This document shows positions 1 to 64,000 of a stretch of DNA of 64,000 nt, in pieces (position 1 is the stretch's first letter; the number at the start of each line of letters is the position of its first letter). The notes beneath the pieces were generated by a model. The model was not told the origin of the DNA, ran no database searches, and saw only the letters and a program-made list of their open reading frames with translations. A program made the position numbers and the translations under genes. This DNA is from Mesostigma viride (lineage: Eukaryota; Streptophyta; Mesostigmatophyceae; Mesostigmatales; Mesostigmataceae), in the NCBI GenBank assembly GCA_009746045.1, contig RPFO01001195.1:1-64000 (forward strand), given 5' to 3'.

Positions 1-3000
1 TTGCTCGCTCAATAGGGGCGCCGCGCAAGTGTGATGTGTCCACTTGCAAGAAAACCGCTCTCGGATTTGACTTGTATTGCCGAAAGCACGAAGAACATTC
101 TCGTCACATCGAAAATGCCCTCAGTCGCGGACTTGGAATGGCGGGCGCCCTCGGACCTGGATTGGCGGGGGGGGCCCTGCGACTTCGCCTGGACATGACT
201 GTCGGAGAGGTCGTGGGTGTAAATTTTGATTTCACCAGGGGAGACGAGTACTTCCTTGAAGATTGGATAGTCAAAGACTCCGCGACAGGTGCGGACTTGG
301 CAAAGGGAGGCTACGTTGCCGGCGCCCAAGAAAATGGTTGGAGTAGCTTGAGATGCTTTTTGATGACGACACCTTTTGCCGACTCGCGTGACACGGATGT
401 AAGCGAACTTTATCGGCGTATGTGTTTTGCACTCGCCGACATTCCGCTGATAACTCAACGAGAGTTCGATTTTCGCGTGGAAACAAAAGCCAAAGCGATT
501 GTATCCGGCGTGAAGGCGATTGTGGAGGAGGAGCAGGATTCTCTGTGTGCAGAGTATTTGGAGAGAGTGGCCCCGATGAAGACGAGGAGGTCCGAAATCT
601 ATCCTGACACCGGCAACAAGGAGGCAAAGTTGGTGGCCGCCAAAGAAGAGATGTTCGCTCGTGTCGATGAAATGGCGGCGAAAGAGGTTCCGAGAGTTCG
701 CTCGATCGGTTGTTGCAAAACCTGCAGAGAGTGGAACGAGTCGCGGGACAGTCTATATTGATATGAGTTGCGCCCGCCGGCGTTTCTCTGGTCTTGAATG
801 CCCCCCCTCTACATACACATTATATTGTCTGGACATTCGTATGTAGTGACAATCGTAGTCGATGTGATTGCCATTCGTTTGTACGTAGAAAGTGGTTGTT
901 GAGGAAGTTGCGCCCCAGGGCGTTTCTTTGTTGCATTTTCTTCAAATTTTAGCTCGCATAAATAGATGAAGATGACTTAATAAATGCCAGTTTTTTTTAA
1001 TAATATAAACTACTCGCGGCCGGTATGTTCTGGTTTCGCAGATGTCCAGTCTGACGGTCGACATAAGGGGACGTCCATATCAGGACGCTGTTTTCCGGAT
1101 TTTTGAGAAGGATCCCGAAAAGAAGTGCCGGGATAGGAAATGTAAAAAGCTGTCAATTACCGACATGGGTCTGTGTGGGGAACACATCGTAGCTTTTGGA
1201 AAGGACATGATTTCCCGTCATTTGCAACAATACGTTGACAACAATTGTGTGGGAGGGGCGCAGATGGACGTCCTTCTTGAGGATGGAGTGGACGGAGCCA
1301 AAAGGGCTGTAATTCGGCTGTCGGAAATGGATGATGACAAAGAGGACGTGAACATTCGCCTTAAGAGGCACGACGATAACACGGCCGATTGTGTGTTTGG
1401 GTCTCGAGGAGTGGCGGATGAGAGGCAGGTCTTCCATGATGCCGCGGAGAAGGTGGTGGAATGGATGATGGGTTGGTCAAATCTTGACGTTCGCATATTC
1501 AACCGTCTGACGTCTGATTTCCTTCTCCGGGGAAGTTTCAAGATGGTTGACCGTGCAAGGCAGTCCAGGAACCAGGTATCCGTTTCCATGGCCAGTCCGA
1601 TCGCACGCATGATTGAGGGGGGCCCTCTTCCGCGCAACCTTGCCTCGAGATTTCGAAAATACCGTGAAGGGCTCGACCGAAAATCAGCAGCGATTTCCCA
1701 TTCGCGAACCACTTATGGGTCGACGGAGGTGGTAACGGAATTTTTTTGCATTTCCTTGCCAATTGATTCTTTATGAGGGACATAGAGTTGTTTGTATAGA
1801 GAGTGAATTGACGAAAGTTGCGACGGCGGTCGCATCTTTTAGTGCGTCGTTCTCTTGTTATGAATCTCTGTTCATTCTGAATTATAACGTTGTTTGTACC
1901 TTGACATAATGATGCATTTTTTGTATTGAGTTGCGACGTGGGGCGCATCTTCCTGCTGACTCGTATGTTTTTTCCAATTTTTTTGTTTTGTGTTGCAGAT
2001 GGAAAAGGGCGGCCCTACATCGCAGGTGGTCGGCGACTCTCCCCCTAGGGGGGAAGGGTCAGAAGGGCAACCAGTTCAGGCCCAAGGCGCCTCCCCACAA
2101 CAGCCTCCTCACAAGCGTGCAAGGGAGGGCACGCCGCCCCCAATGGTGGAATCTGGTGTCAGCTTTGCCGCGGTCACTGGGAAGGATGAGTACCACGGTG
2201 GTCTTGAGATGGTGGACGATCCGGTTAAGCGGATTCAGATTGAGCGGTTTGAGCGACTCGCGAATGGCACTCGTGAACAGCAATTCGCGCTGTACCAAGA
2301 CATCCTTAATGACAAACCTGAAGTCGCCAAGGTGCCTTATACCTCCAAGCGCACATTCATGCCTCGTTTCGAAACCCTGCTCCAGCAGGAGCTAAGGTTG
2401 CGTCGGTTGGCTCAGAATGCGCCAGAGACAGTAGCCGCCGCGCCCTCCCATGCCGCGCCTGCCGCAGTAGCCCAAAAGAGGGGGGAGAGTGTGCACGAGT
2501 CGGCCGCAGTGCCCTCAACCGCAAGGGATCCCCCCGCGACTTCCAAGCCGGTCGCGACGGGCGATATGCCCCCGCCGCGGCAGAGGGGAAGGGGGAAGGG
2601 GGTCGATGGAGGGGAAGTCCTCGATGTTTTCGATATGACGCTGGGCAATTTGGAAGGTGGCGGGCCGATCTTCGTAAGTCTCCGCCCATTAAATTGATGT
2701 CGTGAAATACAATACGCATTTTTTTGCAATATTCGCCAGACATGTCATTTCCGACAACTAAGCGGATTTTTACTTTCCGTTGAAATGTTCGCAGGGCCGG
2801 CAAGAGGATGTTGGTGCAAGAGAAGCCCGCTCAATGGCGGGAAGCACCCAGGTACATGAGTGCGTCAGATTCCTCTCCGGTTTACTTGTATTGAAAAGGT
2901 TTGCGTGCGTATATCCTTGTTTATTTTTGTAGTAATTTTTTTCTTGTGAATGGACAATCGCGTTTGCTATTTTTACAGGGAAGTCCGTTCGAGCAGCAAG

Positions 3001-6000
3001 AGGGCGGTGACAGGAGGGGAAGTGGATCTTACGGTGGTTCCACTGCAGAGGGGGGAAGGGTAAGTTACCGTTGACTTAGTAATCGAAAGTTTAGGTTCGT
3101 CCTCAATGGACAGAGTTACGACGGCCGGCGTTTCTTTACACTTTTCTTACATTAAAAATCTTCCGTTGATAATGTTCTTGCAGGAAGCCGGTCGTCAGGG
3201 TGGGGCAAATCTCCAGGGAGAGGGGGCTATCGCTGTCGGTGAGCCTGTGTCAGAGGGCGCGGGTTTAAGCGACGGCGATACTGCGAAAATGACACGCTTT
3301 AAGGAGCAAGCGGATGCTTATCAACTGAAGAAGTTGGCAAAGTGGGTTGTGGCCGAGGTGAGAACGGAAAAGCCCCACCTGAGGTACGGAACCAGATGAT
3401 GATTCTCCATCAAGTCGCTGAGTTGATCGTGAAGAATGCGTGCCGGCCCGATGGCGCCACACAGCCTGAGGAAATCCCGAGCGCCAAGGCCTTGATAAAG
3501 TGGATGCAGGAGAACCTGTTCGAGGGCAAAGGGAAGGAGAGGAAGTGTAAACTGTTGACGGTGACGGAGAAGGACGCCAAGACTCTGATCAAGATGTTGA
3601 AGGAACACGATGCCCGCCAGGACAAGTCTCCGAAGATCGCGAAGGGGTCGAAGAAAGCGGCTGAAGCAACAGCGGTTGAGGGGAATGAGGTAAGTCTACC
3701 TCTGTTGTGAGGGGGGCTTTGTTCTTGAGGTCCACGTTTCATGTAGGTTGCGACGGCCGGCGTTTCTTAAGTGTGACACTTACTTCCTTTTGACTAACAC
3801 TTACTTCCTTTCCTGATTTCGCATCGTTGAGGGAAATGAGCCAAGTGTACCTCTGTTGTGAGGGGGGCTCTGATCTTGAGGTTTAGGTTTCATCTAGGTT
3901 GCGACGGCCGGCGTTTCTCAAGTGTGACATTTACTTTATTCCTTTCGGTTATGCTTTCCTGATTTTTTCATATCATTGTTAAGGGGAACGAGGTAAGTAT
4001 ACCTCTGTTGTGAGGGGGGCTTTGATGTTGAGGTTCAGGTTTCATGTAGGTTGCGACGGCCGGCGTTTCTCAATCGACATTTACTTTATTCCTTTTGGTT
4101 ATGCTTTCCTGATTTTTTCGCATCACTGCAGTACGTGCAGGCCGAGAGGGCGACCCACGCGGCCATCCTGTACTCAATCAGCCTCGACCAGCACGCGCGC
4201 CGCGAGAACATGAAAATAGATAGTACGTGGACTGCTGCCGTCGACGAACACCAGAAGGGACTCTCCGAAGCACTTGCGACCTACAAGGGGAAGGCGCTGA
4301 AGGGAAAGGGGAAAGGAAAGGACTTGGAGGTTGCGGATGCTCCCGTGTCTCTGCTTGAGAAATGGGAGAAGTCCCCGGTGTCGCAGGATGATGATGACAT
4401 CCTGGATGTGAACGATGAGATCGCGAAGGGCAAACGGTTACGGAAGCAGCTTGCCGTTCAGCCTCGGGACCTCGATGAGATGTCCAAAGCCTTGGTGCAT
4501 CGAAATCGGGTGTGGACAAGGAACCTGTTCGTGGGGCCTCAGAAGCTCCTCGCACGAGACTTGCATCTGTCTAGAGCCGAGCAGAACGCCACCATTTTTG
4601 CAAACTCGGAGTCCGACTACGGCCACGACAAGCTGGTGATTCCTGTGTGGCGGTACTCGTTCCAGTTTTTGGCTGACCGGTGCCCCAACACTTTTCATGA
4701 CTGGATGAAAAAGGAAGGCACCCAGCGTCAGCTCGCGCAACTCTTCGGGGAGATGGGGGGGCACGGACAATGAAGGCTGGCTACGCTCGCGCAATGACTG
4801 ACGAAGAGATTGATATCTACCTGCGAACGAGTTCGGCCAAGGGAATGGCCGAAGCTGCTTCCACCGCGGTTCTGACAGGACGGGCCGATTTGCTGGACGA
4901 TCTTAAGCCCGTGGACGTGAGAAAGGCCGCGCTTTTGGACAGTTTGTGCAAGTCCGCCTGGGAGATGGCTCCATTCGAGAAGAAGCCACCGTTGCCGCCA
5001 GCCATTTGCGGCTTTCTCGTGCTGGACGGGAACCACTTTACCACACTCATCAAATCGGTGAAATTCGAACTGGTCACCGACAATATGACGGTGGACCAAA
5101 GATCTGTGTGGTACCAGGCAATGCTGAATGGTTTCATGAAGGCGGAAAAGCTCAGGGTCGTTGCGCGGGGAGGGAAGGAGCAGGAGGTCACGAAGACCGT
5201 GGCCGCGGCGAAGCTGGAGGAGTGGGCAACTGATTGGACGAATTTCGGGGGGGTGGACGTGCAGATGCTCAAGGGTGAGACCATCCTGCCGACCTGGTGG
5301 CAGATCCGTGAACAGAAGGTAAGCCAGGTTGCGACCGCCGGCGTTTCTATAAGGGGTTTTCATGTTCCACCTTAGCATGCCATATTTTGGTCAAGATGCG
5401 ACCGCCGGCGTTTCTGTCAGTCGTATTCTTGTTCTCAGTTGAGTTGTGCTTATTTGGAGGACTGTCGATGTGTCTCTGCGCGTTGTTGCCCTACGGGGAT
5501 GCAGGTTACCGAACAAGTCGGCAAGATGATCGAAGTTGTCAGGCAGCTCGGGAACGCCATGAACGCCGAGGACACAGCCCAAGCCAAGGCAACGTGGGGC
5601 TCAGCGCTGGGGGATGTGCACCGGGCCTACCAGGCATATGGACCCGTCAAGAGAGGGAAGGGCGTGTCTCTCCCAACTCCTCTGTACGGCAAGATCTGGG
5701 CGATTGTGAAGCCCTTTTGGCAGAAAGGAGAGCAAGCCAAGGCCGAAGGGGACGGCGCAGGCGACAAGGCAGGGGGGCTGAAGAGACGGACAAGTGGGGG
5801 CCGGACCAGAAGAACTTCATGCAGCGCTGGCTGTTCTGGTGTGAGGACCCTTTGAAGCCCGCTGTCGACGGCAAGCCGGCGATCGCACAGGATATCGCGG
5901 CTCGGCAAGACTTCCTTGACGCGCGCCCTAAAGACAAGGCGCACGAACTGTCCATTTTCACCGCGCATCGGGAACTTGCGAGTTTCCAGTACTTCGACAG

Positions 6001-8939
6001 CCTGATCCAAGCGCCGATCATGTCCTGTGAGGCCCCTCCCAGCAACCTGATAAAAATAATGGAAGTCGCCAAGAATTTGATAGAGGCGGCAAAGCAATTC
6101 GCCCACATCAAGTTCCTGGAGAACCCCGAGCTGATGGCCGCTTGCAAACAACTAAACGGGACTTTCGACCCCGTATTGGTGAGGGAGCACGTGTTTGGCG
6201 TGAAGCTGAAGGGCACCTTCGCCACGGACCTCGACAAGTTCATCGCCGACTGCCGCCTGACCAGAGACTTTTGGCGGGTGGTCGTCACGGCCACGAGGGC
6301 GATCATTCTCACGCTGAGGGACCTTCCGCCGGCTAAAAGGAAAGTGGTCGACCAGAAGGACTGGAAGTTCCCGAGAGGGCTGCTCGCTTCCCACCCCCGT
6401 CATTTGTATGACGATTTGGGGGTGAAGACCAAACATCTGCTGGGTGTGCCACAGGAGGCGGCGGCGGAGGTCGAGAAGGAGGTCGAGGAGGCGGCGGAGG
6501 AGGGGACTACCAAGGCCAAGAAGGGGTGGCGGGACAGGTTGGAAGCTACAGCGATTGGAAGGGGGTGAGGATGGGATCCGACTGGATCGCATACAGGACA
6601 ATGATATGGAAGGAAACGAAAAAAGAAAGGATCTGGTGGTGACGAAGGTGGTGGACGAGTTGTACACGGGGTCTGACAAAATTCCTCGGTCGCTGAAGGA
6701 CCAGGCGTTTGCTGTGCTGGACCTGGCAGCTGACAGCAACGAGAAGTGGAGGAACCTGCGCAAGTGGGACCAGACTGCATTCCGGAGGACAGCACATGCC
6801 CAAACCCTCCTCGCATTTCAGCCCGGTCGTGTGGGATGTGGTTGACAACATGACCAACGCCCTTTTTAGGGGACCCTGCAGAGTTCTGCTGGTGTTCGGG
6901 GAGCCCGCCCATATCCGCCGGTGGAAGCGCCTGGTCCGCCTTATCAAATATCGGCTTCGTAAAATGGGTGGACAGGCCTCGCCTACTTTGCCGACGACGA
7001 TTCTTCGTCTGATGAGGATGATGATTCGGAGAAGGGGGAAGAGGGGAAGGAGACAAGGGGGAGGCGGATGAGGATGAGGATGAGGACGAGGAGGACGAGG
7101 AGGACGAGGAGGACGAGGAGGACGAGGAGGACGAGGAGGACGAGGAGGACGAGGAGGAGGATATGCTGAGGGGCACCCGCCCGGGGTGGGTGGGGGAGGC
7201 GGAGGGGGAGAAAGGGGATGGGGATGGGGAGAAGGGAGGAGGGGGAGGGGGAGAGGGACGGGGGAGGAGATGGAAGGGGAGGGAAAAAGCGCAGTCGGGG
7301 TGATGGAGGCTCGCGTGAGGAGACAATGGGGGGGATGAAGACAAAGGGGGGAGGTAAGCGCCAGCGTGCTGGTGAAGGAGACTCGAGGCCTGTCGTTGGA
7401 AACGCCGGCGGGCGTATCTGTGATGAGGGGGATCGCCAGCAGGAAGGAGGCTCGCGGCCTGTTACTGGAAACGCCGGCGGGCGTATCTGTGATGAGGAGG
7501 GGGATCGCCAGCAGGAAGGAGGCTCGCAGCCTGTTACTGGTAACGCCGGCGGGCGTATCTGTGATGAGGATGGGGATCGCCAGCAGGAAGCAGGCTCGCG
7601 GCCTGTTACTGGTAGCGCCGGCGGGCGTTCCCGATTTACGGGAGGCGGTCGTGTCCGACAGATGGGAATGAGGCCTCGTCAGGATTCATGGGGACCCCCG
7701 GTTGAGGGGACCCCCGCCCTCGCCTCGGTTTCTTTGGGTCTGGGTGACGATCCCGTACCGTCGTCAGGAAGGACGGTTGTGATGACTTTGCCCCCCCGCT
7801 CGACGGGGATGGAGCAATGCCCGGACACGATACTGCTGAATGAGGATGACGATCCGGACCCGTCGGCTGACACGGATTTTGTTGCGAGCACCCCACTGCA
7901 GAAGAGGGTATTGGAGGCTCGTAACGTGGAGGGTCCGCCGACAGTCTCAGGTGGAGGGCCGGCGTTTGCCGGATTGATGCGCCCGACTGAGGTGGTCGAT
8001 GTTGAGGCGCCGCCAGGGACATCGACCGCACCGTTGACCGCATTGACGGATATCTTCGATCGACGAAGGATGCCCTTCCACGCTCCAACGGTACATTCGG
8101 CCGGTAAATTTCATTTTCAATAAACGAGTTTAATAAGTACCTTAATATATTTCTACATAAGTTTTTTTGCATCAGTCCATGGCTTCATTGATTTCTCACA
8201 CGACCCTTCCGTATTCATGTTAATTGGCATCTGCTTACGTGCAGGGAAAGGCGAAGAAGAAACTCCAGTTCGGTTTCCCCGTGGATCCGCGTCTGGGACT
8301 GTGTCCGGAGAGGCCGGCCGTGTTGTTGGCCAGGCCGCGGTCGGCGAACCAGTTGCACAACCGGGGGCGGGAGGGGACGAGCTCCCACCCAACGCACCAA
8401 CCCACGCACCAGCCTTACCGTGCGGTCAGCCAGAAAAAACGTACGAAGAGTTGATGGCAGAGGCGGCGGCTGCGCAGGGGCAGAAGGCAAAACGTCGGGG
8501 AGGGGGCAGGCGAGGGGCGGGGCAGGAGACGGAGGGTGCCGACGAACCTGCACAGCCGCAGAAGGGTGGTGGTCAGGGCAGAGATGCGACGGCCGAAAAC
8601 CGAATCAGGGACGTTCGGCCGGACGTCCGGATGCGCTTTATGGATGGCGCGAAACTGAGTCGCGGAGGTTGGAGTTCGAAATGGGTAGACGACGTGTGCA
8701 TAAACTGGCAGCACAAGTACCCCAAGAAGGAAGATTTTCTGCTCTTTGGCACCCTCCTGGGCAAAGAGAGGGAGAAGGTGGTGATCAGATGGTTTGATGA
8801 AGGGCACGACCTCGGTTGGAGTAATGAGTGCGAGCAAAAGTTTCGTTTCCCTCTGAAGTTCGCTAGAGAACATGTTACTCTCCTGAAGGAAGGCGCCAGC
8901 TGGGACAACATTCCTTCATATCGACCTGGCAAGCGATGA
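1..8939 (+). CDS. Unrecognised multi-exon gene, 5' partial
   Basis: I do not recognise this protein. The reading frame is open at base 3 and the last stop is at 8937-8939. Proposed exons are 3-~750, 1042-1728, 1999-2673, 2795-2851, 2979-3059, 3184-3357, 3384-3689, 4132-5318, 5505-8103 and 8245-8939. Most junctions have GTAAGT/GTGAGT-like donors and pyrimidine-rich AG acceptors. Every junction I could place from 1728 to 5505 is phase 0, and the last intron is phase 1, which argues for a single gene. The exon 1 to exon 2 link is uncertain because a TGA lies at 759-761. Visible parts are two Cys/His modules, Ala/Gly/Pro-rich linkers, helical charged segments, an acidic tract and a coding tandem repeat. 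The frame is broken in several places in G-runs. It could be a host gene or an element-borne gene; no transposase, polymerase or capsid motif is visible. Confidence 0.6.
3..761 (+). CDS. First visible exon, Cys/His zinc-type module 1
   Basis: The frame is open from base 3, so the true start lies upstream. Near the N-terminus is C-x4-C-x10-C-x2-H (Cys codons at 30 and 45), a spacing typical of small zinc-binding knots. It is followed by about 170 residues of mixed alpha/beta character. The frame ends at TGA 759-761, which is either a genuine stop or lies just inside an intron whose donor I cannot place. The intron-type 20-mer at 767-787 directly behind it favours an intron. The last residues repeat the V/A-R-S-I-G then Cys pattern seen at the window start, hinting at tandem modules. 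Confidence 0.5.
   Translation, partial: ARSIGAPRKCDVSTCKKTALGFDLYCRKHEEHSRHIENALSRGLGMAGALGPGLAGGALRLRLDMTVGEVVGVNFDFTRGDEYFLEDWIVKDSATGADLAKGGYVAGAQENGWSSLRCFLMTTPFADSRDTDVSELYRRMCFALADIPLITQREFDFRVETKAKAIVSGVKAIVEEEQDSLCAEYLERVAPMKTRRSEIYPDTGNKEAKLVAAKEEMFARVDEMAAKEVPRVRSIGCCKTCREWNESRDSLY
1042..1728 (+). CDS. Exon with Cys/His zinc-type module 2
   Basis: The exon begins right after TTTCGCAG and runs to GAG|GTGGTA, phase 0 at both ends. Its N-terminal part has the same C-x4-C-x10-C-x2-H spacing as the first exon, followed by a region of similar length. Both contain an Ala-Asp-x-Arg stretch and a later Phe/Lys-rich helix. The two exons therefore look like duplicated modules of about 220 residues. 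The ATG at 1042 could alternatively be a start codon. AATAAA at 980-985, upstream of this exon, would fit a gene end there, so the join to the preceding exon is an inference. Confidence 0.5.
1999..3689 (+). CDS. Exon cluster with short phase-0 exons and a 26-nt intron candidate
   Basis: Five exons (1999-2673, 2795-2851, 2979-3059, 3184-3357, 3384-3689) all join in phase 0. The first is Pro/Ala/Gln-rich; the next two code for only 19 and 27 residues. Between 3357 and 3384 the frame is kept only if 26 nt (GTGAGA to CTGAG) are removed, a GT-AG segment that would be an extremely short intron. Otherwise one base is missing from the assembly. The last exon is Lys/Glu-rich and helical. No family was recognised. 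Confidence 0.5.
3681..4131 (+). repeat. Intron built from three tandem ~150-bp units
   Basis: The sequence from GGGGAATGAGGTAAGT at 3681 recurs at about 3832 and 3982. Each unit contains the end of the exon, the donor, the line 'ctctgttgtgaggggggct' and the 20-mer motif. The second donor is degraded (GCCAAGTG) and the third is intact (GTAAGT). The block is a tandem triplication of an exon-end/intron-start segment inside one intron. The acceptor used is CATCACTGCAG at 4121-4131. Confidence 0.75.
4132..5318 (+). CDS. Large exon with one missing-G frameshift
   Basis: The exon runs from TGCAG|TAC to CAGAAG|GTAAGC. The first 210 codons are in one frame; after the seven-G run at 4755-4761 the good coding frame moves by one base, and adding one G restores a continuous reading of about 395 residues. 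The C-terminal half contains a Leu-Asp-Gly-Asn-His stretch that loosely recalls ParB/sulfiredoxin-type folds, but I do not rely on it. The region is rich in Trp and aromatic residues and looks like a folded domain rather than a linker. Confidence 0.55.
5505..8103 (+). CDS. Large exon (or exons) with acidic tract and coding repeats
   Basis: Begins GATGCAG|GTTACC, phase 0. The first ~90 codons continue into a new frame across the six-G run 5772-5777 (one G short) and then run to 6566 as a helical, folded-looking segment. From 6560 to 7220 the coding frame changes several times. One change can be read as a missing G plus a 32-nt GT-AG segment (6565-6596), and others as missing Gs at 6966-6968 and near 7050. 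It continues through an Asp/Glu tract, four copies of a ~24-residue repeat and a Pro/Thr-rich tail to GGCCG|GTAAAT. No family was recognised; confidence falls in the 6560-7220 part. Confidence 0.5.
7058..7165 (+). repeat. GAGGAC hexamer array coding an Asp/Glu tract
   Basis: About twelve near-perfect GAGGAC/GAGGAT units. In the frame of the surrounding gene they encode an uninterrupted acidic run. Such tracts are common in nuclear or chromatin-linked proteins, but that is not evidence of function here. The run also makes local assembly and frame calls less reliable. Confidence 0.8.
7376..7640 (+). repeat. Coding tandem repeat, four ~24-residue units
   Basis: Four consecutive units with the pattern S-R-P-V-T-G-N-A-G-G-R-I-C-D-E then G-D-R-Q-Q-E. 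Unit length is a multiple of three, allowing for small Glu/Asp insertions, so the frame is kept across all copies. Nucleotide identity between copies is high, indicating recent expansion. The core AACGCCGGCGGGCGTATC resembles the GCCGGCGTTTCT part of this gene's intronic motif, which may be coincidence. Confidence 0.75.
8245..8939 (+). CDS. Terminal exon of the unrecognised gene
   Basis: Acceptor TTACGTGCAG at 8235-8244. The previous exon leaves one base (GCC G|GTAAAT), which completes a Gly codon here, so the join is phase 1. The N-terminal half is Pro/Gly/Ala/Arg-rich linker. The last ~110 residues are Trp-, Lys- and Phe-rich and look folded. The stop is TGA 8937-8939; a TGTAA at about 9226 is a possible polyadenylation signal. 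Confidence 0.55.
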
Positions 8940-9489
8940 TGGGCGAGGACTTTGCACGAAATCGCGTTTTGCACGTAATTGCCCACCGCAACGTGGAGAA
9001 ATGCAGATGTACATAGTAGTTGGTTCAGTGACCGTGACTTTGGGCAGTTTAGTAGTTGGGGTGACGTGTCCAATGTATATATGGTGGGGCGCGTCCAAGG
9101 GGGTCCACGCTGATTGAGCACTTGCATGTGTTCTTTCAACATATTCGGACATGTATGAAATGAATAAATTGTTTGGACGATTGCAAATTGATTGATTGAA
9201 GAATGAGATACCATTAATAATTGAAAAATGTAAAACCTCATTGTGAATTTGTACATACTTCAAACTTTCACATGCATGCCCCAAATTGTGCATTTGTGCA
9301 GGTTTTAATTATGAGAAGTAGCATTTCTCTACAAATATTGAGAAATTTAGGGGCACTTGGGGTTGTTGGCCATGTTCATTCATGATAAAATGGACTTTTT
9401 ATGCTGTAACATCATATTCCACTAGTCCAAAACGCTGCTTTCATGACGTCAAAAGTACCAGCAATGGCCCTAGGTTGGAGCAGTAGATG

Positions 9490-9830
9490 TTGGGGACGCC
9501 CCGCAGCTGGGGAGCATAGTTCGATTACGCGGCTCCTTGATCAGGCATCCATCAAGGAATATGTGCTATGTACATGATCTCCCAACGGAGGCATGTTATA
9601 ATTTAATTTAATTTTAATGGAAGCATGGCCTGCATGCATGCATTCCTGGCACGCTCTCCGCCAATACCGGGATTTTTGGCGCGCCGGCCCTTGGGCGAAG
9701 GCATAAGAAGCAGGACTGGCCTGTCCAAGGTCCTGGTTCTCCCGGTGCTCACTTACGGCGCCGAGACGTGGACCCTCACCGACGCCCACCGTGCATGGGA
9801 AGAACGTCCGGCGTGACCGCTATATTTATA
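9490..9830 (+). mobile_element. LINE fragments: 3' end and reverse transcriptase C-terminal scrap
   Basis: 9490-9625 matches the 3' end of the LINE family also seen at 27.8-28.6 and 57.5-58.0 kb. It ends in the hairpin CTCC-CAAC-GGAG (9579-9590) and an AATTT-rich tail. Next to it, 9720-9815 encodes a Tyr-Gly-Ala-Glu-Thr-Trp-Thr-Leu motif, the signature found near the C-terminus of many non-LTR reverse transcriptases. It is a separate, truncated insertion. Confidence 0.65.
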
Positions 9831-10395
9831 TTTTTAATATATATCTATAGCTTGGCCTGAGCTACGTGGCATGTCCCTTGGTTTGTTGGTTCAGGCAGTA
9901 GATATAAATAGAATAGAACCCGTAGAACTGTTTGCCCCTCCATCCATCCATTGGAGTTAACACTCGGCGACTCCCTAACGGGAGCATGTGTTAATAATTC
10001 ATTATAATTTCTGGCCTCATGCGCGCTGCTTGTCTCCTTGATAATTAATTAATGGCTGACATCATGACTGTCATGACCTATTGATGGAAGCTCGATCCAA
10101 ATTGAGCCGCATTGTGATTCCTCATTTTAAATGGGGCATTACTTCTCCATTGCTGCATGGAGGAGCACGTGATCTGGCCGCTGGCCGATAAGCTGACGTT
10201 CGCTGACCACATACCTCCACCTGTGGAGGCCCGCGGGTCTTTCGATACGGAAACCAAGGTCGCCCACAAGCATGCAATTCAAACTCCAGCTCACGGCGCT
10301 GCAAACCGCGGCGCAGGCTTCTGATGAGGTGCATATGCCGCCCTAGTGTTTCTCCCGGCTAAATCAGCTAGGTGGAGGGCAATTAGTGGCCTGCT

Positions 10396-10560
10396 CGTCA
10401 AGAATTAATCGTGCTCCCGTTGGGCAGTCACGGAGCACCGAAGTGCTTTTAATCCCTGTGTGTGCACAACAGGTAGAAAGCTAGGGCAGAGACGGCCCCT
10501 GTCTCCTTCATGCCAGAGGCATGCATGCCACAGCTGCAAACGGACGCGCTATATTAAACG
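10396..10560 (-). mobile_element. Retroelement 3' end, family B
   Basis: Read on the minus strand this is ~130 bp of body, the CTCC/GGGAG hairpin region and an ATTAATT tail. The same unit occurs at 28612-28760 and, inverted, at 13080-13220. A shorter piece is at 14921-14955. Shared text includes 'aagtgcttttaatccctgtg' and the paired CATGCC blocks. It is non-coding here. Confidence 0.6.
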
Positions 10561-12149
10561 ATCCGGCAGGATCTGTGGGTGCAATAAGACCCATCAGTTA
10601 GCATGTCATAATTTGTTATTGTTCTGAAGGAGCGTGGGCAAGTAATAGATCTGGTCAAGAATATCTCGTCATGCAAGAAGCTTGACGCCATCACCGTCCA
10701 AACGTACTGAAGAAGGCGAGGCACCCGGCCCTGGCCGCGCAGGTCCTGCCCAGCTAGAGATTGCAGCGCAGACGGTCACAATCGCTGCCCAGCCCACCCG
10801 GCCGGCAGATGGCAGCCTCTCGATCGCAGCACTCCTACGCAGACCTACAGCGGTCAGCGACCACCTCGACCACGGATGCTGCATTCCGCCCAGGATTCCG
10901 GCCAGGCCAGCCCGCATGCGCTGCAGGACTGAGATGGAATTGCCCGCCAACGCCGAGCCGACGCGCGCAATTAAGGCCGGACATGCACCGACCGCACCCG
11001 CCGTCGGTGCAATGCCGAGTGGTGCTGCGTATACGTCGTTTTGAGCAGCAGCCATGGGAGACACATGAGTCACTCGGAGTCTCTTGAGGCCGAGCTCAGG
11101 ATCGAGCAAGCGTACCTCCCCGTAAAATTAACTCTCAGTTACCCAACTGCATGGTCCAACTCGTACCGGAAAATTAGAACTGCGTGGGCACCGGCCGCCT
11201 TCCCGCCACTTGACAGTGACGGGACAAGGCGGCACCCCCCATCAAATTCCTGAGTTACCTTCCGTTCCATATTGAGGATAAGCTAGCTAGCTGTGCTGGT
11301 CCGCTCGTCAGTGCCGCAATCTTGAAGCTGCACGACGCCAGCTCTTGGACTGACGCTGGAAGACAACCTGACCCCCCGGCTCCTGAGCAGCATGAGAGCC
11401 GTCGCGACCTGTGGCCGGGTTACCTCCGCCACACGCAACTTAGCTAGACACCAAGAAGCCCTTAGTAGAAGGTGTTCTGGCAGGGCGGGGACCTGATTTT
11501 CAACAACCAGCTGTGGACTAGCCCATACAGGCTAGATTAATTATTAGCCATGTAGTCACACCCATGCTCGGTGCATGATGCAATTAACCTGGACATCGAC
11601 AGATCCCATTGTGCAATGCCAATGCAGCGGTCAGATCGAATGTAGCCATGCATGCCTGGCATAGCCTAACCAGTAGCCAACTGACATCACTCCAGCCTAG
11701 CTAGCTATATGCTTCGCCTGAGCCTTGCATACGCTAACGTCTCCATGTAGTAGCAATCCAATGCTCACACGTACGGGACGTATTGCTCCTGCACATGCAG
11801 GGGATACCCCGGATCGTTTAGTTATCAGTAGACGGGTCCGATTGCTAGCATATGCCCTGTTGTGCATGGCATGCCCAGGTGGCGTGAGGGACTGGGGGGG
11901 GGGTCTCTGCCCCCCTACCCGTAACTTTTGCACTCTCATCAGGGAAATACATGCACTTCGATCTCATGACATAGGTTCTCCGCCTGACTCGATCCCCTAT
12001 ACGTCGGGAGTGCACGTGTTTAGTTAATTAATTAATCTCCATGCATTGATCGATCGAGGGTGACTAACTCTATAATGGAAGAGCGAGCGCAGCAACTGGT
12101 GGTCACTGCTTACAAGTACTGGACACTCATTAAAAACTATAAATATATA

Positions 12150-12530
12150 AAAATATAAAAGCTATAACATGACTCTGTTGGGAGGTCATGTAGCACATAT
12201 TCCCTTGCTGGATGGATGGAGGTGGGCGGAGCCGCGAAACCGAACTAGCTAGTCTAACTCTAAGCAAATCTAATCTAGAAAACGTCCCTAACTACTTTAC
12301 TCAGCAAAGCGCCCCTTCCGCTTGGGGGGCGGGGGGGGGGTGCTTGCCCACAGGGGCTGGCGTGTGGGCCAGGCTGGACAATTAATCGTCTTCCACCTCT
12401 GGTTGTTCTGCATAGTACGGCAGTCCAAGCAAGAGAGAGGGAGTGAATGCGGTGTCAAACTAGCTGAGCTGGGACCGCTAGGTCGGCCAGCAACATCTGT
12501 GTGTACATAGTTCATGGCAGGTCACTGCAT
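12150..12530 (-). mobile_element. LINE 3'-end fragment, family A
   Basis: On the minus strand the segment matches 27810-28140 (minus) and 57700-58010 (plus): a non-coding 3' region ending in the GATGGATGG box, 'tgtgctacatga', the CTCC-CAAC-AGAG hairpin and an AT-rich tail. It is 5'-truncated, as is typical of target-primed reverse transcription. Confidence 0.6.
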
Positions 12531-13079
12531 GGACACTCATGGCCGCTAGGTACAACTGCCCTGATCACGCGCAAGGCTAAGTTTTAGCTCGATGTACCGT
12601 CTATATAGGTCTCGATGTTCATCACGTTAGCCAGAAATTAATATTTTTTCTTCTGTCCACGGTTACACATATTATCCACCTCAACCCATTCATTTCCATC
12701 ATCGATCCTGAACGACTCGACAAACAGCCGGCAGTTGTTCCTAGCTCGAGCATGGCTAGCTACCATGTCCCGCGGGCCCAGAAGATTCCTCCATGCAACG
12801 ATGTTCCTGGCCTGGCAGCTTTGTTTGTAGATCTTGATGTTGATATGCATGGTTCCTTTTGGGAGCTAGATGAATTGCTTCTTATCAATAATATAGAAAG
12901 CTGTTTGTCTAGATCTCCTTGATATATACAAAAATTAATTGGGTATGTACAGTTGGGCCTGCACCATGATCATGCAGTCTCTCCTCATGTCCTAGCTGCG
13001 TGTATATGCGGCCCTCGATCTGGAACCTAGCTTAGTAGTGATAGCTAGAGCCTGTCGGGCCTTCGACGATTGGTATCTG

Positions 13080-13222
13080 TCCATGCTGTGGCATGCCTCT
13101 GGCATGAAAGGAGAAAGGGGGTCTCTGCCCTTTCTTCCTGTTGTGCACCCACAGGGATTAAAATTTAAAAGCACTCCGGTGCTCCGTGACTCCCCAACGG
13201 GAACACGATTAATTAATTAATC
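13080..13222 (+). mobile_element. Retroelement 3' end, family B, plus orientation
   Basis: This is the reverse complement of the family B unit at 10.4 kb. It ends in TCCC-CAAC-GGGA (13191-13202) followed by an ATTAATTAATTAAT tail, so tail position and hairpin order agree with a 3' terminus. Confidence 0.6.
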
Positions 13223-14017
13223 TCTCCATGCAGGTGCAGTCTCTGTCTCTGTGTATGCAGCTAGCTGACCTCACGTCTACAATTGCACCCCCAGTACACG
13301 CGGGTGCCGGTGCCAGCCACTCTCAGGCCGGCCGGACTCATATGAGTAAAATATTTACTATGATTGCACCAACAGGTGGCCTGCTCGGCAGTGCATGCAT
13401 CGGCACACATGTGATCAAGATCGAGAAGGACGTTATTTTTCTGCCCCAGCTTCTTGTTAATTGTGTAGCAACCATGGATATGACACTAGCTAGCACTAAC
13501 AGATCCTTTTTTGTACAATACTGATATATTCATTGAGAATAATAAATTACGGAGGGGAGATTGGCATGCAACATAAGGAAAACCCCGAAAAGAAGAACCC
13601 AATACAATATATACTATCGCGTGCCGACCTCAGTGATCTGCAGTAACACGAGTGCTTGCAAGTTCAATATATTATATAGTTAATTGGGTATACATCGTGG
13701 GGTATGGAGGGAATCCCAATTTTCTTAATACTTTTGAATAATTACCAGCAAAGCACAAATTGATGCGAGCAGTGCATTCGAACCACCTAGCTATGCACAT
13801 CCTGTCACTAGAAAATTTATATGTACACCTTGCGTGAATTATGATGATTATGTACACCATGCATAAGATTTATCATGTTGTTGTCTCATGATATGAGCGC
13901 TTCAGTCATGGTGAGCTAATAATAGCAAAGATCTTGCAAGCACCATATAATGCCTTCCTTTATTCTGATGCATGTCTCAGCCAGTCGATATCGATCGTCC
14001 AATTCTGTAATTTGTAA

Positions 14018-17000
14018 TTACTCCAGAGGGGAGACCTCGCCTTCATGGATGATGTACTTCTTGCTCTTCTCGGTCTCAACCTCCAGCCAGTAATTCTGGC
14101 GATCCCGTGGCTGCCGTGAGTGGAAACGACGTGCAGTGGACACAAAGTTGTATATGCAAAGCCACCACCACGCATGAATGTACATGCGTACGTGAGCGTA
14201 CGTGCACATGAAAGGTGATCATGTCAGTCACCACTCACATGTGCCATTCACCACCACATGGCCGGGGCAGGCAACGACCATGGAGAGCAGCATTAATGGA
14301 ACGTTGATAATCGATGGTTGGGAATTGAAATATACTGGTCACTGATGAGAAACATCGCTGGGCCAATCCACACATCCGATGAGCGCACTAAAGTGCGTGT
14401 ACACCGATTCACAGCCTGAAAACACCCTTGCTAAAGCCACGCCCAATTGCCTAGGGCCAGCGCGCTTGCATCGTGGCGTACTCCTTTCCCTTGCATGTCA
14501 GATGCATGTGCACGCAAGCATACCACTGAGTATGCTCAAGTCCTTCCAGCCGCACGCAAATATGTTAAGTGAGACAAATTATATGTGCACGCTGGCCAGG
14601 ATGGGCCTAACGATAAGTCGCACAACAACAATACTAGGTATTCCACCCACATATGCAATATTAATTAATGCATATCCACCCAAACCCCTCCCCCTCAATG
14701 TTTGTGAACTCGGGGTAGGTACCTCCGCCAATGATGTACCCCGTGACATAGCCATGAGGTTCGGTTCAGTGGTGGCCCACCCCACCCATAGTGTCTTACA
14801 TTATAGTGTTGCATGCCACCAATTCCCCTTGCCACCCATGGCAAATGTTCCCCTGCCGATTGCAGCCAACAACCTTACCATCGACGTCTCTAAGTACTAT
14901 ACCGTAGACGATTAATTAAACTCGTGCTCCCGTTGGGGAGTCACGGAGCATTAACCCCGATCGATGGATGGATGGATGGATGGATGGATGGATGGATGGA
15001 TGGATGGATGGATGGATGGATGGATGGATGGATGGATGGATGGATGGATGGATGGATGGATGGATGGATGGATGGATGGATGGATGGATGGATGGATGGA
15101 TGGATGGATGGATGGATGGATGGATGGATGGATGGATGGATGGATGGATGGATGGATGGATGGATGGATGGATGGATGGATGGATGGATGGATGGATGGA
15201 TGGATAGATGGATGGCTAATGTAGACGCTACTGTAGCATGTGTGGCTTGCAAGTCAGCCCTGATCAGTACGCGGACCCAGTAATCCACCCCCAGACCTGT
15301 AGCTAGCACTGTCATTTGCGACTGTTGTATCACCCATGTATTGTATTGTAGTGTATTGTGTTGTATTGTGTTGTATTGTAGCATACTGTAGCATACTGTA
15401 CCATACATGTAGCGTACTGTAGCGTACCGCACCGCATCGCATCGCATCGCAAAGCATCGCATCGCATCGTATCGTATCGTATTGTGTTGCAATGTATTGT
15501 GTCACCCACATAGTGTATACAATCGATACGACACCTATGGCGGGCACATGCTCTGCCACCTGCAGACTTGCATCCGACACCAATGGCGGACTTAGGCACA
15601 GTGATGCTGCCAACCCCACTCACGTGGTCCCACTTGCCGCGCCCGTCGTTGAGCACAAACTCTACGTGGTGCTTCGCGGGGATGATCGCGCGCTTGTACA
15701 CCTTGCGCGCGCCACCACCCTCAGGGTCCTCCACCTCGGTCGTCTCCATCTCCTTGCCAGGGAGGGGGGTCCAGCTGCGACCGCACACGCAGCGATCAGA
15801 ATTATAAGACGTACTCCACGCATGGTCAGTCGCAGCTAGCACATGGACTGGCATGAGAAAAGTGCATGCCCCATGCACTTGCGCCATGCATGATGAATGC
15901 CCCATGGATGCACCGGGAATGCAAAGAGAAAGGGGCCGCGTGCGAGGCACACACCGTGCATGTACCGGCACCAAGCCATGGTTATCGACAAAGTGTGGGT
16001 CGGCACTCAGCACATGCACCGCGGTCGCAAGATCGAGCATGGGTCGGCGCTCAGCACACGCACCGCGGTCGCAAGATTTAGTGTGGGTCGGCACTCAGCA
16101 CATGCACCGCGGTCGCAAGATTTAGTGTGGGTCGGCACTCAGCACATGCACCGCGGTCGCAAGATCTAGTGCGGGTCGGCACTCAGCACATGCACCGCGG
16201 TCGCAAGATTTAGTGTGGGTCGGCACTCAGCACATGCACCGCGGTCGCAAGATTTAGTGTGGGTCGGCACTCAGCACATGCACCGCGGTCGCAAGATTTA
16301 GTGTGGGCATACCTCACCCGCAAGAGTTGCGAGAAAGCATTTCAAGCAGCACCATAACCACCAAGGCAATGGCCCCATCATCGATGGGCGAGCTAAGCAA
16401 GAAAATAAAAATGATGCCCGCACATAAACAGCACGCCTGTGATGTCACAGCACCGCTCGAACAAACACGCCCCTTCCCCCCAAGCCACCCAGTTGTCCCC
16501 AAACCAGCTGTCCCTTCCTCCAGCCCCCCCTCCTTTCCCCCCCCCCCTCCTCCCTTCACCTCCCGGCCCGTCATCAACCCCGACCACCAGATGCATTAAG
16601 AACAAAAAAAACTTAAGATGTTATAGAACTACCAACAAACACCCAACATGGGATTACTCACGGCATGTCGTCGGCACTGAAGTGGATGAACGCCTTGTTC
16701 CAGCCGGTCTCATACTCCAACACCACCAAGCCAGACTCGGGCGCGTCCGCCTCTGGTGCGCGCTTCTGCGTGCGCGCCGCCTCCACCGGGCGCCGTTGCT
16801 CTTCCCTCCTCCTCTCCAGCGCGTCCCCCTCCTTGCCCAGGCTCTCCAGCTGCCGCGCCTCCTCCTGCTCCCCTTCCCTCAGCTTGTCCTTGAGCACTTG
16901 CATGCCGTCCCCAGTCGCCTCCTGCTGGCGCACGGAACCCTCTGCAACAGGCCTCGCGGTTGGCTCCTTGGCCCGTCGTGGCCCATACTCCTTGTCCTCC

Positions 17001-18064
17001 TCCTTCCTCTGCCCCTGGATCTTCTGCACATCCGCCAGCGCGTCCATGCCCACGTTCTCCGTCCTCTGACCCGGCAGCTGCAAATCGAAATCCGCCACCT
17101 GGCCCATCCCCTGGTTGACCCCTTGCTCCACCTTGCCCTCCATGCGGCCCGCGGCACCCTGCACGTTCTGCATCACACGGCCGCCCAACTCTTGCGCTTT
17201 CCCGCCCATGTCGGGTGCGCCCTCCTCGCCACGCTCCTTGCCGAGCTGGCCCTGCTTGGCGCGGGCTGGTTTCTGCTCTCCCTTGTCACTTCTCTTGGCA
17301 TCCGCCGACAGGTCCCACCTCTTACCCGACCCTTCCACCTTTGCCTCGTCGTCCTCCTTCGCCTTGTCTTCCTCCTTCTTGGCCTCCACGTTCAGGCCCT
17401 CCCTGCCAGGGCTCTCTGACTCGTTTTTCTTCGCCTGGAACTCAGGCTGGTCGTAGCGCCTGTCCTTGCCCTCCTGCTGCTTGGACCTCTCAGGAAATGG
17501 CTCGTCTGCACAGGTGGGACAGGAAGATAAACTGGCATTGAGTCCCAACTCCTACGTTTATAACTCACCTTTACTACAGATGTGGCGTAAATAGGAATGC
17601 ACTGGAAGGACCTCTAGCCTGCAGATATGGTAAGAAGCAAGTGCACGCCATAACCCTGCATGATCCTTGTTACCTGACAAGAAACCGAATTACCTTCCCT
17701 ACCTCGTCAAATGACGCAGTATAACTAGCCTAGAGAAAGATGTTAGCGAAGGTTACAAGCGAGAAGACAGCAATGCATGGAAAATGCGCGAGACAGCATA
17801 CATGCAATTCAACTTACGAGAAGGCTTCCCCTGCGGGGTTCCCTGAGAAGATGGCTGCTTGGAGTCCTTCTCAGGATTAAAAAAACGAGAAAACCATCCT
17901 CCCAAGGACGGATAAGTAACTGGCACCCCCGACAACCGAACTGGCTTGCCCCCGAAAGATCCCCGTACGCGAGGAGCGTTTAGAGATTGCCTTCCGCGGG
18001 GTGCGGACTGCAGCAGCGTGGCAGGACATTGCCTTGGCGCGATGGTTACCTGCACCGCGCTCAT
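14018..18064 (-). CDS. Short charged LEA-like protein with C-terminal starch-binding-type module
   Basis: Four exons on the minus strand: 18064-17818, 17505-16662, 15774-15624, 14110-14018. All junctions are GT-AG with phases 1, 2 and 0, giving 444 residues. Residues 1-82 are Arg/Ser/Ala-rich with almost no acid at the start, like a plastid transit peptide. Residues 83-340 are very Lys/Glu/Gln/Arg-rich and probably disordered, with a short Gly/Ala-rich amphipathic stretch resembling degenerate LEA repeats. Residues ~344-444 match the CBM25/CBM53 starch-binding pattern: E-Y-E-T-x-W, I-H-F, W-x-x-L-P-G-K-E-M, V-E-F-V-x-x-D-G, W-D-H, then N-Y and a final Y-x-x-x-x-G. The paralogue at 19069-26063 shares intron positions and phases. 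Inference: a plastid protein that binds starch or a related glucan. The family assignment rests on motif spacing only. Confidence 0.8.
14927..14940 (-). repeat. Retroelement 3' hairpin inside intron 3
   Basis: CTCCC-GTTG-GGGAG, preceded by ATTAATTAAA, sits at the left edge of the GATG array. It is the same terminus as family B elements, so intron 3 of the 444-residue gene has taken a retroelement insertion. Confidence 0.65.
14963..15217. repeat. (GATG)n microsatellite, ~63 units, in intron 3
   Basis: An almost perfect 4-bp array of about 255 bp, with one GATA variant near its right end. It lies directly behind a retroelement 3' end. Other copies of that end carry only two or three GATG units at the same place (63358, and reversed near 9945). 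The array therefore probably grew from a retroelement-borne seed. It reads as long Met-Asp-Gly-Trp or Ser-Ile-His-Pro frames, which are artefacts. Confidence 0.9.
15335..15510. repeat. Degenerate 5-bp repeat (TRYTG-type) in intron 3
   Basis: A run of GTATT/GTAGC/GCATC-type pentamers that changes gradually from TGTAT to GCATC and back. It lies entirely in intron 3 of the short LEA-like gene and has no coding role. Confidence 0.7.
15985..16310. repeat. 44-bp minisatellite, ~7 copies, in intron 2
   Basis: Unit begins GTGGGTCGGCACTCAGCACA and ends CGCAAGATTTAGT. The first two copies are slightly divergent and the last five nearly identical; an eighth is cut after GTGGGC. The array lies in intron 2 (15775-16661) of the short LEA-like gene. 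Confidence 0.9.
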
Positions 18065-19068
18065 AGTGAGTGATCTGATAAGCTCGTGACAGGCGAGTTG
18101 AATTTGTAATGGAATGACCGGGCGTTAGCACGGAAATGGTATACTTTGCACGCGCAACCGTCGAAAGCGCGTCCAAATCCATGAAATACTCAAGGGGGGC
18201 AGCTACAGACATTCGCACAGGACTTGAAATGTCTAGTTTCGTTATTGCTGTGCTTGCCTAGTGCCCACGGATTTACAGGCCTCACCCATCGGCCAGTTTG
18301 CATGCTGCAGGCTGCGGTAACGAGACGATTCTCCGATGCAGCGTTTGCCAGGCGAGGGCAAAGATGAAACACAGAAACTGCGTATCCTCGTCCTGAACGT
18401 TCCCAAGATCTGGTATGTGGACGGCGGCATCCAACAGAGAAGATTCCTAATGAGTCCTACTACGAATTTCGCTTATGTTCATCTCGGGATGCTAATAATG
18501 TGTAGCTAGCAATTAGTGGCAACTGTATGATACCTTTTTCTTGCCTTCAGCGATGGAGTCTGCGCGAGAGAATCTGTCAAGACGTGCCAAGACTGGCCAA
18601 GAAAATAATGAACCCCGAAGGCCCGAACTGTCATAAATCATGCACAATTATTACGCGGGGTCGCGGGCAGGGCAGGGTTAGCCGGCTGGTAGTGACGCGA
18701 GTTATTTCAGCATCTGTCCGTCGCGCATTTCGCTCACAGTGGACAGGGCTTGGCCGACGTGGGGATGGCCCACGTCCTCATATGAGCTCAATCTCATGTC
18801 CGCTTCATCGACTGCGCATCTTTATCTCCCGGGCCATGTGGCCAACCCGGGATGATGCCTTGCTAATTGCCTCCGCAGATGTGCAAGGATGCGGTAGGGT
18901 GCGATAAATTATGTTGGGATCGATTAACGCTGCCGCTTATCCTGATGCCAACCCCAGAGCGTGCGTGAGAAAACCAAAAGAGCTGGAATTGGTTCTCTGG
19001 CCCACGGACGCATTCAGCGTTCAACTGCGTGTTTATCTGGCAACACTCTCTATTCTTGCAATCTAAAC
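18065..19068. promoter_or_regulatory. Shared divergent promoter region of the LEA/starch-binding pair
   Basis: This 1,004-bp gap separates the two ATGs and is the only upstream sequence available to either gene. It contains no convincing reading frame and no recognisable retroelement end. Near its right end is an AT-rich ATAAATTATG at about 18904. The inverted ACGTGG pair at 18756-18776 is the most notable motif. Bidirectional control is inferred from the layout. Confidence 0.6.
18756..18776. promoter_or_regulatory. Inverted ACGTGG pair (ABRE/G-box-like)
   Basis: GACGTGGG, a 5-base spacer GATGG, then CCCACGTC form a perfect 8-bp inverted repeat. ACGTGG is the core recognised by plant bZIP/ABF factors at stress and LEA promoters. 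Whether an alga uses the same code is unknown. The site lies 293 bp from the right-hand ATG and 692 bp from the left-hand ATG. Confidence 0.45.
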
Positions 19069-22000
19069 ATGCAAGTCGCCGTAGTTCATTCATCACTTCT
19101 TCCGGGAGTGAGAAATGTGTTGGTCAGCCAGCCTAGTTTCTCAAACTCGAAGCGGTCGGCTAACCGTAGTGCGTATTCAACGAGGCCTCCGCCCTCTCGT
19201 CCCCTAGGGCTGTCGATGTTCATGGGCCGCTCGATGAGCCTGACACTGTCCGGTTCTGTCCTTGACAGGTTTCCGCGGAAGAAGTTGGAGGCGAAGAGCC
19301 AGGGCCAGGAAAGCTCAGGTTAGTGTCGTTAGGCCTCCATTCCCCGCACGGCCATGTTTAAAGTTTTTCTGTTCACCGTTTAGAGCTGTTTTCAAGCAGC
19401 TTGTTCAGCCTGTCAGTCTTGTACCTGCAGGCGTAATTGCTCTGACGGAAATTGGAATTATGAGAATTCTGCGATCCAGCACCGTTTCTGTTTTGTCCTA
19501 GCCGCTTCTGACCATACAGTCCCCGCATGCTGACATCACCTGATTAACCCTGATCGTCGATGTTTGTGATGCTCTCGATATACAAAGACATTGCCCCCGC
19601 CCATTCAGCCACCAGGCCACCCGCACTTCTTTCTCATTTTTGTCTACTCTTTCCCGTCTCCTTCGCTGCATGTATAGCCTTGAGGCTTGATATTCAGTAT
19701 CGCTGGCTGTTGGATGATGTCGGATCTCTCCGCAAGAGATCTTCGTGATATGATCCAGAACAACTGAGAGCAGCACTTGCACAACATGAGGCACCTGAAC
19801 ATCCCCGCTTACATTTCTGCCTTGCCATGGAGCTGTCACGCTCAACCTGGGTGATTCTCACGTATAGAACAGCACGGCGCCATAACGTGCTAAGGTTTGC
19901 CCGACCCCTCCTACGCCCCCCGCCCCCCTCCATACACACCCATCCCTTGCTCCCGCCCATCCTTTTCTACTTTTTTTCACCAACATCTTCCTCAGGTCGG
20001 GAGGGCGAGGATGACGCCACCCACCCGGGCAAAGCGGCCAGGGATGCGCTCATGTCAGCAAAGGAGGGCACTGACGACGCCCGTGACGAGGCGGCCCGCG
20101 CGATGGAGCAAGCATCGGACCAGACGACCCAAAAGGCATCGCACGCGGGGGAGTCCATACAGCACGGGTTGGGTGCGGCCGGGCGCGACGTGCAAGCGCA
20201 GGCATCCAGCGCGGTGGACAACCCGATGTCGAAGCTTGGGGGCGGGACCACGGGGGGCAGGACCAGGGGGGAGTCGACCCTGGGACCCCAGATGTCCCAG
20301 TACGGCGGCGGTACCACGGGGCGGGCGTTCCAGGGGGAGCCATCACAGGCTGGGCGTGAGGTGGGGGATCGTGCCAGGGAGGCCGGGCATGAGATTCGGG
20401 GCGCTGCTGAGGAGACGGGGGACAGGTTTAAGGGCGCCGCCTCTGACACTGGTGACCGCCTCAAGGGTGCCGCACGTGAGACAGGTGACCGTGCGCGGGA
20501 GGCGGGGCATGAGTTCAAGGGCGCTGCCTCTGAGACGGGCGACCGCGTCAAGGGCGCTGCAGCTGAAACGGGCGACCGCATGAAGGGCGCTGCCTCTGAG
20601 ACGGGCGAGAGGGTGAAGGGCGCTGCAGCCGAAAACGGCGACCGCGCCAAGGAGGTGGGTCGTGAGGTCAAGGGGGCGGCGCAGGAGACTGGGGAGCGAG
20701 CCAAGGGCGCCGCCTCTGAGACTGGGGACAGGGTGAAGGGGGCTGCGGAGGGCGCCAAGGTCCAGGTGTCGCGTGCGGGCGAGACGGTGGGCCGCAAGGC
20801 GCAGGAGACCGGGGAGGGCGTGAAGGAGGCAGGTCAGGAGGTGGGGCACAAGGCCAAGGGGGCGTGGGAGGGGCTGACAGGGGTGGCGTCCGAGGCCAGC
20901 AGCTGGGTCAGCAGCAAGGCCAAGGAGGCGGGGGAGGCGGCGCGTGAGGTGCGAGGGGAGGCGGGCCACAAGGGGGAGGAGATGGGGGATCAGGCGAAGC
21001 AGGCCGGGCGTGCGGTGGGCGATCGTGCCAAGGAGGCCGGGCACGAGATCCGGGGCGCTGCGCAGGAGACGGGGGACAGGTTGAAGGGCGGCGCCAGGGA
21101 AACGGGCGACCGCACCAAGGAGGCTGGGCAGGATGTGAGGGGTGTGGCGCAGGAGTCGGGAGATCGCGTGAAGGAGGCTACCTCTGAGACGGGTGAGAGG
21201 GTGAAGGGCGCTGCAGCCAAAACCGGCGACCGCGCCAAGGAGGTGGGTCGTGAGGTCAAGGGGGCTGCGCAGGAGACGGGTGTCCGTGCGCGGGAGGCGG
21301 GGCATGAGTTCAAGGGGGTGGCGGCCGAGACCGGCGACCGTGTGAAGGGCGCTGCCTCTGAGACAGGCGACCGCGTCAAGGGCGCTGCTGCTGAAACCGG
21401 CGACCGCGTGAAGGGCGCTGGCTCCGAGACTGGGGAGCGCGCCAAGGAGTTTGGCGGCCAGGTGAAGGGTGCGGCGGCAGAGACGGGGGAGAAGGCCAAA
21501 GAGGCCGGTCAGGGCATGGGTGACACGGCTCGTGAGGCGTGGGAAGGGATGAAGGGAGCGGCAGCCGAGGCAGGGGAGAAGGTCAAGGACATGGGCAGGG
21601 AGGCGCAGGGTGCGGGAGACCGTGTGGGTGAGAAGGCGCGCGGGATCGGGCAGGAGGTTCGTGCGGAGGCGTCACGCGAGGAGGGTTGGGTGGAGAGCGC
21701 GGGGAACCAGGTGGGGGATTTGGCCGGGAAGGCAAGGGGGGAGGCGTCGCGCGCTGGGCAGGATCTGGGCGACAGGGCCAGGGGGGCGGGGCGGGAGGTC
21801 CAAGAGGCCGCCAGGGACATCGGGCGGGAGGCCAGGGAGGGCGCAGGTCAGGTCGGGGAGGAGGTGAAGACCATGGGCGCAACGCAGGCGGAGGAGGCAT
21901 CGCGGTTTCAGGACGAGGTCAAGCGCAAGAAGGACGCGGTGCGGTTCGAGGGGATGAGGCCCGAGGGGGGGAGGGTCGAGGAGGGGAGGGTGTTTAGCAA

Positions 22001-25000
22001 GGAGAGCCACGAGGCGAGGCGGGAGCCTTGGTCGGATCTGAGGGCGTTGAGGCCTGAGGGGGGGCGGATCTGAGGGCGGCGGGCGCAGAGGCGGCCGGGC
22101 GGGTCCAGGAAGGGTCGACGGGTGCCGGGAGAAGGATAGAATCTGCCGGGGAGCAGTTTGGTGACCGGGCCAGGGAGGCCGGGCAGGACGTCCAGGGTGG
22201 GGCGAGGCAGGTGGGTGATCGTGCCAGGGAGGCGGGGCGTGAGGTCCGGGGTGCTGCGGAGGAGACGGGGGATAGGATTAAGGGCGCCGCCTCTGACACC
22301 GGTGACCGCCTCAAGGGTGCCGCACGTGAGACAGGTGACCGTGCGCGGGAGGCGGGGCATGAGTTCAAGGGCGCTGCTTCTGAGACAGGCGAAAGGGTGA
22401 AGGGTGCTGCCTCTGAGACGGGGGAGAGGGTGAAGGGTGCTGCCTCTGAGACGGGTGAGAGGGTGAAGGGCGCTGCTGCCGAAACCGGCGACCGCGCCAA
22501 GGAGGTGGGTCGTGAGGTCAAGGGGGCGGCTGCAGACACGGGAGATCGCGTCAAGGGGGCCGCCTCTGAAGCAGGCGACCGCGTGAAGGGTGCTGCCTCT
22601 GAGACGGGCGACCGCGTCAAGGGCGCTGCTGCTGAAACCGGCGACCGCGCCAAGGAGTTTGGCGGCCAGGTGAAGGGTGCGGCGGCAGAGACGGGGGAGA
22701 AGGCCAAAGAGGCCGGCCGGGGTGTGGGTGATGCCGCACGTGGGACGTTGGAGAAGGGCAAGGAGGTGGGGCAGGAGGTGCGTGCCAAGGGGTCTGAGTT
22801 TGGCGAGCGTGCCAAGGATGCGGGCGCTCAGGCGCGCGAGGGTGCGGAGGAGCTGGCGGAGGTCACCAAGGAGAAGTCTCGTGAGGTGGGCGCGGTGGCT
22901 GGCGTGGTGGGGGAGAAATCACAGGAGGCGGCGGGCAGGGTTAAGGAGGGAGTGGCCAATGCCGGGGAGGCGACCAAGGAGACCGCGCAAGCAGTGACAG
23001 AGCGGACCAGGCAGACCGTGATGGGTGCACAGGACAAGGTGGGCGAGGCGGGGGAGAAGGCCAAGGAGCTGGGGCAGAAGGCCAAGGGGAAGGTGGGTGA
23101 CGCTGTGGAGGGGACGGGGGAGGTGATCCAGGCGGGTGCTTCGAAGACGCAGCAGACGGCGCAGGCGGCGGCGGATAAGGCCAAGGGGACGGCGGCCGGG
23201 ATCAAGGAGGGCGTGGAGCACCGTGTGAAGGACCTTGGGGAGCGCATCCGGCACGGCATGGAGGCGATCGCGGCCAAAGTCGATCAAGTGGTGGACCCGT
23301 TTCTGGGCAAGGCGATGGACAAGGTGATGGAGATGGAGGAGGGGATATCGGGCGGCAAGGAGCAGCCGTTCCGGATGACAGAAGAGAAGAAGGTGCTCGC
23401 GGAGATGGGCCAGGTGGGGGGCGGGGTGGCCGGGTTGGAGGGGGGCGAGGCGGCAGGCATGGGGCAGGAGACCCTGGCCACGCCCTACGGCTTGCAGCCG
23501 CAACCGGATCGCCCGCAGGGTGGAGCCAAGGGGGTGGAGAAGAAAGATCTGATCGCCCTTGCGCACATGCAGGCGGCGGAGGCGGCGGCGGAGGGCGAGA
23601 TGTCGCTGGAGCCGCCACCTGTCATCGTGGGTGGGCAGGCGGTGGACGTGTCCCCCCAGGAGATCGGGATGGATGTGATGGGGGAGGATGTGGAGCTCCC
23701 CTCGCTCAGCGTGATGGGGGAAGGGCAAGGGTTTCAGGCAGTGCCGGAGACGGATGTCTTGTCGGAGGAGGCCGGCATGGCAGATGCGGGGAAGGGCGCC
23801 GAGGCGCCTGCCCAGACTATCTTCGGGTCGGGGATGGAGGTTCCTGGGGCGGGCGCTGGGTCGAGGGTGGAGGCGGCACCAGGGAGTGCACCACGGGGGG
23901 GCACGTCTCGGTTCGGGGCCAAGGCGATCGTCCTTGAGTACGAGACAAGCTGGGACACGGCCTGCATCCACTTTGTGACGGACGGCACAAAGTAATTCGC
24001 TCATCCCTTTGCCACTCACTCCTTGTTGTGTAATGCTGTCATCCTTTTCATTGTCCTGGTATGGTCTCCCTCTCTTCCTCTCTCTCCCTCTCTTCCTCCC
24101 TCTCCCTCTCTTCCTCCCTCTCATCCTTGTGGCATAATGGTGTCATCCTTGTGGTGCAGTGCTCGCATCTTTGTTGTGACATGCTGCCAAGTGCCATGCT
24201 TGTTGTGTCATGTTCTCATCCTTGTTGTATAATGCTGCCATCCTTGTTGCGTAACGCTTCCACTGTGACGCTCTTGTTTGGGCTTGTTGCTGTGCCCTGT
24301 TATTTGGATGTGTTATTCTTATGGGCGGCACCAAGTAACGCACTCATGAAATGCGCAGTGTGCATGTTCTCTTCATATGGCCTCGATTAAAATTGCTGTT
24401 TTCATGGGTGAATGGTTTCTGTGCCCGTGCGTGGGCAGATGCTTGTTACACTGCTGGAGCAGTTGGCGTGGTGCCAAGGCCTTCATTTTCCACATCGTGG
24501 GACCTGCCTTTGTTTTTGAATGCCTTATAATGCATGCATGCGGCCGGTTGTTTTTATATTGCATATCTCTTGCTTGCCTTGCTTTCTTTTCCGTGAACAA
24601 GCTTGGCGACGACTAGTGCTGATTTGCTTTGGGTATTGTGCAATTGGGTAGAAAGCGCAGGCAATTCCAGACATGCTTTAGTGACCATGACTGATACTAC
24701 TCCTGGCTTCCTTACCCAACGCGCCGTCCAATCTCTTTCTGCCTTCCTCTCTTCACCTCCACTCTGCCTCTCTCTGCCTCTCTCTGCCTCTCCCTGCCTC
24801 TCCCTGCCTCTCCCTGCCTCTCCCTGCCTCTCCCTGCCTCTCCCTGCCTCTCCCTGCCTCTCCCTGCCTCTCCCTGCCTCTCCCTGCCTCTCCCTGCCTC
24901 TCCCTGCCTCTCCCTGCCTCTCCCTGCCTCTCCCTGCCTCTCCCTGCCTCTCCCTGCCTCTCCCTGCCTCTCCCTGCCTCTCCCTGCCTCTCCCTGCCTC

Positions 25001-26063
25001 TCCCTGCCTCTCCCTGCCTCTCCCTGCCTCTCCCTGCCTCTCCCTGCCTCTCTCCCTGCCTCTCTCCCTGCCTCTCTCCCTACCTCTCCTCTCTCCTTCT
25101 CTCCCTCTCTCTTTACCCCTGTGCCTTACGACATCCTTTGACAGCTGGGAGAAGCGTCATGGCAAGGAGATGGACACGGTGGAGGAGACGCGCACGCCGG
25201 ATGGCCGCCGGGTGCTCGTCAAGCGCACGGTGGTGCCGGCCAACGAGTTTGTCGAGTTTGTCATCAGCGACGGCAGCGAGCAGCAGTGGGACCATGTGAG
25301 TGCGCACGCAGTGGGCCGTTGGCTGTGGTGTGTGTGCATCCAGTGGGCGGTTAGTTGTAGTGACCCTTGCATGGCAGCTGGTGCGTGCTGGTGCATGCTG
25401 GTGCGTGCAAGAGGCACATGAGTGGCCAGCAGGTAGGTCTCAGCCTTGGCAACCTCCATTGGCAGGCGAACCAAGTTGGCAATCACCCACCCGATCATGA
25501 CCTGCCCTGTGAGGCCGTAGCAACCATTGCGACAGTTGGTCCGAATGCTTCATCATGATTGTGAGCATGATCCATCACACATGGTGGCCGTTGGGCACAC
25601 ACACTTGCAGTCTGGTGCCAAGTATTGCCCCCTCACTGTTTGTCACTTGGAGTCGATGGTAGTCGCGTAAAAATTGTATGCACCAAGTTTGCGGCTTTCT
25701 TGCACATGGAGCTTGCACGTGCAACCGTCACTTTTCGCAAGTTCAGCACCACAAATGCTCCGTACAGCATCCTTCTACCGAGGATGCTGGAATTATAACA
25801 TGGCTCCTTTGGGAGATCATGTAGCAACTGCACACCAAGGATGATGGCTAACTGCATTTATAGTTGTCTCGCTTAACATATTGTACTAATCATGCGCATG
25901 CTCACATCTTTTTTGTGGCCTATTTCTGCTCTGCTACCTCCAAACTTACATTTTACCATGTTGCCTCATGCAGGGCCCGAGCGAGCATTACGTGGCATCT
26001 GTGAAGGGCGACAAGTTTACCAAGTACCGCCTGGAGGGGGGTAATCTGACCTTGGAGAAGTGA
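19069..26063 (+). CDS. Long LEA-type 11-mer repeat protein with C-terminal starch-binding-type module
   Basis: Four exons: 19069-19318, 19996-23991, 25145-25295, 25974-26063. Junctions are GT-AG with phases 1, 2 and 0, identical to the divergent paralogue. One G is missing in the run 22058-22064; with it the product is about 1,495 residues. Residues 1-83 form a Ser/Arg-rich transit-like peptide. Exon 2 is dominated by 11-mers of the type E-T-G-D-R-x-K-G-A-A-x, the group 3 LEA (LEA_4) pattern that folds into amphipathic helix on drying. These are arranged in larger near-identical blocks. Residues ~1396-1495 form the same CBM25/53-like module (I-H-F, N-W, K-E-M, V-E-F-V-x-x-D-G, W-D-H, H-Y, Y-R-L-E-G-G). 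Start at 19069: first in-frame ATG and matching transit-peptide length. Possible TGTAA signals follow at 26167 and 26205. Likely role: water-stress protection held at a glucan surface (inference). Confidence 0.85.
20343..22730 (+). repeat. Higher-order LEA repeat blocks in exon 2
   Basis: Blocks beginning V/M-G-D-R/Q-A-R/K-E/Q-A-G (near 20363, 21000 and 22213) each pass through the same order of 11-mers (E-I-R-G-A-A, then D-R-x-K-G-A-A, then H-E-F-K-G-A-A). Nucleotide identity is high between the first and third blocks, so the protein has grown by duplication of units of several hundred bases as well as single 33-bp steps. Confidence 0.8.
24755..25085. repeat. 10-bp CTCCCTGCCT array in intron 2
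   Basis: About 30 near-perfect copies of CTCCCTGCCT, flanked by looser CTCTCTGCCT and CTCTCCC units. It lies between the donor at 23992 and the acceptor at 25144 of the long LEA-type gene. The polypyrimidine strand is next to the acceptor, so it may affect splicing. Confidence 0.9.
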
Positions 26064-26732
26064 AGCTAGTGCTGAGTATGCCCCGGCCTCAACTTCCAGT
26101 TTCCTACAGCTTTAATAACGAGACAAGGAGGCATGCCCTCCAACATGCGCTTGCAAGGGGCATGTCATGTAAACCCAGTGCGGACATCAACTCGAAGTGC
26201 TGGCCTGTAAGAATGGCAGGGGCCAGCTAGCGAGATGCCTTTCAACCAGCCAGAGTTTCCAATCCCCATAGGGCCTCCGCTGGTGCTCCGATAGTTTCGT
26301 ATGTACATTCTAAAGTTCTTCGCCATTCAGGCCAGCAGGTGTCTAATAAGTGAGACAGCTATTTGTATGTCCAATGTGAGCTGCTAGCCCAGTTGCATAG
26401 ATCTGTGGCTATGTAGCAACAATGATGAGCGCAGTAGTGGTCAAGCAGCATGGCCGATGTGCTAGAAAATCATGAATATCGATGGCGGCTGACATGCTCA
26501 CATGCAGCTAACTTGAAGGTTTTGGGTGTTTCCATGATATTAAAGTGATCAATAGATGCTACGTATGTACAGTTTCTGGATCAAATTACTGCATGCATGT
26601 GTATATATCAATGAGACAGCTGTATATCTTCAATATGTGCATGGCAGGCATAGTTTGCATGCAAGATTTATTATAGCTCGAGGCCACACTCGGGCCCATA
26701 TTTTAGACTAGCTAGGTGGACATTAATTAATT

Positions 26733-27485
26733 AATTAATTAATTAGGAACATAACTCCGTTGGGAGTATATGTAGCACATAGCCCTGAGAAGGGGCATAT
26801 GAGCCTATAATACATTCTAAGCTACTTCCTGCAAGGGTGGGAATGTAAACAACACTTGCTCTAGGTGCACCAGGGCACCCGCACCCTCATGGTCTATCAC
26901 GCTATGCCCGGGTAAGGGGGGAGCATGCCTGTGAGGGGGAAGATCATCATGGCTATACAAGAGCTATGGCATGGCTTCTCAGCAGAGAGTGACTCCCTGC
27001 ATGGGCACAACATTACTAAATAAGGCTAGGCATCGTCTGGAGTGTGGCACATCATAGGCACACATGTACATGACTAAAAAGGCTAGGCCTCAGCTGGTAT
27101 AGTGCCTGTAGTAGGCGGGCATGTACAAGGCCACTGTCTAACTAGTCTACACTACTGCTGTATTCCCCTAGGCTGGGGCTGGAGTTGCTGGGGCCGCGGT
27201 GGTCGAGGGGGTCGCTTGCCAGGGCTTGTGGCCGACGTAGATGGCCGCCCCCTTCCAGTACACCGGCTGGCCCGCCTTGGTCTGCCGGAGTTGGAGGTAG
27301 GTCGGCCATAGCTCCCGTCGCCGTTGTTGCTGTGCCAGGGTCAAGTCGTCGTCAAGGGTGAAGAGAGTCTTCTCGAGCCGCTTGCGGCGTCTGAGAAAAG
27401 AAATCTTGTCCGCCGAGGTGAGAAGGAGCGGGGGCGGCCCGGCCTTACCCCGCGCGCGGGGAAGGTGGACATACGTCATACATGT
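26733..27485 (-). mobile_element. 5'-truncated ORF1-only LINE (half-LINE) copy
   Basis: On the minus strand, 27479-27168 encodes K-I-S-F-L-R-R-R-K-R-L, then T-L-D-D-D-L-T-x-A-Q-Q-Q, then V-Y-W-K-G. This is the order seen at the end of plant/algal LINE-1 ORF1 (nucleic-acid-binding) proteins. Without any reverse transcriptase the element goes straight into a 3' region and ends at 26754-26765 (CTCC-GTTG-GGAG) plus an ATTA tail. 58012-58830 is a second copy with the same structure and a longer 5' part. Confidence 0.65.
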
Positions 27486-27809
27486 ACTTAAGTAAGTACT
27501 TGCGTGTCATGCGCAAAGGCATGCCACGGAGTACTATGCTAATCTCATACATGTACTTATTGACGCCTAATGGGAAGACGTCCACTACATATTATACTGG
27601 GGGGAATTCAGTGCTCCTTGGTCCCCTCCAACTGGGACATGAGACAAATTAATAATGTATAAGCTTAGCTGACGTGGCCCAACTAGGTCCATATGTGTAC
27701 ATTTATGTATGCCTAAAATGGAATATCCACACCATGGACGATGTATTAGTGTTTTTAACTACAAGTAGTTAGCCATGCTCTGCTGAGATGCCCATGCCCT
27801 ATTAAATTA

Positions 27810-28612
27810 AATTAAATTAAACATGACTCCGTTCATATAGATCATGTAGCACATATTCCTTGCTGGATGAATGGAGGTGGGCGAAGCCACGTAATCGAAC
27901 TAAAGTTTAACCTATAAGCTATGTAGCCTACAAAATCCCAACTACACTACCCATGCAGCAATATGCCCCTTCCGCTTGGGGGGAGGGGCTGTCGTGTGAG
28001 CCTGTACAATCTTCTGCCACCTCTTCTTGTTCTGCATAGCAGTCCAAAGAAGAGAGAGGGAGTGAATGCGGTGTTTAAACTGAGCTGGGACCACTACTAG
28101 GTCGGCCAGCAACATCTGGATATGTAGTTCATGGCAGGTTTACCTAGCTTTCCAGGAATGTCCTTCTTGGGGCCCGGCCAGGTCAGGGCATGTGCCGCCC
28201 TGGTTGGCCAAGCCGCTGGGGGCCGGCCAGACCAAGGGCGGTGTCGACCTGACTGGTGCGAGCAAGATGTCCTACAAATGCTATCCTACGCTGCCTAATC
28301 TCGTCCGAAATGCGAGGCATACTCCTGGTACAAAGATTCCAATGACCTATGCTTACTAGATCGAAAACCCTGCATTCAGGATCTGTCGGAGCATCCTATC
28401 AACCGTGCCGTCGAGCTTGGCCGCCAGTGTGTCCGTGAGTGTCCATGCCTCGGCGCCATACGTTTACAAGCACCGTGAGGGCGAGCTAGGACCTTGAAGA
28501 GCATGCATATGCATGCGCTTGCAGTGCTTGCCCAGGCCCTTCCAGCGCCAGTAGGTGTTGAGCGAACGAAGCCTGGCCCATGCAGGCCATGCATGCCGAT
28601 GCGGATTATAAT
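27810..28612 (-). mobile_element. LINE 3' fragment with reverse transcriptase C-terminus, family A
   Basis: On the minus strand near 28500-28380 the translation contains T-Y-G-A-E-A-W-T-L-T-D and A-K-L-D-G-T-V-D-R-M-L-R, as in the C-terminal region of non-LTR reverse transcriptases. It is followed by a block (28370-28220) nearly identical to 57500-57660, and a non-coding 3' region ending near 27820 with ATTAAATTAA. The copy is 5'-truncated with in-frame stops. Confidence 0.65.
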
Positions 28613-29760
28613 TAAGTTAAACTCGTGCTGAGTCCCGTTGGGGAGTCACGGAGCACCGAAGTGCTTTTAATCCCTGTGTGTGCACAACAGGAGAAAGGGC
28701 AGAGACCCCCAGTCTCCTTCATGCCAAAGGCATGCCACAGACAGCTGCACTCGGGCACACTAACGATCCGCTAGTAGTAGCTAAACGGGTACGCTAACGA
28801 TCCGGCAATCTGTGGGTGCAATAAGACCCATGTGAGCATGGCATAACAAGGAGCGTGGGCAAGTAATCTGATCACTTAGCCAGGACGTAGCATGGCTGTA
28901 CAAGGACTTAGCTAAGGCTATGGCTGGTTGTGTACCGTGCGTTAGCGGTGCACGCGTGACTAGGTATGTGGGCACAGGTAGGCAAACACTCTAAGCATGG
29001 CTGCCATGTAGCGGCAGTGACTACAAATGGATATACAAGCTAGGGCTATTAGCTATAGCCTAGCCCGCGGGGGGCGTCCACATCTTGTGGTTGATCATCA
29101 GGTCCCCGCCCCTCCAGTACACCTTGGGCTTCTGGGGGTCCTGCTTGTGGCGCGGAGGTATTCCGGCCACAGGTTGCGTCGCTGCATGCTGCTGCTGAGC
29201 GGGGGTCAGGTCGTCGTCCAGCGTCCAGGTACGTGAGGTCGTGCAACCGCTTGCGACGAGAGAGGAACCGCTGCTTGTCCTCACGGGAGGGGAAGGTGAG
29301 CAGGACTGGTGCCCAGGGGAGCCGCCTTGTCCCGTGAGTGGGGAAGGCGGTGACACGTACCCACGCAGTTCTACCTCACCTACCAGGCCCATGTGAGGGT
29401 TTAACAAGGATCGAGCTGGTCCTTGGGCTCGTCGGCAAGGGAGGTTGACGTAGACCTCACCTGGCTTCTGCCGGGGGGAAACGACGCAGCACCACTCGGC
29501 ACTCGCGGCGAGTGCGGTCGGTGGCCTCGGACCGTTGGTTGGCCTGGCGGTGGTCCTCCAGCTCCTGGAGCTTCGTGGCGATGGCGTCAGTGGTACCTTG
29601 AGGCGGTCGCTGAGGCCGCAGCAGGTCCGCATATAGGAGAGCGGCGGGAGGTCGCCAGCATCCTGCCGGGGTGGCTGCATGGGATGCGATGGTGGGAATC
29701 TGCTCCGCTATCTCATGCATGGGACCTGTGTGGCCAGGGCCTCGGTGTGGCCGGGCGGTG
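28612..29760 (-). mobile_element. ORF1-only LINE remnant with family B 3' end
   Basis: On the minus strand 29720-29060 contains, in shifting frames, an A-T-K-L-Q-E-L-E-D coiled-coil piece, a Pro-rich stretch, F-L-S-R-R-K-R-L, then T-L-D-D-D-L-T-P-A-Q-Q-Q and V-Y-W-R-G-G-D. This is the same ORF1 order as 26.7-27.5 kb but with diverged sequence. The 3' region ends in the family B terminus (TCCC-GTTG-GGGA, 28633-28644) and an ATAATTAAGTTAA tail. Again no reverse transcriptase lies between ORF1 and the 3' end. Confidence 0.6.
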
Positions 29761-30154
29761 ATATGGCTTCACGCTTCTTCATGAGCACGGCGCACTTGCC
29801 CTCCACCGATGCGGATGTCTACATCGTCGGCAGTGTCGGGGAGCATGCTCCGGGCAACAGTTTGAAGCGATCACGGAGCGGAATCGATCAACCTCCGTCC
29901 CGTCGAGCAGTCACGGCAGCGGCAGGCGCCGACTAGAGGCCTTAATCAACTGATCGCCTCCAATTTGACACTAATCTCCAACCCCGCCGCCCTCGCCTCC
30001 AGGCCCAGACAGTCCAGCCAGCTAGTAGGTCTGAATGTGCTCGGGGCGCGCGATGATCGAGGGTACGTGGTGTCATTGATCCGCATAAATCAGGTCGGAC
30101 AGGCGGTAGCCAGTGCCACCTCCGCCGTGCTCGCGCGCGTTATAAGGATCGATG

Positions 30155-30250
30155 TCCAAGCCGGGCTCGAACCGGCCCCATAAGAGCAGTAAAGCGCGCA
30201 TGCCCTGTAGGCTGTAGCCCGGCGCATTGCTTAGCCATGATCATGTTCCA
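30155..30250 (-). repeat. tRNA-like T-arm, possible SINE head
   Basis: On the minus strand GCCGG-TTCGAGC-CCGGC forms a perfect 5-bp stem with a 7-nt loop, and GGTTCGAGCCC (30173-30163) is an ideal polymerase III B box. About 45-60 bases upstream TGGCTAAGCAATG is an A-box-like stretch. I could not pair a complete acceptor stem, so this is more likely a tRNA-derived SINE or decayed tRNA gene than a working tRNA. Confidence 0.35.
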
Positions 30251-30639
30251 CAGTCCGGACCAAGTATAGCTGCTGTCCAGAATAAATATGGTATACAAAT
30301 ATATAGCTAGTGCAGACCTTGCACTTGTGCACCCATGCAGAGTATCAACAACGAGACAACCAGCACAGGCCAGAAATTGGGAAAATATAGGCTGCAGTTT
30401 ACACCCACTAGTGACCCATGCAGGTTGTAGCTCATCAGAATGCCCATATAGTGCCCCTTCTCAGCTAGGGATATGCATGTGTTACATATCTAATATCTTC
30501 CCGGGCACGGAGATAATTAATGATCGGGGCGTCTCGGGCAACAACAAGACATCATCAATAATTGTACTATAAATTTCACTATAGATCCGTATATCATCAC
30601 TTAATTAATGTTTGGTGAACATTGTCATTGACTATTGTA

Positions 30640-30810
30640 CCTTTTGCTGCCAGGCTTGATCCTTGCATGCCCATGTCGGGTTCTTATTATATTGTCTTAA
30701 TTGAGGGTCCTCCTTTTCGAGGTTTAATTTCCTTCTGTCGTGCACATGCCATGCATTCTCACCTCCGTAACTTATCATTCTCAATCAATACATATAACGC
30801 GGTCAGACTT
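30640..30810 (+). mobile_element. Retroelement 3' end, family C
   Basis: Matches 56390-56530 (plus), 56555-56660 (minus) and 13540-13620 (minus). All share GGTCC/GGTTC-TTC, a CATGC box, 'cacctccgtaacttatcatt' and then CTCAATNAATA. Non-coding. Confidence 0.6.
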
Positions 30811-32029
30811 GCAATTCAGTGATTGCTCGCCTTCGATCATGATTCGCAGAAGCTGTGCACAAGGGGCTGCTTTCTCGATCTGGTTTAGCGCGCACCCTCG
30901 CGCATCGTTTTTTGGCCGGCCTGGGCGCATAGTCTCCCTGCCCACTGGCAGGTCCGGCTGGCCGTCGAGGGCCACGATGAATGAACGCATATTCAGTCGC
31001 GCAGCCTTGGGGCAGCTGGTTCCCGGCCTGCCGCGATCTCCCAGCCCATTCTATCCACATCACTTCCCTGCCCGGCTGCGGTCGGCGGCTGCGGTCTGGG
31101 CCTGCGCCGCCCGGCTGGCGCCCTGCATGGCGGCAGTTTTGGGCTCTGTCGCTCAGACGTACGCTCCTGAAGTCGTGGGCGGATCAAAGCTGCCGGCTCC
31201 TTCCCCTCTAGCTTGGCCCGGCGCCTGACCTCGATCTCATGGACCCTGCCAGCCCCTACTAGGCCCGGCCGGCCTTTCATCACCGCCATCCAGGATGCAC
31301 CTATGCTGAGACCCAGCAGGCCTGCATGCAGCCCTGCATGCACGGCTACCGTCAGGCGTCAGCACCGCTCAGGCCGCCCAACGCCGCCTCGATCCCTCGG
31401 GGCACTTCCTCGGTCGCCACCGCCGGTCAGGCCGGGCTATAGATCCCCGGGGCCCTGCAGCATTCCCTGCCCGCGTCATCGATAATCAGTCACGTAGTAG
31501 AAAACCTATGTGGTACAACCCTGCATGCATGCACTCGGCGGATTGGATGGCCGCTCTTTTTTATATCGACCTCAACACCCAGCTAGGTCACGCGCAGCTG
31601 TTCTCGTGAACTCTCGTTGCGGATCTGTACGTGGGCTCGGCTTACGTCCGAGCTCTCCCCATGCCCCATGGTTTTGTTAATAATGTCAATATTGTCCTGC
31701 ATAGCGCCCAGTCACTATCCGGTGGCGCGCTACGACACCAACTGTTTGCCCGGCAACCTCTTGTTCCCGCAGGGCGGCCCCGTGGTAGCTGCGGGCAGGC
31801 CTTGCCACCCGGCCCACTGGAAACCACTACCTGTCATGAATTGGTGTCCACCGTACAAAATCAGAATTGGTACTTGTACTTGCACACTGTCCTCCTGACG
31901 GTGGTGCTCGCCATGCATGGTCCGGTCCGTTTTCCCCTACGTGAAAATTCGGTCTGAGGATGTGGACGGCGCGGCTTTCTACTCTGCAACCACCGACCTG
32001 GCATCGTGGCTCTGGACTTAGAGGGAGGC

Positions 32030-32520
32030 GGGCGGCGTGCTTGCTTATGAACGTTTCTCTCGCTCGCCCCTTGGCTCTTAGCCCGGCATGTGGTTGGTGC
32101 ATCCCAGGCGTCGGGCTACACGGCGGATCGGGCTGAGCGGGCTATAAGGACCCTGACCGCCGGCTTCGGAGTGTTGCCGGCTCCGGGAGGACTGCGTGGA
32201 CCTGCTGGAGGGCCAGCGGACCCCTTGGACCTGGGTCGGCGCGGACCTGGACGTCGTACTGGCGCCAACGCCTTTCAGTAGTGCTTACCCGGCTGGGCTA
32301 TGCCTGACATCTTGCGCCGCCGCACACGGTGTGATTTTGTGACGCAGCGCCGCTATTATATAGGCTGTTTTACTTCGTTCCACGGTGTGGAGTGTCCTAT
32401 GTCGGCTTGTAGTTGTTTTGCAGTGGTATATAAGCTCTTGTTAGCTAGCGTTGGCTTCGGAGCTATGTTTGGGTGCCTTCACTCTGCTGTACGTAATCAT
32501 AATTTTTAGTATATACAACG
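32030..32520 (+). mobile_element. LINE C-terminal fragment, family C type
   Basis: The translation around 32050-32350 contains S-A-R-T-W-T-S-Y-W-R-Q-R-L-S-V, matching the minus-strand frame 56064-55684 and plus 56085-56280. Frames are broken. A degraded reverse transcriptase C-terminal region plus 3' untranslated sequence is the most likely reading. Confidence 0.5.
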
Positions 32521-33156
32521 CCGGCCTATGGCGACCTCGCATGTCAATCAAGCTCTACCGGATCCCCGGCTAGCATGCCATTATCACTTATCTTCAACAT
32601 GCACATCATGCAGTGGGATGTGGGCATTTAGTAGTCTTTCTATACAAACTGAGGCTGTCATCCACTGTACTTGCATGTATGCCAAGGAGTTCGCGTTGCG
32701 CATATGCATCTAGCAGTAGCCACTTTTCGGCAGAGCTACAAGGGCAGGGCAGGTTCGAGCAATAGGACTCGCGCAGTTCAACAATCTTGCGTACCATTTC
32801 TTGCCATAAATATATAGCTATGTGTGTGAACATGCGTCAGTGGCTGTACTGCTTGTCATTGTTCTAAGGGCAAGGCCTCTGCATTCTGCATGCGTTGCCA
32901 TGGTGGCCCCGGGGCCTCTGCTGGATGTTGCCAGGATCGCAAGTTGTTCTGGCGTAAGCAGCAAACTTGTGGCCTTGCCCACGCCTAGACTGGCGCACCA
33001 GATAACCAGAAATAGCTGATCCTTCGAACCCTTGTTACAGGTAACAAAAAGTAACTGCCGCATGCGTCTTGGCCTGTTGTAAGTCTCAAGGGATATTAAA
33101 GTCACCAAGACTCTATCAATCGATATGCATAATGCCTACTAGAAAGGAGGCCACAC

Positions 33157-33885
33157 CTATGCCCTCCCTGCCACCTTCACGCCTATGCTGATGTCATAAC
33201 TTTTCCGGAAATCCTTTACCTCGGCATGCGCAAACACCCGCACCATGTCTCCAAACCTGTCCTCCCAGTCCCCTCGAATCCGACCATCCGACTCCACGTG
33301 GAGATGCAGCCGACCCTGCGACCATCGGCATTCATACCCGATACTCGATGCTGGCTGCCGGTAGGCGCCCTGGTAGGAAAAGTCAGCCGACAGGGTGGCA
33401 TTGCTCGAGAGCTTCTGCAGGGACGTAATGGACGCCCTTTGGCAGTCCACCTGAGCGGTGGCGGATACTACAGAGCCTGTGTAGTGGCCGAGTAATCCTA
33501 GCGTCGGCGACAGGCGGTCTTCCGAGAGAAAAGCCTCAATGCCGAGTGCGAGGGCGTTGGTGATTTTGCGAAGACAAGACACGTGGGAGTAGATGCCATG
33601 GCATAGCTCAACCTTGCATGTTGACTTTTCCCGGCTGAATTCCAAAGCTGCAGCCTTCTCGAGGGGATAGTACGCAGGATCGCGCCCTGCAGCCCCAATC
33701 GCCTTTTCCTGGGGCAGCTCTGTCCGGCTTCCACCGGACCTTAATCTTGCTGGATCGGTTAATACCCCCTGCCACGGCTGGATGATTTGCGGGTGTAGAT
33801 GGACCTGCTGGCAACGGCCGGGAAAACTGGCATCCTTCTTATCAGCAACGGCGCTGACCACTTCTCTCAATCGATCCGTTGGCAT
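33157..33885 (-). CDS. Tom40-like mitochondrial outer-membrane beta-barrel protein
   Basis: A single open frame of 242 codons. The C-terminal ~170 residues read like the beta-strands of the mitochondrial import pore Tom40 (porin-3 fold). They show a K-I-T-N-A-L-A-L-G-x-E strand, then an A-T-A-Q-V strand, a S-I-G-Y-E-C turn, L-H-L-H-V-E-S-D-G-R-I, and the closing A-E-V-K-D-F-R-K-S-Y-D-I-S-I-G-V strand. In Tom40 the closing strand holds the beta-signal for SAM insertion. The N-terminal ~70 residues do not match well, and 242 residues is short for Tom40 (usually 300 or more), so an upstream exon may be missing or the protein may be a divergent or truncated relative. The start at 33885 is the first ATG. 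A TGTAA lies about 110 bases past the stop on the minus strand. The assignment is by strand pattern, not by a search. Confidence 0.5.
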   Translation of the reverse strand: MPTDRLREVVSAVADKKDASFPGRCQQVHLHPQIIQPWQGVLTDPARLRSGGSRTELPQEKAIGAAGRDPAYYPLEKAAALEFSREKSTCKVELCHGIYSHVSCLRKITNALALGIEAFLSEDRLSPTLGLLGHYTGSVVSATAQVDCQRASITSLQKLSSNATLSADFSYQGAYRQPASSIGYECRWSQGRLHLHVESDGRIRGDWEDRFGDMVRVFAHAEVKDFRKSYDISIGVKVAGRA

Positions 33886-34925
33886 TTTGAGGGCAATGTC
33901 TGAGCTCCCTTTCCAGTGGAAAGCATGCTAACCAGTGACGTGACATGAGCCCAATGGCAGGCGGGTTCTGAACATGCGGAACTCCCAGCTGGCCTCAGGA
34001 CATCCCGAGAGCCTACGAAAGTCCTCGCCAGAACAACGAGTAGGCATCATATAAAGCATGCCAGTTAGCCACGCGCCTCAGCACCCATGGCCTCAGCTAA
34101 AGATAGAGTGACGACAGGCGTACACACAACCAACGCATCTTCGCAAGGGAAAATGGATATGGCGGGGGCAGCGCCCGCAGGAGATCAGGCAAGGCAGCAC
34201 GTGCTCAAGTCCCCACCCCCCAACCGCCTGTAGTCTCACGGAGTCTCTCGCACTTGCATCCGCAAGTTATAGTCCACTGACTTGTTGCCAGCTCGAGTAC
34301 GTCCACGTTTTGCCGCGCATTTCCTGCAAAGTGCAAAGCCGCGTAGATCCGTACATGCATGGTCAGTCAGTCAAGTCCAGATGCATGGAGCCTTGACGGC
34401 AACCGTTTGCTGGATAGGCCGGATGCCCGGATCCCGGAATCAGGAATGGCTGGGTCGAGTTTGCCGCGCAATTTGAGGTCCTGCTGTTTGCCAGAGGCGC
34501 TGCTCGCAGCTACACCAACACGATTGTACGGGATGGACACGATGTAATGCAACCGACACGATAGTACGGGATTCCGGATTAGTACAAATCCGGGCATGCG
34601 CGATGTATCCCGCGTGCCCGAGAAACGGCCGAAGTCAAAAATGTTTTTTGCGCCAGAACTGACGCGGATCGATGTCACGAGAAACGACCTCGACTATGTC
34701 ACAGCCGGTGCCTCCTGTGCACCTAAATAAACAGAGAAACCATGGACACTACATGACAGGCTTCATCCCCATTTTCATAGAATGTATGCCGTGGAAGTGA
34801 ACCAAAATGGAATGCGTCCATGCTGTTGTTCCAAATGAAAATGGGTGTCGGGAAATTCTGCTGTCTCTGCATGCCGTCAGCTAGTCCGTGCTGAGAACCT
34901 ACTTAATTTGGGTGTTTTTTTTACC
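33886..34925. other. Intergenic gap between divergent genes
   Basis: Separates the minus-strand Tom40-like gene from a possible plus-strand gene. Two near-identical lines around 34520-34565 ('acacgatNgtacgggat') form a short direct repeat. No long frame with coding character was seen. Confidence 0.5.
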
Positions 34926-35402
34926 ATGGCGATGGCGAGGGTAGTAATGTTAGCTGGGGGAGCTGTCGTGTTGGGCCGCATCATCGCCTTGGCAAGGAGT
35001 GGCAGCAAGACGAAAGCCGCCGTTGGCGACATTACGATGGAACCGCTAAACCCGGCGTCTAGACTCGGCATCGAGGTGCGTCAATTGGACCATTCAAGCG
35101 GCCATTTGAAGGGGAAAGCAAGGCTGCAGGCTATACTAAGATGGATTGGGCTCCTAGACAAGATGACTACGAGCATCGCTTGTCCGTGCCTTGGCATGAC
35201 GCGCGCGGAGAGCGGGGACGACGTAAATAACCCAGTCGAACCCACGCAAGGACGCCCGATGGTCGGCCAGGCGGCTGACGCAGACAACCCAGACGAGAAC
35301 AACGCCCCCAAGTTCGATGACGTCTATTATGCGAGCAAGGCGGAGCGAAATGTCGTCATTTCCATGGTGGGTAGCATGAGCGTGGGTGGTACCTATACGT
35401 AA
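34926..35402 (+). CDS. Possible small protein with one N-terminal membrane segment
   Basis: An ATG after TTTTTTTACC opens a 158-codon frame. Residues ~2-22 (A-M-A-R-V-V-M-L-A-G-G-A-V-V-L-G-R-I-I-A-L) could be a signal anchor or mitochondrial presequence; the rest is polar with an acidic D-N-P-D-E-N-N stretch. A GAG|GTGCGT donor at 35076 and a CTGCAG acceptor near 35128 could remove a ~50-nt intron in the middle. I do not recognise the family, and there is no independent support that it is expressed. Confidence 0.3.
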   Translation: MAMARVVMLAGGAVVLGRIIALARSGSKTKAAVGDITMEPLNPASRLGIEVRQLDHSSGHLKGKARLQAILRWIGLLDKMTTSIACPCLGMTRAESGDDVNNPVEPTQGRPMVGQAADADNPDENNAPKFDDVYYASKAERNVVISMVGSMSVGGTYT

Positions 35403-37392
35403 ACCGTTTGTACCCCGGTGGTCCCCCGACAGAACCCAGGCTTCGCGAGGGCTACCCCTAATGGTGACCATTACAGTGACCATGACCACCATGCTGGGCT
35501 TCGCGAGGGCTACCCCCTCCCACTATGGGGTCGCTTTGCTCAGTTTTGGGCACCCAAATGGGTGGGAAAAATAATCATTCATGAGCATGTCAATGATGGC
35601 CAACTCGTGCTCGGGTGTTACGTGCCTTGGGTGGCGTAATGTGGCTGCTTCGATAAGGTATATTTACGTGTGTTTCAATGGGCTTGAATTGGGTACCACC
35701 TAATATTTGCTACATAAGGATTCCCTTCTGCCCCCCTTGGCACCCCCAACTCCCCCATACCCCCACCCTCTCAACAAGGGTCTTTCTAGTTTCTACCCCT
35801 AAAGATTTGCCGTTCTCCCGCCACCTGCCCATTGGGCATCTCCTACGCGTTCGTGGGCATCCGCTGGCCTAACCACAGCCATGGAGCATGTGGCATTCGG
35901 AAGCCTTGGCGTCCCTCTCTGTGGCCATTCATGCGCCTGCTTCACTTCATCCCACGTACGGCGTTTCAATGGCGGGATGTTTATCTGTTTGTGTTGGCTT
36001 CCAGTACATGCAGACCACATGCTGAACCATTCGTCGATCACCACCACCACATGAGAGAGCCTACGTGACCCATATTTCCTGGGCGGGGGGGTGGGGGTGG
36101 GGAGGGGGGGGGACATGTCAGATAGTTCCATGCGGCTCAAAGGCAACCCCACGACAACGTCGGGGTCGGGTTCCACAGTCATCATTTCTAGAGGAGTCAC
36201 CCTGGTCAACCACGAACTCGAACTCGTCAGACCGCGTTCCATTCTAGAAAATGCTGGCACGTTTTTGGCATGTGCTCTTGCAGGGGACACCAATCACACT
36301 GCTGGCAAACATGCTCTGTCACCCGTCACGCCCCACCCATCACACTGCTGGCAAACGTGCTCTGTCACCCGCCACGCCCCACCCATCGCACTGCTGGCAA
36401 ACGTGCTCTGTCACCCGTCACGCCCCACCCATCGCACTGCTGGCAAACGTGCTCTGTCACCCGTCACGCCCCACCCATCGCACTGCTGGCAAACGTGCTC
36501 TGTCACCCGCCACGCCCCACCCATGGGCCCCTCATGGTCAACACATGATGCCACTCACATCTCCTGGCCGGCTCCCCTGCCTTTTGTATTGCAAGGGTGT
36601 TTGCCTTTATTTAGATTTGCTGAATCCTTAAATCTTGCCGCTCCTTTGCTTTGTGTGCGGTTTCTTCCCTGCCTTGCGCGCATGGCCGGTCGCTGGCCAC
36701 AGATCCGGCACCCGCCCTCCCAGCCAGAGCAAGAGGCACTCGAGGCCCTCCTCAGGTATGCTGTCACCATGCACACCTCATGCAGGCCCCATCACAATGT
36801 CGTCTCTTCATGCTTCGCCTTGCCACAGGAAGCTACTCCAAAGGGAGTTGGGTTGCTGCCGCAGGAAGCTACTCCAACTGTTGAGGGATTGGGGTCGCCC
36901 TCGTAGGCCTTAGCTACTTCTTTAATGAGACAACTTGGATGTCCTCCTTGTGTCGTGGTGGGCGCAACGCATCAGTCGGAGATGGTGGGCGCAGTACCCC
37001 CCCCACAAAAATGTGAGGTCCCCATTGGTTAACGTGGGATCGTGGCTGTCGGGTGTGGGCAGGCGACAGCCTTGTCTATTTATAGACAGTGCTGTGGAGG
37101 GATATGGATGGATGCGCAGGGCATCCCGGCTCGTGGTGGCTAGGAGGTGGCCACAGAGCGACCCCTGTTTTCGCGACACTAGAACAATGTTGGGGGAAGG
37201 GGGGGCAGGGGGTGGCAGCAAGCACACAGGTGAGGGATGATTACCGCCAACTATGACAAAACTGGCGGCTTGTCGATACTGTCGGCGGAATCTGTTGTCT
37301 TTGGCTCTTCCACTACTGCCCTCTTGCATGCGCAGTTGGCTGAGATTTCCTCCCTCTGAATAATCTTGTCTGCACCACTCTTGTCCTCCTGC
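35403..37392. other. Region with weak exon candidates
   Basis: A short direct repeat (GGCTTCGCGAGGGCTACCCC at about 35440 and 35494) is followed by AT-poor spacer. 36118-36280 looks coding on the plus strand. 36681-36764 (ATG to CTCAG|GTATGC) can be joined to 36829-36912 to give a short Leu/Arg-rich end with a TAG stop. The second piece contains the duplicated GCAGGAAGCTACTCCAA. I cannot connect these to either neighbour, so no gene is called. Confidence 0.35.
36295..36525. repeat. 46-bp minisatellite, ~5 copies
   Basis: Unit begins CAAACGTGCTCTGTCACCCG and contains CACGCCCCACCCATC. Copies differ by a few substitutions (GTCACG/GCCACG, TCACAC/TCGCAC). It lies upstream of the ankyrin-HECT gene in an unassigned region. 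Confidence 0.9.
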
Positions 37393-40300
37393 ATGTGCCC
37401 TGGACGTGCTTGCTTGCATGCGCGACACCCGCACCTGGCGGATGCCGTCCTTGCGTCGGCCAGCATCACCAACGCACGCAAGCTGCTTCCGGTGGACGCT
37501 CGGGCGCTGGTAGACAGCGTTGTGCGGGCGGCGCACGCGTGGCCTGCAGTGACTCGCGAGTGGAAGGATAGAGGGGTAAGGAACTACGGACGATGGAATA
37601 AGGAGGGTAGGAAGCAAAGGAGGGAGGACAGGGGAAAGGCACAGGGGTAGGATTGGGTCAGAGTATGGGCAGACGAGGGGTAAGGAGCTGTGGACGGTAG
37701 AATATGGAGGGGGGGAGGGGGGGGAGTGCGATAGAATAAGGAGGGGGGAGAGAGGGGTAAGTGCGATAGAATAAGGAGGGGGGAGAGAGGGGTAAATGCG
37801 ATAGAATAAGGAGGGGGGAGAGAGGGGTAAGTGCGATAGAGTATGGAGGGGGAGAGAGGGGTAAGTGCGATAGAGTATGGAGGGGGAGAGAGGGGTAAGT
37901 GCGATAGAGTATGGAGGGGGGAGAGAGGGGTAAGTGCGATAGAGTATGGAGGGGGGAGAGAGGGGTAAGTGCGATAGAATATGGAGGGGGGAGAGAGGGG
38001 TAAGTGCGATAGAATGTGGAGGGGGGAGAGAGGGGTAAGTGCGATAGAGTATGGAGGGGGGAGAGAGGGGTAAGGGCAATAGAATTAGGAGGGTGGGAAG
38101 CAAAGGAGTCAGGACAGGGGAAAAGCACTGGGGAAGATTGCGGCCGAGTATGGTCCATGGAAAACAGAAGAATGTAGTCATTGGAGGTAACCTGGAACTT
38201 GCATGGTGAGTCGCCCTATAGGTAGATGTGGGCACATTCCCTCTCAAGCTCTTTACGTAAAAGTTGGGGGTGTTGCACCATTGATACAGCCTTGATGGGC
38301 AACGACGCGGGTGCTCATGGCCGCTTGTCGCATCGCGTTGCGTACAGTCCACATGCGTCTCATGAAGATGTCGACTCGTTGGCATGGTCTGTTAACCCCC
38401 CAGGACGCAGCACATCGCTCTTGTCTTGTTCACGTCTTGTCATGGGTACTTTGTCATGGGTACCTTGTCATGGATGCCTTCTCATGGGTACCTTGTCATG
38501 GGTGTCTTGTCATGGATTCCGTGTCCATTATCTACTGGCATCCACCCACCCAGAAGCGCAGCTTATCGCTCTTGTCGCGTTTATGTCTTGTCATATGTAT
38601 CTGTCGCCTTCAAACCCAGGAGTGTGGCTCGTGGCTCCACCTGGCGGCCGAGCTGGGCGAGGCTGAGCTGGCTCGCTTCCTGTGTCTGCATGGCCACCCG
38701 CTGGACGCCAGGAACCGGGTGGGTGCCCACCACGAATAGACATCAGGAAACGGGTGGGTGCGCGCAAGAGGTACTCACAATTGCAATTGCCATGCGGCAT
38801 GCCATTAGCACTGGCAACAGCCTGTGTGCATGCGTACGCGCGCCAGTACGCAACAACAAGCGAGTGCGGGGCTGCACACGGAAAATTCGTAGTGATGGGA
38901 TGGGTGCGTGCCCGCCTGCAAGTAAAGATAACAGCTGTAGTATATTAATAGATAGTATAATATATAATATAGATATAGTAGTATTAGATAACAGTATTTT
39001 GATATATTTGTGTGTCAAGCGCATGCACATTGTAGCTGGCGAGGATGCCGGTGAAGTCAGCCCAAGGTACTGAGCAGCACTGATGCGGCGGGAATAGTAG
39101 GGCCTGCGTTGTGGACAAACGGAGCCAAGAAGGTACTCCCTTACTTGCTACTCCCGCCATCGGACCGCCTCTTATGGAATGTGATGTATCGCCTGACTCT
39201 GTGCTCCCTTTTCCTCCATCCTAGCCCATCTTGCATGACTGTGCGTATGGTGTACGCTGGAGTACGGTCTCTCTGACTGACAGCGGAGTACGGTCTCTCT
39301 GATAGACAGACTGGTATGGAAAACCTTCTACTGTGTGCCCTGGCGACCTCTCTAGAGTCCCTCCCGTCCACCCCATCATGGCCATGCCTTGTCCACCACT
39401 CCTCCCGTCGACCCTATGATGGCCATGCCTCACATCTGCCCAGGCGGGGGAGACGCCGCTCCACGTGGCCTCCCGTGAGGGCCATCGCGCGACAGCGAAC
39501 GCTTTCCTCCTCCACGAGCAACTGCGCGCGTGGCAGCAACAGCAGCTGGCATCCGCCACGAGCTCCAATGCCTCCGCCGTCGTCGCTGACATCATCGCGG
39601 GGCCAGGGGGAACTGTTGCAGCGGAGGCGGGCTCACCCCTGCTGTCGGCCTTGAGGGAAATGGGCGCGGCTTGCAGGGATGGCATCCAGCATCGGGGCCC
39701 ACAAGGGGGAGCAGAACTGCGGCAGGAGGACGGCGCACAAGGGCAACTGGTGCCAGCGCCCACAGCTCCAGAAGGGAGGCGAGGGGAGCCCGGGGAGGGC
39801 ATGAAGGGGGCTGAGAATCACAGTCAGGGAAGGGGTGGGGAAGGCGCGGAGGGTGGCGCAGGGGACATCGGGCAGAAGAAGCCGCAAGGGGGGGCGCATG
39901 GGCAGATGACCTTCGATAGCGGTTTGCTGCTGGAGAGGGATACGGCCGGCAGGTCGCCGATTGACGTTGCCAGGGATGCGCCCATGGCGGCTTTTCTTGC
40001 CGAGTGGCAGCCCTGGGCGCACCAGCTGCCTCCGCCAGGTAGGGATGGACCCAAAAAGAAAATCACGAAAGGTAGGGCGTGCGGTTGTGGATGGAAACAA
40101 ACGTGCCAGCCAGCGAGAATGTTAATGCTGCTGTGTATTTGTGGGCATGTGTGTCTGCGTGTATGTCGACTTACAGTGGACGTTTGTGGATGCTCGTGGC
40201 GACTGGTAGCAGTATGGATAGAGCAGGGGTGGGCAAGTCCCATTGTGGGGCTGAAAGAGTGGCTGTGTACGCAGCGGTGGGTGGTCGGTCGGGCGAGGTC

Positions 40301-43300
40301 GGTCGGTCGGTCGGCCGGGCGGTCGGTCGGGCGGGCGGGCGGGGTAGGTGGGTGGGCGCATGGGCGGGCAGGTGGGTGGGTGAGCGGGTGGATGGGCGGG
40401 CGGGTTGGCGGGGTAGTTCGGTAGCCCCTCTTGTGTCCCACCCTGCTGCACATGCACGTTGTCCTTTCCTTGCTCATATTTTTACACGTGTCATTGTGTG
40501 TGATTGTGTGTGATTCATGTGATTGTGTGTGATTCATGTGATTGTGTGTGATTGTGTGTGATTGTGTGTGATTGTGTGTGATTGTGTGTGATTGTGTGTG
40601 ATTGTGTGTGATTGTGTGTGATTGTGTGTGATTGTGTGTGATTGTGTGTGATTGTGTGTGATTGTGTGTGATTGTGTGTGATTGTGTGTGATTGTGTGTG
40701 ATTGTGTGTGATTGTGTGTGATTGTGTGTGATTGTGTGTGATTGTGTGTGATTGTGTGTGATTGTGTGTGATTGTGTGTGATTGTGTGTGATTGTGTGTC
40801 ATTGTGTGTGATTGTGTGTCATTGTGTGTGATTCTCTTCTGTCCCTTCCCCTGGCCCCATTCCCACCCCCTTGTTAATGCTTCCTGCGCCCCCCCCTCTT
40901 CTCTCCATGCCTTCTTATTTCTGCCTTATCCATAACCCTTCTCGCGTTTCGAAACCTCTCTTCCCTTCCCCGCCTCTTCCAATGTGTGCCCTGCCCCTGT
41001 GCCCCGCAAACCGCAGCGCTGCTGTCCGTTGCCACCGTTGCATGCCTGCGCGCGCCCAGTTGCGGGGACCTGGCTGAAGCGCTGCGTTGCCACATGGCGG
41101 CCGTCGGCGCGTTCCGCCTGCCTGACTCGTACAAGGCGGCGCGGCGGCTGCAGCGCGAGTACCGGCACGTGCTGGAGCAGGTAAAGGACGTGTGTGTGTG
41201 GGGGGGGGGGGGGGGGGGGGGGCGGGGGTATGGGGGGCCCAATGGGGGCCGGGGGGGGGGGGGGGGGGGAGGGGGAGTGGGCGTGCCAGTGGGTGGAATT
41301 AATTACTGTCACTATAGCTTCCCAAGTCAGCCACTCCCTGGATACTTGATCCAGTTTTACTGCTAGGGAACGGGTACGCGAGTTTGTAAGCGAAAGTAAG
41401 CTGTGAGTTTGTAGTAGTAGTATAACAAAAGTAAGGTGCTGGGTAAGTAACCCCTCCCTGAGCTCCATCAGTGGTGCGCTCATTTGGCACCTCCATGTTG
41501 ACTTATCACACATGCCCTCTGTACTCTGATGTCTGCCATCATCCCCCCCTTCCCCCCCTGGCTTCCCCCTGCCCCCCCCCCCCGCGCGCCATCTCTCCTC
41601 CTTTTCCTCCGGGGTGCCCCCGTTCCCGTCTCCCCCCCCCCGCACACACACACAGATCTCCCTGGCTGTCTCGTCCATGTCAGCGCCCCCCCCAAACAAC
41701 GCCAGCCCCACAACGGCCGCCGATACTGCAAGCCCCGCTCACTCTCCCACAGCCACGGCAGCCACCCGGGTGTCTATGGCAGTCAGCCCCCTCGCCCCCG
41801 GCTGCGATTCATTGCAAAGCGGCTGTGAGGAGTTCACCACCTTCTTTGACGCAAACTCGCGCCAGATGGACGCCAGCTCCATGGGCCCGCCTGCCCAAGA
41901 GCATGAGGGCGAGGGCAAGTTCGAGGGTTCCAGCATAAGGCCGCGAGGCTTTGTAAAGTCACCTGCGGCGCAGGGTGCCGACTCCCAGGGCTCGAACCAG
42001 TCGGGTGGCGACTCTGACGGAGCTTACCTCACTCTGGCCTCCCTGAGTTCCATTCCGGGTGCATCGTCGCCCACCTCCGATGACATCACCGCTCATGGGA
42101 AGGCTGCGGATTGCGGTGACATGGTGACGGTCCCCAGCAGCGGCGTCGCACAGCCCTGGGTCCACATCCTCGACGGTCTGACGTCCGAGGAGCCCAGCCG
42201 AGACGACGGTGACGGCGCCAGCACTGCTATCAAAGGAGGAGTATCCCAGACATTGGTGACGGAGGCAGCGGTATCAGAGACGTCTCCTCCCCCTCCCTCA
42301 TGTGCCAGGGGTGGCCCAGGGGGCGGCCAACCACCCATCGCAAAGCCAACCACCCAACCACCCAACCACCCTTTGGTTTCTGGGGAATCCCTTGCGGGCG
42401 GTCAAGTCGCACACGCACGGTCCTCACCTCCTTTAGCTTCTCCGGGTCACCTTGTTGATGGCCAAGCAGCAACCGCGTCTGGCCCTACTGACATCCGGCA
42501 CCTCTGTGCCCGACGCGACGCGCTATTGGACCAGCTGGCGTCCTGTCTGGCCACGTTGAAGGAGGACCTTGCGGGGCTTGCCGCCACGGTGGACACGGCT
42601 CCGCTGGTCGCGCAGATTCGGTTGACGCTGGCAGACGACGCGTCGGTGGTGACCGGTCATTCCTCCCCCTCTAGTGGGGTCATCGCCCGGCAGAACATCG
42701 AGGGGGCTGCCATGCCACAGGTGAGAGCTCTGGCTTCGGTGGTGTGGGGGGATGGTTTAAAAACAGCTGCCAGCCCGCAAAGCCAGCCCTATTTCCGTTT
42801 TACAGGCCCGCATCCTTGATTGCCCGGCGGAAGTGCAGCAGCGGGTTCCCCTTCCCATCTCGCAGCGTGTTTGTCCACCGCAGCGTGTTTGTCCACCGCA
42901 TCATGGTTGTCCACCGCATCGTGGTTGTCCACCGCAGCGTGTTTGTCCACCGCATCGTGTTTGTCCACCGCAGCGTGGTTGTCCACCGCATCGTGGTTGT
43001 CCTCCGCATCGTGTTTGTCCACCGCAGTGTGTTTGTCCACCGCATCGTGTTTGTCCACCGCATCGTGTATGTCCACCGCAGCGTGTTTGTCCACCGCATC
43101 GTGTTTGTCCACCGCAGTGTGTTTGTCCACCGCATTGTGTATGTCCACCGCAGCGTGTTTGTCCACCGCATCGTGGTTGTCCACCGCATCGTGGTTGTCC
43201 ACCGCATCGTGGTTGTCCACCGGAGCGTGGTTGTCCACCGCATCGTGTTTGTCCACCGCAGTGTGTTTGTCCACCGCATCGTGTTTGTCCACCGCATCGT

Positions 43301-46300
43301 GTTTGTCCACCGCATCGTGTATGTCCACCGCAGCGTGTTTGTCCACCGCATCATGTTTGTCCACCGCATCGTGTTTGTCCACCGCAGCGTGTTTGTCCAC
43401 CGCATCGTGTTTGTCCACCGCATCGTGTTTGTCCACCGCATCGTGTTTGTCCACCGCAGCGTGTTTGTCCACCGCATCGTGTATGTCCACCGTGGCTCTT
43501 GCACGCGGGGAGTCGTGATTGACAGTTGACGTTAGGAATGAGACGCATGTGACATGAGAAGTTGACCTGCTTTGTTCTCTGCACCGGGGTCTCACCTCCT
43601 TGGATTGTGAAAATGTTGTCCTCCCTTCCTCACCTCTGACACCAACCCCCCCCCCCCACCACCACCACCACCACACACACACACACACATGCGGACATAT
43701 TGCCCCCCCTCCCCCCTGCCCCGGCCACCAACACAACCACCACAAAATACGTGGCCAGATATTGCCTGGCTCGCTGCACGCACTCTCCCGCGAGGCGGTG
43801 CAGGTGGCCGCGCCGCTGGTGGCCTCCCTCAAGAGCAAGCTGCTGGCGCTGCTGGCGCGCGCAGAGAAGGAGGAGCGCCAGCATAAACTTGGGTGCGTGG
43901 CACAGCAACGCCAGCATTCCCACGGAGCCGGACGCGCGGGTAGGTGGGAGGGCGTTGCGTGCACGGCACAGCATGGGTCATGGGGCGGGATGAATGGCGC
44001 CGGATGCCATGGTCACGGCGACGGGAGCGTCCGCGACCCACGCAGCACGGAAAGGCAGGGTCGCGGCAACGGCAGCGCCGGGGTCGGGCGACATGGCACG
44101 GAGAGGCAGGGGACGGGGACGGCAGCAGCAGTTGCGACAGCAAGCCGGCACGAGGCATCTATCCGCGGGCCCCCTGTGCCGTCGGCAGAGGAGAAGGGTG
44201 CTTCAGCCTCGGGAGGAGCAGAGGAGCCCGTGGCTGCCTCTGGCGACGTCACGCGGGGGGCAGACGGTGATCCCAAGGCCTTGGCGAGGGGCGACAATGA
44301 CGTCAGCGCCGGCAGCCTGTACCGGACAGCGGCCGCCATTCTCGGCGCTAGCTCCCACGGCGACGTCAGCAGTGACGGCATCAGCGGCGGTTACGGCAAC
44401 CGGAACCAGACGAGTGCCGCCGATTCGTCCCGCGAGGACGTTTCCACTGGCCATTGTTCGCTGGGGGGCGGTGAGGGCGTCTCGGTCTCGGTGTCGGCTG
44501 CCAGCGAGCATAAGAACCCCCGCCGGTCATTTGCGCGCGCAGTTCGGTCTCGCGGGAAGACTGGCCGAGCGTTCGAGTGCCCGATCCAGGCGGGTCCTGT
44601 CTCCGCACGCACGGCCCCAAGCACGCTCCCAAGCCCACTCCCCAGCACAGGCCCAAGCACGGCCCCAAGCACCAGCGCAAACTCCACCGCGATGGTGACG
44701 GCACGTCTGCCGGGGGGACATTCTTCATACCCACTCCCCCCCCTGGGGGATGACGAGAGGAGCCCTGGACGGCAGGACATCACAGGCAGCAGCACCCACA
44801 CAGCCGCGAGCGGCTGCACGGCAGCAGCGAAGGGAGATGAGCTGCTGGCCGATCCAGAGGGCGTTGGTGGTTTGGCCGAGCGTGCGGCTGGCCCTGCCCC
44901 TGCCGCCGCAATAATGCTTGCGTCTGAGGGGCTTGCTGAGCGAGTAGCCCCAAACACTCGAGCGCCCCTCGCGACTGCGCATCATTCTCCCATGGCCACG
45001 GAAGGGGATGAACACCCACCACCCAACGATGGGGCCACCTGTGTCCGCGCCTCGTCCTCCAGCCGCGTCCACCCGCATGCCGCCCTGGCCGGCCTGCGCA
45101 CCGACATCCACCGCCGCCACGTCGAGCTGACATGTGCGGTGGCGCGGGCGAGGGAGCTGGAGGGGGGACTTCTTGCGCACGCTCACGCGTGGCTGGCCAA
45201 CGTGGAGCGCGCAGGGCTGACGCGGCGCGTGGCGGAACTACAAGCGGGCGCCGCGCAGAAGGTAGGGATGCCGTCTCGCCGCCAGGTGGCACGTCTGGCC
45301 TGGCCTGGCCAGCTGTCAATGACAGACTTGCTTGCGTCCATCCCAGCCGCACGATTCCCTCAACCTGCGCTGCCTGCTGCTGTCTGCTCGGGTGCCCGCA
45401 CAGCTGCCCACACGTCGTTTTGTGATGGTTTGGCGCTAGTTTGGTGTTGGGTTGGTGTAGGGTTGGTGTTGGGTTGGTGTTGGGTTGGTGTTGGGTTGGT
45501 GTTGGGTTGGTGTTGGGTTGGTGTTGGGTTGGTGTTGGGTTGGTGTTGGGTTGGTGTTGGGTTGGTGTTGGGTTGGTGTTGGGTTGGTGTTGGGTTGGTG
45601 TTGGGTTGGTGTTGGGTTGGTGTTGGGTTGGTGTTGGTTTCGTGGTGATTTGTTGGTGGTTTTGGTACAACCAGATCTATGTCCCCTATCGCTGCCACGC
45701 TTGGCCCTCGTAGTGATGCCGCTTCCCCTGCCCTCCCTCCTCCCCTCTTGCTGCCCTCCTTTCCTCTTCCTGCTGCCCTTCCCTCTTCCTGCCCTCCTCT
45801 GTTCCTGTCTCCCTCTTCCTGTCTCCCTCTTCCCGCCCCCCCTCTTCTTGTTTCCCCTCTTCCCGCCCCCCCTCTTCTTGTTTCCCCTCTGCTCGACCTC
45901 CCCTCTGCCCTTGCGTTCCTCCGCTGGTTGCTCTGCCCTCGCGTTCCTCCGCTGGTTGACCCCCTTTGTTCCTCCGCTGGTTGACCCCCTTTGTTCCTCC
46001 GCTGGTTGACCCCCGTTGTTCCCGTTTCACTCGGGACCTGGTGGCAGCCCTCTATTCCCTCGCATCTGATACCATGCGTTACTATACTGTATCCCTCGCA
46101 TCTGATACCATGCATTACTATACTGTATCCCTCGCATCTGATACCATGCATTACTATACTGTATCCCTCGCATCTGATACCATGCATTACTATACTGTAT
46201 CCCTCGCATCTGATACCATGCATTACTATACTGTATCATGGTTATACTGTATTTCATGCATGTATGTGCTACTATGTCGGCTAGTATCGGCGTTTGCTTT

Positions 46301-49300
46301 TTCCTGCCTTGCGCTTGAAGGCCTCTCTCACGCTTGAGTGCCCGGAACCTACTGTTTTTTCGGATCCGTCCCCTGCTTGTCCCAGTTTTTTTTTGTGGTT
46401 GGGACAAGCACCTTTTTCCGCAGGCCATTCGGGTGACCGAGTTCCTTTTCCGTGTCAAATTTCTTAACTTTGTTGTTGTAAAGCTACGGTACACGCGGAA
46501 AGACCTGTGCAGCGGAACATTAACCTACGGCAATCGACTCACAACTACGTACTAGGTACGGTACATTCTTCAGGAAGAACGAATTCGGTTTAGTACACGT
46601 TCAGAGCGTCCTATTTACCAATTTCGTCGTTGTCCCAAGCCCGGAGCTGGGACAAGCCGAAATTGGTGCCGCACAGCCAGACAGCAGGGCGCCGCGCCGA
46701 TCCTATTTGGAACTTGGAGCCTATTTTGGCCATGCGTGAGAGGACGAAGCCGAAATAGGGTGGATTTTGGCCAAGCGTGAGAGGAACTTCGGGAAATAGG
46801 TCGTACCCCTAAAAAAAGTTTGTTCCGGGCCCAAGCCAACTTTGTGTTGCCTGCCTCATTCCCGTAATTTATCATCTTCAAGGTGTATATAGCACGCCCA
46901 TGTAATAATGTAATATTAACGATATAGTTCATAATATTATATTGACTCGCATGTATACATGCATATGTCATGGCTGCACCGCGCGCTTCTCACGAATACC
47001 CTCTACACTGTACTGCCATGGAAATTAAGTGGGCCCTCTCTCTTGTGCATCTGGACCATGTCTGATATCGCCATCCTTATCCATGGTGTCGCCGAACGCC
47101 CCGCACCGCAGCTGGCATCCGTCACCATGTCCCTCGCAGCCGGCGTGCCCGCGTCCACGCTGCACCAGCGGTGGGAGGCCGCGTTCCGGTCGGCCGAAGC
47201 CACCAGCGCGCGCATGCGCCAGCTGGACATTGCGCGCGCCCACGCCGAGTATGCCGAGTACGGTGGGGCGGGGAGGGGAGAGGGGGTGGGGAGGGGGGAA
47301 GCAGGAAGGCAGGGGGGGACCGCATTGGAGACGCTACGGGGAACAGAACGAAGGGAAAAGGGGTATCGGACGGCGGAATAACAACCGGGTCGGAAGCACG
47401 AGGACGGATCCCAGAGGACGAGGAGACCAAGGGAAGGGATGGGAGGACGATGAAGGGAGGGATGGTGGATGGGGGATGGGAGGCAGCAGGAAGAGGGCAG
47501 GGCCGGTTGGGTGCTGGGGGGAGCGCGGGAGCACAGGGCACTGGCCGCGCGCGTGCGCTAGCGCAAGAGATCAGTTCCTTGCGGCGGCGGCGCGATTTGG
47601 ACCTCTTCTGCCGCCAGCTGCCCCTGTACGCCGAGTGGCAGCACGCGCGCACACACCTGGGCTACCCTGAGCTGGCGCTGCTGCGGCTGGTCGACCCGCT
47701 GGTGGGCCACGTGGGGCTGAGTGCCCCGCGGCCAGCTGACCCCATGAGCCAGGCCCATGTAGCATCCCTCAAATTAGATGCTGCATCCGGCACAGGAGTG
47801 GGCAGTGGTGGCCTTGGCCCGCACGGTGGCCCTCCCACGCCCTTTGGCCGAGACGAGGGAGAGATTTCCCATGCAGGCTCCTGCCTGGCGGACTACGAGA
47901 TGCTCGAGCGTGTCACCTGCGGCTCCTCTCCCTTGGCCACCACCCTGCAGAGGTCCCTGGGTGGGCACGATGCCCCTCGGCGCGATTCCCTTGGGGGCAA
48001 GGATGGCGACAACGCATCAGCCGCACCAGGTGGCGCCCATTTGTCACCGCACGCGCCCTCACTCGGTGGCGCACCTCTAGGAAGCGCTTCCGAGGCAAGT
48101 AACCCGTTGGCCCCACGTCCATCAGCAAAGGGAGAAGGATCTGACACATTCCGTGCCACCCTGCAGGGCCGCCCTTGCCGACTGCTGCGCATTGACCTGG
48201 CGGATGCGGCCCAGGTGGCCCACCTCCACTTCCTGCTGACGGTCGTGCGGCGCCAGCTGGCGCACCCCTACGTGATATCGATCGACGGGTGCTTCCTGGA
48301 CGGCATGGCGGCGTGGGTGCAGCTGCCAGCGTACAGCAAGGGGACGCTGGCCGACTGGGCGGCACGCACCGCCCGGCAGGCCGGCGGGGGGGAGGCGGTG
48401 GCCGGGGGGGGGCAGGGGCGAGGGGAAGGTGGCCGGGAGGCAGCGCTATGGCGGCTGGTGTGCGTGCTGAGGGAGGTGCTGCGAGGGGTCGAGTTTATTC
48501 ATAGTCGCGGCGTCGTGCATGGGCGGCTCTCCTGTGACAACGTCAGCATGTGAGTGTGGGCACATGCAAGAGTACGGATTGTTGGATGGCATGGGGTTAA
48601 CAAGTACACAGGGGGCGGGGGTGATGCAGAAGGGGAGAGGAGGCCGGGGGCTCCTTGCATCCCTGCCCTTATTCCAAATATTTGCTGTATGTTTTATCTT
48701 TCTCGACAATAAAATTTACTGTTTTTTGTTCAATGGGCAGATTCTTAAGGCAATGGGCTGATGGTGTCCCAGAGCTCAAATGAGGAGCAGCCCAGCGGCC
48801 CCAGCCTATGCTGGCATGTGCTAGGCGTTCACTGGACTAGATAGCCCCCCGACCTGTCTCGATGTCTACTCACCTCATCTCATCCTTGGCATGGACCCTT
48901 TGCCTGTCTGTTGGCTACTTGTGCCCGTCCACGTGGCCCCCGCTTTTGCCCCGCACCTGCCTGTTGAATGCTGAACACAATGACCCAAAACACAAAGCCC
49001 GAGTGCCATGCCTGTTGGATGCCTGCCGAAAGGAATGATTCCTGATGGAATTGCATGCGCGGCGGTCGCGCCATGTAATCTGCCTTGCTCTTCCCTTACC
49101 CTGCAGGGGGGATGGCGAGCCTCCGATGCCGATTCTATCCGGTATGGTGCCGCCGCTGCTGCCGCCTGCCACCGCTGCTGCTGCTGCTGCTGCTGCTGCA
49201 AATGTTGGTATGAACACTGAGACCGCGGCGTCCGCCGGCCGGGTCCACCCCAGACTGGCGGTGGGTACCGACGACAGCGACATCGACGACAGTAACTTGG

Positions 49301-52300
49301 GTACTGGCGAGGGTGTTGAATCATTTTCTCACGACATGCCCCACGGCAGCCCCTCGGACGATATGCACGCGTTTGGTGTGCTCGCGCTGCGGTGCTTCTT
49401 CCCCGGACGAGACGTCTCCCCCCTCCTTGATGCGCTCTCGCAGCCGCAACGAGGGGGGGGGCACCTGGCAGCGCCACCGCCCCTGGTGGCAGATGCCCAC
49501 CAGTCCAATACAAACAGCAACGCCCCCCGGTCTACTGTCAGCAGCATGCATACACCCCCGCGTGCTGCGGTTCGCGACCACAGCCCGCACCGGCCACCAA
49601 CGCCGCGGCAGCAGCATAAGCAAAGGCAGCCATCGCACAACGCCCACCGTTGGGGCCACAGTGCAGGCCCCTACGAGAGTCCCGCCGCATCCCCCCCATG
49701 TCTACTGACGCACGTCCCCAAGGTCTTGGAGCTGTTCCTCCGGCGACTACTCCAGCCGGATGCGGTCCAACGGCCCAGCGCGACCGCGGCCCTGACCGAC
49801 CCTCTGTTCCTGGGGGGCATACCTGCGGGGTCAGGGGTGGGGGTGGATGTGCCGGACGCAAGCGCTGGGATTCGACACGGCAGCACCGGTCGGCCCCGCA
49901 GCCACGCGGCCGCGCCCCGTCACAAAGGGACCAGCGCGGACGCGTCTGGGACGCTAGTTTCTGGGGACGTCATGGGGGTGAGGCCCGATGATGACGGGGG
50001 TGGCGCCCAATTGGCCACCCCTTGCCCTGGTTGTGGGGCCACCAGGGGGGAGGGAGGCACGGGAAGGCATGGGCAGGGTGGTGTGTCCGTGCTGGACGGG
50101 GATGGGGATGGCAGCAGGCGGCAGAACGGTGCATCCGCGAGGGGCGCGGAGCGCGGGCTGGAGGACCTCCCTGCGATCGTCGCGGCGATAAAGTCTCATC
50201 GCAAGAGGGTGGCGCGCGCCGCGGTGACCCCTGGGGGCAACGGCCGCGTGGTGCCGCTCACGGTGAACCGATCCAATGTGCTGGCGTCCGCGTTGTGCGC
50301 GGTGGTAGGGCAGCCACCCTTCGCCGACATTCCTGATGGCGATGGTGACCGTGACGGCGGCCAGGACAGCCCACACGGGGCCAAGGGGGCCCGCCGCCGG
50401 CACCAGAGCGCGCGTAGCAGCAGCCGGGGGAGGCAGCGAGAGACGGACCCTGCCCAGAGGGGTGGCCCTGGCCTTGCAGGTGGGGTCATGGTCGGGGACA
50501 TGGATGGGGGTGGGGGTGGCCGACCGCACATGGGGAATTACCACAACATGGTTTTGGTGCCACGCGGCGGGGTTGCTGTCCCCAGGGATGGTGTGGGGGG
50601 CACGCCGGACAGGGCGCGCGTGCGGGTGCCCGCATCCCCGTGGCATGCCTCATCCTCGGTGGGTCGTCGCTCGCATGGCCGACGATCGGCGACGAACGTT
50701 ATCCCCCCGTTGTTGCTGCTGGACCCCGCGGTTGCGGGTGACAGCGATGCCCTGTTCCGCCCACTGGCGGTCTCGTTTGAGGGCGAGGGGTCGGCGTGGC
50801 ATGGGGGCCTGGTCGACGAGTTCTTTTGTGCCTTCTTCACGGCCTTCGTGGAAGAGCACTGTGGGGATGCGGCCGAGGGGAGCTGCTGGGTGCTGCCGAC
50901 GCCACCGGTGAAGGGTGGCGTGCCGCCAGGAAGGGAGGGGTCGCCACGGTGGAGAGAGGAGATGCCATCGTGGGGGGGCGCCGAGGGGGGGCAGGAAGGG
51001 CGTGCCGGGCCCAGCGCGGATGGACAGGGACGGGGCAGCTCCAGGGAAAAAGAAAAAGGATGCCGGGGGGGGCAGGATGGTGGCGGTACTGGGCATGGTG
51101 GGGAGATGGGGCAGGGGGGGAGGGATGGACTTGGTGTCACCCGGGGTGATGCCGGAGGAAAAGTGGCCATGGCCCAAGATCAGCCATGGCCCGCGCAAGG
51201 CGGCCCGACAGCCCTTGTGAATAAAGGCAAGGGCGCTGCCACCCCAGAGAGGCACGCCCAGGTGTGTCTGCCCATGGGGGATGCCCATGGCGATGGCCAT
51301 GGCCTCACCCATGCCCAGGCAGGAGACGGCGACGCGTGGGGGTCTTCCCCGGATCGCTGGGAACCCTCGGGGGAAGGTGGAGCGATGATACCACCCTGGC
51401 AGGCGGCGCCGGCACACCGTGACGTCGGCAGGTACAGCGCTGAGGGCCATGGCCCCCATGACCTCCTCCCTCACGCTGGGGGCCACCTCCACGACCTCCT
51501 CCCTCATGCTGGCGACCGCAGGGACAGGCATGCCATGAACCGTGGGCACGATGCGGTGACCAGAAGTCACATCGCTGGGGAGCCGCGAGGACAGGGTCAT
51601 CCCAGGACACCGGGACCTGCCGGACGTGGGGGTGTCCATAACACAGCACATGTGCATGCGTACGTGTGGCCTGCCCACACGGGTGGATGGGCACAACCCG
51701 CTAACCCGACAGAGCGCCACCTGGCCATGTGCCGCCTTGCTGGCATGCTCCTCTTCAAGTGCCTTCTGGATGGCCGTAAAGTGGCCACCCGCAGCGGCAA
51801 GCAGCTGTCCCCCGTCCTGTTCAAGCACTTGGTCGGGGCGGCACCGAGCGAGGACGACCTCCACGCGTTCGACCCGGCTAAAGGCCGCCTGCTCCACCAG
51901 GTCATGCTGGCAACCGCGACGGAGCTTCCCTACCTGGGGCTGTTTTTCCCCGGGGGCACCGCGAATTCCATTGTCAAGGATCAGGATGATGACGACAGCA
52001 ACGAGGAGGAAGACGAGGGCAGCATGGGGGCAGCCGTGATGGCGGCGGCGGCAGCAGCAGCAGGGGGCATCGTGGCACCTGGCGGCCTGCTTGGCCATAG
52101 ATCCGCTCAACCAAACGAGATAACGAGATTTGACACGGCGGCACCCAAGGTTCCACCTGACCATGCGCCGGGGCTGTTCTTTCCCAAGAGCACGTCTTCG
52201 CCTCCAGCACACCCAGCCTACAGGCCCGCCGATGGAGGACATGTGCCCTCCCTGTCCAAGGATACCTGTTTGCCTCCCCCTATACAGCGTGCGTTCTTGC

Positions 52301-53718
52301 CCCCGTCACGCCCAGCCCCCATGCAGGTCCATGTGGAGCAGCCGCTGACTGCTGGCAACCGGCGCGACTGGCTGCGGTGGATGGTGCACGAGTCGCTGGT
52401 TGGGTGCCGGCATTCGTCACTCGACGCGTTTGCGCAGGGGTTCTGGCAGCTGGCAGGGCGTGCGGCAGCAGACACCGAGCAAGCGGCGGCGACCACGCCC
52501 GGGGGTCACCAGGGGGCGGGCATGCCTGGCTCGCCTGGTCACTATATGCCGGGCGCGCATGGAAATCACACACACGGCGACGGGGACGCACAGGCCCGTG
52601 ATCATGATACCCCCACCAGGTGGCCGCCGCGCCAGGGGCCCCTGCACCCTATTTATCTGCTCCAGCATCCCCAGGGGGGTGGCAACGAGGGGGCCCCCCA
52701 CGCGGCCCATGCCAGGCCGCACCTGGGGGGGGGGGCACTCCGCCACCCCAGCCCCGCCCACCGCCAGGCGAGCCCTCTCCGCCGGCATGTGAACGAGCGG
52801 CCCGTGACGCGCGCTAGTGGGCGGGGTGGGGACAGGCCCCACGTGGCCTTGCCCATGCTGCTGGCGCGGCTCACGCAGCTGTCAGCAGAAGAGCTCATGG
52901 CGCTGGCATGCGCGCCACCGCACGTGGACGCGGCACTGTTGCTGCGCTGCGTGCGATTCGTGCTCCCCGCGCATGGTCATCATCACCCACATGCCGAGGG
53001 GGGGGGGAATCATCATCGTGCTGAGGGGGGGTGGACTCAAGCGGCGATCCCTCAGTTGACAGGGAGGGAGGGCGAGGAGCGGGGGCGGGCAGCAGCAGTG
53101 GATGCAGTGGAGGGAGATGCGGCTGCTCGCGTGGTGGCGCCTGCGTCTGGCATCGCTCCTGGAGGCACGCCAACGGATAACCTCTGGCAAGCAGGCTCCA
53201 GCCACCCTGGGACGCAAGCAGACCTGCGGACGCAAGCAGAAGGCGATGGATATGGGGCAGGGGGCCCATTGGCCCCGCGGCCTGATGCGGATGGGGCGCC
53301 GCACAGGCCTGGCCACAACGCCTCGTCCCGCAACGACGCCGACTTTAAGGCCACGTTTGAGCAGGCGATTCGGGCCATGTCGCAGGAGGCCCTGCGAGGA
53401 CTGCTCGTGTTTGTGACGGGTGCGGCGGTGCTGCCCAGTCGCGCCGACACTCGGCCGGGCAAATCATGCATCGTGGTGGAGAGGCTGGGGCCGGGAGTCA
53501 GCGCCACCGCCACTGCCTCCGACCACGGCGATGCTTATGCCCTTGGTGACGCTTCTGCCCTTGCAGGTGCCCGGGGCGGGGGCGGTGTTGGCCTGCGGCT
53601 CCCTCGCGCGTTCACCTGTGCCAACTTGTTGCTGCTGCCAGACTATGGCTGTGCCGAAAAGCTGCAGGGCCAGCTTGAGATAGCCATCCGCAACGAAGGG
53701 ACCGGCTACGGGCTGTGA
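37393..53718 (+). CDS. Giant ankyrin / pseudokinase / HECT-type E3 ubiquitin ligase
   Basis: Nine exons: 37393-37575, 38620-38718, 39444-40038, 41017-41180, 41656-42720, 43759-45261, 47112-47262, 47568-48549, 49107-53718. All have GT-AG borders and compatible phases, giving about 3,117 residues. Two ankyrin units span exons 2-3 (W-L-H-L-A-A-E-L-G, then E-T-P-L-H-V-A-S-R-E-G-H). Exons 5-6 are mostly low-complexity with Leu-rich helices. Exons 8-9 carry a kinase-like fold. The end is a HECT domain: L-A-V-S-F-E-G-E-G near residue 2130, and L-P-R-A-F-T-C with the catalytic Cys at ~3085, 33 residues from the C-terminus as in HECT enzymes. HECT ligases accept ubiquitin on that Cys and pass it to substrates. 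The start is uncertain; an acceptor at about 37462 is possible and further exons may lie upstream. Confidence 0.8.
37690..38095. repeat. 35-36-bp minisatellite, ~10 copies, in intron 1
   Basis: Unit begins ATAGAGTATGGAGGGGGGAG and ends GAGGGGTAAGTGCG. Every unit contains GGGGTAAGTG, a perfect donor-like sequence, so the intron holds about ten decoy 5' splice sites downstream of the true donor (GGG|GTAAGG, 37576), which the repeat resembles. Confidence 0.9.
38440..38525. repeat. Short ATGGGTACCTTGTC repeat in intron 1
   Basis: About six copies of a 14-15-bp unit (CATGGGTACCTTGT and variants with GATGCC, GTGTC, GATTCC). It sits between the 36-bp array and the first ankyrin exon. Confidence 0.7.
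38620..40038 (+). CDS. Ankyrin-repeat exons of the HECT gene
   Basis: 38620-38718 encodes one ankyrin unit with the helix H-L-A-A-E-L-G-E-A-E-L-A and the turn H-G-H-P-L-D-A-R-N. After a phase-0 intron, 39444 continues with G-E-T-P-L-H-V-A-S-R-E-G-H. The rest of exon 3 is Gly/Glu/Gln-rich linker, then a final D-T-A-G-R-S-P-I-D-V-A-R-D-A unit near 39950, a third partial ankyrin repeat. Ankyrin units usually bind substrates or adaptors; none can be named here. Exon 3 ends CCAG|GTAGGG in phase 1. Confidence 0.75.
40484..40840. repeat. 10-bp ATTGTGTGTG array in intron 3
   Basis: About 33 nearly perfect copies of ATTGTGTGTG, with a few CATTGTGTGT variants at the right end and ATTCATGTG at the left. 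Intron 3 also holds a GGTCGGTCGG/GGGCGGGCGG block at 40295-40410. Confidence 0.9.
41199..41272 (+). repeat. Long poly-G tracts in intron 4
   Basis: Two G-runs of roughly 20 bases each, about 25 bases apart, just inside the donor of intron 4 (GTAAAGG at 41181). The plus strand, and so the pre-mRNA, could form G-quadruplexes. Run lengths are unreliable in an assembly that undercalls G. Confidence 0.8.
42856..43495. repeat. 18-bp minisatellite, ~35 copies, in intron 5
   Basis: Unit TGTTTGTCCACCGCATCG, with variants at three positions (GCAGCG, TGGTTG, TGTATG). The period is a multiple of three and has no stop, so all six frames stay open and give long hexapeptide-repeat ORFs. Clear donor (CCACAG|GTGAGA at 42721) and acceptor (GTGGCCAG at 43758) place it in an intron. 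Confidence 0.9.
45435..45645. repeat. 11-bp GGTTGGTGTTG array in intron 6
   Basis: About 18 perfect copies of TTGGTGTTGGG. The complementary strand gives Pro-Thr-Gln-His-Gln frames that are artefacts. It is G-rich on the transcribed-sense strand. Confidence 0.9.
46055..46240. repeat. 36-bp minisatellite, 5 copies, in intron 6
   Basis: Unit begins CTCGCATCTGATACCATGCA and ends TTACTATACTGTATCC. Copies are almost identical. It lies about 400 bp after the 11-bp array in the same intron. Confidence 0.9.
46310..46800. repeat. Foldback-like block with nested hairpins in intron 6
   Basis: Hairpin 1 has arms TGCTTGTCCCA (46374-46384) and TGGGACAAGCA (46400-46410). Hairpin 2 has imperfect ~19-bp arms at 46618-46637 and 46648-46666 sharing GTTGTCCCA/TGGGACAAG. 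The outer pair CTCTCACGCTTG (about 46324) and CAAGCGTGAGAG (about 46772) is inverted over ~450 bp. Similar pieces (CGAAATAGG) repeat near 46750 and 46792. A non-autonomous foldback element is the simplest reading. Confidence 0.5.
47568..49960 (+). CDS. Pseudokinase-like segment of the HECT gene (exons 8-9)
   Basis: Exon 8 contains A-D-Y-E-M-L-E-R, a beta-3-like L-L-R-I-D with Arg where kinases have the ATP-binding Lys, then W-R-L-V-C-V-L-R-E-V-L-R-G-V-E-F-I-H-S-R-G (helix E) and V-H-G-R-L-S-C-D-N-V. That last piece aligns with H-R-D-L-K-x-x-N-I but lacks the catalytic Asp. Exon 9 (from 49107) gives no DFG motif, but later shows D-D-M-H-A-F-G-V-L (helix F) and R-P-S-A-T-A-A-L-T-D-P (helix I with its Arg). 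The fold is thus kept while catalytic residues are lost, as in pseudokinases. The join at 48549|49107 completes a Met codon. A poly-Ala run encoded by GCTGCTGCT repeats lies just after it. Confidence 0.65.
50745..53718 (+). CDS. HECT ubiquitin-ligase domain with large insertions
   Basis: The domain starts with F-R-P-L-A-V-S-F-E-G-E-G and G-G-L-V-D-E-F-F (about 50755-50830). It resumes at H-L-A-M-C-R-L-A-G-M-L-L-F-K (51720) through F-K-H-L-V-G and D-D-L-H-A-F-D-P. Next come T-A-G-N-R-R-D-W-L-R-W-M-V (about 52350) and D-A-A-L-L-L-R-C-V (about 52930). The C-lobe has L-L-V-F-V-T-G (53403), L-P-R-A-F-T-C (Cys codon 53617-53619) and the terminal G-T-G-Y-G-L. All core elements and the catalytic Cys are present. 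Gly/His-rich insertions of up to ~290 residues (50900-51700, 52450-52850, 52970-53340) split the N-lobe and linker. They are open in frame, so they are either translated or unrecognised introns. Confidence 0.8.
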
Positions 53719-54030
53719 CCGGCATGAGGGCACTTGTGCGCTCGGGAATTCAGCTCCTCGGGGTTGAATGTGCAATTGTGCAAATACTGTAGCAGTTGGC
53801 TCGTCAACTACTGCATGGGGTGGAGGTAGTGAGCCAACACTTGCGGCGTTGGTGCTGCTGGGCCGGTGTCAGGCCATCGTACCGCCCTGATGGAATCCCC
53901 AAGAGCTGCTTGGGCCGGGGGGGGAGGCAATCTTAGGCAATGAAGCCACAAAGAAGAGTCCTGAGCACTTTAACGGAGGGCTGGCAATATGGATGTGCCG
54001 CAAAACACATGCCTTCTGGTCATAATGAGC
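53719..54030. other. 3' flank of the HECT gene
   Basis: About 310 bases between the HECT stop and the start of LINE-like sequence. I see no TGTAA or AATAAA signal. The piece AACTTGTTGC resembles coding sequence just before the stop only by chance. Nothing else is evident. Confidence 0.4.
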
Positions 54031-54041
54031 AGACTTGAATA

Positions 54042-55070
54042 ATGTTTCGCTATCTTGTTCTAATCTTTCTGTTTCAATGCAGCCGTGCCCCCGGCCTCCT
54101 GCCATTACTACTGATCTTTGTGGATTACTCCCAAGGTATGCGATACCGTTGTATGGGAGCCAGGCTATGGGTGGAGATCCTCCACCTGTACCATGTCCCG
54201 TCGTACATCGTTGAGATCATCCACCAGTTTGACCAAGGATCCCCAGCCCAGGTTCGTAGCACCGCCGGCGTCACTTCCGGCGTTCCCCCTGCACACCAGG
54301 GTGTGGCAGGACTGGGTGCTCTCCTCACATCTATTCATCATTATGGTGGACTATATTATGCGGCGTGCACAAGCCCGCTTTGCCCGGGTGGAGGGGTGCC
54401 CAACGGGAACGAGGTCACGGAGTACGCAAGCTACGGCGGGGTCGACACACTTAACGGTTGAGCGACATGATTTACGCCGATGACACGATGCTTGTGGTCG
54501 ACCCCGGAGTCAGCCCAACTCTAGCTTGATAGTTTGTCGCTCGAAGCACTGGCGGTGGGGCTTCCGATCAGCCAGAAAACGGAGGTCATGGCCATCGGCG
54601 TTCCATAGGGATCAACTCCTGCACCCACCCTGCTCTTGCTGCATGGCAGCCCCGCCCCCCCGGTGACTCCCTTCAAGCTCCTTCGCAGCTGGCTCCCCTC
54701 CACAGCAGACGACATTATAGCACCCGCATGCCTTGGCCAGGCATGGGCGGCCCTCTGCCGCCTCGACAGGTTCTGGACGTGCCGCTGTATGAGTGAGTGG
54801 CGCAGGCGCGCATGTTGTCCAAGGCCCTTGTCCTCAGCTGGCATCCTCGTCTATGGCTGTGAGGTGTGGACCCTGGACAAGGCGCTGAGCGCGCAACTTG
54901 ACCACACTGTCACTAGAATCAATGCTCTGTCACAACTTGGGCATCCGATACCAAGAGCTCTAGAGCGCCGTACCTTGGCCAAACTCTACCGCAAGCTTCC
55001 TCAGGTCACCCATACCATCCGCCACCGTCACCTACACTTTGCCTGCCATCTCGCGCACACGGACTGAGTG
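54042..55070 (+). pseudogene. Non-LTR retrotransposon reverse transcriptase remnant
   Basis: Broken frames carry the reverse transcriptase motifs in order. F-V-D-Y-S (motif A, about 54115) is followed by E-I-L-H-L-Y-H-V-P-S-Y-I-V-E-I-I. Next come L-S-S-H-L-F-I-I-M-V-D-Y-I-M (motif B region, about 54320-54360), Y-A-D-D (motif C, 54473-54484) and G-L-P-I-S-Q-K-T-E. The C-terminal V-Y-G-C-E-V-W-T-L-D and I-R-H-R-H-L-H-F-A-C-H-L-A follow near 54850-55060. At least three frame changes and an in-frame TGA show that it is dead. It lies about 320 bp behind the HECT gene. Confidence 0.75.
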
Positions 55071-55655
55071 GATATGGATGTGGGCCCTGCCGGGGGGGTT
55101 GGCTACCGGGGGTACGAGCATTCTCCTACAACTATGGCAGGGCCCCCTCGTCTGCTCGCAACACACTGTGCACATGGTTGACTTGCGTGTGCCCCGCACC
55201 GACGCGGCGTGACCTGGACGGGCCCCTATGTGTCGCGCAATTGCGGGGGGATCTGTAGGGCTTGAGGGACTATCAGTGCTCCACGGCGCCGCATGATTGA
55301 CAAGGTTGTATTAATGAGCTGCCACATACTCTGATTCTGATTTGGCAAGCCGCAAATAGTGAAAACCATTTGCATACATGTACGTTACAGGCACCTCCCT
55401 GACGGAATAGCATAGCCCTGTTGTCTCCCCACAGCCCCCGCGGCGCATGACTAGCCAGGCTAGACTAGTCCTCGATCATGGGTATAGCGGTTATTGATCG
55501 AGCCCTAGATGACGATAGCCGCTACGCTACCGTGACATTATATATATATTTAATAATATAATTACTTACAGCAGAGTGAAATCACTCAAACCAAAGCAAA
55601 CGCCCAGCTATAAACCTCTATACAGAGCCATGTCAAATCTCTATACTACGATAAG
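55071..55655. other. LINE 3' flank and AT-rich spacer
   Basis: Follows the reverse transcriptase remnant without a clear tail. It ends in an ATATATATATTTAATAATAT stretch (55540-55562) that could be the element's tail. No gene seen. Confidence 0.4.
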
Positions 55656-55659
55656 ACCA

Positions 55660-56064
55660 ATGGAAACTCCTAACGGGAGGAACCTAATAGCCCTGCTGCA
55701 CCGCAAAATCAGCCCGCGTACGGCGGAGCATGATGTCAGCCATGGCCCGAGTCAGCGCCACCGACAAGCGCTGACGCCAACATGACGTCCAGGTCCGCGC
55801 CGACCATGGGGCCCGCTGGCCCTCCAGGTCCAGCCGGTCCTCCCGGAGCCGGCAACACTCCTTGAAGAAGGCGGAGGTCAGGGGCCCCATGGCCCCAAAC
55901 TCCTCCAGGACAAAGGGCACCACACGATGGTGCCCGACGTCGCCGTAGGCCAGGAGCTTGGCCCGCTCCGCCCGGTCCGCCGTGTAACCTGCCGTGAGGG
56001 AGGCCCCAGCCACGTGGCTAAGAGCCAAGGGCCGCGCCACCGAAACGTCAATAAGCAGAGACAT
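55660..56064 (-). mobile_element. LINE C-terminal fragment, inverted
   Basis: On the minus strand a 126-codon frame contains E-E-F-G-A-M-G-P, E-C-C-R-L-R-E-D-R-L-D-L-E-G and S-A-R-T-W-T-S-C-W-R-Q-R-L-S-V-A-L-T-R. The same text appears at 32.0-32.4 and 56.1-56.3 kb. The 3' side ends at 55667-55679 in a CTCC/GGAG hairpin. Probably the C-terminal end of a LINE reverse transcriptase protein; I cannot name the clade. Confidence 0.5.
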
Positions 56065-56084
56065 TATATATATTCAGAGGAGTT

Positions 56085-56535
56085 CGGGGCCATGGGCCCC
56101 AGCAGAGTTTTTCCACCAGTGCTGCCAGCGCCGTGAAGACCGCCTCGACCTCGAGGGTCAGACCGCCCCGTGGTCTGCCCGCACGTGGTCCTCGTATTGG
56201 CGGCAGCACCTGTCACTCGCCCTCACTCGGACCGTGGCCGGCTGATGTGTTATTCCGCCGCACCCGGGCTGACTTTGTCGCGACCCATGCGGTCTAGATC
56301 CCTCCCAGGCCTGCATGGTGGGCCGGCAGCGATGTTCGGCTGCGTGTCGTAGTTTTGTGATGTAGTTAGTTGTACCTTGTGCAGCTGGTGTGATCCTTGG
56401 ATGTCCACGTCAGATTCCTATTAATTTCTTCAGGGTTCTTCTTCTTTTCCGGTTTTTCCTTATGTTGCATGCCCCTCTCACCTCCGTAACTTATCATTCT
56501 CAATGAATATATATTAAATATATAAGTACTTACAG
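56085..56535 (+). mobile_element. LINE C-terminal fragment with family C 3' end
   Basis: Starts in the same coding text as the inverted neighbour and continues through ~110 bases of 3' region into the family C terminus ('cacctccgtaacttatcatt', CTCAATGAATA). It is separated by about 20 bases from an inverted family C end at 56555-56660, giving a tail-to-tail arrangement. Confidence 0.55.
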
Positions 56536-56554
56536 CAGCAATGAATTTATATTC

Positions 56555-56665
56555 ATATAGGATTATAAAGTACGGAGGTGAGCTAGAATGGCATGCAAAA
56601 GAAGGAAATGAAACCCCAGAAAGAAGAACCCTCAAGTGCATGTCTTGAGACAATAATAAGAATGA
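56555..56665 (-). mobile_element. Family C 3' end, inverted
   Basis: Reverse complement of the preceding terminus; it includes TACGGAGGTGAG and 'ggcatgcaaaagaaggaaat'. It ends near 56660. No coding part remains. Confidence 0.55.
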
Positions 56666-56845
56666 CGCTATATGCAGACGTACGTAAGCTCGACCTCCGT
56701 GAGGAGGCCGGGCTCGACAAGCGCAGCCGCTAAGTCATCGTCAAGCACTTCGCCATGCATGCCGGCGGAACTCCGAGTCCCTTGCCAAGGCGTTTGAGAA
56801 CACCATCCTTGTCCCCATGTGGTCATATAGGAAACGATATATGAA

Positions 56846-57450
56846 ACGAGCCACGAGCCACGAGGTAGCCATGGCTGACGGCGGAGCTCATAACTTTCAC
56901 GTTTGGGCACCAAATTCGGCCGTGAATATCACTATCGCTTCGTCTTTCTAAGACGCACACGCTGATATCAAGGAGACAACGCTGATATATTTTTCCGAAA
57001 CTAAAACGCAATATTATGACGAGCAAACGCTCGACTGCGCAACGCAGCCTGGCGGCGCTGCGATGAGCCACGAAAATTCGCCCACAGCTCAGGCTGCAGT
57101 TCCGCCCGGCCTGCCAGGCAGCGAGGCCACTACTCACGCGTTGGTAGTGCACTCGGCTCCTGCGGCCTCGCCATTGGCATATCGCGTGATCCTAAACGCA
57201 GCCGCCCAGCCGACAAAACAGGAGGGTTTTCGCGCCCCACAGAACCGCGCTTTCGGCCCCAACCTTTCAAGGTCGACGATCACGACTGGACCAACATGTC
57301 CCCGGCAACTGCGCTGCATTGCCTCTTCTACGGGGACTACGCCTCGCTTAATTTACGTCCTGTGCCTCCATCTCCACGACATCAATCGCCTCATCATGCA
57401 CCCCAGACCATGGGAATATCTGATGGGAATATGTGCTACATGATCTCCCA
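56846..57450 (+). mobile_element. Deleted half-LINE copy: 5' leader plus start of ORF1
   Basis: The leader (56846-56960, beginning ACGAGCCACGAGGTAGCC) recurs inverted at 59985-60086 and 63185-63291. An ATG at 57063 opens a Pro/Ala/Ser-rich frame, and the following C-L-F-Y-G-D-Y-A-S-L-N-L stretch (next frame, about 57325) resembles V-F-F-G-T-H-A-S-L-L-A-L in the minus-strand element at 59.6 kb. At about 57430 it jumps to the 3'-end text 'tgtgctacatgatctccca' and stops. Confidence 0.5.
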
Positions 57451-57469
57451 TATGTATCATCAGGATGCT

Positions 57470-58020
57470 CCGACAGGTCCTGAATTGAATGTAGGGTTTT
57501 CCCATCATAGGTCATTAGAGTCTTTGTATCAGGGTATGCCTCCTATTTCGGACAAGATTAGGCAGCGTAGGATAGCATTTGTAGGACATCTTGCTCGCAC
57601 CAGCCATGCAGGTCGACACTGCACTCGGTCTGGCCGGCCCCCAGCGGCTTGGCCAGCCAGGGCGGCATATTTTGACCTGGCCTGGCCCCAAGGACACTCC
57701 TAAAAGGGTAGGGAAACATGCCATGAACTACACACAGATGTTGCTGGCCGACCTAGTGGTCCCAGCCCAGTTTGAACACGGCATCCACTCTCTCTCCCTT
57801 CTTTGGACTGCCATGCTGAACAAGACGCGGTGGCAGAAGATTGTCAAGGCTAACCGGTGACAGCACGCCAGACCCTGTGGCCGCAAGCCACCTCCCCCCA
57901 AGATTAGGAGGCGTTTTGATGAGTAATGTAGTTATGATTTTCTAGACTAGATCGCTTAGAGGTAGGTTAGTTCGATTATGCGGCTTCCTCCACTCCGCCC
58001 ATCCATCAAGGAATATTTAT
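57470..58020 (+). mobile_element. LINE 3' fragment, family A, with reverse transcriptase C-terminus
   Basis: Encodes S-L-Y-Q-G-M-P, then I-R-Q-R-R-I-A-F-V-G-H-L-A-R (57560-57600), the classic end of non-LTR reverse transcriptases. Later L-N-K-T-R-W-Q-K-I-V-K-A-N-R precedes a stop at 57858-57860. The non-coding end has 'ccatccatcaaggaatat' and merges with an ATTA tail shared with the next, inverted element. It matches 27.8-28.4 kb (minus). Confidence 0.65.
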
Positions 58021-60086
58021 TAATTAATTAATTAATTAATTAATTAATTAATTAATTAGAAACATAAGTCCGTTGGGAGTATCTGTAGCGCATATCCCTG
58101 AGAAGGGGCTTATGGCTTTTGATACATAATCTGGGCTACTTCATGCAAGGATGGGAATGTAAGCTACCCTTGCTCTAGGTGCACCAAGGCACCTGCACCC
58201 TCATGATCTATCACGCTATGCCCAGCTAAGGGGGAGCATGTCATGTGGGGGAAGATCATCATGGCCTCTATACAATAGCTATATAGGCCGGCATGGCTTC
58301 TCAGCAGAGAGTGACTCCCTGCATGGGCACTGCATAGTACAATAAAGCGAGGCATCATCTAATTGAGGGTGGCTCATCATAGGCACACATGTACATGACT
58401 AAAAATGCTAGGCCTCAGCTGGCGGGTATAGTGCCTGTAGTAGGCGGGCATGTACAAGGCCACTGTCTAACTAGTCTACAATACTGCTGCTGTATTCCCC
58501 TAGGCCGGCTGGGGCTGCTGGAGTCGCTGGGGCCGCGGTGGTCGAGGGGGTCGCGTGCCAGGGCTTGTGGCCGACGTAGATGGCCGCCCCCTTCCAGTAC
58601 ACCGGCTGGCCCGCCTTGGTCTGCCCGGGAGCTGGAGGTAGGTCGGCCATAGCTACCGTCGCCGTTGATGCTGCGCCAGGGTCAAGTCGTCGTCCACGGT
58701 GAAGTGAGTCTTCAGTCTTCTCGAGCCGCTTGCGGCGTCTGAGAAACGAAATCTTGTCCGCTGGGCTCTCAAAGATGAGAAGAAGCGGAGGCGCCCCTGC
58801 ATGCCTTACCCCGCGCGCGGGGGAGGCGGTGGGCGGTCAGCTTAATCTCACCAAGAAGGCCCATGCGTGCAAGAATTTGGCTCTCAAACGCACGTGCAAG
58901 CTTCTCGGAATTCTCACCTTCTTCCATATGTCGAAGTTCTTGAGTATGGCGTTGAGGCTGCGCTTGGCCGGGCGAGCTCGGCCTCCTCGCGGAGGTCAAG
59001 CGTCTGCCGCTGGAGCTGGGCGGCGACGGCGGAGGTGGTGGAGGTGGTATGTTGCTTAAGCATGTCCGCCCAGGTCGTGATGGGAGGAACATCGCCGGCC
59101 AGGCCAGCATGCAGGGGCTGGCCTGGGCGGTGAGGCCTGCGGTGTTCTGCAGGACCTCCGGATAGCAATTTCATTATCCTTGAGGCGCTGGTCGATGTCG
59201 CGGAGCTGGGCGGCGGTGATGGAGTCGGTGGAGGCGGAGGGGGGGGGGGGGTGGAGGCGAGGAGGGTGGCGGTGGCAGACTGGGGATGGTGGGAAGCTCA
59301 GCAGCCAGCGTGCCTCCCATTGCCGCCACATCTGTGCATGGCAAGGGGGGTCACGTGTTGCTCGAAAGCTTCCTGGGTGCGGATGGTGGCTTCCTGGGTG
59401 CGGATGGTGGCTTCGGTGGGGAAGGTGGGGGGGGGCGGTGGGGAAGCCCAGAGCGCGGCTTCGGAGCGCCCCAAGGAGGGAGCTGAGGGCGAAGCGTTGG
59501 AGCTTGGGGCGATTCATGCGGTGAACGATTGGGAGAGCGTGATCGGGGTCGGCAGGCTGGCCATCACCAGGCCAGCAGCCGCGGTTGTGGGACGTGAGGT
59601 GCGAGCACAGGGCTAGAAGCGAGGCGTGCGTGCCGAAAAACACGTCTTCCATGAAGTACGATGGGCGGCGAGTCCAGTAGCCTGGTTCGCCTGATGTCAA
59701 AGGCGATCGCCGTCCCAGTGCGGCTCAGCACTCCGGAGCGACTGCGCTTAGGTTCAGGCGATGCAGATGGCGAGGCAAGGCTCCTGGGGGGCTGGGCGAG
59801 CACCAGTGCACGACTAGTGTCACCGTTGCCGTCTGGGCCGGTGGGCGAAGCTGCAGCCGAAGCTGCAGGCGTATTTTCATTGCCGAGCGCAGCCGCCCTG
59901 AGGCTGCGTTGCGTCGAGAGGCCGGTTTGAGCACTCATCGTATATTGCGTAATGGCAGCTTTGGAAAATTATATTAGCATGTGCGTCGTAGAAAGACGCA
60001 TCGATTGTGATATTCACGGCTAAATTCGGTGCTCAAACGTGAAAGTTATGAGCTCCGCCGTCAGCCATGGCTACCTCGTGGCGCGT
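58012..60086 (-). mobile_element. Near-complete ORF1-only LINE-1-type element (half-LINE)
   Basis: Read on the minus strand: a leader (60086-59985) shared with two other copies; an ATG at 59938 starting a Ser/Pro/Ala-rich N-terminus; a P-K-L-Q-R-F-A-L-S-S-L-L-G-A-L segment; and a Pro-rich hinge. A coiled coil follows (A-Q-L-Q-R-Q-T-L-D-L-R-E-E-A-E-L-A-R), then I-S-F-L-R-R-R-K-R-L-E-K and P-V-Y-W-K-G-A-A-I-Y-V-G. The ~500-bp 3' region ends in a degraded hairpin (58069-58079) and an ATTA tail. The body has several frameshifts. No endonuclease or reverse transcriptase exists between ORF1 and the 3' end. This is comparable to mammalian HAL1 (half-L1) elements. Confidence 0.6.
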
Positions 60087-60250
60087 GGCACACGGTTGCT
60101 TGCTTCAATGGAAAACCAGTCCCGGTCAAGGAATATGTGCTATCTATACGTACATGATCTCCCAACGGAGGCATGTTATAATTTAAATTTTTTTTTTAAT
60201 GATCCCCCAACGGAGTCATGAGCACTATAATTTAATTTAATTTAATTTTT
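60087..60250 (+). mobile_element. Two nested retroelement 3' ends
   Basis: 60128-60198 carries 'acatgatctcccaacggagg' with the CTCC-CAAC-GGAG hairpin at 60159-60170 and an AT tail. Directly after it is a second terminus (CCCC-CAAC-GGAG variant at about 60204) with a TTTAATTTAA tail ending near 60255. The two tails in series indicate one insertion into another. Confidence 0.6.
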
Positions 60251-60255
60251 TAAAT

Positions 60256-60790
60256 CACCCCAGCCAGACGGCAACTGGTTTAACCCCGACGCCCTGCTTG
60301 GGTGCGCCCGCCCCCAACTCCAGCACACCATTCGCAACTCCCTTCTCATGCCCTCTGACGGCGAGATCTGGGCTCCATCCATCTCCGCCCCCACACTCAG
60401 TTCCATCCTTACGGAAGCCTTCCAGCAGCACGTGACCCCCGGCCCTTGCTGCCGATGTGGCATGCAGCAATGGGCGGCACGCTGGCTAGTACTGAGCTTC
60501 CTCACCTTTCCACCACCGCCGCCTCCACCTCCACTGCCATTTCCGCCTCCACTGCAGACATCAAGGCCCAGCCGGCTCCTCGACCTCGACCTCGACCTCA
60601 GTGGCAGTGCCTCCAAGCCACCGCCACCGCCCTTGAGTGCTTGCATGACACCGCAGGCCTAGCTCACCACCCAGGCGGTGAAGGACATCGCTGCCCAGCC
60701 GGCATCTGCATGCTGGCCCGGCCAGCGATGCTCCCTAGCCATTTACCTGGGCAGACCTCAGTGCTTAATAAGCACCACACCACTTTCTGA
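60256..60790 (+). mobile_element. ORF1 N-terminal fragment of a half-LINE, plus orientation
   Basis: Frames contain R-P-Q-L-Q-H-T-I-R-N-S-L-L, then E-A-F-Q-Q-H-V-T-P and W-A-A-R-W, in the same order as P-K-L-Q-R-F-A-L-S-S-L-L, E-A-F-E-Q-H-V-T-P and R-W in the inverted element at 59.1-59.6 kb. A Pro-rich hinge follows. Frames are broken and there is no downstream part. Confidence 0.45.
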
Positions 60791-61345
60791 ATCTTCTACA
60801 ACATCTATCTACAACATCTATCTACAACTAGTCTAAGCTATCTACCCTAGGGGCCCTGTCCGTGGCGTGCTTCCCGGCGCATGTTTGCACACGCGGGCGC
60901 TCAGTCCCCACGCCGGAGGGGTTCGAGTTGTCCTCTATGACCCAGGTGGGCCCGGCCACTTGGCCTAGCTTGTCCATTGATCTTGTTCCAAATCACGGAG
61001 AGACCTAGCCCCCCCATGTCTAGCTGCGACTAGCTGTTCTTTGAAGGTGCGGGCCTTGCGGCGGCGAGCATTTCTGGGCGGGCCCGGCCCACATAAGGAG
61101 CTAGGTGCCGGCCAGGCTGAGCTGGGCGCAGCCCCGCGGGCCGGGGGGGGCACGTGAGGTGTCTACCTCGTCATAGAAGTCCGCAGGTGGAGGTTGTTGG
61201 CCCTGAGGATAGCCGCTACAATACCGCCTCGTCTGGGCCATTACAGTAGAGGACAGCTCAGATTTCATCCCCACTGTCTATACGTGCTGCTATTGGGGAA
61301 TGATGCAGACGATATTTGTTTATAACTTTTGTGTAATTATTTTTT
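60791..61345. other. Degraded repeat sequence
   Basis: 60830-60990 resembles 63460-63560 (shared text 'gcacacgcgggcgct', 'ttgtcctctatgac', 'ggccacttgg'), probably LINE C-terminal remnants. 61200-61345 has nothing recognisable. Confidence 0.4.
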
Positions 61346-61349
61346 CTAA

Positions 61350-63071
61350 CACGTCGTACGTCAAAACTCAGTCCTAAAAATAGGACTGAGTATGCCAACT
61401 TTGAGATCATGTAGCGGTAAGGGTAGGGGGGTACCCCATATGTTTGATATGCATCAGAGCACTCAATATCATGCTAATGCTTGGGCATATGCCTAAAAAA
61501 TCATATGTTGACCAAATCATGTAAAATTTTACAAGGGTGTCAACCCATGCTCGCGATTTGGCAATTTTCTGTGGAAGGACGAGTTGGGAAAATTCAATAA
61601 AATCCATATGCATGTTGAAAAAATATAGGCGTGTAAACAATATAGTTCTTGAAACATGGCAAAAAACTGGGCTCAATTTGGCCACAGCCTCTACCTGAAA
61701 CTCACCAAAAACCACCAGCCCTAAGAATGGGTTTCGAGGTTGCTAGCAATGTGCAAGCATGTAAGTGCGGTCATACTACACACCACCGTGGCAACCAACC
61801 ATGCCAATCAACTCATTTCCCTTCTAGCATAACAGGAAAACATACTTGCATCATCATATTGCAGTTATATTATACCTTAGTATATGTGTGAGAGCCTATG
61901 CACGCACGTAGGGAATGGGCATTGATACCTACCTACAAAGGGTTTTATTATGAGCCTTAACCACCAATATAATGGGTAGGTTAAGCATATTTCAATTGTT
62001 TTTAACAAGAATAGAGATGGCTAACACTGTTTTGCCTTGCCATGGCATGGCCAACATACTTGCTGGCACATGATGACAGTGGTTTATCACCAAGATTCTT
62101 CACTCACCCGTATAAGCTTGAAAGCACGCTGGATGCAGCCCATGGCCATACAATCACGCAGTATGAACGTAGCAAAAGAATAACTAACATCTATGAAGGT
62201 ATTTAAACCCATACAGCGCCTAAAAAACTGCAAAAGTACACTAGGGTAAGGCAAATGCCTGGTAACATCATAAAAAATGGGGGGTTTAGAGAGGGGCAGG
62301 CAACGGTCAAGAAAGCGCATCAAGATTCGAAACTGACAGCGCCTTGCAAGCTCAAACTAATGTAAGAACATAACAAAACGATGAGGTGACGATATTTCAG
62401 CTTTACCGTGCACGGATGGCGTTATCTTGGCCCAGGCGGTGCCCGCAAAAGTGACACTTGCGGCACACAAACCATGACATGACAGAGTGGTCGAAATAAT
62501 CAAATCTTTACTGCCACTGACTTAATTCTACACACATGCATGATAATAAGTAGAAAGAAGCATATAAACCCTTCGAACTGCACCGTAAAGTAAATTTAGT
62601 CATCAACTCCGTCAACCTGCCTGGTCGCAGTTTTTTCCAGCAAGAGCAGTGCCGATACCTGGTAAATCGCATCCCCGGGAGCTAAAAATTGGTTTGTGTC
62701 ATCTTTAGGACATATAAAATCTATTTCCTGGGTTTTACCAGCTAAATCGTCCGCAAACGTAAACTGCATGCATGGGCGCAAGCCGCCATGGCTAGGTCGT
62801 GCATTTCCGGAACTCACGTTTCACGTGAAAAAGTACCCTTACCACCTGTACTTTGACCGTACATTTAGCCGCCCAAACAAAATCCAAAAAAATCGCAAAA
62901 ATATGTCTAAGAAAGGTCATTTCACGTAGTATATTTGAATAAATTTTGAGGGAATTTTTTTGACAAACATTCCGACTTGGGCGAATTTTCTACGAAACCC
63001 AAAAACTCAGTCCTAAGAATAGGACTGAGTTGAACTCTGTCCTAAGAATAGGTGCAGTGACGAACGACGTG
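61350..63071. mobile_element. 1.7-kb DNA transposon with TIRs, CTAA duplication and subterminal palindromes
   Basis: Termini are CACGTCGTACGTCA at the left (61350) and CACGTCGTTCGTCA (reverse strand, ending 63071), matching at 13 of 14 bases. Each side is flanked by CTAA (61346-61349 and 63072-63075). Just inside each end is an identical 11-bp-stem palindrome, ACTCAGTCCTA/TAGGACTGAGT, with a 4-base loop (61366-61391 and 63005-63030). The right end also has a partial third copy. The interior is AT-rich, unlike its surroundings, and has only short frames (minus 62817-62596 and 61715-61407) with no transposase motif, so it is non-autonomous. It interrupts a half-LINE leader whose other part resumes at 63076. 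Confidence 0.75.
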
Positions 63072-63075
63072 CTAA

Positions 63076-63291
63076 TGAGATTAGCATAGTACTCCGTGGC
63101 ATGCCCTTGCGCATGACACGCAAGTACTTACTTACTTTACCTCGTCATATTTTTGCTTGTTAGCTTCGGAAAATTGTATCAGCGTGTGCGTCTTAGAAAG
63201 ACGCATCGATTGTGATATTCACAGCCGAATTTGGGGCCCAAACGTGAAAGTTATGAGCTCCGCCGTCAGCCATGGCTACCTCGTGGCTCGT
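63076..63291 (-). mobile_element. Half-LINE leader interrupted by the DNA transposon
   Basis: 63185-63291 is the third copy of the leader seen at 56846 and 60086. 63076-63140 continues it with text that also occurs, inverted, at 27489-27555 (AAGTACTTGCGTGTCATGCG). The body expected to the left is replaced by the DNA transposon. Confidence 0.6.
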
Positions 63292-63314
63292 GAAGGAAGG
63301 AGAAGCCATTAATT

Positions 63315-63740
63315 AATTAATTAATTAGACTCGTGCTCTTGTTGGGGAGTCACGGAGCGATGGATGGGTGGGTGCAAACAATCCTATGGGTCTATAAGCT
63401 ATCTACATCTACCTACGGCGTCTATCTAACAGCATTACTAACTACAACATCTATCTATACAGCGCACTGGCGTGCCTCCCACTGTCCCACGGGCTTGCAC
63501 ACGCGGGCGCTTCCCCACAGGGGGGGGCTCGTTGTCCTCTATGACGTGGGCCCACTTGGCCTTGTCCATCATCTTCTTCAGAGAAGCCATGCCCTAGCTT
63601 TTGTATATCCGTAAAATGGTCTTTCACCCCATGGCAGGCGCCCCTTGCGCTTTGAGAGATCATGGTGGTGCAGGTGCCCTTGGTGCACCTAGTAGAGCAG
63701 GTGTAGCTTACATCCCTACCCTTGCATGCAGGAAGTCGGC
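63315..63740 (-). mobile_element. Retroelement 3' end and LINE C-terminal remnant
   Basis: 63336-63349 is a CTCTT/GGGAG hairpin variant behind an ATTAATTAATT tail, with a short GATGGATGGG run next to it. On the minus strand 63600-63460 reads K-M-M-D-K-A-K-W-A-H-V-I-E-D-N-E, like the K-T-R-W-Q-K-I-V-K-A-N end of the LINE at 57.85 kb. 63640-63730 matches, in opposite orientation, the 3' region of the half-LINE at 26.83-26.90 kb. Confidence 0.5.
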
Positions 63741-63759
63741 TCAGAATATATATATCGGC

Positions 63760-64000
63760 GCTTCCTCTCGGCCCGCCCCCGGTCTCGCTGGGTCCCCTGC
63801 CGGGTCCCCACCGGGCCCCGGGGCCAGCTGCCTCCCCGACCCCTCGGCCGCAGCCCCCGGCCTCGTTGCCGGGGCCTGGGGTGGTCGCGGGCGCGCTGGC
63901 GAGTCCCCCGGGGAGGGGCGCCGGCGTTCTCGATCCCCCTCCGCTGGGGGTCTCCCCGGTGGGCACTGCCTCCTCCGTGGCCCCGGCGGGCAGGCCGGGC
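63760..64000. other. Very GC-rich window end
   Basis: Runs of CCCGGGG-type sequence begin abruptly after the AT dinucleotide stretch at 63750. The minus strand is open (Pro/Gly/Ala-rich) to the window edge and could be a gene or an ORF1-type N-terminus; too little is present to decide. Confidence 0.3.

Follow-up and report, generated by a model that had tools for sequence, protein, structure and literature searches.

Two adjacent genes of Mesostigma viride, here called A and B, encode proteins that end in a shared module resembling the starch-binding CBM25 modules of bacterial amylases. The pair lies in a window of 64,000 nucleotides, this being the whole stretch of DNA that was analysed. An earlier note, made from the DNA alone, had proposed that a starch-binding-type module closes both proteins, and this is upheld here, as the module is CBM25-like by sequence, by fold and in three of its ligand residues. 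Judging from their sequences, A and B are candidate starch anchors or scaffolds and not proven drying-protection proteins, and we would give an even chance to their being two non-enzymatic, plastid-directed glucan tethers. M. viride is an early-branching streptophyte alga in which a pyrenoid and a starch granule have been seen by electron microscopy (PMC6947507).

Results

Structure of the gene pair

A and B are divergently arranged, with start codons approximately 1 kb apart (Table 1), and each consists of four exons with GT-AG borders throughout and intron phases of 1, 2 and 0. In both genes the first intron (phase 1) falls just after the N-terminal 80-odd residues, the second (phase 2) enters the module at the first ligand tryptophan, and the third (phase 0) lies directly after W-D-H; the second and third interrupt the module at equal aligned positions in A and B. 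Introns at equal places inside a module that both genes share speak strongly for exons 3 and 4 as parts of A and B. That the two exons might be part of some other gene is thus improbable, those of A being contained in an annotated model and the introns of B standing at matching places. The spliced protein of gene A has 444 aa and is identical over all 444 residues to eukprot entry jgi/Mesvir1 Mv16237-RA.1, and the protein of gene B, when read across the frame break described below, has 1,495 aa.

Table 1. Exons of genes A and B and the region between them (positions within the window).
Feature	Position	Strand	Content
Gene A exon 1	17818..18064	-	Transit-like N-terminus, first D/E = residue 65; end phase 1
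Gene A exon 2	16662..17505	-	Body, helix 281-329, first module strands; end phase 2
Gene A exon 3	15624..15774	-	Module middle (W365 = W34, W412 = W74 of 2C3V); end phase 0
Gene A exon 4	14018..14110	-	Final module strands and stop
Gene B exon 1	19069..19318	+	Transit-like N-terminus, first D/E = residue 66; end phase 1
Gene B exon 2	19996..23991	+	Long 11-residue amphipathic repeat body, then repeat-poor stretch, first module strands; end phase 2
Gene B exon 3	25145..25295	+	Module middle, CBM25-type; end phase 0
Gene B exon 4	25974..26063	+	Final module strands and stop (stop included)
Intergenic, between divergent start codons	18065..19068	.	1 kb, common upstream region; from exon positions

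As assembled, gene B does not encode a single uninterrupted protein, because its second exon holds a one-base frame break (approximately 22058-22073, + strand). The break sits within a run of seven G, a usual site of read errors, and on either side of it some 2 kb can be read without a stop. Two 99-codon repeat copies, one from each side, differ with a dN of 0.047 and a dS of 0.302, and a longer stretch of 133 codons, partly non-repeat, gives 0.163 and 0.411, respectively, in the same comparison across the break. The low dN relative to dS argues that both halves of B have been maintained as protein, and old decay is less likely than a recent change or an error in the reads. Bridging of the break by an intron with a strong donor was rejected: eight strong donor hexamers were tried, and none occurs in the 153 frame-keeping GT-AG pairs. 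An intron with a weak donor may yet bridge it.

The first 60 residues of either protein lack any acidic residue (a chance of roughly 1e-5 from each protein's own composition), the earliest D or E being residue 65 of A and residue 66 of B, and the N-terminal stretch is rich in S/T and in K/R. By composition, this supports the transit-like character previously ascribed to both N-termini. Their composition suits an organelle transit peptide and fits plastid and mitochondrion alike; given the starch module, the plastid is the likelier destination, and both proteins probably enter the chloroplast.

The C-terminal module is of CBM25 type

Aligned with each other, the two modules show 41% identity across 100 columns (E 8e-24) and 38% over the whole length, which bears out the proposal that one and the same module ends both proteins. 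The Pfam model CBM_25 gave the isolated A module 25.4 bits (E 1.8e-5) against a cut-off of 27.3, and whole A 21.6 bits, and did not match the B module; as A is below the cut-off and B unmatched, we use the term 'CBM25-type' and not 'member of CBM25'. The Pfam models CBM53 (PF16760), CBM20 and CBM48 matched neither module. Searched against solved structures, the A module found three CBM25s, at 5.2e-6 (2c3v) to 3.1e-5, followed by two unrelated entries at 0.5-0.6. The B module alone found nothing relevant among PDB sequences, and a profile of A and B together found the CBM25s at 4e-4 to 1e-3.

For a broader comparison, bacterial CBM25 and CBM53-like loci were collected by a DNA pattern (157 segments, 154 of them full-length and 117 left by a 72% identity filter) and were split by the W-PG motif into a CBM25 set of 76 and a CBM53-like set of 41, from which 27 and 25 members, respectively, were used as profile sets. 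Pfam recognised CBM_25 in 27/27 of the former, with CBM26 in 8 and CBM53 in 3, and recognised CBM53 in 23/25 of the latter, with CBM_25 also in 23/25. An HMM of the 27 CBM25s gave 6.9e-15 for A and 5.1e-7 for B, where the best of 1000 shuffles (500 each) reached 0.96; the HMM of the 25 CBM53-like modules matched A at 3.5e-4 and B at 0.67. Alignment with hhalign gave 98.3% (2.5e-14) for A and 86.4% (4.7e-6) for B with the CBM25 set, and 46% (2.1e-4) and 0.2%, respectively, with the CBM53-like set. A CBM53 identity was rejected, there being no PF16760 match and a poorer fit to the CBM53-like modules than to the CBM25s. The HMM search of the two C-termini that the earlier note put forward thus returned a CBM25-type match, and structure prediction gave the beta-sandwich that the note expected, a CBM25 fold in the comparison among the families listed. 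Predicted without an alignment, the module is of low confidence (block pLDDT 35-46).

The CBM25 of B. halodurans binds maltotetraose through W34, W74, H26, D81 and N76 (PMC4625611). Three of these five residues, H26, W34 and W74 of 2C3V, are identical in A (H357, W365 and W412) and in B. The remaining two are replaced: N76 by H in both proteins, and D81 by N in A, which is a common residue in that column, and by H in B. Histidine stands at the H26 position in 110/117 of the bacterial segments and tryptophan at W34 in 116/117, with W74 being fixed in these segments by the search pattern and hence not independent.

The bodies of the two proteins

The body of B, read across the break, is built on an 11-residue period, its self-identity being 0.351 at lag 11 vs 0.06-0.15 at lags 2-10, and the period is most marked around residues 177-616 and 793-1012. 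Thirty-six units, located by means of [EDKQ]xG[DEVQ][RK]-like anchors, have the mean ETGDRVKGAA, in which the search itself partly dictates positions one to five, and the spacing between anchored units is 11 residues in 20/35 cases and 18 in 11/35. The description of the longer protein as a body of E-T-G-D-R-x-K-G-A-A 11-mers was accordingly correct. This body is hydrophilic (GRAVY -0.96) and Cys-free, and at 98 degrees it has a hydrophobic moment of 0.361 vs 0.167 +/- 0.012 for shuffles (HVA1: 0.198 vs 0.134 +/- 0.027); the apolar positions of the repeat hold mainly A and V, and large residues are few. The class of 11-mer amphipathic helices includes group 3 LEA, apolipoprotein and synuclein-type repeats.

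Pfam LEA_4 gave nothing at E 10 in A, in the open stretches of B or in the two pieces of B, and a LEA_4 scan of the genome gave no match at B, such that the comparison of exon 2 with LEA_4 proposed at the outset came back empty. A different Mesostigma gene (L131, at C1:10498365) reached 58.1 bits, above the LEA_4 cut-off of 51.1. The control protein HVA1 matched Apolipoprotein (3.8e-5) more strongly than LEA_4 (9.8e-4, below the cut-off), and given that HVA1 itself falls short, the absence of a LEA_4 match in B is no disproof. Compared directly with HVA1 and with the Mesostigma LEA_4 gene, the body of B scores above shuffles, and when residues are permuted within the 11-mer units so that the period is preserved, its score is reached in 6/200 and 1/200 cases, respectively, which argues that the residue order inside the unit matters. 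The reversed body, however, scores like the forward one (181 vs 179 for HVA1, 189 vs 188 for the Mesostigma LEA_4 gene); the LEA likeness is thus direction-free and poor evidence for common descent. As such, the original label of LEA-type holds for B in so far as it names the class of 11-mer amphipathic repeats, and fails for B by Pfam LEA_4 and for the body of A altogether. It is fair to B as a matter of repeat physics, and not to A.

In the first open stretch of B the best Pfam model is Apolipoprotein (7.3e-19, 68.7 bits, below the cut-off of 90), and ApoLp-III stands just above its cut-off (36.8 vs 36.3 bits); in the second stretch ApoLp-III reaches 29 bits, below the cut-off. The Apolipoprotein model matches HVA1 and the Mesostigma LEA_4 gene as well, and so its match to B may reflect composition and period alone. 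NCBIfam matches to B (Ag473 lipoprotein, Scy, GvpQ, phasin) all lay below cut-off and were taken as composition, and a search of the PDB with part of the body returned nothing at E 0.1.

The body of A is modelled with low confidence and is probably disordered, with a helix at residues 281-329 adjoining the module; the heptad signal of this helix is modest (2% of shuffles equal it). Against HVA1 the body scores 77, which is not above shuffles (69.5 +/- 9.8), and its hydrophobic moment is weak (0.219 vs 0.169 +/- 0.026). Pfam found no enzyme domain in the body of either protein.

Distribution

A protein database of 5.8 billion sequences, searched with full A, returned A alone (one cluster with two member sequences; best 7991 candidates scored), and the same was found with the A module region; the search reaches relatives sharing 5-residue words, so distant relatives may exist. 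For B, a query of 1060 residues was made, and a search with its C-terminal 344 residues returned nothing (best 7992 candidates scored); B is possibly annotated outside the length range. Within the organism's own genome (440 Mb, 2243 contigs) 5 candidates were scored with the A module as query, and four of them were exon matches, of which three fell in A and one in B, in a scan that proceeds exon by exon and is weak for diverged exons (exons 2 and 4 of B were missed). Among the literature matches listed, with most subscription papers outside coverage, no description was found of a protein that joins a CBM25 to a body of 11-mer repeats or of LEA type. Section 2.5 of the M. viride genome paper reports no late embryogenesis protein homologue (PMC6947507); this statement seems incomplete, since the gene at C1:10498365 passes the LEA_4 cut-off.

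Discussion

The arrangement seen in A and B can be set beside several known systems. One is At5g39790, or PTST1; the module of the PTST family is a CBM48, that of A and B is CBM25-type, and the likeness proposed is one of architecture. At5g39790 was described as a chloroplast-localised starch-binding coiled-coil scaffold, and has, as A may have, a transit peptide and a coiled-coil helix ahead of a C-terminal starch-binding module (in A the N-terminus is transit-like by composition and the heptad signal modest) (PMC2653042). SAGA1 and SAGA2 of Chlamydomonas localise starch to the pyrenoid; as A and B are predicted to be, they are plastid proteins that bear a starch-binding module but are no enzymes, and the alga in each case has pyrenoid starch. 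They carry CBM20 domains and Rubisco-binding motifs (PMC12874041), whereas A and B showed neither a CBM20 match nor a motif of the form W[RK]xx[LIVA]. The CBM25s of Bacillus halodurans and Paenibacillus polymyxa (2c3v/w/x, 2laa, 2lab) are modules on an amylase, whereas here the module sits on bodies that lack an enzyme domain, in a green alga, with N76 and D81 replaced. The CBM53 of starch synthase III has a related starch-binding fold, in which W340 of AtSSIII corresponds to W34 (PMC4625611), but A and B have no synthase domain, and the bacterial CBM53-like modules used in our comparison matched less well than the CBM25s. Group 3 LEA proteins such as HVA1 and the Mesostigma LEA_4 gene resemble B only, in the 11-residue period, the hydrophilic character and the amphipathic helix class; B differs from them in its lack of a match to the LEA_4 profile, in the fusion to a starch module and in its length across the break.

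We suggest that, after import, the module would grip starch or nascent glucan and the body would tie it to something else. In A, the helix adjoining the module may bind a partner protein, as in PTST1, and in B some 800 residues of amphipathic repeats may extend over a membrane, the surface of a protein or the edge of the pyrenoid. The pair would serve to place or organise starch, as PTST and SAGA do elsewhere in greens, by way of a different binding module. Several observations count against such a tether, namely the changes at N76 and D81, the position of A just under the CBM_25 cut-off and of the B module without a Pfam match or, on its own, a relevant PDB match, the modest heptad signal of the helix in A, the low confidence of the module when predicted without an alignment, the frame break in B, and the empty database search with the B query. 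Furthermore, W[RK]xx[LIVA], which we take to be the form of the Rubisco-binding motif, is absent from A and B, and for this reason no SAGA mechanism is claimed.

The repeats of B invite other readings. The proteins could protect against stress in the manner of group 3 LEA proteins: the module would hold them on starch or glucan, and they would lack a fold in water, become helical on drying or freezing, and guard plastid membranes or enzymes near the starch. The hydrophilic, Cys-free body with its 11-residue period and helical amphipathicity is what such a protein would have, its scores against HVA1 and the Mesostigma LEA_4 gene exceed those of shuffles and of nearly all unit permutations, LEA_4 proteins do exist in chloroplasts (COR15A, LEA11; PMC7215670), and HVA1 itself misses the LEA_4 cut-off. 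We nevertheless consider this unlikely, as LEA_4 is unmatched in B while another gene of the same genome passes, the equal score of the reversed body sets the likeness apart from ordinary homology, and the body of A does no better than shuffles. The 11-mers might instead form a lipid-binding arm of the apolipoprotein, perilipin or synuclein class that ties starch to the thylakoid or envelope, a thought encouraged by the strong amphipathicity, by Apolipoprotein as the best model and ApoLp-III above its cut-off in the first stretch, and by the placing of starch initiation at the membrane, which is established for Arabidopsis (PMC10801857), where MFP1 and PTST2 jointly make such a tie. That the Apolipoprotein model also takes in HVA1 and the Mesostigma LEA_4 gene, that ApoLp-III falls below cut-off in the second stretch, and that the apolar positions offer mainly A and V with few large residues, makes such an arm quite unlikely.

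Two further alternatives concern gene B and the module. If gene B were decayed, or not expressed as a single protein, A alone would be functional; the one-base break inside exon 2 and the C-terminal part of B without a database match within the length range searched both lean this way. Against these must be set the open frame on either side, the excess of dS over dN between the 99-codon copies, the intact splice sites and phases, and the location of the break in a seven-G run, and decay is in our judgement distinctly improbable. It is also conceivable that the module has lost glucan binding and acts as a protein-binding or structural end piece, given the replacement of N76 and D81; with both tryptophans and H26 retained in paralogues that have diverged to 41% identity, we regard this as very improbable.

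The tether reading can be carried further, to a picture that we offer tentatively and think rather doubtful as a whole: close to the streptophyte base, starch would be positioned by two tethers of the lineage's own making that use a CBM25 of bacterial type. A would be a short PTST1-like adaptor and B a very long amphipathic 11-mer arm able to coat or span, for example, the rim of the pyrenoid or a thylakoid, and the pair would be a third solution, reached independently of those with CBM48 (PTST) and CBM20 (SAGA). If A and B bind plastid starch, they would show that starch scaffolds arose repeatedly, each time with another kind of binding module. They would also provide a testable handle on starch placement near the base of land-plant ancestry, in an alga whose genome paper reports the Chlamydomonas factor SAGA1 to be absent (PMC6947507).

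Repeats and further open frames in the window

Exon 2 of gene B, which encodes its 11-mer repeat body, carries a segmental duplication of 300 bases (20359-20658 and 22209-22508, 90% identity), and the one-base frame break in this exon is flanked by the duplicate copies, one lying on each side. Repeats also occur in the introns of both genes: a tandem repeat with a 44-bp unit in intron 2 of gene A, and long arrays of shorter units, 4 bases each in intron 3 of gene A and 10 bases each in intron 2 of gene B. Elsewhere in the window, the first of two adjacent large open frames has a weak protein-kinase match (0.0017, under the cut-off) and the second ends in a HECT ubiquitin-ligase match (6.7e-17); the two may possibly form a single gene in which a kinase-like part is joined to HECT.

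Coordinates of the features described
Feature	Position	Strand	Remarks
AMPK1_CBM (CBM48-type) match cluster	G000:C1:6723306-6745069	minus	loci L123-L130, L133-L135
Two large adjacent open frames	47066-53718	plus	matches: protein-kinase, HECT
Eukaryotic porin-like open frame	33157-33927	minus	Porin_3, 8.1e-7, barely above cut-off
LEA_4 gene	L131:1051-1842 (G000:C1:10498365 region)		Pfam LEA_4, 58.1 bits
Intron repeats, genes A and B	about 14959-15213, 15992-16307, 24770-25050

Related domains elsewhere in the genome

Although homologues of late embryogenesis proteins are reported to be absent in the paper on the M. viride genome (PMC6947507), the LEA_4 gene at locus L131 scores above the Pfam cut-off; by eye, a hydrophobic, signal-like stretch lies close to its start. 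In our scan of the M. viride genome (G000), 49 of the 55 AMPK1_CBM matches fell within a single 22-kb stretch of contig C1, where they are arranged head to tail, most (37 of the 49) spanning at least 190 bases, and eight matched stretches share one open frame of 1052 aa. The cluster looks like a giant gene encoding starch- or glycogen-binding modules repeated in tandem dozens of times.
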